A DNA stretch of 64,000 nucleotides from Tachypleus tridentatus (lineage: Eukaryota > Arthropoda > Merostomata > Xiphosura > Limulidae), in contig NC_134831.1 in NCBI RefSeq assembly GCF_004210375.1, positions 1,550,001-1,614,000 on the forward strand, in the 5' to 3' direction. Below the pieces are notes generated by a model. That model searched no databases, was not told where the DNA came from, and worked only from the letters and a program-made list of their open reading frames with translations. Both the position numbers and the translations under genes were made by a program. Below are positions 1 through 64,000 of the stretch, piece by piece; within the stretch, counting starts at the first letter, position 1; the number at the start of each line of letters is the position of its first letter.

Positions 1-3000
1 TGTAGAATTATCAAAGGTTACAGTTTTGTCACTAATGACCAAGTTCTGTAGAATTATCAAAGGTTACAGTTTTGTCACTAATGACCAAGTTCTGTAGAAT
101 TATCAAAGGTTACAGTTTTGTCACTAATGACCAAGTTCTGTAGAATTATCAAAGGTTACAGTTTTGTCACTAATGACCAAGTTCTGTAGAATTATCAAAG
201 GTTACAGTTTTGTCACTAATGACCAAGTTCTGTAGAATTATCAAAGGTTACAGTTTTGTCACTAATGACCAAGTTCTGTAGAATTATCAAAGGTTACAGT
301 TTTGTCACTAATGACCAAGTTCTGTAGAATTATCAAAGGTTACAGTTTTGTCACTAATGACCAAGTTCTGTAGAATTATCAAAGGTTACAGTTTTGTCAC
401 TAATGACCAAGTTCTGTAGAATTATCAAAGGTTACAGTTTTGTCACTAATGACCAAGTTCTGTAGAATTATCAAAGGTTACAGTTTTGTCAGGTTAATGA
501 CCAAGTTCTGTAGAATTATCAAAGGTTACAGTTTTGTCACTAATGACCAAGTTCTGTAGAATTATCAAAGGTTACAGTTTTGTCACTAATGACCAAGTTC
601 TGTAGAATTATCAAAGGTTACAGTTTTGTCACTAATGACCAAGTTCTGTAGAATTATCAAAGGTTACAGTTTTGTCACTAATGACCAAGTTCTGTAGAAT
701 TATCAAAGGTTACAGTTTTGTCACTAATGACCAAGTTCTGTAGAATTATCTAATGAAGTTCTGTTACAGTTTTTGTCACTAATGACCAAGTTCTGTAGAA
801 TTATCAAAGGTTACAGTTTTGTCACTAATGACCAAGTTCTGTAGAATTATCAAAGGTTACAGTTTTGTCACTAATGACCAAGTTCTGTAGAATTATCAAA
901 GGTTACAGTTTTGTCACTAATGACCAAGTTCTGTAGAATTATCAAAGGTTACAGTTTTGTCACTAATGACCAAGTTCTGTAGAATTATCAAAGGTTACAG
1001 TTTTGTCACTAATGACCAAGTTCTGTAGAATTATCAAAGGTTACAGTTTTGTCACTAATGACCAAGTTCTGTAGAATTATCAAAGGTTACAGTTTTGTCA
1101 CTAATGACCAAGTTCTGTAGAATTATCAAAGGTTACAGCTTTGTCACTAATGACCAAGTTCTGTAGAATTATCAAAGGTTACAGTTTTGTACAGTTTTGT
1201 CACTAATGACCAAGTTCTGTAGAATTATCAAAGGTTACAGTTTTGTCACTAATGACCAAGTTCTGTAGAATTATCAAAGGTTACAGTTTTGTCACTAATG
1301 ACCAAGTTCTGTAGAATTATCAAAGGTTACAGTTTTGTCACTAATGACCAAGTTCTGTAGAATTATCAAAGGTTACAGTTTTGTCACTAATGACCAAGTT
1401 CTGTAGAATTATCAAAGGTTACAGTTTTGTCACTAATGACCAAGTTCTGTAGAATTATCAAAGGTTACAGTTTTGTCACTAATGACCAAGTTCTGTAGAA
1501 TTATCAAAGGTTACAGTTTTGTCACTAATGACCAAGTTCTGTAGAATTATCAAAGGTTACAGTTTTGTCACTAATGACCAAGTTCTGTAGAATTATCAAA
1601 GGTTACAGTTTTGTCACTAATGACCAAGTTCTGTAGAATTATCAAAGGTTACAGTTTTGTCACTAATGACCAAGTTCTGTAGAATTATCAAAGGTTACAG
1701 TTTTGTCACTAATGACCAAGTTCTGTAGAATTATCAAAGGTTACAGTTTTGTCACTAATGACCAAGTTCTGTAGAATTATCAAAGGTTACAGTTTTGTCA
1801 CTAATGACCAAGTTCTGTAGAATTATCAAAGGTTACAGTTTTGTCACTAATGACCAAGTTCTGTAGAATTATCAAAGGTTACAGTTTTGTCACTAATGAC
1901 CAAGTTCTGTAGAATTATCAAAGGTTACAGTTTTGTCACTAATGACCAAGTTCTGTAGAATTATCAAAGGTTACAGTTTTGTCACTAATGACCAAGTTCT
2001 GTAGAATTATCAAAGGTTACAGTTTTGTCACTAATGACCAAGTTCTGTAGAATTATCAAAGGTTACAGTTTTGTCACTAATGACCAAGTTCTGTAGAATT
2101 ATCAAAGGTTACAGTTTTGTCACTAATGACCAAGTTCTGTAGAATTATCAAAGGTTACAGTTTTGTCACTAATGACCAAGTTCTGTAGAATTATCAAAGG
2201 TTACAGTTTTGTCACTAATGACCAAGTTCTGTAGAATTATCAAAGGTTACAGTTTTGTCACTAATGACCAAGTTCTGTAGAATTATCAAAGGTTACAGTT
2301 TTGTCACTAATGACCAAGTTCTGTAGAATTATCAAAGGTTACAGTTTTGTCACTAATGACCAAGTTCTGTAGAATTATCAAAGGTTACAGCTTTGTCACT
2401 AATGACCAAGTTCTGTAGAATTATCAAAGGTTACAGTTTTGTCACTAATGACCAAGTTCTGTAGAATTATCAAAGGTTACAGTTTTGTCACTAATGACCA
2501 AGTTCTGTAGAATTATCAAAGGTTACAGTTTTGTCACTAATGACCAAGTTCTGTAGAATTATCAAAGGTTACAGTTTTGTCACTAATGACCAAGTTCTGT
2601 AGAATTATCAAAGGTTACAGTTTTGTCACTAATGACCAAGTTCTGTAGAATTATCAAAGGTTACAGTTTTGTCACTAATGACCAAGTTTTGTAGAATTAT
2701 CAAAGGTTACAGTTTTGTCACTAATGACCAAGTTCTGTAGAATTATCAAAGGTTACAGTTTTGTCACTAATGACCAAGTTCTGTAGAATTATCAAAGGTT
2801 ACAGTTTTGTCACTAATGACCAAGTTCTGTAGAATTATCAAAGGTTACAGTTTTGTCACTAATGACCAAGTTCTGTAGAATTATCAAAGGTTACAGTTTA
2901 ATGACCAAGTTCTGTAGAATTATCAAAGGTTTTGTCACTAATGACCAAGTTCTGTAGAATTATCAAAGGTTACAGTTTTGTCACTAATGACCAAGTTCTG

Positions 3001-6000
3001 TAGAATTATCAAAGGTTACAGTTTTGTCACTAATGACCAAGTTCTGTAGAATTATCAAAGGTTACAGTTTTGTCACTAATGACCAAGTTCTGTAGAATTA
3101 TCAAAGGTTACAGTTTTGTCACTAATGACCAAGTTCTGTAGAATTATCAAAGGTTACAGTTTTGTCACTAATGACCAAGTTCTGTAGAATTATCAAAGGT
3201 TACAGTTTTGTCACTAATGACCAAGTTCTGTAGAATTATCAAAGGTTACAGCTTTGTCACTAATGACCAAGTTCAAAGGTTACAGTTTTGTCACTAATGA
3301 CCAAGTTCTGTAGAATTATCAAAGGTTACAGTTTTGTCACAAAGGTTGTCACTAATGACCAAGTTCTGTAGAATTATCAAAGGTTACAGTTTTGTCACTA
3401 ATGACCAAGTTCTGTAGAATTATCAAAGGTTACAGTTTTGTCACTAATGACCAAGTTCTGTAGAATTATCAAAGGTTACAGGTCACTAATGACCAAGTTT
3501 TCAAGGTTACAGTTTTGTCACTAATGACCAAGTTCTGTAGAATTATCAAAGGTTACAGTTTTGTCACTAATGACCAAGTTCTGTAGAATTATCAAAGGTT
3601 ACAGTTTTGTCACTAATGACCAAGTTCTGTAGAATTATCAAAGGTTACAGTTTTGTCACTAATGACCAAGTTCTGTAGAATTATCAAAGGTTACAGTATT
3701 TGTCACTAATGACCAAGTTCTGTAGAATTATCAAAGGTTACAGTTTTGTCACTAATGACCAAGTTCTGTAGAATTATCAAAGGTTACAGTTTTGTCACTA
3801 ATGACCAAGTTCTGTAGAATTATCAAAGGTTACAGTTTTGTCACTAATGACCAAGTTCTGTAGAATTATCAAAGGTTACAGTTTTGTCACTAATGACCAA
3901 GTTCTGTAGAATTATCAAAGGTTACAGTTTTGTCACTAATGACCAAGTTCTGTAGAATTATCAAAGGTTACAGTTTTGTCACTAATGACCAAGTTCTGTA
4001 GAATTATCAAAGGTTACAGTTTTGTCACTAATGACCAAGTTCTGTAGAATTATCAAAGGTTACAGTTTTGTCACTAATGACCAAGTTCTGTAGAATTATC
4101 AAAGGTTACAGTTTTGTCACTAATGACCAAGTTCTGTAGAATTATCAAAGGTTACAGTTTTGTCACTAATGACCAAGTTCTGTAGAATTATCAAAGGTTA
4201 CAGTTTTGTCACTAATGACCAAGTTCTGTAGAATTATCAAAGGTTACAGTTTTGTCACTAATGACCAAGTTCTGTAGAATTATCAAAGGTTACAGTTTTG
4301 TCACTAATGACCAAGTTCTGTAGAATTATCAAAGGTTACAGTTTTGTCACTAATGACCAAGTTCTGTAGAATTATCAAAGGTTACAGTTTTGTCACTAAT
4401 GACCAAGTTCTGTAGAATTATCAAAGGTTACAGTTTTGTCACTAATGACCAAGTTTTGTAGAATTATCAAAGGTTACAGTTTTGTCACTAATGACCAAGT
4501 TCTGTAGAATTATCAAAGGTTACAGTTTTGTCACTAATGACCAAGTTCTGTAGAATTATCAAAGGTTACAGTTTTGTCACTAATGACCAAGTTCTGTAGA
4601 ATTATCAAAGGTTACAGTTTTGTCACTAATGACCAAGTTCTGTAGAATTATCAAAGGTTACAGTTTTGTCACTAATGACCAAGTTCTGTAGAATTATCAA
4701 AGGTTACAGTTTTGTCACTAATGACCAAGTTCTGTAGAATTATCAAAGGTTACAGTTCTGTAGAATTTGTCACTAATGACCAAGTTCTGTAGAATTATCA
4801 AAGGTTACAGTTTTGTCACTAATGACCAAGTTCTGTAGAATTATCAAAGGTTACAGTTTTGTCACTAATGACCAAGTTCTGTAGAATTATCAAAGGTTAC
4901 AGTTTTGTCACTAATGACCAAGTTCTGTAGAATTATCAAAGGTTACAGTTTTGTCACTAATGACCAAGTTCTGTAGAATTATCAAAGGTTACAGTTTTGT
5001 CACTAATGACCAAGTTCTGTAGAATTATCAAAGGTTACAGTTTTGTCACTAATGACCAAGTTCTGTAGAATTATCAAAGGTTACAGTTTTGTCACTAATG
5101 ACCAAGTTCTGTAGAATTATCAAAGGTTACAGTTTTGTCACTAATGACCAAGTTCTGTAGAATTATCAAAGGTTACAGTTACAGTTTTGTCACTAATGAC
5201 CAAGTTCTGTAGAATTATTAAAGGTTACAGTTTTGTCACTAATGACCAAGTTCTGTAGAATTATCAAAGGTTACAGTTTTGTCACTAATGACCAAGTTCT
5301 GTAGAATTATCAAAGGTTACAGTTTTGTCACTAATGACCAAGTTCTGTAGAATTATCAAAGGTTACAGTTTTGTCACTAATGACCAAGTTCTGTAGAATT
5401 ATCAAAGGTTACAGTTTTGTCACTAATGACCAAGTTCTGTAGAATTATCAAAGGTTACAGTTTTGTCACTAATGACCAAGTTCTGTAGAATTATCAAAGG
5501 TTACAGTTTTGTCACTAATGACCAAGTTCTGTAGAATTATCAAAGGTTACAGCTTTGTAATGACCAAGTTCTGTAGAATTTCAAAGGTTACACTAATGAC
5601 CAAGTTCTGTAGAATTATCAAAGGTTACAGTTTTGTAATGACCAGTTCTTGTCAAAGGTTACAGTTTTGTAATGACCAAGTTCTGTAGAATTATCAAAGG
5701 TTACAGTTTTGTCACTAATGACCAAGTTCTGTAGAATTATCAAAGGTTACAGTTTTGTCACTAATGACCAAGTTCTGTAGAATTATCAAAGGTTACAGTT
5801 TTGTCACTAATGACCAAGTTCTGTAGAATTATCAAAGGTTACAGTTTTGTCACTAATGACCAAGTTCTGTAGAATTATCAAAGGTTACAGTTTTGTCACT
5901 AATGACCAAGTTCTGTAGAATTATCAAAGGTTACAGTTTTGTCACTAATGACCAAGTTCTGTAGAATTATCAAAGGTTACAGTTTTGTCACTAATGACCA

Positions 6001-9000
6001 AGTTCTGTAGAATTATCAAAGGTTACAGTTTTGTCACTAATGACCAAGTTCTGTAGGTTACAGTTTTGTTAATGACCAAAGGTTACAGTTTTGTCACTAA
6101 TGACCAAGTTCTGTAGAATTATCAAAGGTTACAGTTTTGTCACTAATGACCAAGTTCTGTAGAATTATCAAAGGTTACAGTTTTGTCACTAATGACCAAG
6201 TTCTGTAGAATTATCAAAGGTTACAGTTTTGTCACTAATGACCAAGTTCTGTAGAATTATCAAAGGTTACAGTTTTGTCACTAATGACCAAGTTCTGTAG
6301 AATTATCAAAGGTTACAGTTTTGTCACTAATGACCAAGTTCTGTAGAATTATCAAAGGTTACAGTTTTGTCACTAATGACCAAGTTCTGTAGAATTATCA
6401 AAGGTTACAGTTTTGTCACTAATGACCAAGTTCTGTAGAATTATCAAAGGTTACAGTTTTGTCACTAATGACCAAGTTCTGTAGAATTATCAAAGGTTAC
6501 AGTTTTGTCACTAATGACCAAGTTCTGTAGAATTATCAAAGGTTACAGTTTTGTCACTAATGACCAAGTTCTGTAGAATTATCAAAGGTTACAGTTTTGT
6601 CACTAATGACCAAGTTCTGTAGAATTATCAAAGGTTACAGTTTTGTCACTAATGACCAAGTTCTGTAGAATTATCAAAGGTTACAGTTTTGTCAAAGGTT
6701 ACTAATGACCAAGTTCTGTAGAATTATCAAAGGTTACAGTTTTGTCACTAATGACCAAGTTCTGTAGAATTATCAAAGGTTACAGTTTTGTCACTAATGA
6801 CCAAGTTCTGTAGAATTATCAAAGGTTACAGTTTTGTCACTAATGACCAAGTTCTGTAGAATTATCAAAGGTTACAGTTTTGTCACTAATGACCAAGTTC
6901 TGTAGAATTATCAAAGGTTACAGTTTTGTCACTAATGACCAAGTTCTGTAGAATTATCAAAGGTTACAGTTTTGTCACTAATGACCAAGTTCTGTAGAAT
7001 TATCAAAGGTTACAGTTTTGTCACTAATGACCAAGTTCTGTAGAATTATCAAAGGTTACAGTTTTGTCACTAATGACCAAGTTCTGTAGAATTATCAAAG
7101 GTTACAGTTTTGTCACTAATGACCAAGTTCTGTAGAATTATCAAAGGTTACAGTTTTGTCACTAATGACCAAGTTCTGTAGAATTATCAAAGGTTACAGG
7201 TTTGTCACTAATGACCAAGTTCTGTAGAATTATCAAAGGTTACAGTTTTGTCACTAATGACCAAGTTCTGTAGAATTATCAAAGGTTACAGTTTTGTCAC
7301 TAATGACCAAGTTCTGTAGAATTATCAAAGGTTACAGTTTTGTCACTAATGACCAAGTTCTGTAGAATTATCAAAGGTTACAGTTTTGTCACTAATGACC
7401 AAGTTCTGTAGAATTATCAAAGGTTACAGTTTTGTCACTAATGACCAAGTTCTGTAGAATTATCAAAGGTTACAGTTTTGTCACTAATGACCAAGTTCTG
7501 TAGAATTATCAAAGGTTACAGTTTTGTCACTAATGACCAAGTTCTGTAGAATTATCAAAGGTTACAGTTTTGTCACTAATGACCAAGTTCTGTAGAAGGT
7601 TACATCTGTAGAATTAAGGTTACAGTTTTGTCACTAATGACCAAGTTCTGTAGAATTATCAAAGGTTACAGTTTTGTCACTAATGACCAAGTTCTGTAGA
7701 ATTATCAAAGGTTACAGTTTTGTCACTAATGACCAAGTTCTGTAGAATTATCAAAGGTTACAGTTTTGTCACTAATGACCAAGTTCTGTAGAATTATCAA
7801 AGGTTACAGTTTTGTCACTAATGACCAAGTTCTGTAGAATTATCAAAGGTTACAGTTTTGTCACTAATGACCAAGTTCTGTAGAATTATCAAAGGTTACA
7901 GTTTTGTCACTAATGACCAAGTTCTGTAGAATTATCAAAGGTTACAGTTTTGTCACTAATGACCAAGTTCTGTAGAATTATCAAAGGTTACAGTTTTGTC
8001 ACTAATGACCAAGTTCTGTAGAATTATCAAAGGTTACAGTTTTGTCACTAATGACCAAGTTCTGTAGAATTATCAAAGGTTACAGTTTTGTCACTAATGA
8101 CCAAGTTCTGTAGAATTATCAAAGGTTACAGTTTTGTCACTAATGACCAAGTTCTGTAGAATTATCAAAGGTTACAGTTTTGTACAGTTTTGTCACTAAT
8201 GACCAAGTTCTGTAGAATTATCAAAGGTTACAGTTTTGTCACTAATGACCAAGTTCTGTAGAATTATCAAAGGTTACAGTTTTGTCACTAATGACCAAGT
8301 TCTGTAGAATTATCAAAGGTTACAGTTTTGTCACTAATGACCAAGTTCTGTAGAATTATCAAAGGTTACAGTTTTGTCACTAATGACCAAGTTCTGTAGA
8401 ATTATCAAAGGTTACAGTTTTGTCACTAATGACCAAGTTCTGTAGAATTATCAAAGGTTACAGTTTTGTCACTAATGACCAAGTTCTGTAGAATTATCAA
8501 AGGTTACAGTTTTGTCACTAATGACCAAGTTCTGTAGAATTATCAAAGGTTACAGTTTTGTCACTAATGACCAAGTTCTGTAGAATTATCAAAGGTTACA
8601 GTTTTGTCACTAATGACCAAGTTCTGTAGAATTATCAAAGGTTACAGTTTTGTCACTAATGACCAAGTTCTGTAGAATTATCAAAGGTTACAGTTTTGTC
8701 ACTAATGACCAAGTTCTGTAGAATTATCAAAGGTTACAGTTTTGTCACTAATGACCAAGTTCTGTAGAATTATCAAAGGTTACAGTTTTGTCACTAATGA
8801 CCAAGTTCTGTAGAATTATCAAAGGTTACAGTTTTGTCACTAATGACCAAGTTCTGTAGAATTATCAAAGGTTACAGTTTTGTCACTAATGACCAAGTTC
8901 TGTAGAATTATCAAAGGTTACAGTTTTGTCACTAATGACCAAGTTCTGTAGAATTATCAAAGGTTACAGTTTTGTCACTAATGACCAAGTTCTGTAGAAT

Positions 9001-12000
9001 TATCAAAGGTTACAGTTTTGTCACTAATGACCAAGTTCTGTAGAATTATCAAAGGTTACAGTTTTGTCACTAATGACCAAGTTCTGTAGAATTATCAAAG
9101 GTTACAGTTTTGTCACTAATGACCAAGTTCTGTAGAATTATCAAAGGTTACAGTTTTGTTGACCAAGTTCTGTAGAATTATCAAAGGTCACTAATGACCA
9201 AGTTCTGTAGAATTATCAAAGGTTACAGTTTTGTCACTAATGACCAAGTTCTGTAGAATTATCAAAGGTTACAGTTTTGTCACTAATGACCAAGTTCTGT
9301 AGAATTATCAAAGGTTACAGTTTTGTCACTAATGACCAAGTTCTGTAGAATTATCAAAGGTTACAGTTTTGTCACTAATGACCAAGTTCTGTAGAATTAT
9401 CAAAGGTTACAGTTTTGTCACTAATGACCAAGTTCTGTAGAATTATCAAAGGTTACAGTTTTGTCACTAATGACCAAGTTCTGTAGAATTATCAAAGGTT
9501 ACAGTTTTGTCACTAATGACCAAGTTCTGTAGAATTATCAAAGGTTACAGTTTTGTCACTAATGACCAAGTTCTGTAGAATTATCAAAGGTTACAGTTTT
9601 GTCACTAATGACCAAGTTCTGTAGAATTATCAAAGGTTACAGTTTTGTCACTAATGACCAAGTTCTGTAGAATTATCAAAGGTTACAGTTTTGTAACTAA
9701 TGACCAAGTTCTGTAGAATTATCAAAGGTTACAGTTTTGTCACTAATGACCAAGTTCTGTAGAATTATCAAAGGTTACAGTTTTGTCACTAATGACCAAG
9801 TTCTGTAGAATTATCAAAGGTTACAGTTTTGTCACTAATGACCAAGTTCTGTAGAATTATCAAAGGTTACAGTTTTGTCACTAATGACCAAGTTCTGTAG
9901 AATTATCAAAGGTTACAGTTTTGTCACTAATGACCAAGTTCTGTAGAATTATCAAAGGTTACAGTTTTGTCACTAATGACCAAGTTCTGTAGAATTATCA
10001 AAGGTTACAGTTTTGTCACTAATGACCAAGTTCTGTAGAATTATCAAAGGTTACAGTTTTGTCACTAATGACCAAGTTCTGTAGAATTATCAAAGGTTAC
10101 AGTTTTGTCACTAATGACCAAGTTCTGTAGAATTATCAAAGGTTACAGTTTTGTCACTAATGACCAAGTTCTGTAGAATTATCAAAGGTTACAGTTTTGT
10201 CACTAATGACCAAGTTCTGTAGAATTATCAAAGGTTACAGTTTTGTCACTAATGACCAAGTTCTGTAGAATTATCAAAGGTTACAGTTTTGTCACTAATG
10301 ACCAAGTTCTGTAGAATTATCAAAGGTTACAGTTTTGTCACTAATGACCAAGTTCTGTAGAATTATCAAAGGTTACAGTTTTGTCACTAATGACCAAGTT
10401 CTGTAGAATTATCAAAGGTTACAGTTTTGTCACTAATGACCAAGTTCTGTAGAATTATCAAAGGTTACAGTTTTGTCACTAATGACCAAGTTCTGTAGAA
10501 TTATCAAAGGTTACAGTTTTGTCACTAATGACCAAGTTCTGTAGAATTATCAAAGGTTACAGTTTTGTCACTAATGACCAAGTTCTGTAGAATTATCAAA
10601 GGTTACAGTTTTGTCACTAATGACCAAGTTCTGTAGAATTATCAAAGGTTACAGTTTTGTCACTAATGACCAAGTTCTGTAGAATTATCAAAGGTTACAG
10701 TTTTGTCACTAATGACCAAGTTCTGTAGAATTATCAAAGGTTACAGTTTTGTCACTAATGACCAAGTTCTGTAGAATTATCAAAGGTTACAGTTTTGTCA
10801 CTAATGACCAAGTTCTGTAGAATTATCAAAGGTTACAGTTTTGTCACTAATGACCAAGTTCTGTAGAATTATCAAAGGTTACAGTTTTGTCACTAATGAC
10901 CAAGTTCTGTAGAATTATCAAAGGTTACAGTTTTGTCACTAATGACCAAGTTCTGTAGAATTATCAAAGGTTACAGTTTTGTCACTAATGACCAAGTTCT
11001 GTAGAATTATCAAAGGTTACAGTTTTGTCACTAATGACCAAGTTCTGTAGAATTATCAAAGGTTACAGTTTTGTCACTAATGACCAAGTTCTGTAGAATT
11101 ATCAAAGGTTACAGTTTTGTCACTAATGACCAAGTTCTGTAGAATTATCAAAGGTTACAGTTTTGTCACTAATGACCAAGTTCTGTAGAATTATCAAAGG
11201 TTACAGTTTTGTCACTAATGACCAAGTTCTGTAGAATTATCAAAGGTTACAGTTTTGTCACTAATGACCAAGTTCTGTAGAATTATCAAAGGTTACAGTT
11301 TTGTAACTAATGACCAAGTTCTGTAGAATTATCAAAGGTTACAGTTTTGTCACTAATGACCAAGTTCTGTAGAATTATCAAAGGTTACAGTTTTGTCACT
11401 AATGACCAAGTTCTGTAGAATTATCAAAGGTTACAGCTTTGTCACTAATGACCAAGTTCTGTAGAATTATCAAAGGTTACAGTTTTGTCACTAATGACCA
11501 AGTTCTGTAGAATTATCAAAGGTTACAGCTTTGTCACTAATGACCAAGTTCTGTAGAATTATCAAAGGTTACAGCTTTGTCACTAATGACCAAGTTCTGT
11601 AGAATTATCAAAGGTTACAGCTTTGTCACTAATGACCAAGTTCTGTAGAATTATCAAAGGTTACAGTTTTGTAACTAATGACCAAGTTCTGTAGAATTAT
11701 CAAAGGTTACAGTTTTGTCACTAATGACCAAGTTCTATAGAATTATCAAAGGTTACAGTTTTGTAACTAATGACCAAGTTCTGTAGAATTATCAAAGGTT
11801 ACAGTTTTGTCACTAATGACCAAGTTCTGTAGAATTATCAAAGGTTACAGTTTTGTCACTAATGACCAAGTTCTGTAGAATTATCAAAGGTTAGAGTTTT
11901 GTCACTAATGACCAAGTTCTGTAGAATTATCAAAGGTTACAGTTTTGTCAACAATGACCAAGTTCTGTAGAATTATCAAAGGTTACAGTTTTGTAACTAA

Positions 12001-12252
12001 TGACCAAGTTCTGTAGAATTATCAAAGGTTAGTGTTTTGTCACTAATGACCAAGTTCTGTAGAATTATCAAAGGTTACAGTTTTGTCACTAATGACCAAG
12101 TTCTGTAGAATTATCAAAGGTTACAGTTTTGTAACTAATGACCAAGTTCTGTAGAATTATCAAAGGTTACAGCTTTGTCACTAATGACCAAGTTCTGTAG
12201 AATTATCAAAGGTTACAGTTTTGTCACTAATGACCAAGTTCTGTAGAATTAT
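1..12252. repeat. 46-bp satellite array, about 266 copies
   Basis: Direct head-to-tail repeats with an exact 46-base period fill the left fifth of the window and continue past its edge. Most units are identical. Each unit has two imperfect dyads: CTGTA...TACAG spaced by 14 bases, and TTGTCACTAATGACCAA. It also contains TTATCA (GATA-type core on the minus strand) overlapping ATCAAAGG (TCF/LEF-type core). The last good unit breaks down at about 12242-12252, where it runs into unique sequence. 46 is not a multiple of three and no long frame is open, so it is non-coding. Function unknown. Confidence 0.98.
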
Positions 12253-12332
12253 TAAATATTTTTTCATGTTTTGTTGTTCTTCTCCCACGCAGCAAACCAG
12301 GAGATCGAAAGTCCCCACGAGAGAACGTGAAA

Positions 12333-12486
12333 CTACGACACGAAAACGTGACAGGGTGGAGGGTGTACCTCATGATCATCACATACAAACAGTACAGTTC
12401 ACAGCACGTCGCGACACAAAAACGTGACAGGGTGGAGGGTGTACCTCATGATCATCACATACAAACAGTTCACATCACGTCGCGTG
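12333..12486. repeat. two-copy 76-bp tandem duplication
   Basis: A segment containing ACGTGACAGGGTGGAGGG and CATGATCATCACATAC occurs at about 12343-12418 and again from 12419, followed by variant copies of CACGTCGCG. It lies just outside the satellite edge. The small open frames across it on both strands follow from the duplication and look non-coding. Confidence 0.85.
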
Positions 12487-12927
12487 CGCCCAGGATGACA
12501 AATATTTTTGCTTGTTCTTAAGGACAAAATTACAAAAGGGACTATCTGTGCTCTGTCCATTACCCGATTTTTATCGTCATGAGCTTGCAGACTTATCATT
12601 TTAAACCACTAGGAGGAACAGGTGACGAGCAGTTTCTCTGATATAGTTTCCATTCAAATATGTTCAATACAAGTTGAGCCTAATTAACGCAGGCAATAAT
12701 TCCTTAACATAATTTAGTGATTTTTTCGAGGTTGTTAAGAGTTGCAACTAACCCTGTTTTGGCAAACAGCTCGTTACAATTTAACGGACTGGCCTTTAGA
12801 ATGAAGTTACTTCCTAAAACAAAAATACGATACCCAATAACCAGAGTGTTTTTCAAAGTTGGGCCTCTGACCATTAGAGACAAAGTCATATCACAACTAT
12901 ACCACCATTTGATAGATTCAGAACTTC
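12487..12927. other. no gene seen
   Basis: Unique AT-rich sequence. Short frames are open on both strands (about 12704-12965), but no splice sites, family motif or coding bias distinguishes them. Confidence 0.5.
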
Positions 12928-13075
12928 TGCGCAAAGCTACACAAGCAGCTATCTTTCGCGCATAGCCGTCTCTAATTTTTCAGCTGATAGATTAAAAAGC
13001 ATCCAGTCGCTCAGCAGCACCTCCCACACCACCCCACCAGCCGTTGTCTGAACTGACTGTTACTCTTATTGTCTA
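12928..13075 (-). repeat. old diverged relative of SINE A
   Basis: The reverse strand matches the SINE A body: GCGCAAAGCTACACAAG, then a diverged CTAGCCGTCCCTAATTT block, then TACTCTTATTGTCTACCAC at the far end. It is much more diverged than most copies. It appears to belong to an older subfamily, with similar copies near 41.9, 44.2 and 50.4 kb. Confidence 0.55.
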
Positions 13076-13504
13076 CCACAGTATCAAAGCTCAGAGTTTG
13101 TTTTTGTGGCATATGGCGTATCTTAATCCACTTAGTTACCTAGCACACTTAAAACTATTCGATTTGTTCTAAATAGATAATTCACCTAAAATGCGCTAAA
13201 ACCTTTTTTTAAGTGCGTATAACGTTTAAAAAATTGGTTAGTAAAGAGAGGACACATGTTCGTTAATTGGTTAAAGTACAATAATAGAACGTGGTCGTTA
13301 AATATATATATTTCTAAGCATGTCAAAACTTCAGATGAAAACTTAAGTACAAAAAATACCAAAATATGATAGAGGAGAATTCAAAACAAAACCCGTTGTG
13401 ATGACCAACACCGATACTGAAGTACCGGTTGAAACTTGTGTTTATGAACGTATTTTAACTACAGTTTTAACACGAAGCTCCTCTTTTAAAATATATCATT
13501 CAAA

Positions 13505-13972
13505 GGCCTGGCATGGCCAGGTGGTTAGGACGTTCGACTTGTAATCTGAGGGTCGTGGGTTCGAATCCTGTCACACCAAACATGCTCGCCCTTTTAGCCG
13601 TGGAGGCGTTATAATGTAACGCTCACACCCAATATTCATTGATAAAAGAGTAGCCCATGTTTTGGCAATGGATGGGGATAACTAGCTGCCTTCCCTCTAT
13701 TCTTACACTACTAAATTAGGGTTTATTTTGGTCTGTTTTGAATTTCGTGCAAAGCTACATGAGGGCTATCTGCGCTAGCCGTCCCTAATTTAGCAGTGTT
13801 AGGCAGTTTACCCATCGCCAACTCTTGGCTACTCTTTATCGAATAGTGGGATTGACCGTCCCATTTTAACGCCCCCACAGCTGAAAGGGCGAGCATGTTT
13901 GGTGTGACTAAATTAGAGAAGACTAGAGCACATAGCCCTCGTGTAGCTTTGCGCGAAATTCGAAAACCAAAC
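13505..13972 (+). repeat. SINE A copy, split by another SINE
   Basis: A tRNA-like head starts GGCCTGGCATGGCCAGGTGG and has an A-box-like and a B-box (GGGTTCGAATCC) segment. The conserved body follows (ATGCTCGCCC, GTAAAAGAGTAGCCC, CTAGCTGCCTTCCCTC). The element stops at 13719 and resumes at 13908 with its usual 3' end, AGCTTTGCGCGAAATTCG. The interruption is a second SINE A. Confidence 0.9.
13720..13907 (-). repeat. 5'-truncated SINE A inserted in SINE A
   Basis: A minus-strand SINE A lacking its tRNA head lies inside the plus-strand copy. The 10-bp target-site duplication ACTAAATTAG flanks it at 13710-13719 and 13908-13917. Head truncation with an intact 3' tail is what target-primed reverse transcription gives. 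Confidence 0.88.
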
Positions 13973-15127
13973 AACTATGGCATTCAAAACTATGTACCAT
14001 CACTATAAATATTTTAAAGCAGTGAAGGGTGCAGTTTCAACTTTTAGACTACAAGCTTGGGCCTTAAACATTACCTTCGATTTTGTCTTTGGTATAACAA
14101 ACAAGGCTTAAAGATAACAAATCACCTATTGTTTATCAAGTGTAGGTGAAAGAGCACTTTAACATCGAAACAAAAGGAGGGAACATTATACTTAGAAATT
14201 TCTATGGCTCGAGTAAATGCTGTTTAACTATAGCAGCAATCTCTGTTGTGGCCCCACCTCCTACAAGAGACGGTTGTTGCCCAGCAGAAAACGATCACAC
14301 CGCCCCCTCACGGCTTCTCATAATGCCTCAGTCTGAGCACTGGAAAACTTTTGCAGGAGTTTACTTTAACAACAAATCCGATCAGTATGTCCTAGGAAAG
14401 TTTGACAGGTTATTTTTTACCTCTCGTGTCCCTTTGTTTGCAATCATCAAACAAGGGGAAGCACGGTTATCAAGTTTTGTACTTAAAACCTATACTTGGA
14501 ACGTGAAAGCGAAAAGACTGCGTAATCAGTTTTTGATATACAAGAGTTATTGTTTACGCCCTTCTTATCAATTAGGCCTAACCTTCTCATATTAGTGTAA
14601 CGCCCTTGTACACTCATAACTTTAATGTTAATTGCAATGTTATGGAAGAAATCCTCTTCGTATCGGTGTCGTCACGAGTTAAATGAAAACCGTCTTAGAC
14701 GTCTGTTCAGTACAAATAAAAACATGCGAACTTCTACAGGGTCCTGTTGTTAAATAAATTTTCACGTCTCAAGTTATCATGGTATCCCATACAAACAAAA
14801 ATCCTGCCCGGATTAAGTTTTCTCTCCTTCAGAAGAAACGTATATGTAAGAAGAAATAATCACAAGAAGGTGAAAAATTTTTAATGTATATACAATGTAT
14901 AAGATATAAACGTATATGCACTTCCTATACAAAAATCAAACTTTTATCCATCTTTAATTTCTTCAAGTTTTAGTTGTTACCAAGTGCCCCATACACAAAG
15001 TGTAGACAGATGAACATGTCTTTAGTTAAATTTAATTGTTAACAAGTATCAATGATACAATCATAGAAAAAAAAAGCACGCGCAATATCTTTCGTTGAAA
15101 CATGGGTAGTTTATTTCATGTCATTTT
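13973..15127. other. no gene seen
   Basis: Mostly unique sequence. A GTG-initiated frame of 149 codons (14146-14595) has no recognisable family, no ATG start and no nearby splice signals, so I do not call it a gene. Confidence 0.5.
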
Positions 15128-15140
15128 AGCTTTACTGTAA

Positions 15141-15392
15141 CGGCTCGGCATGGCCAGATGGTTAAGGCACTCGATTTGAATCCCCATCGCTCCCAAACAT
15201 GTTCGCCCTTTCAGCCGTGAGGGCGGTATAATGTGACGGCCAATTCCACTATTCGTTGGTAAAAGAGTAGCCCAAGAGTTGGCGGTTGGTGGTGATGACT
15301 AGCTGCTTTCCATCTAGTCTTACACTACTATATTAGGGAGGGCTAGCGCAGATAGCCCTCGAGTAGCTTTGCGCGAAATTCAAAATAAACAA
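15141..15392 (+). repeat. SINE A copy with target-site duplication
   Basis: Nearly full SINE A (CGGCATGGCCAGATGG head, conserved body, AGCTTTGCGCGAAATTC tail), with a small deletion in the head just before the B box. The 12-bp duplication AGCTTTACTGTA lies at 15128-15139 and 15393-15404. Confidence 0.92.
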
Positions 15393-15404
15393 AGCTTTAC
15401 TGTA

Positions 15405-16412
15405 GCTAAACATATTTTAAAAATGGATGGTTTTTGATGGTTTAAGTTTTATTGTAGATAAATATATGTATATACATATAATACTAAAACCGGGGTTGCA
15501 ACTTCTCCATAAAAATGGATCATTACTATAAAAGGACACTCGCCCTGATTTTCCCTCTAATTCAAGACCTTTGACGTAAGTTTATTACTGAAACACCTAT
15601 TCATTAAAGCAGGTTCTTGGAAAGTTAACAAATCACTAGCAACGTCCAGAAATACTATACTTTAGTACCCAAAATAAGAATATCTTCTTTTCACATCCAA
15701 ACGTCATCATCCCACAGTTTTATATATAACAGTAGAATCTATTCTCCACGCATGCATTCAGCCATGTGTCGCCACGCCATCTTGGACATCGCTTGTCCTG
15801 TTTCGAAGAAGCTTCAGCTTTAAGACCATGATTTCATGAATATCGGGTTTGTGAATAATAAAAGAACTCCAGAAAAAGCGGATATGTCACTCGAAAAGTC
15901 GCTTTGATCTTCTGTAATTTAACGACTATTATGAGTGAAATGCGAGCTGCTTAGTAGTGACATCTGGCCGTGTTTACTAGAAACGATGATCTGTCGGTTC
16001 TGATGATCACGTGACCACATTATTTGGTGTCAAATAACAGCCGCTCAACTTACAAGTAATAGAGTAAATAATCGCTAGGATTTAGGCCTGGCGTTAATGT
16101 ATTAGTTGAACCAGCTGTGTTACGAGTTGACGCTAACACTTCGCCATGGTCTATCAACTGTAATTTGAAAATATCTATGGGTTTTTAGATATAATTAAAT
16201 ACAGGTTCCTACAGTATTATCGGTCATCGATGAAATGCGATAAAAGTTTCAGTTACGGTTTTGTACAGGAGTCGTGTTAATTTTGAAGATTGGAACAACA
16301 CTGACCTACTGAAGAGTTGAACGATGTTCGTTTGTTGCACGCGATTTTCTAGTAGTTAAATGAACTGGTACGTTTGCACTTGAGAATACTTTATAGTGTC
16401 TCGACCAATCAG
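15405..16412. other. no gene seen
   Basis: Unique sequence without repeats or convincing exons. AT-rich up to about 15.7 kb and more balanced at 15.7-16.1 kb. Confidence 0.45.
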
Positions 16413-16421
16413 ACACTCACA

Positions 16422-16610
16422 GAGTCCAGCATGGCCAGGTAGGTTAAGGCGTTCGACTCACCATCGCACCAAACATGTTCAACCGTGGGGACGTTATAAT
16501 GTCACGATCAATCCCACTATTCGTTGGTAAAAGAGTGGTCCACTGCTAAATTAGGGATGGCTAGCGCAGATAGCCTTTGGGGAGCTTTGCGCGAAATTCA
16601 AAACAAATAA
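16422..16610 (+). repeat. SINE A copy with internal deletions
   Basis: SINE A head (CCAGCATGGCCAGGTAGG), shortened body and intact tail. The 9-bp duplication ACACTCACA at 16413-16421 and 16611-16619 marks the insertion. The body has lost the CTAGCTGCCTTCC block. Confidence 0.9.
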
Positions 16611-16619
16611 ACACTCACA

Positions 16620-17350
16620 AATTGGATTATTTATGTATCCATGGAGAGATGAAGTACTATTCTATTGTTTCTTCTTCCAAGCATGTTGTCCTTGTTGAGA
16701 TGGCGTGACGAAGACATATTGCATTTGCCCATGAATGTTGCTCTCTGTAATATTGTTGTTTTTCCTCCACTGGTGTGATATTAAAATTTCTATTGCTACT
16801 AAAATTTCGAGCAAAAGTAATAAATAAACTAGACACCTAACGATATTATTGTGGTCAGAAACTCAAAATTATGGATAGCCATTCCTGACCCCCTAGGATC
16901 CTCTAACTTGGTGTTTAACTCACGTGAGCTGAAGGTGCAGTTCAGGTTGAAAATACCAGTAGCAGTAGTATAATACATATTATACATGTACCGTATCACA
17001 GTAAGCCTAACATTAAGTTAAATTACATTATTCTTTACTGGCCCATTATGGGTTTCTAGTGAGAAACCAGTTGATCATATTAACAGCACACTTTTATTAG
17101 TGCTAAATATCATGTTCTGTCAGTTATGGCGTTCTATACAGGGAGGTCTATTGGAAAACTAGAATATAATTTTTTTTTTTATCTGATTAAGTGGAAAGAA
17201 TACGATGTTACCATCTGCATCTTGTTTTCAATTAAACTCTTTCGTAGAGCATACGTTGGCTTGATGAAGCATTAGCAGACATAGCAGCCATATTTGTTTG
17301 AATAATATTTTCTCGTCTTCATCAAGATGCACCAAGATTGACGACAACAC
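16620..17350. other. no gene seen
   Basis: Unique AT-rich DNA. No exon-like segment or repeat was recognised. Confidence 0.45.
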
Positions 17351-17606
17351 GTGATTTGGGCATTCGACTCGCAAACTGAGGGTCGCAGGTTCGAACCTCT
17401 ATCCCATCAAACATGCTCGCTCTTTTCAGCAGTGAGGGGGAGTTATAACGATACGATCAATCTTACTTTTCGTTGGTAAAATAGTAGCCCAAGAGTTGGC
17501 GGTGATGATTATCCGACTTCCCTCTAGGCTTTCACTCCCTAAATTAGGAATGGCTAGTGTGCAGACAGTCCTCGTGTAGCTTTGAGCGCAATTCAAAACA
17601 AACGAA
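17351..17606 (+). repeat. diverged SINE A copy
   Basis: The tRNA-like head is partly lost, but ATTCGACTCGCAAACTGAGG and the B box GGTTCGAACC are present. The body and the tail CTCGTGTAGCTTTGAGCG follow. No clean target-site duplication was seen. Confidence 0.85.
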
Positions 17607-17980
17607 CGTCATGTATTCATTTAGGTATAGCCATTGACCATAACGTAAAACTCAGCTTAAAAAACAAAAATGTGTTCGCGCCTTATAGTGTGAGAATCAT
17701 TGTTTTGAAAGATATATCATTCTGAAACTACAGTTAAATAAATTTATTTTCTTTATTTGTATTTGTAGTTTCAATATAAAGCATTGTTCATTCTTACAAT
17801 ACTAAAAATACTTTCTTTAGAAATTTTTTCTGCTTTTTCGTTTACCTTTTCTTTCTTTTGTTGTGATCATCATACATTTTTAGGCTGTTTTTTGTTGTTG
17901 TTAATAGAGTAATTTTATTGTCCTTGAAAAAAATCTTTTAATTTTTTGATCCACTATTTGTTTTGATTATTTATCTATAG
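17607..17980. other. no gene seen
   Basis: T-rich unique DNA between two SINEs. No signals were recognised. Confidence 0.4.
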
Positions 17981-18099
17981 CTCCCTCTGCTTCAGGGTAA
18001 GTCTACGGATCTACAACACTAAAATCAAGGGTTCGATACCCTCAGCGAACACAGCAGATAGCCCGATGTGGCTTTGTTATAAAAAAAAAACACACACTT
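17981..18099 (+). repeat. SINE B copy
   Basis: SINE B pattern: head with GGTAAGTCTACGGATCTACAA, B box GGGTTCGATACCC, then CAGCAGATAGCCCGATGTGG and a poly(A)/CA tail. Short tRNA-derived SINE of about 120 bp. Confidence 0.88.
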
Positions 18100-18597
18100 A
18101 TTAGCACATGAAACACTAGTACGTATATTTGGACAATGGATCACTACAAACTACTTACGAGTTGTGGAATAATTACGTTAGTGACAAAATTAGTCTTAGT
18201 AAAAAATCCTTCCTTTGCACCCTGGATGTGAATGAACTAACATTCTACTGAAAATGCTGAAGTACTTTTTTTCTCATTTAAAGAACTTCAGAGATGTCTT
18301 CTCAGCTTCTAAGAATTTTTGTCATAATCCTCTAAAAGTAAATTATCTTTCGAAGAAGTTTGGGACAGGCTTAGGACTCATTTCCGAAACCCGCTTGTAG
18401 GCTTAATTCTAGAACTGATCATTCATTCCGTTGACAAATGGCCACATGTGGTAGTTATCTTATGAAAAGATCACGATATCAGAACTGCTGCTACTGTAAA
18501 TGAAAAATCCCAAATTACAATTAGCAGAATGTAATTTGGAATACCTACACAACTTATCACTCTTACAATGGTTTTTAAATCAAAATTCACTGTTTCG
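18100..18597. other. no gene seen
   Basis: Unique AT-rich DNA. Nothing was recognised. Confidence 0.4.
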
Positions 18598-18706
18598 CGT
18601 TTTGTTTGTTTATTTGCTGTTAAGCCTAAAGTTACAAAATAAGCTGTCTGTGCTGCGCCTACCGTGAATATCATCGAAACCGGGTTTTCATCGTTATAAG
18701 CCTTCA
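18598..18706 (-). repeat. diverged SINE C copy
   Basis: Reverse-strand SINE C: T/G-rich tail, then AAGCTGTCTGTGCTGCGCCTA and ATATCATCGAAACCGGG (B-box side). Decayed relative to the copies near 29.05 and 33.2 kb. Confidence 0.7.
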
Positions 18707-20139
18707 CTCTTTCATTAGAAATAGCCAGGACTTTGCGAACATTTTTATTCTTTTACTGTATTACAACACGAAAATAAAACAATTGCTTATTTCATATATA
18801 ATTTTATAAAACTCAACTCTTATGTGCAAATAGCGCAAATATACTGAGTAATATATTAAATTAAATTCGGTAATTTATGCCTTTGTACAGGGTATTCGAT
18901 TCGCTTTCTCTGGATGCTTCAGCGTATAACTCATTTACGTGTTTATTTTGATTCAAACCGACTAAAATGTTTTATAATGTGTTAGCCTCTCAGTCGCATC
19001 TCAGAAAACAAAGCAAATATATTAATATATATGTGTACTAATACCTTTCTACCAGAGTTAGCTAAATACTTCGAGTGTAACTCAAAATCAACTTGGTCAT
19101 CAGCATATTCAATAAAATGTACTTTTCTGATGTTTCTTCATATAAAGATGCATACCTCCTTTATTGACAATATTTTTGGCCATAATCCCAATAATACTTC
19201 AAAAGATTTGGTTAGGTTAGAATATGTATTGAAAATTTATCATGTTTATATATTTAATTCTAGTTTTGCCTCCTTTGTTTGAATGATATGATTACCGTAA
19301 GAAAACTCTGTAAAAAAAAAAAAAAAAAAAAAAAGTCCAGATAATTCATTGTTTTAAAACGATAACTATAAACTGAAAAACATTTCGAGCAATTTCGCAG
19401 ACCTATATAAATATGTAACGCAGAAATATAAAAGTTTAAATCGTGAATATTTTCAATATAAATACATAGAAGGACGTCATCCTTAAAATTCTTTTTTTTT
19501 TTATGACATTTGATGTGGTGTTGCATCAAATTGTATCACTTAGAGCCGTATTTCTCTCCAAAATAAACCTGTTGGTGGTTTTCTGTTCGCACGTGTGATT
19601 CTTAAATGTACATACTTTTAATGAAATGCAGAAATTTTATAATTTTTTGAAGCATCTCCATCAGACTTGACCTCTCGACCTCACGGCGCCAGATTGATGA
19701 CATTTTACGTGTGGAGTTTCACCACTAGTCACGTAGCTCGAGTCGATGCACGTGCTACATTTAGACGCCCACGTGCGAACTGTGCAAAGATTTTGTGATA
19801 CGGTGACGGTTTTACTGAAGTTTTCTCTTGAAGTCGCAGAGCGTAGGTTTTATTCTGAAGGCTATTCCTCTTTCAAATTTTTTTTTTTTTTGAATAAATG
19901 ATAACGTAAAACAGTCAACAAAACGAATTTTGTTTTCTGCTAGTTCATCAAACATTGTGACGTACGGGTATTCTATTTAATCCACATGTGGGATAACTTA
20001 TTATACTATTACAGTGAAATACTCTTTCTTCGTCTTGTATAATTCAGACATTTTGTTTATTGTTATATAAGCATATATTCTCTATCCACAAGGATGTTTC
20101 TTGAAAAGAATCACGTGAAATTCCAAGAATTAAAAAATA
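18707..20139. other. no gene seen; AT-rich with homopolymer runs
   Basis: Unique AT-rich DNA containing a long A run near 19312-19334 and T runs near 19491-19501 and 19880-19891. Short frames on either strand have no coding character. Confidence 0.45.
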
Positions 20140-20272
20140 TTTGTGTGTTTGTAATTAAGCACAAAGCTACACAATGAGCTATATCTCTGTTCTGCCTACC
20201 ACGGGTATCGAAACCCAGTTTCTAGCATTGACTCCAGACCTACCACTGTTGTACTGGAGGTTGTCATAAACA
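20140..20272 (-). repeat. SINE C copy
   Basis: Reverse-strand SINE C: TTGTAATTAAGCACAAAGCT tail, then TGCCTACCACGGGTATCGAA and a diverged head (CCACTGTTGTACTGG). Confidence 0.85.
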
Positions 20273-20455
20273 CACTGCTATAAAGTATTTTTGCCAATTC
20301 TTCTATAAGAGGTTTCTTCTGTATTTTTTTACAGATTCGCCCGATGTATGCCATCATGGACCATTGAAAGGAAAAATAGATCACGGAACCTCTTTCGAAC
20401 AACAGAATAAATAAATACAGTTAACAGCGGAGTTTTGTTACTATTTATTGACTAG

Positions 20456-20931
20456 CACTATGTAACACAAATTAAGTTCCTGAATAGTATGTGTTATTTC
20501 TTAATTGCTTATGTTGTAAAAGTACAGAAAATGGCCATTATTTCCTTCAAATTTTGCTTTTGTGACCTGGATAATGAAATTTAAAAATTAATCTATTTTC
20601 TGTGAAAATGTGCAAATTTGCACATTTTTATTTACATAATGTCTGAATAAAACAACATATAAATCAAGATTTACATGTATTTATACTAAAGTTATACAAA
20701 AATGTTTAGAAGTGAGTAGTTTTGCGAGATTTACGACTGTAACGTAAATCACTTTCACCTATAAGTCCCCAAATATAGTCTCCCATCATGTTTTCGTTAT
20801 ACGCTCCCAGGTCACAAAAGCAAAGTTTGAAGAGAAAAATAAGTCTTTTCCATTTACTTTAGGCATAAGCAATTGGAAAATAACACTTTCTGCACAGGAA
20901 CAAGAAAAAGTAAAAATTTTGTTACATAGTG
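20456..20931 (-). mobile_element. internally deleted DNA transposon, copy 1
   Basis: The copy is bounded by inverted termini starting CACTATGTAACA and ending GTTACATAGTG. Read on the minus strand, it carries about 120 bases of the 5' end of the transposon at 46824-49315. It then jumps from GTGACCTGG straight to GAGCGTATAACGAAAAC near the end of the transposase gene and continues to the 3' end. It therefore lacks about 2.0 kb of coding sequence and can only have moved with transposase supplied by another copy. No clear target-site duplication is visible (TAG versus AAA). Confidence 0.9.
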
Positions 20932-20983
20932 AAATGAATCAGTAATTGTGATATACGGGTGTTATTTTTTTATAATATAAAAA

Positions 20984-21155
20984 GGTAATATAACATTATT
21001 GGAAGGCAAATTCTAATCGCACGGTGCAAATAGTAATACAATATTGTTGGAAAGTTTATTCTAGTTGCAGTATGTAAAACGTAATATAATATTATTGGAA
21101 GGCTTATTCCAGATTCACTATGTAAAAAGTAATATACAGTGTAATATTATTTAAA
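20984..21155. repeat. degenerate 48-bp tandem repeat
   Basis: TAATATAA-like blocks followed by TATTGGAAGG recur at 20986, 21034, 21082 and 21130, each exactly 48 bases apart. The copies have diverged considerably. About 3.5 copies, non-coding. Confidence 0.75.
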
Positions 21156-21747
21156 ACCCTATTGTAGTTATTTCATGTAAACGAAAAAAAAGTTTTATTT
21201 TATTTTATTGTACATTATCTGTACAATAATAAAATTGGAAATTACCTCTTACATTAGAGCTCAGTTCCTTGTACTGCGAGAGGCCTCAGTATAATTACAT
21301 ACGAATGTAGGTGTTTTATACATTAAAAAACAAAACGATAAACTTTAAATATTTAGGCTTGCCTATTAAATAAACACTTAACAACAGATACTGTTTGACG
21401 TAAATTGGTAATTACATAGTTATTTGTAAAAATAAAGATGCTTGCTGTACTAAGCTATGATACGGTTTTAGATTGCACTATCATTTATTTAATTTAAGCT
21501 TAGTTTTATTTTATATCGATTATTATTATTATTATTATAAATGTTTATGTATTTATCTCAAATTATTTATCTACCACTTATTTTTAATTCAAATCAGTAA
21601 AATATTTTTAGGCTGTTTTTAATAGTTGAGTTTATTAATTGTACTTACTTACTACGTAAGAATATTAAAAGTTTCACACCCACAAAATACCAGTGTCTAA
21701 GTCTTACTGTTGTTTTTCTCCTAGATAACTCACACACACACACACAC

Positions 21748-21787
21748 TTGACTACTCCCACTGTGGTAACACAATGGGAGTAGTTAA
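21748..21787. other. 18-bp stem hairpin beside a CA run
   Basis: Arms of 18 bases (21748-21765 and 21770-21787) pair at 16 of 18 positions plus one possible G-U pair, around a four-base loop GTAA. A (CA)n run precedes it at 21731-21747. It sits near the 3' end of the decayed retroelement on the minus strand. The role is unknown. Confidence 0.7.
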
Positions 21788-21859
21788 GGTGTCTCCCGTT
21801 ATTCAGTATAATATTATCCAATAATATAATAAACGATTCCGCCGATTTCTTTCCAAGCA

Positions 21860-23600
21860 TTACCATTATATTTTTCTATAGTATTCTTAACTGTATTTGT
21901 ACAAAGTCAGCGACCTCTCCCCAAGCTGCAATTCCATATTGCAAAATAGAATCTACTAATCCATAGTGTAATATCTTTAATTTATCCATCGACAAAACTA
22001 TCCTGACCGTCTACAAATACGTACACAAACTTCCTTTTTTTTTTTTTTAAGTTAAACCTAATATAGAGGGCCTCCAATTTAAACAGCTATCTATAGTGAC
22101 TCCTCCGTATTTAACTTTATATATTCTATTCTCTTTAAAGCAGTTACAATGTTAGGGGTAGGACTAAATTTCAGTTCTTTTCATGAATACCGAGAGCCGT
22201 GGGAACTGTGTTACGTGGGATTATGTCGAATAATTTGTTTATATTAAGTGATAGTGTATTTATATCTAACCAATATTTAATGTTCTCTCTTTAGAATACT
22301 GGGAGTTTCCTTCCAGTTATCACATGACAGAGCAGAGCTGTATTTTCATCAAATACAATTAACCATCCGTTCATTGCTAAGCTGTGTAGATCATTTATAG
22401 ATATTATAAAAAGAACCGATCCTAAGACTGAGAGGTTGAATATTCTGATGTAAACTAATCATTAACAACACCGTTTATTTTAACTAAGGTCTTCTCTGTA
22501 GGTACCAATGTAACATAACCCTTCTAACTCCTATATTGTACAACCTAACCAGGTCTACTCTGTAGGTACCAATGTAACATAACCCTTCTAACTCCTATAT
22601 TGTACAACCTAACCAGGTCTACTCTGTAGGTACCAATGTAACGTAACCCTTCTAACTCCTATATTGTACAACCTAACCAGGTCTACTCTGTAGGTACCAA
22701 TGTAACGTAACCCTTCTAACTCCTATATTGTACAACCTAACCAGGTCTACTCTGTAGGTACCAATGTAACATAACCCTTCTAACTCCTATATTGTACAAC
22801 CTAACCAGGTCTACTCTGTAGGTACCAATGTAACGTAACCCTTCTAACTCCTATATTGTACAACCTAACCAGGTCTACTCTGTAGGTACCAATGTAACGT
22901 AACCCTTCTAATTTCTATATATTGTGTAACAACTATTAATTCAGACATCGCACCGAAAGTACAGGAACATGGCCGCCGGTTTTCTACCCTAGTCCAGCTG
23001 GTTTGTAATGTACATAGCTACTTACGATATAAGATCTTGAGTACTTAAACACTTCTGAAAACTATATTGATAACTTAATCACTAAGTTTAGTTTTCCAAA
23101 AATTCTACAATATATTTTTAGACAATTTTTTTTCAAGGCTTCAACAAGACTTGACAATATTGAAATTGGCCTATAATTAAACAGTAGTTTTGAATCGCTA
23201 CTTTTATACATTTGTATAATAACAGACGTTTTTAATATGTCCAGGAATACACCATTATTTATACTTACGTTCACTATACGTTTCAAGGTTTTAACTATAC
23301 TTTCGATGTTATCTTTAAGTATTTTGACAGTTACGACGTTGCGTACTGGACTCGAGCATCCCCTCAGTTCATTTATACCCCTACTGCATGTCTCTGTCTG
23401 TTACCATCCATTCCTCTTGTACCAGACTATATTTAAGCCCCTCTTCATCTAACCCTACCTACCCTCTTACTTATTTTTTCTGCCATCTTTCTCCAACTAT
23501 TGTGAAATATTCTCTGAATATACTCACCGTTTTGAATTATCTACTACGTTAATATCATTCTCATTTTCCATATTAGTTAATTTGTTTATTGTTTTTAATT
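21860..23600 (-). pseudogene. decayed non-LTR retrotransposon reverse transcriptase
   Basis: Minus-strand translation, in broken frames, gives reverse-transcriptase landmarks in the right order. A possible upstream EYFTIVG-like motif lies near 23500. NYRPISILS is within 23062-23286. GVRRVMLHW lies within the tandem repeat at 22482-22925. GSFYNIY is near 22410. VFDENTALLC (22324-22356) is where an FADD-TALL motif is expected. VKYGGVTIDSCLNW is near 22100 and YGLVDSILQYGIAAWG near 21930. This order is typical of Jockey/CR1-like LINE ORF2. The catalytic Asp-Asp is lost and there are many stops and shifts, so the copy is dead. The family assignment within non-LTR elements is uncertain. Confidence 0.75.
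22482..22925. repeat. 64-bp minisatellite grown inside the reverse transcriptase
   Basis: Seven near-identical 64-base units, with GGTACCAATG starting at 22501, 22565, 22629, 22693, 22757, 22821 and 22885. The minus strand of each unit reads YNIGVRRVMLHWYLQSR, which matches the YGIRG...L.WF.SYL region of LINE reverse transcriptases. The repeat is therefore an amplified piece of the surrounding pseudogene. Because 64 is not a multiple of three, the expansion itself destroys the frame. Confidence 0.93.
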
Positions 23601-23726
23601 TGTGCAGCTCGGTTATTAATTGCTAAATTTGCCATTTCCCAACTTGTCCTAACGTTAGTGTTGTTTTTCCGATAAACTGTTATCATCACATGTATTTTCT
23701 AGTTCTTTTAATAAGCTATTTTATTT

Positions 23727-24000
23727 GTTTGTTTGTTTGGGAATTTCGCACAAAGCTACACGAGGGCTATCTGTGCTAGCCGTCCCTAATTTAGCAGTGT
23801 AAGACTAGAGGGAAGGCAGCTAGTCATCACCACCCACCGCCAACTCTTGGGCTACTCATTTACCAACGAATAGTGGGATTGACCGTAACTTTATACACCC
23901 CACGGCTGGGAGGGCGAGCATGTTTAGCGCGACGCGGGCAAGAACCCGCGACCCTCGGATTACGAGTCGCACGCCTTACGCGCTAGGCTATGCCAGGCCA
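23727..24000 (-). repeat. SINE A, young subfamily (A2), full length
   Basis: Minus-strand copy with a GTTT-rich tail, complete body and head. It has A2-type changes: CTGGGAGGGCGAGCATG, a CGCGACGCGGGC stretch before the B box, and a head lacking GGTGGTTAAGG. The 11-bp duplication CTATTTTATTT flanks it at 23716-23726 and 24001-24011. Low divergence from the copy at 34947-35229 suggests recent insertion. Confidence 0.95.
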
Positions 24001-24011
24001 CTATTTTATTT

Positions 24012-24935
24012 ATTTAAATACTTTTTAAAATAATATTTAGGTGAAAATTTAGGAGCTGTGTGCAGACCTTTTTTTTGTACTTAATTTTTCCCTTTATAAT
24101 CGAAGTCAGTAAACCATGCGTTATCTACGATTGTATTCCTCGATTAGGAACAAACTGTTTTATTTGTTGAGTGGTTTCCTGTAAGTTTAAATTAATTACA
24201 GTTATTTGTGTTAATCTTTACACCATTTTCCATTAACACCGTACGCCACCTTTCCATCTTAGGAATTTCATTCAGTCGCAAATAATTAATTATTTTAGTT
24301 TTTACGGTAGGGATATTCGAGGTTCGTACATTAGAAGTTTTAAAAACCATGTATAGAACTCTGATCCATGATATTAGTTTTAAATACAACTTTGATACGA
24401 TTGTTCACGGACCATTAATAAAAACATGGTCAATACACAACTTCAGATTATCACAGACTCTCGTCTGAGGATTTAAATACGAGACAAATTTATTTTCTAC
24501 AAACATTTAAATAATCTACACCACTGTCAAGGCCTTCTTTAACATTGTTATAAATATTTACATTAGTGTTTCCTATCCTGTTTGAAGTTCAGACAGCTAT
24601 TAATTTAGGACTCTTTGACAAACATATTTACTATTCTGTTTATGGACCGATAGGGTGCTATCAGTATTGTTTTTGCTTGCAGTTCCTTTACACGTACAAA
24701 CCAACAGTTACAGTTAGTTTATTGTAATTTTATTAATTTGTGAATTCATAATTGTCTTTAATATAATTCATTACACCAATATTTTGATTAAAATTCAATA
24801 ACATTCCGGTTACAGTATATCCTGAAATATTACACAAGTGAATTGGCAAACAACCTAAGTTTCTGTTAGTGTTATTATATTAAGATTTATTTCTATTAGC
24901 AACAAAACAGATTCATAGTAGTTTTTCAGCTTCTA
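24012..24935. other. no gene seen
   Basis: Unique AT-rich DNA. A 65-codon minus-strand frame (24192-24389) has no recognisable family. It could be the upstream part of the decayed LINE, but nothing specific supports that. Confidence 0.4.
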
Positions 24936-25110
24936 GGCCCGGCATTGCCAAGCGTGTTAAGGCGTGCGATTCGTAATCTGAGGGTCGCGGGGTCGCATCC
25001 CCTTCGCGCCAAACATGCTCGCCCTTTCAGCCGTGGGGGCGTTATAATGTGACGGTCAATCCCACTATTCGTTGGTAAAATAGTAGCCCAAGAGTTGGCG
25101 GTGGGTGGTT
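24936..25110 (+). repeat. 3'-truncated SINE A
   Basis: Head GGCCCGGCATTGCC, AGGCGTGCGATTCGTAATCT, then the body as far as GTTGGCGGTGGGTGG, where it ends abruptly without the usual 3' tail. Post-insertion deletion is more likely than aberrant insertion, since these elements normally keep the 3' end. Confidence 0.9.
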
Positions 25111-25905
25111 TACATGAAGTAACTACACTTGGACACGCCATTTGTCAAGTTTTCAACTGGAATTTATCGTCCCAGTTGTTCTAACGAAATGACGCTGTAA
25201 TTAGATAGGGGAACTTTCAAATGTCTTCAGGAGTCTGTAATGAATATCTATCATCTGTAGTTATCGGTGACAACGAAATTCCACTATTAAGTTTTTTTTT
25301 TACTTCGTTGTATCTGGAAAGAATTTATGAAAGGTTGAGTTGCGCGGTTTTTTCCAGCATCTCCCCAGTATTACCAGTTTATGAACAAGAAAATATATCT
25401 TGATATCCTAGCGAGTTTTTATCTGAGCTTGTGGGCAGACCGACCTTGGACGTATTTAATATATTTTAATATTCAGCTTACAACCTGACTGTCAAAAACG
25501 AGAGAAGACATGAAGCAGGCATGTAATATTTTGGTAATTTTATCCTTGACATTCCATTTGCTATTAGCAATACTAAAATGTTTTCGTCTGGGTAGAAAAA
25601 TATCAAAGATATTTCAGATGCCACAGTGATTATCGAATATCTGTCTCCTTTCCACGAGCTTGATCATAATGTCGTAGAGGTTAAGATGTTGCTGCGTCAC
25701 ATTAAACACACTCGGATGTAAGTTCGCTATCAGAGTTTTCTTCAGGTTATTGTTGTCACACATTCCCTTATTTTTCAACATCACCGTGGTAAAGGATTTA
25801 CCTATTGTTACCTACCGCCACAGGTTATCCAATATCACTGTAGTAAAGGGTAAATGTGGTGTTATTATAGCGGTTAAAGTTGCCTTATTAGAAGGCATTA
25901 GATGT
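25111..25905. other. no gene seen
   Basis: Unique DNA. A 60-codon plus-strand frame (25221-25403) shows no family motif or convincing splice sites. Confidence 0.4.
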
Positions 25906-25976
25906 TAGTCTTTAGCTAATTGGTAGAGCACTCGCCCGGTGTGCGAGAGGTCTTGGATCAAATCCAAGGCGAGGCA
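25906..25976 (+). pseudogene. tRNA-like sequence, probable pseudogene
   Basis: D-arm-like TAGCTAATTGGTAGAGCA is followed by a perfect 5-bp anticodon stem (CTCGC/GCGAG) around CCGGTGT, which would place GGT (Thr) as anticodon. A T arm, TTGGATCAAATCCAA, and a GGCGAGGCA end complete it. The 5' acceptor strand does not pair with the 3' one, and position 33 is C instead of the near-universal T. It has no SINE body, so it looks like a decayed tRNA gene or retropseudogene. Confidence 0.6.
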
Positions 25977-26094
25977 ATATTAATATAACATTAAAAGTAT
26001 AAGTTATGTGAGAAATAAACAAGCATATTGCAAACGTTTTAAAGACAGTAACATTTTTTCTTTATTACAAATATAACAAAAAGAAAGAGTGCAA

Positions 26095-26530
26095 ACCTTC
26101 ACAGACAAGAGCATAATGGCTTCTACTGGATCAGTGGATCTGCACTGATGACAGCTAGATGGCTTCTAATGGATCAGTAGACCTAAACAGACAAGAGCGT
26201 GGTGGCTTCTACTGGATCAGTGGATCTGCACTGAAAAGAGCATGATGGCTTCTACTGAATTAGTGAACCTGAATTGACAAGAGCATGATGGCTTCTAATG
26301 GATCAGTAGACCTAAACAGACAAGAGCGTGGTGGCTTCTACTGGATCAGTGGATCTGCACTGAAAAGAGCATGATGGCTTCTACTGAATTAGTGGACCTG
26401 TATTGACAAGAGCATGATGGCTTCTAATGGATCAGTGGACCTGCACTGACAAGAGTATGATGGCTTTTAATGGATCAGTGGACCTGCACTGATAAGAGCA
26501 TGATGATTTCTAATGGATCAGTAGATCCAA
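26095..26530. repeat. 43-bp minisatellite with 129-bp higher-order unit
   Basis: About ten units built on GGCTTCTACTGGATCAGTGG with a 43-base period. A block of three units recurs from 26161 at 26290, exactly 129 bases later and nearly identical, so a trimer was duplicated as a whole. Non-coding in appearance. Confidence 0.92.
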
Positions 26531-26964
26531 CTTTTCTTCTCGTGGTTTGAATCTCTGTAGAACAAGTCACGATGAAAGCCAAGCTGGAAACACCTAGGAA
26601 AGTAGGTTTATTTCTCTCACAAAACCATCATTTTCCTTGTTTTATGACATCACCACGTACTCTATCACTCCCTTTTAACATTCGCAGTTCCAGAGATATC
26701 AAATTTGTCTTTTGTGCCAGCGAAAGGACGTCTCTGCCTTTCAACAGGTAAAATAATACGAAAAACGGAAAGGCAAAGAGGCACCATATCACGCTGGAAT
26801 CGAAAAATTCGAACGGTTTTCTGTACTGAGGTTTTCATCCAAAAACTCAATAGAAACACTCTACAATAACATTTCTATATTACTCAAGTTAATAGTAAAG
26901 ACATGATATATTCATATATCACAATTCTTCCCATTTCTATTCCAGGATTGACTACAAGCCGACA
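26531..26964. other. no gene seen
   Basis: Unique DNA. A 64-codon minus-strand frame (26665-26859) was considered but has no family match or clear exon structure. Confidence 0.4.
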
Positions 26965-27044
26965 ATTAAATTAACTTTAAACTCACGAGCTGGTGAAGAA
27001 CAACATTAAATTAACTTTAAACTCACGAGCTGGTTAAGAACAAC
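26965..27044. repeat. two-copy 40-bp tandem duplication
   Basis: ATTAAATTAACTTTAAACTC and the following CACGAGCTGGT occur twice, 40 bases apart, with one base change (TGAAG versus TTAAG). Confidence 0.9.
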
Positions 27045-27378
27045 ATTGACTTTATTTTATTCCTTAGAACACGTGCACGCTATGTTGACAACACAACCCT
27101 TAAAAATAAAAACATGACATTACTTTTAAATAAAGGCTTAAAATAAACTGTCATTCAACATAATTCATTACAACAAAATACATTATTGAAATATTAGCAA
27201 TAATAAAATACAATTGGAAAAACTCTAATTCAAAACGTTTGTATTTTTAGAACAAAATCACATTGAGCTATGTGTTGTATCCGTTACAAGGAGCTGAAGA
27301 CTGGACCTTAACACTGGAAGTCAGTAAGTAGACTTATCTCTGTCTCACTAGGGGTAAATCAATAACACACGCCATGCT

Positions 27379-27622
27379 TGGTTTGTTTTGAATTTCGCGC
27401 AAAGCTACGCGAAGGCTATCTGCGCTAGCCGTTCCTAATTTGGCAGTGTAAGACTAGAGGGAAGGCAGCTAGTCATCACACCCACTGCCAACTCTTGGAC
27501 TACTCTTTTACCAACGAATAGTGGGATTAATCTTTACATTATAACGCCCCCACGACTGAAAGGGCGAGCATGTTTAGTGCGACGCGAATTCGATTGCCTT
27601 AACCATCTGGCCACGCCATGCT
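27379..27622 (-). repeat. SINE A copy
   Basis: Minus-strand SINE A with tail, body (GCGCTAGCCGTTCCTAATTT) and a shortened head that has lost the segment carrying the B box. CACGCCATGCT occurs at 27368-27378 and 27612-27622 and could be the target-site duplication, but it overlaps the element's own head, so the boundary is ambiguous. Confidence 0.88.
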
Positions 27623-27729
27623 AACAATAACATTACATTTCGAAAGTTTATAATACAAAATATGGTAAACCCTTTAATATATATTTAGTGCATACACAGA
27701 ACAAACAAAAATTAGCATAGATTACCCCC

Positions 27730-28165
27730 ATTAAAGGGATTGTCTAATAGAGTATAGAATTTTAAAAATTGTAGCTAATAATATTTGAAAAACTTAAACA
27801 AATATTACCTGACCCCTTTAGAATGTGTTAATCTAATAGAATATGTACTTTTAAAAAATACGGTTAACAATACTTGAAAAGATTACCTAACCTCTTTAGA
27901 AGGGATTATCTAATCGAGTATGCATTTTTTTTAAAACATACGGTTATTTGAAAAGCTTAAACAATGATTACCTAACCCCTTTAGAATGAGTTAGTCTAAT
28001 AGAGTATGCACTTTTAAAACAATACCGTTAACAATATCTGAAAAGATTAAACAAAGAGTACCTAATCTCTTTAGAAGGGCTTATCTAATAGAGTATGCAA
28101 TCTTTTAAACAATACGGCTATTTAAAAATCTTAAACAAAGATTATCTGACCCCTTTAGAAAGAAG
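27730..28165. repeat. degenerate tandem repeat, 74-100 bp spacing
   Basis: CTTTAGAA followed by an ATCTAATAGAGTATG-like block recurs at 27816, 27894, 27979, 28079 and 28153. Two alternating forms occur (CCCCTTTAGAATG and TCTCTTTAGAAGGG), hinting at a dimeric ancestor. Spacing is irregular because of indels. Confidence 0.75.
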
Positions 28166-28592
28166 CAGTGTGACATATTATTCTTAAGAACCTTAAAGAT
28201 AGTGAAATAGTCTGATTATCCAGCGTGTTTTTCATCTTTCAAGAGATGGAGTGGTCCTCATTTATATTGGTGGTCCACTGAGCAACAAGGGATGGGAAAT
28301 TCTGGCTAGTTAAGGAACAGTATAATCAGCATCATTCAAGATTCGATCACTTATATAAAGTCTAGGTACCAACGAAGGATCAAAGAGTGTATAGGTTAAA
28401 GTGGCTCACAACGTGGTTATATCTCTAACTACTGTAGCATCACTTATTACAGGCTCTCCAATACCATTGCTGTGAAGGATGTACGTGATGTGCTCGTGTC
28501 TTGAGAACTTTCCAATCCCCAGGCTTTTTTTGGTCTCTGCTTGACCAACTATCTGTGGCCGTGTTGCTCCCTGTTCTTTCTTCTGTGCACGT
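28166..28592. other. no gene seen
   Basis: Less AT-rich unique DNA. No family motif was recognised on either strand. Confidence 0.4.
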
Positions 28593-28715
28593 CCCCCGCT
28601 GGTACAGCGGTAAGTCTATGGATTTACAACGCTAAAATCAGGGGTTCGATTCCCCTCTGTGGCCTCAGCAGATAGCCCAATGTGGCTTTGCTAAGAGAAA
28701 ACGCACACACACATT
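28593..28715 (+). repeat. SINE B copy
   Basis: CCCCGCTGGTACAGCGGTAA head with A-box-like sequence, B box GGGGTTCGATTCCCC, then CAGCAGATAGCCCAATGTGG and a CA-rich tail. One of the better-preserved SINE B copies. Confidence 0.93.
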
Positions 28716-29053
28716 ATTCTGTACAACTTGATGTAACTGTGTGTTTATTACATCTGCATGAGTCAAAATATTCTTCCAACAACAAACCACAAAAATAAGA
28801 CATTGGATATATCACATGTATGTACTTGCTCTGACATCTAAGCTACTATACATGAATTTCATTCAATATTTGTCAAATTCACTTGTTCATGAATATTTCA
28901 ACTCAAGCCAACTGAAATATGTTCTTTCTGCCCTATTCTTTATGAGAAATCATTGGTGAATTTCTTTCTTTCATCCATAGCACGGATCTTACGAGTTGTT
29001 TTTTTCTATGAAAATTTACCTCCTGCCAAATATTTCAGTGTGAAAATTGAAAT

Positions 29054-29180
29054 GCCCCCCACTGGCATAACGGTATGTCTGCGGACTCACACCACAAAAT
29101 TCAAGTTTCGATACCCGTGGTGGGCAGCACAAATATCCCATTGTGTACCTTTGTGTTTAATTCTAAACACACACACACAA
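29054..29180 (+). repeat. SINE C copy
   Basis: CCCCCCACTGGCATAACGGT head, GTTTCGATACCCGTGG B-box region, ATATCCCATTGTGTACCTTT tail and a (CA)n end. Confidence 0.9.
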
Positions 29181-29230
29181 AATGGAAGTATTATATTTCT
29201 TGTATTAATAAAAATATTCATCAATTATAA

Positions 29231-29716
29231 CACTATGTAACACAAATATTGTTCCTGGATAGTATGTGTTATTTCTTAATTGTTTAAGTTGTAAAAGTGC
29301 AGAAAATGGCCATTATTTCCTTCAAACTTTGCTTTTGTAACCTGGATAATGTAATTTAAAAATTAACCTATTTTTCATGTAAAAATGGGCAAATTTGCAC
29401 ATTTTTATTTATATAATGTCTGAATAAAACAAAATATGAATCAAAATTTACATATATTTATACTAAAGTTATACAAAATTGAACGAAAATGTTTAGAAAT
29501 GAGTAGTTTTTCGAGATTTACGACTGTAATGTAAATCACTTTCACGTATCAGCTCCCAAATATAGTCTCCCATCATGTTTTCGTTATACGCTCCCAGGTC
29601 ACAAAAGCAAAGTTTGAAGAGAGAAACAGGTCTTTTCATTTACTTTAGGCATAAGCAATTGAGAAATAACACTTTCTGCTCAGGAACAAGAAAAATAAAC
29701 ATTTTGTTACAGAGTG
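29231..29716 (-). mobile_element. internally deleted DNA transposon, copy 2
   Basis: Same structure as the element at 20456-20931. Termini are CACTATGTAACA and GTTACAGAGTG, and the same fusion of GTGACCTGG to GAGCGTATAACG is present (minus strand). A shared deletion breakpoint in two independent locations means one deleted version was mobilised repeatedly. The right terminus has one mutation. Flanks do not show a clear duplication (TAA versus TGA). Confidence 0.9.
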
Positions 29717-29789
29717 TGACCAATGAATGAAATCCTTCGTCTCCATACATTTATTCTTTTACACAAACCTCTTGTAGCTATCTCGACAC

Positions 29790-30222
29790 AAAGTGTAAAC
29801 TGGAGCACTCAACTCCTAATCTTCAAGTCGCGGATTCAAATCCGTTACCAAACATTACCCGTCCTTTTAGCCGTGGGAGCATTATAGAGTGATGGTGAAT
29901 ACTCTTATTCATTGATAGAATAGCCCAAGAGTTGTTGGTGGGTGGTGTCGACTAGCTGCATTTCCTCTAGTCTATCATTTCACAATTAGGGACATATTTA
30001 TGTAAAATCGGATGGTTTGGGTTGAGAATTTTTTCTGTGAACCTAACAATGATCGAAGGAGGTCGAAACTTTGTTTGCTTCTCCACATAAAAAAAATTCT
30101 CAACCAAAACCAACTGTTTTTACATATATATTTCTCTACAAGTGGGTTTTCTCGTCATCACTGATTAAAATTAGGGACAGCTAGCAAATAGCTTTTCCTG
30201 AAATTTAACAAACAAACAAACC
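29790..30222 (+). repeat. diverged SINE A, split by a snapback element
   Basis: B-box region GCGGATTCAAATCCG, CCTTTTAGCCGTGGGAGCAT and the body CCCAAGAGTTGTTGGTGGG run to 29994. The 3' part resumes at 30169 with AATTAGGGACAGCTAGC and a (CAAA)n tail. The interruption is the element at 29995-30168. Confidence 0.85.
29995..30168. mobile_element. snapback element with hammerhead-like core
   Basis: A 174-bp insertion in a SINE, flanked by the 11-bp duplication AATTAGGGACA (29984-29994 and 30169-30179). About 45 bases at its left (TTATGTAAAA...GGTTGAGAATTTTTT) are repeated inverted at about 30085-30128. The centre (30039-30077) has the layout of a hammerhead ribozyme: CTAACAA where CTGANGA is expected, a short stem GATC/GGTC, then GAAAC (30065-30069), with GAAC/GTTT-type outer pairing. 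Two G-to-A changes in the core should inactivate it. Hammerheads are known in Penelope-like elements and retrozymes; assignment to either is inference. Confidence 0.7.
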
Positions 30223-30224
30223 CT

Positions 30225-31077
30225 CATCGCTATTATATTTTGCATACTTCCTCGGTAATTGATTCAAAATTCTAATTAGTAAAATGCAACATGCTCCGAA
30301 GAATTCTCACCATTAAGATAGATTATAGGTGTAATTCTTTTAAGAAATCAGATGAAAATTCATTCAGTAGCTCAAAGGACTGAAATATCTTCAGTCACTG
30401 TGTTTACTTTGTAATCAAGAATAAATCGCCAAAATATAATGAATACATTACATGGTGCGTCATCTGACAGCATGGAGAACAAAGAATGCCACTTCTTTGA
30501 TTAGTGACAATCTTAACTGTTGACATTTGACTAGATATCATCCGATATTCTATGAATATTTTATTCACTTGAACTATGATTCTTAGTTCAGAAACTAAGG
30601 AATGTTATGTCCTGTCGATCATTGTTTCTTCGACCTAATGACGTTTTAAGCTATTAAGTAAATCAATTAGTAAAAAAATATTTAAAGCTTAGATCACATG
30701 CGAAACACCACCCGATAGTTCAGAGAGTAAGAAATGCTACTAGCTTTCGTTTATCAGTGTCTCATCCTTAAAGATTCTTCTAGTTTATGTGATGGGTTCC
30801 TACTGCCTCCTCTTTTGTGGATGAAGTATTGTTACTTCATCAATATGTATGTCTGTTCCTTGTATGTTTCCACATTTTTTAATCAGTCAGCATCAAATTT
30901 GACACAGTGACACAAGATGACATGAGGAAGGTCATTAGGGGGGTTGAGCCCCCATCTAATTTCATATTGATAGAATTCTTGAAGACAGTATGTCTTTCTT
31001 TTCAATATTGGTACCTTTATCTATTTATATTGCACTTTTAAGTACAATTTTCTATATTTTGTTACAAACGAGTTTTT
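30225..31077. other. no gene seen
   Basis: Unique AT-rich DNA. No exon-like or repeat structure was recognised. Confidence 0.4.
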
Positions 31078-31088
31078 ATTTCTCTCGT

Positions 31089-31211
31089 GTGTTTGTGTGT
31101 TTTCTTACAGTAAAGCCACATCGGGCTATCTGCTGAGTCCACCGGGGGAAATCGAACCCCTGATTTTAGCGTTGTAAATCCGGAGACTTACCGCTGTACT
31201 AGCGGGGGATC
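31089..31211 (-). repeat. SINE B copy with target-site duplication
   Basis: Full minus-strand SINE B (GCCACATCGGGCTATCTGCT, ATCGAACCCCTGATTTTAGC, ACCGCTGTACTAGCGGGG). The 11-bp duplication ATTTCTCTCGT lies at 31078-31088 and 31212-31222. Confidence 0.95.
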
Positions 31212-31305
31212 ATTTCTCTCGTTCAACGGACGGGTACTCCAATTATAAAACTTCTCTCAATGTTCTGGTAGATCAAAGGCCAATCACAGAATTATACACA
31301 TTTTC

Positions 31306-31437
31306 ACCACCGTTCTTCGCTAGTACAACGGTAAGTCTACGGATTTACAACGCTAAAATCAGAGGTTCGATTCCCCTCGGTGGGCTCAGCAGATAGCCCG
31401 ATGTGGCTTTGCTATAAAAACACACATACACACACAT
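31306..31437 (+). repeat. SINE B copy
   Basis: TTCGCTAGTACAACGGTAAG head, AGGTTCGATTCCCCTCGG B box, CAGCAGATAGCCCGATGTGG and a (CA)n tail. Well preserved. Confidence 0.92.
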
Positions 31438-31566
31438 TTCCCCCACCCCTAACAGTTACCAAAAGGATTTCAAATTATAGATAAAATAATAAAATACACA
31501 AAGTTAACTAATTTTATTAGATTGCAAAGTATTTATATAAATTATAAAAGATCTACCTTAATCCCC

Positions 31567-31843
31567 GTTTTGTTTGTTTTTTGAATTTCGCACAAAGCTA
31601 CTCGAGGGCTATCTGTGTTGGCTGTCCCTAATTTAGTAGTGTAAGACTAAAAGAAAGGCAGCTAGTCATCACCACTCACCGCCAACTCTTGGGCTAGTTT
31701 TTTACCAACGAATAGTGGAATTGACCGTCACATTATAAGGCCCCCACGGCTTAAAGGGTGATTATGTTTGGCGCGACAGGGATGCAAACCCGCGACCCTC
31801 AGATTACAAGTTGCACGCCTTAACACGCTTGGCCATGCCGGAC
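31567..31843 (-). repeat. SINE A copy, full length
   Basis: Minus-strand copy from a GTTT tail through the body to the head GGCCATGCCGG. The head belongs to the A2-like type (TTGCACGCCTTAACACGC). Moderate divergence. Confidence 0.92.
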
Positions 31844-32126
31844 CATCTCAATTCCCCGGAAGTTAAAGTTTATTTTAGTAATGCCATCCTTGGTATGAAA
31901 CATTTTGTATCTGTTTAGTATTAAGTATTTATTACCCAACACACCAATTATTGCATCAACCATCATTAATTTCCCATGTTGGTAAAACGGTAAATATTCA
32001 TACCATAATGGATGCAAATGAACCAAAAACATCTAACAACAGTTCAAGTTGAACATCTTATTAAGCTCATTTCCTGCATCAGTTTTTGTTTCTTCATGTA
32101 TGGGTTCAAAACTATGAGCGTAACCA

Positions 32127-32515
32127 TTAGGATCTGGTAGTTACACGGATCGGACATAAGATAGCTGGAGATTACACGAGCAAATCCAGTCTAGATATTA
32201 CACGGATCGAGATAACCAGCTCTGGATATTACATGGATCGAAAAGATCCAGTCTGAGGATTACACGGATCAGACGGAACAAATCTGGATGTTACACGGAT
32301 CGGACATAACAAGTCTGAGGATTACACGAATTGGACAGAACAAATCTGGATGTTACACGGATCGGATAGACCTGCTCTGGAGATTACATGGATCGAAAAG
32401 ATCCAGTCTGGAGATTACACGGATCAGACGGAACAAGTCTGAATATTACACGGATCGGACAAAACAAGTCTGTATATTACATGAATCGAACAGGTCCAAT
32501 CTGTTAGGTAGAATG
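32127..32515. repeat. 31-bp minisatellite, about 12 copies
   Basis: Units contain TTACACGGATCGGACA and recur every 31 bases with many substitutions. The 78-codon frame across it (32288-32524) arises because three 31-bp units make 31 codons without stops. I do not regard it as coding. Confidence 0.88.
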
Positions 32516-33190
32516 TTCGAATAATGAAAGATACCCTAAAACAATATTCATAACAAATGCTTCATTTTAAAACACTTACTACTACACATGTGTTGTAGTT
32601 AGGTACTACACATGTAGTTAGGTATGTAACTAGTTAGGTATCTTATCAAACGAAAGATATAAGTAACTGAATTTTCAAACTATTTCGTTACAGGACAGAT
32701 GGAAACTTTACTCGCCTATCGGGCAACTTTCGGGACTGCGTGTACTAGACGGTGAGACAACTTTTTTCAACTTCTATAAGTTATTAGATACTATACCATT
32801 AGGACGAATAGGCTTAACAGACAGATAATGTAATTTTCAAGTCATTTGAAATTCCATCATGTTGGTAGCAGCTGATGTTTGTGCCAGTTGTCTCTTTCAC
32901 ACCTGCAATAAGTGTTACTCATTTTTTGTAACTCCCGTTTGCAAGAACCACCTGTATTTATTCTTTAGTAACTACATTTTACATTTTTAAATTTCTATTT
33001 TCAGTTTGTTTGTTTTTTTACACGTAACAGAATTGAATCAGGTTAATGCAAAAACTGTGAAATTGAATCGCGGTTAAAACAGTCGTTGTTGATAATTATC
33101 ACTTATTTTACGCAATTCGTAACATCATGTTTTAATCAAGACAAACCACATTTATCCATCTTATCGGTTAAAATAAACTAGCTAAAAATT
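32516..33190. other. no gene seen
   Basis: Unique AT-rich DNA with a small imperfect duplication around TACTACACATGT near 32580-32620. No gene signals. Confidence 0.4.
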
Positions 33191-33201
33191 TGTTAAAACC
33201 T

Positions 33202-33325
33202 TTGTTTGTAGTTAAGCACCAAGCTACACAAAGGGATACTTGTACTCTTCTCACCACGGGTATCGAAACCCGGTTTTAAGCTATGTAAGTCCACAGACAT
33301 ACCGCTGTCCAACTTGGGGTGGGGA
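33202..33325 (-). repeat. SINE C copy with target-site duplication
   Basis: Minus-strand SINE C (TTGTAGTTAAGCACCAAGCT, CACCACGGGTATCGAAACCC, ACATACCGCTGTCC). The 11-bp duplication TGTTAAAACCT is perfect at 33191-33201 and 33326-33336. Confidence 0.94.
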
Positions 33326-33361
33326 TGTTAAAACCTAAGATGAACATCAGAACACAACGAC

Positions 33362-33643
33362 GTTGTTTTTGTTTTTTTTTTAATTTTGCGCAAAGCTACT
33401 CGAAGGCTATCTGTGCTAGCCGTCCCTAATTTAGCAGTGTAAGACTAGAAGGAAGGCAACTAGTCATCACCACTCACCGTCAACCCTTGGGCTACTCTTT
33501 TACCAACAAATAGTAGGATTGACTGTTACATTATAATGACCCCACGGCTGAAAGGGCAAGCATATTTGGTGTGATGGGGATTCGAACCCGCGACTCTTTG
33601 ATTAGGGGTCGACTGCTTTAACCACCTGGCCATGCCGGGGCTT
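33362..33643 (-). repeat. SINE A copy with target-site duplication
   Basis: Full minus-strand SINE A ending in CACCTGGCCATGCCGGGG. AGAACACAACGAC (33349-33361) and AGAACATAACGAC (33644-33656) are its duplicated target, with one later change. Confidence 0.94.
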
Positions 33644-34116
33644 AGAACATAACGACCTTTTTTGTTGTTCTTACAAATCATTAAACAAATTATTTGAATA
33701 AAGAGCTAAGAAAATGTTGAAACTTTTAATAAACTTGGAAAAAATAAAACACGAACTGGTTCCCATAACCTGTGTTATCCTTCGAAGAGTTCATTCCATA
33801 AATGGAAACAGCTGGCCCTCTCTGGGAATACTTCGCTGTTTCATTGGTATCCATTTTATTACAGTGTAAAGAAACAGAAATACACTAATCTATTTATAAA
33901 ATAATACATTTATTCAACTCTTTACTGACTCAAATACAGCAGTTCAGAAACAAAATGCCCATTTTAATTAGTAAACCCTTAGAGCAAAAAGCTTTGTTGT
34001 GGCTAAGTTTTTTACACAGACACTGGTTACTACACAGTAACATCAGTTATCCTAAGATGGTAAAAGCACACGAATATTCCTAAATAATGTTTTGTTCCTA
34101 TTAGTTGTTTTAAGCC

Positions 34117-34122
34117 TTTATT
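34117..34122 (-). terminator. poly(A) signal of the Meteorin-family gene
   Basis: AATAAA on the minus strand (GGTAATAAAGGC), about 243 bases past the stop codon of the terminal exon. It would give a 3' UTR of roughly 265 bases. Inferred from position only. Confidence 0.55.
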
Positions 34123-34364
34123 ACCGCAACTTGAAAACATTGTCATAATAACATTCCGCCAATTCTCGTTATAACTTGACATCACAAATATTCTTCACGT
34201 TCTTCCAATGATGTAAATTTATCTGAAGAGCAAAGAATGTTTGTTTGTTGAAAGTTTAAATCATCACATGAAGTACTTTTATCACGTGCTGAGCGTGTGC
34301 TAGCATATTTATACACCATACGGGACTTTGCACGCGTCTGTATAGGAATCACTAACGTATACTG

Positions 34365-34693
34365 TCAGTCTAGTTGGCACTGGTTCGTTCCCTCTAATAA
34401 AGCTTTTCTCCTCACTTTCTGCCATTCTGGTAGTTTCGGTGCGCAGTGTAGGATGGGATATCCCAGCATTCTTCTGCCCATGAAAATGAAGTCTCCGACT
34501 CCATGTTTAGTACCACATTTTATCAATCTGTATAGTACGGCTTCTCTTTTACCTACAGTTTCCGTGTTCACGTCCTTTGATGTTGAAACAACAGGCGATT
34601 CACAGTCGCGGTATACTTTGGCAACTTGGACTGTCAAAGCTGACCACAGGAAAGCGTCTTGGTTCTGAAGACTACTTATTGTGCCTTGAATAA
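34365..34693 (-). CDS. Meteorin-family protein, terminal exon
   Basis: Last coding exon of a secreted Meteorin/Meteorin-like protein. In vertebrates these are neurotrophic or metabolic signalling proteins; the arthropod role is not known to me. The exon starts after a strong acceptor (a TTTTCTTTTTTGTTGTCACAG-like tract). It donates two bases plus 108 codons and ends in TGA at 34365-34367. The family signature lies near residues 59-86 of the exon: CGTKHGVGDFIFMG followed by GYPILHCAP, then a charged helix and NQC near the end. Cysteines are at exon residues 30, 59, 83 and 105. Joined in phase 1 to the exon at 51430-51486 it reads CTSSF-VIQG, as expected for the family (CTSDF-V-x-G). No ATG belongs to this exon, and signal-peptide exons were not found. 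An internal GTAAAAG could act as an alternative donor. Confidence 0.88.
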
Positions 34694-34857
34694 CTGTGAC
34701 AACAAAAAAGAAAACATTAGATCATTCGCTTACGTCTTTCCAAAAAATATGACAATTCTATTAACAAGCCTCTCGTCCTGCTCTTGTTATCTACTAATAT
34801 CAACTAGTAGTCGTTATACGTAAAAACGGAAGTTCCTAAAACAACAACTTTGAGAGT

Positions 34858-35419
34858 TTGGTTTGTTTTGAATTTTGCGTAAAGTTACACGAGTGCTCTC
34901 TGCGCTAACCGTCCCTAATTTAGCAGTGTAAGACTGGAAGGAAGGTTTTGTTTGTTTGTTTGTTTTGGAATTTCGCACAAAGCTACTCGAGGGCTATCTG
35001 TGCTAGCCGTCCCTAATTTAGCAGTGTAAGACTAGAGGGAAGGCAGCTAGTCATCACCACCCACCGCCAACTCTTGGGCTACTCTTTTACCAACGAATAG
35101 TGGGATTGACCGTCACATTATACACCCCCACGGCTGGGAGGGCGAGCATGTTTAGCGCGACGCGGGCGGGAACCCGCGACCCTCGGATTACGAGTCGCAC
35201 GCCTTACGCGCTTGGCCATGCCAGGCCTAGAAGGAAGGTAGCTAGTCATCACACCTACTATCAACTCTTCGACTACTATTTTTTTACCAACGAATAGTGG
35301 GATTGCCGTCCCTTATAACGCCCCCACGCCTGAAAGAGCGAGTATGTTTGATGTGACGGGGATTCGAACCCGTAACCCTCAGATTACGAGTCAAGTACCT
35401 TAACCACCTGGCTAAACTG
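34858..35419 (-). repeat. SINE A (A1), split by a younger SINE A2
   Basis: The tail and 3' body occupy 34858-34946, and the rest (AACTCTTCGACTAC, CGAACCCGTAACCCTCAG, ACCACCTGGCTAAAC) resumes after 35229. TGAGAGT at 34851-34857 and 35420-35426 is the likely outer target duplication. Confidence 0.9.
34947..35229 (-). repeat. SINE A2 inserted in SINE A1
   Basis: Full-length, little-diverged A2 copy with GGGAGGGCGAGCATGTTTAG and a CGCGACGCGGGCGGG stretch. The host SINE's GAAGGAAGGT is duplicated at 34937-34946 and 35230-35239. This shows A2 was active after this A1 copy landed. Confidence 0.94.
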
Positions 35420-35542
35420 TGAGAGTATCACGCACTTATATATTTCTTTAGGATCATTCACGGAAACTAAGTAAACCTTATCTCATCTTACTGTTTTTTA
35501 TTAAGTAGTTCGTTTAACATATTGCCTCTGTGCTATTCAGAA

Positions 35543-35822
35543 TGGGCCTGGCATGGCCTAGTGCGTTAAGGCGTGCGCTTCGTAATCTGAGGGTCGCGGG
35601 TTCGCGCCCGAGTCGCGCCAAACATGCTCGCCCTCCCAGCCGTGGGGACGTTATAATGTCACGGTCAATCCCACTATTCGTTGGTAAAAAAAGTAGCCCA
35701 AGAGTTGGCGGTGGGTGGTGATGACTAGCTGCCTTCCCTCTAGTCTTACACTGCTAAATTAGGGACGGCTAGCACAGATTAGCCCTCGAGTAGCTTTGTG
35801 CGAAATTCCAAAAACAACAACA
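35543..35822 (+). repeat. SINE A2 with target-site duplication
   Basis: Head GGGCCTGGCATGGCCTAGTG, GTGCGCTTCGTAATCTGAGG, CGCGCCCGAGTCGCGCC, full body and an AACAACAAC tail. The 11-bp duplication GCTATTCAGAA lies at 35532-35542 and 35823-35833. Confidence 0.95.
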
Positions 35823-35833
35823 GCTATTCAGAA

Positions 35834-37042
35834 ATATCGGTAATTGCATCAAAATTAATCTTTTGATAAAACCTTCTGAAAAGTGTTAGCTATTTGGGAC
35901 TTATACTAGCCGTCGCTAATTTACTAAAACTCAGATGATTTTGATATTCGAGGTTAAACTGGTATACCTTTGTAAGAAACGGAAGGCCAGTACTCACGAG
36001 GCCTAGGAAAAAATCCGACAGTTATACGACCCGTTGAACCTGTTACATGTGATTAAATACCGTTGAGCAGTTGATCTTTAATGAAAGAAAAATAAAATAC
36101 GCTCCAAGCGGGAAGACTGAAGAAGTACTAATATAGAAATAGGGTCAGTGTGGGCAAATTAAGTTAGTAATAAACGTCTAAATACGGTCATTGTTAGATT
36201 TAAAAGAGGGTGCAACACCAGCGCCTTCAACACAAACTCAAGAATTCGACTCAACGTTAAAGTACAAGAGAGGTACTACAAATTTATTATTTTTTGTTGA
36301 CTTTACAACTTCATCGCGTTTTCAGTTTTTAGTTGTGTGAACACCTATCGAATGAGCACACAGCTTTCCAACAAATTTTCCTTTATCTCATTTTGACGAT
36401 ACGACACTTTCGTTACAAATAACTCCTGATAACTCTCCTGTTAGTTTTGGCATGTTTCCTTTTAATGGTAAAATTTGGTCTTGTATTTTAATGTGGGTAA
36501 CTCGTAACTTATACACACTTTGTTTTTTTTTTTTTTTTTACTTTCAAAGGCTTCAAGTTTTTTATTTAGAAATATAAATAAATTAGGTTATTTGCAAAAG
36601 CATCATATTTAGAAACTTGTTTATCAATATAATAACTAAATAAAGTAATACACAGTTTGTGGTAAAAACACTTGATGTGTAGCTAATAAAAATCAACTTA
36701 GTTTTCCAAAGTTTGGCCTAATTAGATGTTCGACGCATTCAAAAACAGGTTACATGAAGTAAAAAACAACAACAAACGTTTTTCTACATTGTTAATGCTT
36801 ATTGGCTAATAGTGCCGTTAAAACGTGTTGATCATCTTTCTATTAATGTTCACACCCCGTTCAAATCGGATACTGCACACTTATATACCATCCCAGTATT
36901 GAACGGGTTAACAATAAGGGAACATTAACAAGTCTTACTGGAAAATTCAACGTTCGTCGCACAGGGTGTTGAATGATTTATTTCATCTATAGGCAAACCA
37001 ATGGATTTGTAGTAAAAAACAAATTACACAAACCAGATTCGA
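35834..37042. other. intronic; no exon seen
   Basis: Unique AT-rich DNA within the Meteorin-family intron. A short CTAGCCGTCGCTAATTT fragment near 35907 is a SINE A remnant, and a T run lies at 36522-36539. Confidence 0.4.
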
Positions 37043-37240
37043 TTTAGTGATGCTGAAGAGATAGTAAGATTTTATTATAATTACTTTAATATTTAGTGAT
37101 GCTGAAGAGATAGTAAGATTTTATTATAATTACTTTAATATTTAGTGATGCTGAAGAGATAGTAAGATTTTATTATAATTACTTTAATATTTAGTGATGC
37201 TGAAGAGATAGTAAGATTTTATTATAATTACTTTAATATT
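37043..37240. repeat. 49-bp minisatellite, four copies
   Basis: TTTAGTGATGCTGAAGAGAT starts at 37043, 37092, 37141 and 37190. Units are essentially identical, so the array is young. Confidence 0.95.
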
Positions 37241-37831
37241 TTTGTTAAATGTACAAGTGACGCACCAACACCATTTTGTTTCTAAGTCTGGTCTTTAGTT
37301 ACTGGTTGCGGCTGAAGTTCTGTTGCGCTCGCGCCGTTACATTTGTGCAGTTTGTACTCGTTTTTATTTTATATATAAATAATTTTTATTCAAATGAAAG
37401 TAATTATTGGTGTAATACGACATTTCAAACAGTTATTGTAATAAATAGACTGAAGAGAGCCAATGGATCTTAAACATGGTTAAAATTAAAAGAGTTAACG
37501 ACGTTGTGGCGCCAAGTTTGTACAGTTCTGTACTTAGTTTTAAGTTCTACTATTACAAGAACACACACACTACTAAACATAGCTAGCTACGATATACAAA
37601 ACACGGTTTATACTAATGTCATAAGAGTTTGCTAGCAACCCGTCGCATATAAACTTTTTTTTATTTAACTGGGAATTCTATTGTATTCTAATAACTACTA
37701 TCCTACATTTTTTTAAACATGTAGTGTTTTATTTTGTCTCTCTTTACGCACTTCTAAAAGTAATGAAAATATTTATTTATGTGAATACGGTTTGTTTTAG
37801 TTTAACAAGGAATAATCTAAGATATCATTTG

Positions 37832-39616
37832 GTATTAAACCTTTCACTTACCCAGTATACGAACATCCTAAGTTACTACTTATTATTAAACCTTTCACTT
37901 ACCCAGTATACGAACATCCTAAGTTACTACTTATTATTAAACCTTTCACTTACCCAGTATACGAACATCCTAAGTTACTACTTATTATTAAACCTTTCAC
38001 TTACCCAGTATACGAACATCCTAAGTTACTACTTATTATTAAACCTTTCACTTACCCAGTATACGAACATCCTAAGTTACTACTTATTATTAAACCTTTC
38101 ACTTACCTAGTATACGAACATCCTAAGTTACTACTTATTATTAAACCTTTTACTTACCCAGTATACGAACATCCTAAGTTACTACTTATTATTAAACCTT
38201 TTACTTACCCAGTATACGAACATCCTAAGTTACTACTTATTATTAAACCTTTCACTTACCCAGTATACGAACATCCTAAGTTACTACTTATTATTAAACC
38301 TTTCACTTACCCAGTATACGAACATCCTAAGTTACTACTTATTATTAAACCTTTCACTTACCTAGTATACGAACATCCTAAGTTACTACTTATTATTAAA
38401 CCTTATTATTAAACCTTTCACTTACCCAGTATACGAACATCCTAAGTTACTACTTATTATTAAACCTTTTACTTACCTAGTATACGAACATCCTAAGTTA
38501 CTACTTATTATTAAACCTTTTTACTTACCCAGTATACGAACATCCTAAGTTACTACTTATTATTAAACCTTTCACTTACCCAGTATACGAACATCCTAAG
38601 TATACGAACATCCTAAGTTACTACTTATTATTAAACCTTTCACTTACCCAGTATACGAACATCCTAAGTTACTACTTATTATTAAACCTTTCACTTACCC
38701 AGTATACGAACATCCTAAGTTACTACTTATTATTAAACCTTTCACTTACCCAGTATACGAACATCCTAAGTTACTACTTATTATTAAACCTTTCACTTAC
38801 CCAGTATACGAACATCCTAAGTTACTACTTATTATTAAACCTTTCACTTACCCAGTATACGAACATCCTAAGTTACTACTTATTATTAAACCTTTCACTT
38901 ACCCAGTATACGAACATCCTAAGTTACTACTTATTATTAAACCTTTCACTTACCCAGTATACGAACATCCTAAGTTACTACTTATTATTAAACCTTTCAC
39001 TTACCCAGTATACGAACATCCTAAGTTACTACTTATTATTAAACCTTTTACTTACCTAGTATACGAACATCCTAAGTTACTACTTATTATTAAACCTTTC
39101 ACTTACCCAGTATACGAACATCCTAAGTTACTACTTATTATTAAGCCTTTTACTTACCCAGTATACGAACATCCTAAGTTACTACTTATTATTAAACCTT
39201 TCACTTACCCAGTATACGAACATCCTAAGTTACTACTTATTATTAAACCTTTCACTTACCCAGTATACGAACATCCTAAGTTACTACTTATTATTAAACC
39301 TTTCACTTACCCAGTATACGAACATCCTAAGTTACTACTTATTATTAAACCTTTCACTTACCCAGTATACGAACATCCTAAGTAACTACTTATTATTAAA
39401 CCTTTTACTTACCTAGTATACGAACATCCTAAGTTACTACTTATTATTAAACCTTTCACTTACCCAGTATACGAACATCCTAAATTACTACTTATTATTA
39501 AGCCTTTTACTTACCCAGTATACGAACATCCTAAGTAACTACTTATTATTAAACCTTTCACTTACCCAGTATACGAACATCCTAAGTTACTACTTATTAT
39601 TAAGCCTTTTACTTAT
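37832..39616. repeat. 51-bp minisatellite, about 35 copies
   Basis: Units contain ACCTTTCACTTACCCAGTAT and TACTACTTATTATTA. Point variants (CACTTACCT, TTTTACTTACC, AAGCC) are scattered and recur, as expected from unequal exchange. A truncated or recombined unit occurs near 38400 and 38600. Because 51 is 17 codons, a 17-residue repeat (SLTQYTNILSYYLLLNL) is open until the first CCTAG variant. I judge this accidental: it lies in an intron and other frames behave similarly. Confidence 0.97.
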
Positions 39617-39904
39617 TCGCCATATCATTACTATAAAAGTTAAAAAAAAAAAACTTACAAAACTCTTTAACACCAAATTAAACTCAGTTATATTTCAAAC
39701 AATATTCACCCCTAAAATGACAGATCTAAGAAACGTTTCAAACAATATCCACCCATGTAACACCAGATCTTAAAAATGTCTCAAACAATATCCACCTCCA
39801 TAATAGAATATCTAATTAATATTTTAAATACTGCTATTATTGGAGAAACAAGCAAAAGTATAATAACAAACAGGACATAAAACAAATGTGTATCCTACGA
39901 GATA

Positions 39905-40030
39905 AGTAAGGGTTTAGTTCTTTCAAGAGCAAAGTCACACAGGACTTATCTGCTGTTTCCACCGAAAGAAATCGAAACTCGGATTTTAGCGTTATAAATT
40001 TGTAAATTTACCTCTGTCCTACTCTAAAAT
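39905..40030 (-). repeat. diverged SINE B copy
   Basis: Reverse-strand remnants in order: AGCAAAGTCACACAGG, ATCTGCTGTTTCCACCG, AATCGAAACTCGGATTTTAGC, TTTACCTCTGTCCTACTC. Confidence 0.75.
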
Positions 40031-40229
40031 AAACAGGAAAACATATGTCACACCTAAGTTATATTTTAACTAACAACAATTTTACAAAAATGTAAAAAGA
40101 GAGAGGTTAAAGATATGATGTTTTTGCAGGTTTATGTTTCAAGTACCTATTTACCTGTACAACAATAACAACAAAAACAAAAGGTAGAAAATACAGTGCG
40201 ACTCATGAGTTATGCCCTTTATTGACAAA

Positions 40230-40610
40230 ATATAACCCAGTGAATACGTAACTTAGTTTCTCAACCACAAGAACAAAAGAGAAAGCTACCATGATATGTT
40301 GTTGAGCGAAGTTTTCCACGTACCAGAATAGATACGTGTTTATTCAGGTAAGTTGCTAGGCGAATTTTTTCAACTACGAGACGGACGCGAGTACGTTTAC
40401 AAATATAAATGTTGCTATTCTCACGATAACTTTAATTAAAATAAAATACAAAATAACGTTTCGACCTTCTTAGGTCATCTTCAAATCTTTGTATAAATTA
40501 TTTTATAACGAGAATACACGAGTATGTTTACAGAGATAAGTCGCTAAGTAATTTTTTTCAACTTCAAGAACACAACTAGATATAGAAATAACCTTACATA
40601 CCATTTGGTA
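40230..40610. repeat. degenerate tandem repeat around the hairpin
   Basis: Blocks resembling GAGTACGTTTACA followed by GATAAGTYGCTAGGCGAATTTTTTCAACTA recur at irregular spacing on both sides of the hairpin near 40.40-40.52 kb. The hairpin therefore sits within, and probably inserted into, an older repeat. Confidence 0.5.
40447..40493 (-). ncRNA. hammerhead-ribozyme-like motif
   Basis: Read on the minus strand, there is an outer stem TACAAA/TTTGTA (stem I). The box TTGAAGA stands where the hammerhead needs CTGANGA. A 5-bp stem II GACCT/AGGTC has a short loop, and GAAAC is followed by GTTA, the site where cleavage would fall. The order and spacing match a minimal type I hammerhead of the kind reported in Penelope-like elements. 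The only core departure is C-to-T at position 3 of the catalytic box, which should greatly reduce or abolish cleavage. A longer inverted repeat (TATTCTC...GAGAATA) encloses it. Confidence 0.65.
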
Positions 40611-40620
40611 TCAAGTCACT

Positions 40621-41692
40621 AGACTTGAATTAAAACTACGTAGGTGTGTGTGTTTAGCTGAAATGTTTCATTCAATAGAACGTCACTTACCAACTTTACA
40701 GCTACAGTTAAAACAGAACAAATAATGAGAGACGAAAGTTTTTAAAATATCTTGTTTAACTCCTAACCCAGAAAGATGATTTTTTTTACTAATTTTAACA
40801 TTAAGCACAAATTGATTTTGAAAAATCTAGAAAAATGTAGTTTATATATATATATATATTTGCCAACACTGCGAAATATTTCAAATGCTTTACCCCCGGG
40901 GAAATTGTTCCTACTTAATAATCCTCAGAATTACATCTTTAAACTGGTTATTACCAGAAAATGACTAGATACTTTGGACGAATTATTTTATGTCTCAGGG
41001 ACGCCGCATAACTGAAAAATAACAGATTTTATCTTTGATATCGTTTGCTAGTTTTTTGTCTTCCATATAAAATATAGTTTCATACTTTTACAAAAACTAC
41101 TACATACTAGTTGAGATCCGTAAAACATTTGCAGTCAAATTAGTACTTTTATTGCAACAGAACTTATTTATAACACCGGATTTCTATAATGACATAAAAA
41201 AAATTATAATCGCAGACACCGAAATATATTACGTCCATTTGTCTTAGGCCTAATACTAGTTAAGCCTTTATCGAGTACGGCATATATCTGATAAAGAGAT
41301 AAATTGACAATATTACTCCTGGACCTTGTTTTTTACTTTAGTTAGAGCTAAATTTCATCGTACTTAATACTATGAATAAATACATTTGTAATGTAATTCT
41401 ACGAATTAACATTAGGGATTTTTAAAAAGTTTCATAAGTCCTTAATTAATATGTTGTTGTACAACATGTACAAATGTCTAATAAAGTATATTTACATCCG
41501 TTAAAATTAAGTGTGCGCACAAGCGCACTTAGATTGTAATATGTGCGCGCCTTTTCAGGGCAGACAGGCCTGAATATTACAATCGTAAAAGATAAATACA
41601 TGCGTCACGCCATGCCTAATGATACATTCCAAAATTAAAGAGAACATCTCAGGTTAATGGTTATAGCTCACTAGCTCACTGTTGTGTCCAAC
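40621..41692. other. intronic; no exon seen
   Basis: AT-rich unique DNA with a (TA)n run at about 40843-40859. No exon-like segment. Confidence 0.4.
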
Positions 41693-41812
41693 CCCCCCCC
41701 GCTATTACAGAGGTAAGTGTAAGGATTTACAACGCTCAAATCAGGGGTTCGATTCCCCTCGGTAGACTCAGCAGATAGCTCGATGTGGCTTTGTTATAAG
41801 AAAAACACACAC
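41693..41812 (+). repeat. SINE B copy
   Basis: GCTATTACAGAGGTAAG head, GGGGTTCGATTCCCCTCGG B box, CAGCAGATAGCTCGATGTGG and a CA-rich tail. Confidence 0.92.
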
Positions 41813-41904
41813 GCCTTCCCTAGCATAAGGCGTTATATTCCATAATACAACTTTTAAAAAAATATTTCCAATACGCATAATTTTGAGATACTTGTTGGGT
41901 TCTT

Positions 41905-42120
41905 TAGGACATTCATGAAAAGCTACACAAGGGCTATTTGTACTGGCTGACCCTAATTTTGAACTGATAAACTACATAAGAAGATGGCTAATCAACAGCA
42001 TCCAATGCAAACTCTCGGGCTACTTTAATCCCATAGTTAGATTTGACCGCCATTCTTATAACACATACACGGACCTAAAGTGCGGAGCGCAATTTTGCGA
42101 CAATAGGACTCGAAACATGA
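41905..42120 (-). repeat. old diverged relative of SINE A
   Basis: Reverse-strand body recognisable by AAAGCTACACAAGGGCTATT, CTCTCGGGCTACTTTAATCC and TTATAACACATACACGG. It ends in a head side GTGCGGAGCGC distinct from ordinary SINE A. Confidence 0.65.
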
Positions 42121-43077
42121 ATAATTGGATTCACAGTTTGACACTTCAATTTATTACCTACTTGGAAATTATTAAAATAATTATGAATTTGTTGCAACAA
42201 ACCATAAAAAACTCTCTCCCAGAGAAAGAGAGAAAACAAAAAATGCAAAGGGGCTCAAATAAACCCGAACAGAACTATATTAATCGTACATATAGCCCAA
42301 ATACAAATCCCGGTTTGCCCCTGTTTCAATGAATTTTTTTTCTTATTACCATAATTGCAATGCAGAACGGATTGCACATGACCAGGTTAGCTGATTGTGG
42401 CTCAAATTAATCACTTCTACTGAGATGAACCAAGCTAGAAAAAGTCAAGGTTGTAAGACTACACTAGAACTTGATAATTTTATTCTGAGAACGTCCTAAT
42501 CAGAGAGGTGTCATCAGCCCCCCCTCCCTTCACTGTCTGCACCTTCCTTACCGTTTTAGTTTCGTATGCTTGTCGACACTTCCAGGCCTGGTTACCGCTC
42601 TAATGATATCTTTACAATTACACGTAAAAAATGGACAAGCGACACTAAGTAGACAGTAACATTTATACACACACACACACATATATATATATATTATATA
42701 CATTTTGAGTCTCTTTATTAGAAGTCAGGGTTAATAAACATTCAAGAGGTTTAATCAGTTTCCTCATGGTGCTCACGTACGCGCACACACACAGATACGC
42801 CTCTTAGGCAACTCTTTTTTGGTCATCAGCCGAAACAAATGTCCTCTTTTCTGACAAAGTTTATTCAGTTATATTATAACAGTTTCCCTGTCATCTGCGG
42901 TAAATTTTAAAGCGTTCTTACGCACATACAGAGTAAGTGTGACGTCATTATTTACCCCTAATTCTCGGAACAATTGATACTATGTTCACGTTAACAGTGT
43001 CAGATTAATCACGTTGAGTTTGGTCGTTTTGACTCAGTTCCCTTTACGTGACTACTTGAACAACAAAACATGAAAAG
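42121..43077. other. intronic; microsatellite but no exon seen
   Basis: Contains a (CA)n(TA)n run at about 42666-42701 and a short CA run near 42783. Nothing else was recognised. Confidence 0.45.
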
Positions 43078-44020
43078 CTGGTGAACAGTGTTACAGAATA
43101 AACTACGAACGTGAATTGTTGGTCAACAGTATTACAGAATAAACTACGAACATGAATTGTTGGTCAACATTATTACAGAATAAACTACGAACATGGATTG
43201 TTGGTCAACATTGTTACAGAATAAACTACGAGCATAAATTGTTAGTCAACAGTGTTACAGAATAAACTATGAACATGAAGAGTTGGTCAACAGTGCTACA
43301 GAATAAACTATGAACATGGAATGTTGGTCAACAGTGTTACAGAATAAGCTATGAATATGGATTGTTGGTCAACAGTGTCACAGAATAAACTACCAACATG
43401 AATTGTTGGTCAATAGTGTTACAGAATAAACTATGAGTATGGATTGTTGGTCAACAGTGTTACAGAATAAACTACGAACATGAATTGTTGGTCAACAGTA
43501 TTACAGAATAAACTACGAACATGGATTGTTGGTCAACATTGTTACAGAATAAACTACATGGAATGTTGGAGTGTTACATAAATTGTTAGTCAACAGTGTT
43601 ACAGAATAAACTATGAACATGAAGAGTTGGTCAACAGTGCTACAGAATAAACTACGAACATGGAATGTTGGTCAACAGTGTTACAGAATAAGTTATGAAT
43701 ATGGATTGTTGGTCAACAGTGTCACAGAATAAACTACCAACATGAATTGTTGGTCAACAGTGTTACAGAATAAGCTATGAACATGGATTGTTGGTCAACA
43801 GTGTTACAGAATAAACTACAAACATGAATTGTTGGTCAATAGTGTTACAGAATAAACTATGAGCATGGATTGTTGGTCAACAGTGTTACAGAATAAACTA
43901 CAGACATGAATTGTTGGTCAATAGTGTTACAGAATAAACTATGAACATGAAGGGTTGGTCAACAGTGTTACAGAATAAACTATGAACATAAAGGGTTGGT
44001 CAACAGTGTTAACTACTAAT
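43078..44020. repeat. 41-bp minisatellite with a duplicated block
   Basis: About 22 units built on TTGGTCAACAGTGTTACAG with a 41-base period. A distinctive run of variant units starting GAAGAGTTGG at 43278 recurs in the same order at 43621, 343 bases later, after one irregular unit near 43556-43590. A multi-unit block was therefore duplicated. Confidence 0.95.
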
Positions 44021-44224
44021 ATGAACTGTTCTTTGCCGTACTTATAACAACATGAGAATGAAATTTCGGTTATTACTACCAAACCTCGAATACGAAATAC
44101 TCAGTAACAAAATAGGAAAGTCTACTGGTGAGTTGAAGGAACATGACTAACACGAAATACTGATTAACACTGTTTAGAGAGTCAACACCAACTCAAAAAA
44201 AAAGCTGCTAGAGCTGCTAGACTC

Positions 44225-44394
44225 TAGGAAACAATGCAAATCAACATCATTCACAACTAATCTAATAGTGGGACTTGACAGTCACTCTTATGACGCACCT
44301 ACAGCCCCAAACTCCTGAGCGCATTTTCCTTTCACTTTGTTAATAACCCGGCATGACCAGGTGATTAGGGTAATCAACTGGTAATCTGAGGAAT
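44225..44394. repeat. SINE A-related fragments in opposite orientations
   Basis: 44225-44335 resembles the old SINE A relative on the minus strand (AATAGTGGGACTTGACAGTC, CCCCAAACTCCTGAGCGC). 44348-44394 is a plus-strand head-only SINE A remnant (CCCGGCATGACCAGGTGATT). Confidence 0.6.
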
Positions 44395-46823
44395 AACTAG
44401 TTTCCAATCAGGGTTAAGTACGTACGTAGAATTAAAATCAAAACCAACCTGGCCACAATGGAGTTAATTAAATATACATTCTTACGGTTTCTACTCGTAA
44501 AGATTAAAGTGCACTATTTCATCAGTTGGGCACTCTTGTTGTTAACGATATATTCGGCCATAATCCCAATAACATTACACTATGTACTATTAATTAATAG
44601 AGTTAACAAAGAGAAACTGTTTACTTGCGTTAGTAGAAAAACTATAATTCATAAAATGTTGATTATTTGCGTTCGTAGAAGAGAGAATGGGAGTGACCAA
44701 ATTCCGATCCAGACCCCGTGAATGTAAAAAAAAAATTGAGTGAAAACTGATTAGACAGTGTATGTATCCGTCCGTTCAAATATGATAAAAACAAAGGTAC
44801 TTATAACGCTAAATAAAATTCGAGATTTGATCTCTGCGGTAGATACGAGAAAGATGGACTATCGTGCAACTTTGAGTTTAACAACAAGTTATTTTTTAAA
44901 AAACGTCAATTTTTTGAACATTTGTATACAGTTTAAAATATTTTAATCCTACTTTAACAGTAAACCTTTTCACGTAATCCCCAAAACGAAAATCACTGCA
45001 CGCATACGTACGCCGAGCAAAAAAAAAAAAACCGAAAAAAACACACAACGTCACATGGCATAAATATCACTTATAGATCATTTTCAATAAGACTTTCAGC
45101 GTATTTTCTTGGAATAAAATACAAGCTTATGTAAACTTAAAAAATACACAGACGGTATAGTTGCAGTAAAAGTAGCAGATGTCTTTATGCCACACTTCCG
45201 AAGAACGTTTAAAGTTACACATAAAAAAAACACATCGCCAATAGCCGCCTACGTTGATCCACCGTGCTTGCTGAAGGTGGACACGTCTCACAAGAACCAG
45301 TGCTGATCTCGAAGATTAAGACATTAGACAGAAAGATATCTCTCGAGTTAAGTTTCAGTCACGATCTACAACAGCTGGTGTTTGTTTGAAAAACCTGAGG
45401 TGAAAAAAAACCATCACTTTTTGAGTGACATCTGATATTCTTAAAAAAATTTAAAAAAAGGTGAAGAGAGAACAGAATATTGTGATAAATGGTTCTATTC
45501 CAATACGTGTCCGTACGTGAACGTACATGGGATATTTAGATTTAGTTACAAGTTAACCTAAGTTAATAATAAAAAAGACATCAAACAAAATAAAGTAGAA
45601 AATTTGTGGTGTTTATATCTTCTCAATAAAATTGAATTGAAAAAACTGACGACAATTGAAAATATACGACGTCAGTAACGACTATTCTTATAACCGGAAT
45701 TCCTACAGATAACTGTAAGACGTTATAAATATATATAATTCATGGTGATTAAGGCCGTTCCACTCTTGGTCCAGGTTCGAGATCTATTACCAAAACCACG
45801 AAGTAATTTATCAGTAACTGCTCTAGTTAGTGTTCAGCTACTATTTAGGCTTAGTTCAATCTAACAACAACGATTTTATGAGAACTTTTGCACGTAAAAA
45901 AACAAACAAAAAATAGTCACAAAGATTATTTATATAAAGAAATGTGTGTGTTTTTAACACCCTAACTCCCCCGAACCTATTGGGCCAATCTCGACCAAAA
46001 TATGCGTAAACACTATGAATTATGTGGAATGTTCTTAGGGGATCAAAATTGAGCCTAACCCTATTTCTATTTTGTAAAATATATTGGTTAATTTCTCCAA
46101 GCCTATTGAGTAAATCTCAAACAATCTTGGTAGGTTGATGCTTTAGACAATGTTGAATATTCCAAAAGGATTCAAGGACAAAGTGTGAAAGTTGCTGGAC
46201 TGTTTCTCAAACGACCATGATTTTATCATGATCAGTGAGATGTAGGGTGTTCAAGCGTGGAATCACCTCAAATTATTTATTTATTACAAGATGGAAAGCA
46301 AACTGTAAATGTTGTTTATGAAAAAGCTTGGTTATAATTTTAAAATCTCGAGATAAAGTTTATGTTCAAGTTATTACTTTGAAACATATAATTGGTGTTA
46401 ATCTTACACTTAACGCGTATTTCAACTTGTAACGAAATAAAAACGAACAGGGGTCCAAATAAAAGTGGAGAGAGACGGAAAGTTCATTTGACTGAGGGAA
46501 GCGAGGGAATGTACTCCACAGGGACACACATGCTGTGTACGGCTGTGGTCCAGGGTTTGCTTTAGGGTCCTGAAAGTTCTTAGGTTGTCGGTTGAATTTT
46601 ACGAACTCTTCTGCTTTTCCTGATAATAATTTTCCTAATTTTGATTTTTTTTTTTTTTACTGGGACAAATAGAAAAGTGAGGAAGGGTTCCATTTTGTTC
46701 GTAGTGAAATGACTTACTTTTACAAGACTGATATGAAATTTAACTTCAGGGTGTTGTTCTGGTAAATTGGGGCTTACATCAAAGTATTTGTATTTGTTAT
46801 TTATATACACCACCAGTAAATTA
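44395..46823. other. intronic; no exon seen
   Basis: AT-rich. A weak SINE A head remnant occurs near 45741-45795. A pair of related segments around CCTATTGGGCCAATCTC (45977) and CCTATTGAGTAAATCTC (46103) suggests an old repeat. Frames of 62-87 codons lack any family motif. Confidence 0.4.
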
Positions 46824-49315
46824 CACTATGTAACAAAATTTTACTTTTTATTGTTCCTGGGAAGAAAGTGTTATTTCCCAATTGTTTATGCCTAAGGTAA
46901 ATGGAAGAGACCTATTTTTCTCTTCAAACTTTGCTTTTGTGACCTGGATAATGAAATTTTCAAATTTAACCATTTTTCAGAACATTCCAGGTAGATTTAG
47001 TGCTGAGTCGCTGATAGAGAATTTTCTCGAACTTTATAAAATGTTGTAGAACTTACGAGAATTTTCAATAGCCTTTTAGAATTTTCTAGAACTTTCCATA
47101 GTAATATATATATATATATGTAGGGGCTTACCACTCACCAATTCAGTTTATTTTTGTCTACCTAAGTGAACACATAGACCTATCTGATTTTATCAGAGAT
47201 GGCATCAAGAAGCTGCAAGCATTCTCCAGATACATTCTGCTATGTATGTGGCCAATTTATCAAGACAAGAGCAAAAAAGTACTCTGTGACATCATCTGTT
47301 AAAATGTATGAAGTCTACAAGACATATTTCAACATGCCTGTTGGGGATCAAGACAAACCCTGGGCACCTCATTTTACCTGCAAGCACTGCAAAAAACTCT
47401 AGAAAGCAAGATGGACAATTTTTGCTTGCTTGAATAGTGAGATTTTATATTATACAAATTTTAGATCTTTTAAAATTTAAATATTTTTTTTATTTCCAAT
47501 AGTATAGAAAATTATCACATATAAAATATTTTGCATGAACTTCTTCACATTAGTTGTGGATGAAATAAATTTATTCTTCATAATAATTTTATTTTGCCCT
47601 TTTGCAGGATGGTACAGAGGGGAAAGGAGAACCATTAAGTTCGCTATTTCAAGAATTTGACGTGAACCCACTGACCATTCAAGCAATTACTACTTCTGCA
47701 TGATGGACCCTTCCAAACGTCGGGCTGACAAGAACGCATCTGCTGTCATGTATTCGGACCTTCCACTATCCATCGTCCCAGTGCCACACTGCCCTGAGCA
47801 ACCTGTATCCACTCCGTCAGAGAGAAAGCAGCAAATCAGAAGAGGAGGTAGACGTTGAAGATCCAGATTACAATTTCAGAGGTGCAGCTGGTGAGAAAAA
47901 CACATTCTACCCCAACCAAAGAGACCTCAATGATTTGATCAGAGATCTTGGTCTAACAAAGTCGAATGCCAAGCTTTTGACATATAGGCTCAAGGAATGA
48001 GATTTGTTAGAAGAAAGTGTGCAAGTTGCAAGTCAGAGGAAGCGTTACTGACTGATATTTTTCAAGCTTGTTTACTCCTCAAGATGGACTCTGCTTCTGC
48101 CACAATGTATCCGGTCTGTGTGAGGCAACTAGGATTGCCTGTAACCCGAACGAGTGGCGCCTCTTCATTGATAGTTCATCCAGAAGCCTCAGAGCTGTGC
48201 TGATCCATAACGGGAATAAGTAACCGTCTCTTTCCCTGGCTCATTCGTTTCACCTCACAGAGGAATACAACAACGTCAAGACCATGCTTAAAAGCCTTGA
48301 AGTATAATGAGTATGACTGGGAGGTTATCAGAGACATCAAAATGGTGGCATTCCTGATGGGTCTCCAAGGAGGCTTTATCAAGTTTCCCTGTTATCTTTG
48401 CTTTTGGGACAGCAGGGATACCACAGCGCACTACAACAGGAAGCACTGGCCACAATGGACCGAGTTCTCTATGGGGAGGCACAACGTCAAGTGTGATCTA
48501 CTAGTGGAACCCCAAAAGGTATTGTTCCCATCATTGCACATAAAATTGGGTCTCATGAAACAATTTGTCACAGCTCTTGATAAGAAGTTTGCAGCCTTCA
48601 AGTACCTTCAAGACTTCTTCCCTAAGCTGTCTGAGGCAAAGGTCAAAGTTGATGTCTTCGTTGGACCACAAATAAAGAAGATCCTGGAGTACACGGAATT
48701 CCTCAAGAAGCTCAGTAGGAAGGAAAAAAAAGCTTGGGGCAGCTGTGTCGCAGTGGTTCGGGCTTCTTGAGCAGTCACAAGGCCGAAAATTATGTGGAAC
48801 TGGTTGAGGCTCTGGTGAAGAACTACGGCGAAATGGGCTGCAGGATGTCTCTGAAAGTACATATCCTTGACGTTCATCTTCATAAATTCAAGGAGAACAT
48901 GGGAGCATACTCAGAAGAGCAAGGCGAGCGCTTCCACCAAGATATACTGGACTTTGAACGCCGCTACCAAAGAGCGTATAACGAAAACATGATGGAAGAC
49001 TATATTTGGGGGCTGATACGTGAAAGTGATTTACATTACAGTCGCAAATCTTGAAAAACTACTCAATTTTTGTATAACTTTAGTATAAATACATGTAAAT
49101 TTTGATTTATATGTTGTTTCATTCAAACTTCATGTGAATAAATATGTGCAAATTTGCCCATTTTTACATAGAAAATAGGTTAATTTCTAAATTTCATTAT
49201 CCAGGTCACAAGAGCAAAATTTGAAGGAAATAATGGCCATTTTCTGTACTTTTACAACATAAACAATTGCGAAATAACACATACTATTCAGGAACAAAAC
49301 TTGTGTTACATAGTG
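46824..49315 (+). mobile_element. 2.5-kb DNA transposon, inactivated
   Basis: Long imperfect terminal inverted repeats of about 150 bases begin CACTATGTAACA. A 3-bp duplication TTA flanks the element (46821-46823 and 49316-49318). Inside is one broken transposase-like gene with an intron. The termini start with CACTA and the duplication is 3 bp, as in CACTA/EnSpm elements, but superfamily assignment needs a protein search. It is the structural parent of the deleted copies at 20456-20931 and 29231-29716. It lies in the Meteorin-family intron, in the opposite transcriptional direction to the gene. Confidence 0.92.
47199..49054 (+). pseudogene. transposase-like gene with multiple breaks
   Basis: Exon 1 (from ATG at 47199) carries paired cysteines (CYVC, CKHC) suggesting a zinc-binding N-terminus, then shifts frame at about 47390-47400. 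An intron ends at 47607 (TTTTGCAG). Exon 2 resumes as WYRG and continues recognisably, with in-frame stops near 47657, 47998 and 48222 and shifts near 47826, 48060-48140, 48300 and 48765. Segments that stay readable include WRLFIDSS (near 48160), IRDIKMVAFL plus FPCYLCFW (48330-48410) and SEEQGERFH (near 48915). Those three blocks are candidates for the Asp, Asp and Glu of an RNase-H-fold transposase. The gene ends at TGA 49052-49054. I have seen very similar multicopy proteins in arthropods, but I cannot name the family with certainty. Confidence 0.85.
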
Positions 49316-49318
49316 TTA

Positions 49319-50359
49319 TCAAACCTTATTTTTCAAAGAATCTGTTAGTGACCTTTTATTTCAAGAATGCATACAGAAAAAAGCATTATGAGTAACTACA
49401 CGTGGTCAGCATCATTGCTAAAAACTTTAAATGCAATTCATAACGAGTATAAAACTGACCATTGCTAAATGCTGCAGTATTAAAGATTATTTACTTGTTA
49501 TCTTCTTAAATATATTGTATGCATTACTTTTCTAAGTTACATTCATAATTATTATATCAGACAAAAAGTACAAAATTATAGTATTTAAACTTATATACAC
49601 ACGTACACAAACACGCAGTTTCTTTACGCAATAAAAATGACATCTGGTGATTGAAACATGTCATTAAAATTGTTTAAAATCACCGTCAAAAAGAGTTTAA
49701 ACAGGATTTCCTTATTATGGCAAATAAACACCGTAAATTTAGAAAGTATATAACTGGATGTATATCTTCTATAAGAGAAAGTATTAGTGAATACACAACT
49801 TAAATGTAAACGTGCCTAAATACGTTCTGAATTTCCCGCACGCGGGGACAAACACACAAATACCTTTCAGCAACTTCAGTTGTCTGCCTCCCACTTCTCT
49901 TCGGCGGGACGTTTCGCTGCGTTTGTTTGGTAGATTAAATCAGAGTTACAAACAAAAGCTTGCGTTGCCCTCATGGGGGCGGTCACCATATTGCACAATA
50001 TTATGAGCAAATGCTTCGAATGACACTAGAGAACAAACTGGCCTTTGCGTAAGGGCAAATATTCCGAGGAAAATCCATTACTAGGATATGCATAACATAC
50101 ACGTGTTTATATAAATCTGCGACGTCATTAAAATACAACAGTTTATTTACTCTAAAACTAATTTGTAGTTAGTGTGTATATTAATACCGTTTTAAAAGAT
50201 TCGAAACCACACAGTTAACTGTTCAAGAAAAATGTGGTAGTTAACTAAGGAAAATAACCTTAAGAAATAATATGACCCAGTTCACTTGAACATTATTATA
50301 ACCCGAATGGGGCCTTATACAACAAGTTAGCTAAATGGCCAGATCTAATACTTCAAAGT
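49319..50359. other. intronic; GC-richer patch, no exon called
   Basis: Mostly AT-rich. 49805-50000 is richer in GC and CpG (CCCGCACGCGGGGAC, CGGCGGGACG), with a 64-codon plus frame but no splice support. It could be regulatory; nothing specific was recognised. Confidence 0.4.
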
Positions 50360-50545
50360 TCAAGTATAATTGTTCCTAATTTTGAGCTTCTGACCAGAGT
50401 GAGGACTACCACTCACCAGCACCCGCCGCTTACAAGACTACCCTTAACTGAATAGTGGCATTGGTTGTCACTTATATAAACACCCGCGGATGAAATATGG
50501 ATCGTGTTCTACTCTGTGTCGCGGGACAGAACCATGGACCTTCCG
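50360..50545 (-). repeat. old diverged relative of SINE A
   Basis: Minus-strand blocks GTTCCTAATTTTGAGC, CTCACCAGCACCCGCCGC, GAATAGTGGCATTGG and CGCGGGACAGAACCATGG appear in SINE A order. A two-copy duplication of ACTGAGAACAGGAGATCTTG follows at 50592-50640. Confidence 0.6.
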
Positions 50546-51429
50546 ATACACAACCCGACATACGGCGACGCCAGTCCCAAGCTTTCGGAGAAACTGAGAA
50601 CAGGAGATCTTGATTGACTGAGAACAGGAGATCTTGATGGTTATAATGAAGTTCCTCTTTCAAATCGAGCGCTTTTGTTACTTTCTCCATCGTAGCGTTC
50701 ACGAGGTCTGCGAGATTTTTTGGTGTAATATTCACAAGTTACTAATATAAATCCATTCCACATCATGTAGTGAATCTTGATTCATTAACGTGGCTTGTTT
50801 ACTTCAACAACAGTTACATTAGGCATCTTACCAACTCTTTAATGGTAACAATCTTACTAACAGCCTGCAACCATTAACTGGGAATTGAACCAAATCGTAA
50901 CTGCAGACGCTGGAACAGTGACTTCCAATATTTTTTTCTTTTGAAACAGGTTATTAAAAAACTATGAACGGGTCAAGTGAACACATCTATCTTAATTTTA
51001 AAAAATAAGAACCAATCGTCAATAAGTCCAAGTAAACATATAGATGTTACTAACACATAGGAAAATTCTTAGAAGTCATGGGTGTTTTAATGAATTCAAT
51101 AAAAACACAGTGATAAAGAACTATATGAAACAATAATGGAGGTACTGTTAGCCTAGATACCAGACGGCCATATTTTTTTTATTATTATTATAAGAAGCGA
51201 CATCTATAGATATTTCCGTCTCATTCTTTCGGGTTGTTCTGTCATGTATCGAATTACGTTTCACATTTGTAGATGTCGCAACAATCTCAGGTTCTAACCA
51301 AATGACAAAAACAAGAAACTGTTACACGAAACATATCTTTAATGCTGTCAAAATGGCGGAATTGTTAAAAGAAAGCTTTTTGTTTCTACATTTCTTGAGC
51401 CTTAAAAAATATAAAATCTGAAAACTTAC

Positions 51430-51486
51430 CGAAACTACTTGTGCAATAATATGTAAGAATTTCTTCTTCTGTACAAGGGCGACATT
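51430..51486 (-). CDS. Meteorin-family protein, penultimate exon
   Basis: A 57-nt exon between a near-perfect acceptor (CTTTTTTTCAG) and donor (GTAAGT) on the minus strand. Frame fixed by phase 1 on both sides: two bases, 18 codons reading CRPCTEEEILTYYCTSSF, then one base. The C-x2-C...C-T-S-x-F pattern is the hallmark of the netrin-like half of Meteorin proteins. Its junction to the exon at 34365-34693 completes a valine and continues in family order. The incoming exon must end in phase 1. I could not find it between here and 64 kb, so the gene is partial in this window. This exon is too short for ORF-length gene finding. Confidence 0.88.
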
Positions 51487-52619
51487 CTGAAAAAAAGAAA
51501 TACACCACTGTTCAGATATGTGTATATACGATTACAGATGCTGAGCTAGTACGTTACAGATTCAAAAAGTAGGAACCACAGAGTAAAAGGCGTAAGGCGT
51601 AACATTAAAGGTGTAACAACAACAACAAATTAGAAAATAATGGGTGTAAAGTGTTACACCAAATATAAAATAACCATAAATTACAAACACGGCAACAGCT
51701 TTTCAGCAGATAATATGCACACGTGGCAACTGTAAGTTAGATGTCGCTACAGTTCTAGTGTATGTAACAACAGATGTAAGCATTAACAACAAAGAACCAA
51801 CTGCTACAGAGATTAAGTGCATGTAACGCTACACACGTGATAGATATAAGATACGCATGGCAAACAGGTATAGTGTGTGTAACACAACATATATGACAAC
51901 TATAAACAACAAAGTACTGTAGCCATAACTTATAGGTGATGTAACAAGCGCAATAGTTACAAGTTAGACTCGGGAACAAATTTTGAGTTGTAAAATGTAT
52001 GTAGTTCCACTCTTTTACTTGTATTTCACACACTATTTTAATAATTGCTATGTCCTGTTAATAAACAGTGTTAGTATTGTCTTCTCTCACGATTATTTCT
52101 TGTATGTCTAGAGGTAACTTCTATAGAGGGCTAAGCCAAATGGACTTTTACTGCGTATAACGTTTAAATAGGAAATAGAGTGACTTGGTACCAAATTTCT
52201 TCTAACCTGATTGCCCCCTAGAACTAGGTCCATATGACCAAGAAAATAATTCTTCACTATCTTTATTTTACACCTTCGCCCCAAAATATTCTTAATCGAG
52301 TTTTATATTTTAAATACGTTTGAGAAACTATCACTCTGTTGACATTTAAAAAGTATAATATTTATAGTTTTACAATTTTATAGTAAGTTGGGGTTAAGTG
52401 TTTGGCCTCACAATGAAAACCATACATAATGTGAATATTCCACGATAAAAATACCCAGAACTTCAAGCATGCACGCTTTGGTTCATTCCTAAGTTTAACT
52501 AAGCAACAAGTGCTAGCAAAACATCCATACAGCCACATATTTAGAATGTTCTAACAAGAGCTGGTGTTTTAAGAGTTTAACAAATATTATTAGCTTTTAC
52601 ATTTTCTAACCACTTTGTA
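51487..52619. other. no further exon seen
   Basis: AT-rich. 51590-51970 has loosely recurring GTGTAACA/GTTACA segments that may be a very old tandem repeat. The 92-codon minus frame at 51755-52033 falls in it and has no family motif. Confidence 0.4.
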
Positions 52620-52868
52620 GGCCCGGCATGGCCAGCAGTCGTTTCGTAATCTGAGGGCCGCGGGTTCGAATCCCCGTCACACCAAACATGCTCGCCCCCT
52701 TTCAGCCATAGGGGCATTATAATGTTACGATCAATCAAACTATTCATTGGTAAAAGAGTAGCACAAGACTTGGCAGTGGGTGTGATGACTAGCCAGCTGC
52801 CTTACACTGCTAAATTAGGGACGGCCAGCGCAGATAGCCCTCATGCAGCTTTGCGCGAAATTTAAAAG
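52620..52868 (+). repeat. SINE A copy with a deleted head segment
   Basis: GGCCCGGCATGGCCAG is followed by a shortened stretch, then CGGGTTCGAATCCCCGTC, the body, and a tail CAGCTTTGCGCGAAATTT. Confidence 0.93.
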
Positions 52869-53060
52869 AAACAATTTTGTGGTTTTTGAGGGGATAACAA
52901 ACCACATATATGCCCTCCTACTTCTGAATGTAAATTCATGTCAGAAACTAATTTCTGTGTTATTTGAACAGAACAGTTCATTGTTGTACTTTTATTATTT
53001 ATTTTTAAATTAAAGTTAACAGTAGGTACAGAGACATCTGCACTTTATCCTGTCCCTTAC

Positions 53061-53200
53061 CCTCCTACAATTGTGCTCTGACCCCGACGTTAATTTCGAA
53101 AATGGTAGATACTCATTGGCCGAGTTCAGTTGACGATAAAGCACGAGTGCACGTGCCGTCTAGATATTTGATCTTATATAGCACATGCTCCAGACACGTG
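53061..53200 (-). promoter_or_regulatory. promoter-like patch with TATA box and splice donor
   Basis: On the minus strand TATATAAG (53173-53180) is a canonical TATA box. It is bracketed by two CACGTG E-boxes (53150-53155 and 53195-53200) in a locally GC-richer stretch. A start about 30 bases downstream would fall near 53145-53150. A good donor, AGG|GTAAGG, follows at 53060-53061, so a noncoding first exon of about 90 bases is possible. It lies 1.6 kb upstream of the Meteorin-family exon on the same strand, but an in-frame TAG prevents it from coding into that exon. Speculative. Confidence 0.3.
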
Positions 53201-54000
53201 ACGCGCCCACTTGGACGTTCAGGGTCCACATTCGTAAACAGACGTCCAATGTTGGATAAAGTTCAGAATTATAATGGCGTTTCGTGCAACTATACAATTT
53301 CCTGAACAATTAAATTTGAAAATTTAAACTAAATTTACCTATTTATACCTTCATAGCATTTACAGCTCAGATTAATCATCAGCTAATCCACGAACAGTTG
53401 ATCTCAGCATACAACTTGACAGAGATGGCGCTGCTGTAAAACAGTATTGTTAATGTACGAAGTTCACATTAAAAGAAATAAACGAACCAATTAATAAAAA
53501 ATATGAGCTAACAGGTTCTTGCGCTGTAGGTTTATACGATGCTGTAAATAATACCATGCTGTGGTATAATAAATGTTTATTTGAGACTATTCTCTGACGG
53601 TTACCAAAGTCTGTTCATATGAACATTTAGTATTCTGGTTTATTCAATTATGTAAAACCCACAATGGCAAATAATGACGTTTTAATTAATTCATAACGTG
53701 GTAGGTTAGTACTTAGTACAGCTGATAAACTTTTATTTAGTGGTCGGACAATCTGTCTTAATAACTGATCAACAGAGACTGTTGTACAACGTATCACCAA
53801 CACTATTATAATCCAACCATTTATTATTTACAAGCGAGGCGAGCATACAGAATGTCACAATCATTATAAATGAGTCAGTTTGGACAATGTTTAAATAAAC
53901 TGTTTATACCAGTAACTAATAAGCAGTATACTCGGTCTTAATTATAACGACGCAGTTACAATTTAACTGGAAAATGCAAATATGTTTATGTTTATATGTG
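53201..54000. other. no gene seen
   Basis: AT-rich unique DNA ending in a (TA)n run with flanking GTGTA/TACAC at about 53997-54030. Confidence 0.4.
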
Positions 54001-54030
54001 TATATATATATATATATATATACACACAAA

Positions 54031-54306
54031 TTGTTAGTTTGTTTTTTAATTTCGCGCAAAACTACACGAGGGCTGTTTGCGCTAGCCGTCCCTAATGTAG
54101 CAGTGTAAGACCAGAGGAAAGGCAGCTAGTCATCACCAGCCACTGCCAACTCTTGGGCTTCTCTTTTACCAACGAATAGTGGGATTGACCGAAACGTATA
54201 ACGCCCCCACGACTGAAATGGTGAGCATGTTTGGTATGACGGGGATTCGAACCCGCGACCCTCGTATTACGAGTCGAATGCATTAACCACCTGGCCATGC
54301 CGAGCT
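54031..54306 (-). repeat. SINE A copy, full length
   Basis: Minus-strand copy, tail to head (CACCTGGCCATGCCGAGC). It inserted next to the (TA)n run, so its target duplication is ambiguous. Confidence 0.93.
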
Positions 54307-54473
54307 GTATACATGAAAATACGCCGAAAGTAACTCGTAAAACTAGTGCACAGCAGCGACTTAGGTAGATTTTGTGGACTTGGATATTTTTTTCTGTTTC
54401 CCAACGTGATATTATTAATAATTAATGTGTGATAATTTGTCTTTTAAATAGAACCAAGAGCGGACCAATGGTG

Positions 54474-54727
54474 AGCTGAGGTTCCGTGGTTCGCGTCTTT
54501 ATGCCACAAAAAAACAACAAACACAACTTGAGGTTCCGTGGTTCGCGTCCCAACACCACAAGAAACTCGTGCTTTGAAATTTTAAAGCTGTGGATGTAAT
54601 ATAAGAGTAATAGCTCACTATCAGGTCTTACAAGAGTTGGCAGGGGACGGTATTGATTGGGTCGATCACTTGAAAATTAGGGAGGCTAGTGGAGACAGCC
54701 CTGATGTAGTTTTGCGTGAAATCTAAC
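54474..54727 (+). repeat. old SINE A-like copy with duplicated B-box region
   Basis: GAGGTTCCGTGGTTCGCGTC occurs at about 54479 and again at 54530, then AAGAGTTGGCAGGGGACGG and AATTAGGGAGGCTAGTGG, with tail TGTAGTTTTGCGTGAAATC. It is a diverged SINE A relative with a small internal tandem duplication. Confidence 0.6.
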
Positions 54728-55185
54728 AAAAGAAATATTCGACGTTTTATATGTATATGTTCTCAGTGAGAGGGGAGGCATGAAAAGGGTGCTTGTTTTG
54801 TATTTTTGTGAAAACGGTGAAACTTTTCAACTGGCACATCAAGCGGTATGAAATACAAAGTTACTTTACAGGTGAAGCAGGCGATTATTTTAAAAATATA
54901 CTGAGAATTACATACGGGTTCCTGAAGCTATCACAGGAAAATCAACAAAATAAAAACGGTCTTTGGGATTACGTGGCTAGAAATTTGGGATTACGTGAAT
55001 TTCACCAGACTAAACTGGCTTGAAGATTTCACGACATTGCTATGTTACAAAGCTTTTTAGAGATTAAGTTAACTAAAGTTATTTTCGAAATCACTAAACT
55101 AACCCAGGAATGTTCCTTAATATAATTTATTTTTTTAGAAATATTCTCTCTTTCTATTCAACAGTAGCGTCTTGTCACTGTTGTG
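54728..55185. other. no gene seen
   Basis: A 76-codon plus frame (54793-55023) lacks splice sites or a family motif, and nothing else was recognised. Confidence 0.4.
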
Positions 55186-55318
55186 GTTATTTAATATTAA
55201 CAAAACTACACAAAGGGCTATCGAGTCTCTGTCCACAACGGATATCGAAACCCAGTGTATATTGGTGTGTGTGTATATATATACATCCGTAAATATTCCA
55301 CTGTGCCACTGGACGGCT
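55186..55318 (-). repeat. SINE C copy with internal TG/TA expansion
   Basis: AAACTACACAAAGGGCTATC, CACAACGGATATCGAAACCC, then a GTGTGTGTATATATATAC expansion, then TCCACTGTGCCACTGG. Confidence 0.8.
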
Positions 55319-55319
55319 C

Positions 55320-55466
55320 TGTTTGGTTAGTTGATTGATTGGTTGAAGTTAAGTACAAAGCTACATAAAGGGTTATCTGTGCTCTCTAACCACTAGAGGT
55401 ATCGAAAGTCGGTTTATCTCAGTATAAGTCCGCAGACATATCGTTGTGATGCCATTGGGGGAAAAC
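55320..55466 (-). repeat. SINE C copy, adjacent to another
   Basis: GTTGAAGTTAAGTACAAAGC, AACCACTAGAGGTATCGAAA, AGTCCGCAGACATATCG and ATTGGGGGAAA on the reverse strand. It lies end to end with the previous SINE C in the same orientation. Confidence 0.82.
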
Positions 55467-55811
55467 ATCTTATCATGAGAAGGTGTGTGAATTTGTCGAC
55501 AATTGTGAGTTTTACCTAAAATACGCCTCTCAATATATCTCAGTACCACAAACTCGAGATATTTCTGTAAGCCTAACAGCATGACAAGAAGCCGAATGGG
55601 TTTAAATAACTTCTAAAATTAAAAGAAAAAAATTAGAACTATATATTCACTCATGACAGTAGAAAAACACATAACTTCGAAAAAGTGTTGTGCAAACATA
55701 AATACGAAGCCATACAATTCGCGGGATTTCGACAGATGGACCACTTTTCGTCACGAACTAACCAACCCACTTTGCCAACGATAAAAACATCGTTACTTTG
55801 CCTTTCACAAT

Positions 55812-56239
55812 TCGGCCCAGCATGGCCAGGTGGGTTAAGGCGTTCGACTCGTAATTTGAGGGTCGCGGGTTCGAATCCCGATCGCACCAAACATGCTCGC
55901 CCTTTCAGCCGTGGGGGCGTTATAATGTACGGTCAATCCTACTATTCGTGGGTAACAGAGTAGTCCAAGAGTTGGCAGTGGATGGTGAAGACTAGCTGCT
56001 TTCCCTCTAGTCTTACACTGCTAAATTGGGGACGGCTAGTGCAGATAGCCATTGAGTAGCTTTGCGCGTGTGTTTATACACTCAAGCATGTGTGTTTTCT
56101 TATAGCAAAGCCACCTTGGGCTATCTACTGAGCCCACCGAGGGGAATCGAACACCTTATTTTAGCGTTGTAAGTCCGGAGACATACCGCTGTACTAGCGG
56201 GGTGCAGCTTTGCGCGAAATCCAAAACAAATAAACCTTT
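55812..56239 (+). repeat. SINE A copy, split by SINE B
   Basis: GGCCCAGCATGGCCAGGTGG head and complete body to TAGCTTTGCGCG. The tail resumes at 56216 and ends CCAAAACAAATAAAC. The interruption is the SINE B at 56069-56215. Confidence 0.93.
56069..56215 (-). repeat. SINE B inserted in the SINE A tail
   Basis: Complete minus-strand SINE B from a TG-rich tail to CATACCGCTGTACTAGCGGG. The 11-bp duplication AGCTTTGCGCG lies at 56058-56068 and 56216-56226. SINE B landed in the very tail motif its family shares with SINE A. Confidence 0.95.
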
Positions 56240-57671
56240 AACAATTCATAGTGTATCATAAACGAACTTAGCGACATGCGATCCACAAAATAAAAAAGAT
56301 AAACTGGACTTTGAGACATATGATTCACGAAACAAAAACGTTTAACTAGGTCCCTACTGCTTCTTTTTAAAGTACAGCATAAAGAATGATTAGTTTATTA
56401 AACTAAAAACCACGAATACGAAAATTCAGACGCTAACCACGATGCGGTAATGGATATTTAATATAGATACTTTCAAACGTGACTGTGGGTCACAATTAGT
56501 ACAAGTAACGTTACAGGCTTTAAATTGTAGTGCCGCATCATCGTGTGGCGCATGATTTGAAGCTCCACCTTTGTCTGGCGGAAAAAATTGGCTGTTAAAA
56601 GCACGTGATATCTCTCTCACGTGCCATACCATGTCTAAGAATAAACAGTATTCTTCTGAAACGGTCGTGATAGAGCGGTCAACGCCCAATCTTCAGAATA
56701 AAAACTTTCTGGGTTTGGGTGTCCAGCAAAATGACACGTCATTAAAATTTTAAATAAAGGTCTCGACAAAAATATTTTATAATTTAATGTCTATCCACAG
56801 ACACACATACAAAATATGCTTCATGTATTGTGCCTGGGATAAGGGGGACTAAAGAATGTGAAAAATTATAATTTAGGGAGTAGAAATTTAAATGAATAAA
56901 CTTATGTTCCCTTATGTTTTAAAACCTTTTCGAAATTGCGTCTAAAAAACAACTCGTAAACCCAAAAGTATTCGTTAATTGTATTGGCAAAAATAACTTC
57001 AATTAATAAACTTACAAGTTTGTTTTTCAAGTATCAACATATTATTTTGTGCCATATCTCATATACTATATTAAAGCTTTTCAGTTTATGTTTGTAAGTG
57101 GCGTGTTTGTAAATATAAAGTTACTGTATTTCACTTTGTTTTTTAAGGATTTTTCCCGCCTTAGTCTGTTGTTCATAAGTCTTGCGTTGTGTATTACGTT
57201 TGAGACTTCATTGCTTTCAATGTTGGATATTTTTTATTTACGGTTTGTGTGTGTGTGTGTAGCACCATAATTTACTTGTAACGAGAACATATAATACTGA
57301 TCTCACATGCATCATAGAACATTAACATAGTAAAATCATATTACTGTCTAGAAACGCATTTATACACACGTTAGGAAAACAAAACACTCCGAAAAAGGAG
57401 TAGGTAGCGTGGCTTTCATACGATTTAGTAAGACCTCGTGAGATTTCTTCACAGAACACACTCCCAGCGCCCGATAGATTGGCTTTATTACAATACACTC
57501 AGGAGACAGAAAGATGGGAAGTTTTACTGTGAGTTTTGAAACATAGAACAACATTAATATTTACAGCAAATTTTACATAATTCAAATTTCGACTTTACCC
57601 ATAATTCCTAACAAAATATAAGAAAACTAGGTGTGTCTACCAGAGTAGGGAGGAAATAGGACTAACCTAAA
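56240..57671. other. no gene called
   Basis: Contains an 87-codon minus frame (56426-56689) with a Cys cluster (CNVTCTNC), but no acceptor, donor or family match supports it. A (GT)n run lies at 57245-57260. The rest is AT-rich. Confidence 0.4.
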
Positions 57672-57921
57672 CCTAGCATGGCCTGGCGGTGAAGGCGCTA
57701 GACTCGCAATCTGATGGTTGCGGGTTCGAATCCCAGTCCCATTAAGCATGCTTGCTCTTTCGGCTGTGGAATCATTGTAATGTTACAGCCAATTGCACAA
57801 TTCGTTGGTAAAAGAGTAGCCCAAGAATTGCCTTCTCTCCAGTCTTTCAATGATAAATTACGAATTACTAGAGCAGACAGCCCTCTTGTAGCTCTGCGTG
57901 AAATTCAAAATAAACCAACGG
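57672..57921 (+). repeat. diverged SINE A copy
   Basis: CCTAGCATGGCCTGGCGG head, CGGGTTCGAATCCCAGTC B box, GGTAAAAGAGTAGCCCAAG, and tail CTCTTGTAGCTCTGCGTG. Part of the body is missing. Confidence 0.88.
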
Positions 57922-59446
57922 CCCAACTTAGTGTTGTAATGACATTTGAACAGGTCATATATAAATTAAGTGTTACCCACATCTGACACGAGGAGAAGCA
58001 GTGATCCAGGGAAACACGAGATAGTACTTCTCATACCAACGTATTCAGTTACATTTTCAAGAAAACCACGTTTTTCTTATTTATATAATTCTGGAGTCGT
58101 CACTTTTTTTTTAAACCATTTTCATCAGCGTACAAAACGTAGTTTTCCTGTCCCATAAGGCGGTCAAGGTTTTATTTTCTTTTTCAGAGACACTACGGAA
58201 CACTACGCATCATAAATAGGTACCATATACATAGAAAATAGTTAAGTCCACAAAATTTCATGAAACTTCTACTGTTCAGTACTTGACAACTTATTCAGTG
58301 ATAGCAAATGATGTCTTTCCGACATTTTGTTGGCAAGTGTACAGAGTGCGTTTAGAATGATCATCGAGATGGCGGAAATTGAAAAAAGACTTCGAATGTG
58401 TTGCATAGAAAACGTTGTGAAATTTAACTGTGCTTAGGAACTACAACTAAAAATCAAAATGGGAAATTAGCCCATAACATCATCCAGTGTGGATCACAAA
58501 TAATAGGAAGACAGTAAGAACACACTGGCTTCAGCACCCTAACGACAATAATCAACGGCCATGACCCTGTTGCTAAACCTAGATACTATCCCCAAGGTTA
58601 CATGCAGTATAAACAATCTCCTCAGCTTCGCTATATTCACGCTTTGCATAACATAAAAGGTTTTTGTTTCGCAGGCTAAGCACATGACCATTTCTGACCA
58701 CTACAGACGTGCTCAGCGCGTCTATTTCTTTATCTTGAACGTCATCAGTTAAACGATGTTGTTCTCTAACAGGTGTGGTTAAGAGGCTCTGAAGAAAAAT
58801 AAAACAATTGAAACTGTACTGTGGGAAAGAACAACCTTACGCTGTATTTCATCTGTAAGTTGTTATGAAACCAATTTGTTTTTGGTTTTTTCCTCACTGT
58901 TAATATTGCCTGACTTCGTCATAAAGAGACATGGTTGACTTCCTTTAATAAAAATAGGGAAAAGATAGATACCCATTATAAGCACCATTTGACAAACACC
59001 TCATCACAAAAGTTATAAGAAATGACTTTTTAACAACTGTAATAATAATTAATGTGCATTATAACCTCATTAACACACAGTACGGAGTTTTCTCGTTTTG
59101 AAATGAGTTTCTAAAAAAGAAAATAAAGATATCTACAGATATAATGTGATATCAGGATAACACTGCAAACTACAGAATAAACGGTATGAAACTTTGTAGG
59201 CGTGAGAAGATTTTTATAGAGCAAAACACATATTTCAATACAGTTTTAACGTTGCCACCAAAATGACACTCTCTAATTCCGTCATACAACTAAGATATTT
59301 TATATATAATGAGGCTAGGAGTAATTAATGTAGGAAAGTGTTGAGTGTTTCTCTTTCTAAGCCTCAAAAACCTAATTCTCTTTCTCTCACACATTGGTAA
59401 ATACGTCATTAACTCGTGTTTCAGTCGTTCTTTCTCTAGAGAATTT
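57922..59446. other. no gene called; one exon-like segment
   Basis: AT-rich. The only exon-like piece is on the minus strand at 58579-58788: a strong acceptor (TTTTATTTTTCTTCAG) followed by 69 open codons and TAG. No family was recognised and no donor or partner exon was found, so I do not call a gene. Confidence 0.35.
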
Positions 59447-59608
59447 GTTTGTTTGTGTAGAATTTCGTGTAAATGTCCACGAGAGTCTTCTCTAATTCAG
59501 CAGTGTAAGATTAGAGGACAGCTAGTCATCACCACCCACCATCAACTCTTGGGCCACTATTTTACCAACGAATAGTGGGATTGACCGTATTAATAACGTC
59601 CCCACCCA
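59447..59608 (-). repeat. 5'-truncated SINE A
   Basis: GTTTGTTTGTG tail, AGCAGTGTAAGATTAGAGG, AACTCTTGGGCCACTATTTT and CGAATAGTGGGATTGACCG. It stops before the head. Confidence 0.88.
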
Positions 59609-59884
59609 TAGTTAATGTAGACTCTGGCAAAAGTGCATTTGGAAACTACATGTTTGATAATTCTACTCCAAATTGAAATACAACACATGGTTCCTTCGTT
59701 TCCAACTGAAATGTTTCCTTCGAGTTTCCAGGAAAATAATCGAAAAAATTCAAGTAAGCGGTAAAACATGCACTCATAACGTTAAAATCTGGGGTCTAGC
59801 TCTCTGTGTTAAACATTGTATATAGTTCACTATACGGACTTGTATAGAACACAAGAAGAACAAAAGGTGCTTCTGAAATCAGTG

Positions 59885-59990
59885 ATTCAGCAGAAAGTCT
59901 AAGGGCTTACTAAGTTAAAAATCGAAGTTCGATACATTCGATAAGCAGAGTGCAGATATATATATACTCATTTTGTAGCCGTCCGTTTTA
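59885..59990 (+). repeat. decayed SINE B/C-type copy
   Basis: AGTCTAAGGGCTTACTAAG, AAGTTCGATACATTCG and AAGCAGAGTGCAGATA follow the order of the SINE B/C head and tail. Weak. Confidence 0.5.
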
Positions 59991-60479
59991 ACAGCAAGCA
60001 GTAAAAATAAACAATAATTTTATTTCACCATACGGTAAAAAAAAAAGTAACACTGTATATAAAATGGTTGATACTGAGGACAATGTATGCGTGATCCCCT
60101 TACAGAATTTAGGGTCTAAAGTTGAAAAATAGGGCAAGCGAAACCACGTGAACCCTGTCGACAAGTACGCCTTACATAAGAGCATGGAGTAGCTTCGAGA
60201 TTCGTATACTGCGCACATTAGTACCACACGCAGCGCACACTACAACAACTATTTCAAATTTCCATGAACTTCCAGAAGTTTTTCCTCGACTTTCCAGGCA
60301 GCGTGGGAACCCTGAAAACAAACTCTTGGTATCATATATATAAAAGAGTTTATGAGCATATACATAAAACAGTCCGTATAATACGCGAATATATAAGATA
60401 AATCCAAACATGTAGGTGCATACACTATTGGAATTTCTAAAATAACTCTAACAATTCAATTCCACAGTCTAAATTTGTA

Positions 60480-60700
60480 GAAATAAACTCAATTTCTAAA
60501 CACTAAACAATACCTAATTTCTAAATTGTATAAAATATACGAATTCGTTAAAAATCTAGGTAACAATTGCTGCACAGTACATAACAATATCTGAATTCGT
60601 ACGGGTACGTTCAACAATTGATACACGGTACAAAATATACAAATTCGTAAAAATATATCTAAAAACAATTGATACATGGTGTACAGTTCCTGAGTTTTTA
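60480..60700. repeat. degenerate tandem repeat of about 52 bp
   Basis: GAATTCGT-centred blocks followed by CAACAATTGATACACGGTAC recur at about 60540, 60593 and 60645 with heavy divergence. Minus-strand frames of 87-89 codons fall across it and look incidental. Confidence 0.55.
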
Positions 60701-60739
60701 AAATTAAAACATAACATTTCCTGGATATTAAACAAGAGT

Positions 60740-61553
60740 TTAATTCGTAAAAACGCACCTGATGACAGTTTAAGAGAGTTTTGTAACATGATATAAACTA
60801 TATCAACTCCACTAGTCAAAACTCTAATAACAATAATAATCGGTTAACTAAACAAGTACCAGTTAATACAGACATCATTATGGTTATTTTGCATGCAGAT
60901 TTCGAAGTAAACCTTCACAAAAACTGAAGGTTGTGCGTAACAGAGCGTCAACAAATGATAAACGACCAGATATGTGTTACTTAAACCTGCCATGGCCTCG
61001 TCACAGATTCTCCAAGTCGCAATTTTGATAATACCCGTTTAATAACCATACGAGAAAAACGTTAGCTTGACCTAAGCAACTGACCCAATCTGCCATACAG
61101 GGAAGGTCAGTCACGACATGTATCATAACGTAAACAGGTTCACGGTAATCGAGTGTGTGAGAAGCAGAAAGTGTTTTACGGGTATGACACTTAACACATC
61201 TAAAAAATGAAGATTCCACTAGGAGCATGCAGTACATATGGAAAGAAAATTTGAAAGGTGTTTCTGTCTGGCTATATTACGCATGTGATAGACAATTTGG
61301 GGATATAATTGACCATTAATGTTATTCGGGATATTTCAGTAGTTATCGGTTAAAAGACAGAAGTAAATAATAATAAAAATATTAGAAGTACTAAACTAAT
61401 TTCAAAAACAACGTTTTAGTTTTAACCCTATTCTTTATCAGGATGGAAACTACAGAAAATTAGTAGAACTACACGAACGTTGGAGCAGAATAAAAATCAT
61501 ATACAGTGGATAAGAATATAAATAGTGGAACAACGATAACACTGTGCAAATAG
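60740..61553. other. no gene seen
   Basis: Unique AT-rich DNA. A 78-codon minus frame (61001-61237) has no family motif. Confidence 0.4.
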
Positions 61554-62174
61554 TTGAGTAACTAGAAAATGTAAAAATAACAATATATGAAAGCCAAGTA
61601 ACAAATATAAAGCTGTGAAAATAACAACATAGGGAAGTCAAGTATAGTTGAGTAACAAAGATAAAACTGTGAAAATAACAATATATGGAAGCCAAGTACA
61701 GTTGAGTAACAAAGATAAAACTGTGAAAATAACAATATATGGAAGCCAAGTACAGTTGAGTAACAAAGATAAAACTGTGAAAATAACAATATATGGAAGC
61801 CAAGTACAGTTGAGTAACAAATATAAAACTGTGAAAATGACAATATATGGAAGCCAAGTGTTGTTGAGCAACAAATATAGAACTGTGAAAATAACAATAT
61901 ATGGAAGTCAAGTATAGTTGAGTAACAAAGATAAAACTGTGAAAATAACAATATATGGAAGCCAAGTGTTGTTGAGTAACAAATATAAAACTGTGAAAAT
62001 AACAATATATGGAAGTCAAGTACAGTTGGGTAACAAATATAGAACTGTGAAAATGGCAATATATGGAAGCCAAGTGTTGTTGAGTAACAAATATAGAACT
62101 GTGAAAATAACAATATATGGAAGTCAAGTACAGTTGGGTAACAAATATAGAACTGTGAAAATGACAATATATGG
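61554..62174. repeat. 54-bp minisatellite, about 11 copies, partly dimeric
   Basis: Units contain AAACTGTGAAAATAACAATA and TATGGAAGCCAAGT. The first half has near-identical monomers. From about 61857 units alternate between a GTGTTGTTGAG type and a GTACAGTTGGG or GTATAGTTGAG type, giving a 108-bp dimer. As 54 is 18 codons, several frames on both strands stay open (to 254 codons on the minus strand), so openness is not evidence of a protein. Confidence 0.96.
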
Positions 62175-63228
62175 TTATGTTCTTTACTTCGTAATCGCCT
62201 GCCCTTGAAATCACGCACCGATATTGATGACAGAATATCTCCAGATAATCCTAAGGAGAGTTTTACCCTAAAATACGCTCTCATCTATAATTTCTGCAAA
62301 TAGGCAAGGTTGGCCCGCATGATAACACGTCATCATTTTATTGACTAAAGTCGTCATCTGGTGCAGTAACCAGGGATAATAGAACTCTTGTGCCTCTACA
62401 ACACGCTCTCAAAGATCGTGAGATGCTGTTACTAGGGTACCAGTACCTAACTTCGACACACATTCTTCTCATTGGTTGAACGAAGTTTCCTGTATTTTAA
62501 ACTTTATTTACTTGTCTGTTCGTGGATATTATTGTTATTAATATGCCATTGTAGTTGTTGTTGTTTTTCAGTTTCAAACTTTAGATTTGTGTCCTGGACA
62601 ATGTAAGTTTCTCAAATTACACGCACGTTCTTTTCTATTTATTTCTAAGAAACACGTTAAAATTTAAATGTGTGGTTTTATTAGCCCACAAACTTATATT
62701 TCAAGTTTGTATTTTTAGTTGTATATAATAAACCGACTTTAAAATATCATAAAAAATAATAGTATTACAAACTACACTTCATGTAGTCTATGTTTCCGCG
62801 CGCGGATTTTGTACCAAGTTTCATGAACGCATTAAGGTTACGACCCCACATCACACTACAGAAAATGGTCCAGATCGTTAGTCATTCTGAATCTGAGAAG
62901 GATCCTCTGAGTTTTCAGAGGTAAAAATCTAGCGTTATCCGATATTTCGTTATTTATCTAACCTCTCTCTGGTCGTTTTTGTTTCATTCTGTATTACCGT
63001 GTTCGTACTTTTCTCTACGCATACACCTCACTATTTATATTGTTGTCGACGTGATGTGATTTTTGTTCTGTTGTTGTAATATACACATCGATGGCTGAAC
63101 AATTTGTACCACGCAGAAAAAAACATTATTATAAACTCAAAATGTTGCACACTTAATCTTAACCCTTCAATGTTTCTATTTTGTTTCTATTTGAGATATT
63201 TTAGTCTAATTCATAAAACGATTCATGA
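62175..63228. other. no gene seen
   Basis: AT-rich unique DNA between two minisatellites. No exon or repeat was recognised. Confidence 0.4.
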
Positions 63229-64000
63229 CAGCTGTGTACTGTTTGAATCATCATTGTGACAACTGTGTATTGTTTGAATCATCGTTGATTGTGACAACTG
63301 TGTATTGTTTGAATCATCGTTGATCGTGACAACTGTGTATTGTCTGAATCATCATTGATCGTGACAACTGTGTATTGTCTGAATCATCGTTGATTGTGAC
63401 AACTGTGTATTGTTTGAATCATAGTTGATTGTGACAACTGTGTATTGTTTGAATCATCGTTGATTGTGACAACTGTGTATTGTTTGAATCATCGTTGATT
63501 GTGACAACTGTGTATTTTTTTAATAATCGTTGATGAGAACTGTGTATTGTGTGAATTATCCTTAATTGTGACAACTGTGTATTGTCTGAATCATCGTTGA
63601 TCGTGACAACTGTGTATTATTTGAATCATCGTTGATTGTGACAACTGTGTATTGTGTGAATTATTCTTAATTGTGACAACTATGTATTGTTTGAATCATC
63701 GTTGATTGTGACAACTGTGTATTGTTTGAATCATCGTTGATTGTGACAACTGTGTATTGTTTGAATCATCGTTGATTGTGACAACTGTGTATTGTTTGAA
63801 TCATCGTTGATTGTGACAACTGTGTATTGTTTGAATCATCGTTGATTGTGACAACTGTGTATTATTTGAATCATCGTTGATTGTGAGAACTGTGTATTGT
63901 GTGAAATTATTCTTAATTGTGACAACTATGTATTGTTTGAATAATTGTGACAACTATGTATTGTTTGAATCATCGTTGATTGTGACAACTGTGTATTGTT
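63229..64000. repeat. 35-bp minisatellite reaching the window edge
   Basis: About 22 units of TTGTGACAACTGTGTATTGT plus TTGAATCATCG with a 35-base period. Variant pairs (TGTGTATTAT at 63611 and 63856; ATTGTGTGAA at 63651 and 63897) repeat about 245 bases apart, indicating duplication of a seven-unit block. The array continues past 64000. Confidence 0.96.

Follow-up and report, generated by a model that had tools for sequence, protein, structure and literature searches.

Gene structure and repeats at the locus

The window analyzed in this study, a stretch of 64,000 nucleotides (C7:1550001-1614000), was compared with the 2.17-Gb assembly of the same genome (205 contigs). On its minus strand lie two coding pieces, at window 34365-34693 and 51430-51486, which we regard, judging from the sequence and at a probability of about 0.96, as the 3' half of a protein-coding gene that belongs to the Meteorin family and is complete. 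Meteorins are small signalling proteins released from cells, and they are known chiefly from vertebrates. The whole gene occupies C7:1584365-1623194 on the minus strand, spans 38.8 kb and contains four coding exons. Exon 1 (C7:1623073-1623194, minus strand, 122 nt), which was placed via the CDW landmark, and exon 2 (C7:1614658-1615046, minus strand, 389 nt), which was found by comparison between copies and encodes the N-terminal domain, are located beyond the window, 9.1 and 0.66 kb past its end, respectively. Exon 3 (window 51430-51486, minus strand, 57 nt) encodes the start of the C-terminal domain (CRPC...CTSSF), is in phase 1 at both ends and is flanked by TTTTTTTCAG before and GTAAGTTTTC after. 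Exon 4 (window 34365-34693, minus strand, 329 nt including the TGA stop codon at 34365-34367) encodes the greater part of the C-terminal NTR-like domain. It is preceded by GTTGTCACAG, with a CACAG acceptor. GT...AG borders were found at all three introns, namely intron 1 (8,026 bp), intron 2 (13,171 bp over its full length, of which the part at window 51487-64000, minus strand, lies in the window) and intron 3 (window 34694-51429, minus strand, 16,736 bp, GTAAGT...CACAG).

The original prediction held that two minus-strand exons with strong splice signals join in phase 1 at the positions of exons 3 and 4, and this was borne out; the joined product reads CRPCTEEEILTYYCTSSF-V-IQGTIS...CGTKHGVGDFIFMG...LHCAP...NQCQLD-stop, a stretch of 127 residues that starts at CRPC and runs up to the stop. 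The landmark described as CG-x3-HGVGDFIF is present, and only the length of its spacer had to be corrected, two residues (TK) being found between CG and HGVGDFIF. The upstream search for N-terminal exons suggested at that time was performed as a six-frame fragment comparison between copies (C7:1612001-1732000 versus C9:101219001-101299000), in which low-copy matches only were considered, among the matches listed. Exons 1 and 2 emerged from this comparison with the copy located at about 101 Mb of C9, and the four exons join in frame to give 897 nt with the stop, corresponding to a 298-residue precursor.

Intron 3 had been called a repeat-filled intron of 16.7 kb; the length agrees, and the repeat content was recovered in part. 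Of the 16,736 bp, 3,615 belong to tandem arrays, and the sum rises to at least 5,256 bp (31%) once dispersed matches are included, a lower bound in which the dispersed repeats were scored against 320 kb of other sequence of the same genome. The repeat analysis of the intron revealed no sign of a function of its own, and ordinary splicing would remove it. A 51-bp minisatellite within it (window 37833-39615) is strongly asymmetric between the strands (GC skew of -0.54 at 38-40 kb) and gives rise to long plus-strand open frames of repetitive sequence. Two overlapping open frames at window 48204-49054 (plus strand), also in intron 3, resemble one frame-shifted protein and perhaps encode a mobile-element protein; Pfam gave no match over cut-off for these frames or for any of the five long open reading frames of the window that were scanned besides the Meteorin exons. 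Elsewhere in the window, an array of about 267 copies of a 46-bp satellite takes up window 1-12256, with a period of 138 bp (three units) scoring higher, and varied copies of a dispersed SINE-like element with the motif GGGCTATCTGCGCTAGCCGTCCC / CTAATTTAGCAGTGTAAGACTAGAGGGAAGG occur on both strands, at window 34856-35392, about 52600-52900, 54050-54300 and 55800-56250.

Protein domains and family membership

The 298-residue precursor consists of a leader (TSVLATFVLIILC) that looks hydrophobic as judged by eye, an N-terminal domain opening with CDW-x-GSGL and a C-terminal NTR-like domain opening with CRPC. When the mature protein (269 aa) was searched against the PDB with phmmer, the best matches were Meteorin (7tlh, E = 7.6e-19) and Meteorin-like (7tlw, E = 6e-15), and the next match after the Meteorins was a ferredoxin-like protein (E = 0.032). 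Residues 2-129 of the 269 matched the Meteorin N-terminal domain (7tl6, E = 1.4e-13), with CDWVGSGL of the horseshoe crab aligned with CSWRGSGL of 7tl6.

The sole Pfam match is to the general NTR model and is weak (exons 3 and 4, E = 0.013, 15.8 bits, below the cut-off of 21.9); neither exon 4 by itself (E up to 10) nor the full 298 aa (E up to 0.05) matched this model. Such a result might be expected if the protein belonged to another NTR-domain family, of the netrin, sFRP, TIMP or PCPE type, and resembled Meteorin through the common fold alone. Against this, the 127 residues of exons 3 and 4 matched just 7tlh (E = 6.3e-19) and 7tlw (E = 4.3e-15) in the whole PDB at E up to 10, and a domain of Meteorin type lies upstream in frame. 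Membership in another NTR family is contradicted by that N-terminal match; we dropped it and consider its probability negligible. A chance match of splice sites was likewise ruled out, since the joined residues match Meteorin at the E-value given above and both exons have in-frame paralogues in the same genome. The assignment to Meteorin, which had been proposed from exons 3 and 4, was upheld by both domains, and the protein search with the translated exons placed 7tlh and 7tlw first.

The Meteorin family has ten conserved cysteines, and ten cysteines of the horseshoe-crab protein (four N-terminal and six C-terminal) were found to align with Meteorin in the printed PDB alignments. Compared with vertebrate METRN (7tlh and 7tl6), both domains match in the same order and the landmarks CDW/CSW-x-GSGL, CRPC, CTS-F, CG and CAP are shared, whereas the window copy differs by one extra cysteine in exon 4. 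The match to METRNL (also subfatin or IL-41; 7tlw) in the C-terminal domain (6e-15) is slightly weaker than that to METRN. The extra cysteine, in a YRDC motif of exon 4 (window 34368-34691, minus strand), occurs in the window copy alone among the six copies on C7 and C9; it gives the mature protein an odd number of cysteines and hence would leave a free cysteine or allow an intermolecular bond.

Paralogues and the history of the divergent pairs

A genome search with exon 4 (E up to 0.001) yielded eight matches at four places, the window counted, including two on C7, two on C9 at about 30 Mb (C9a), two on C9 at about 101 Mb (C9b) and two on C13. The C7, C9a and C9b pairs each consist of a minus-strand copy to the left and a plus-strand copy to the right, with their 5' ends facing each other; the copies are designated below by place and strand, the window copy being the minus-strand copy of C7. 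Both C13 copies are on the minus strand and have decayed, one being a 51-residue piece and the other carrying five stops. With exon 2 as query (E up to 1), five places were found in the genome (C7-, C7+, C9a+, C9a- and C9b+), and neither C9b- nor C13 gave a match. Exon 3, of 57 nt, was located in each of the five C7 and C9 copies whose region was examined for it (the window copy, C7+, C9b+, C9b- and C9a+), and exon 1 in each of the four in which it was sought (C7-, C7+, C9b+ and C9b-). Splice phases were equal across the paralogous exons read, with the exception of exon 3 of C9b-, and both members were open in the exons read at two of the three places with pairs.

Because exon 2 was undetected and the acceptor of exon 3 is out of the family phase, the C9b- copy is probably broken, as far as its sequence indicates. 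An exon-skipping variant was rejected for this copy, since the phase is 2 at the end of exon 1 and TGT follows directly on the acceptor of exon 3, which permits no join in the Meteorin frame. At C9:101239100-101239720 (minus strand), the 3' end of exon 1 of C9b- and its donor are tandemly repeated, the four CDWIER units being spaced at about 106 bp and lying next to the apparently lost exon 2.

A phylogenetic tree was reconstructed from the six C7 and C9 copies and two PDB sequences, with the two partial C13 rows left out. A single long branch carried both vertebrate forms and separated them from the six horseshoe-crab copies, and the window gene is therefore not specifically METRN. C7+ grouped with C9a- (support 99/98) and the window copy grouped with C9a+ (support 80/88, not fully supported), and C9b+ and C9b- were unplaced. 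A separate tree that included the partial C13 rows joined them to C9b+ with support of 98. Constraining the two copies of one place to be sisters was rejected for C7 (p-AU 7.4e-7) and for C9a (p-AU 1.6e-4), the groups having been chosen after viewing an earlier tree, so that the p values are optimistic.

Between C7 and C9a the order of the matching copies is mirrored, which is what the copying of a single block would give if it is read in the opposite direction. Rejection of same-place sisterhood at C7 and C9a implies that the divergent pair predates the duplication that copied it, and we infer that this was probably a whole-genome duplication. Tentatively, the back-to-back pair may predate the horseshoe-crab genome duplications and may then have been copied and kept paired at three places, a history that we consider possible and do not rate as likely. 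The pairs might also have arisen independently, through a local duplication at each place, and not from one ancestral pair, which would fit the sister constraint on the two C9b copies, which was not rejected (p-AU 0.28), as well as the deeper branches among the horseshoe-crab copies, which are poorly supported throughout. The grouping of C7+ with C9a- and the two rejected constraints, weakened as the latter are by the post-hoc choice of groups, speak against separate duplications, which we hold to be improbable.

Selection was estimated by the NG86 method on exons 2 and 4. The dN/dS ratio was 0.18 for the window copy versus C9a+, its closest copy, and 0.12 for C7+ versus C9a-; eight of ten pairs fell within 0.12-0.21 and the other two were undefined with dS saturated, and many of the dS values underlying these ratios approach or exceed saturation. 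For the window copy versus C9a+, dS was 0.83 in exon 2 and 1.10 in exon 4. These sequence comparisons show purifying selection on the window copy relative to its paralogues. It could nevertheless be silent or recently dead, with the frame still open and expression lost, perhaps through growth of its introns: its intron 3 is the longest among the five copies with both intron ends located (16.7 kb, against about 3.7 kb in C7+, 2.4 kb in C9b+, 9.1 kb in C9a+ and 5.4 kb in C9b-, sizes derived by hand), and decay has occurred elsewhere in the family, in the C13 copies and in C9b-. All four exons are open, however, every splice site is standard, and the ratio of 0.18 is accompanied by 85% identity in exon 2 at a dS of about 0.8, which together make a silent copy highly improbable.

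Paired extra Meteorin copies in a duplicated genome offer a small test case for retention after duplication. If selection holds the pairing, both ligands may be under common long-range regulation or may cooperate, and the Meteorin set of horseshoe crabs would be larger than that of vertebrates.

Predicted function and occurrence of Meteorins in arthropods

By homology with the vertebrate Meteorins, for which such activity is reported, the product would be secreted and fold into two disulfide-bonded domains, and outside the cell it would serve as a ligand for, or modulate, receptors of the cell surface or integrins; we consider this set of properties probable. The excerpts of PMC12316458 available to us report binding of KIT by METRNL and a genetic interaction with integrins in vertebrates, and cite KIT and Htr2b as receptors. 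To transfer any single one of these named receptors to the horseshoe-crab protein would be very doubtful. The human METRNL gene has four exons according to the portion of PMC12110803 consulted, and the horseshoe-crab gene likewise has four coding exons (122, 389, 57 and 329 nt).

The 2025 eLife paper (PMC12316458) states, in the passages available, that invertebrate genomes yielded neither metrn nor metrnl, that metrnl orthologues were found in amphioxus and tunicates, and that the role in the left-right axis is proposed to have emerged in chordates. Arthropod members are already in print, including Nv-meteorin of the wasp Nasonia and LOC107455759 of the spider Parasteatoda, the spider gene being labelled meteorin-like (PMC12159194, in part). 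An arthropod Meteorin is thus not new in itself, and the horseshoe-crab gene adds a member to an established family. IL41 homologues are listed in invertebrates in the section seen of an interleukin survey (PMC8226699), and in a paper on glia (PMC11193209) the word meteorin appears in a reference only. Among open-licence literature, as far as its searchable text extends, horseshoe crab and meteorin were mentioned together in one paper, on fish C-reactive protein. The original expectation that little work on this family exists in chelicerates fits what was found in these partial sources, namely one brief reference to a spider gene. Protein databases may well already contain annotated horseshoe-crab Meteorins.

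A complete arthropod Meteorin gene contradicts the claim in the available part of PMC12316458 that the family is absent from invertebrates. Taken with the wasp and spider genes, an arthropod gene with both domains implies that the family arose before arthropods and chordates diverged, and its original role is therefore open to study in protostomes.

Another gene family was also recorded in this genome. The coagulin family (PF02035) was found at 19 places, against none in 14 control genomes. To our knowledge, coagulogen is confined to horseshoe crabs, and the coagulin exons accordingly mark this genome as that of a horseshoe crab, most likely Tachypleus, in agreement with the chelicerate placement in the original prediction. 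Three coagulin pieces on C11 were translated, and the two that were compared with the PDB are the same as coagulogen PDB 1AOC, which we take to come from Tachypleus tridentatus, without difference over 41 and 48 residues.
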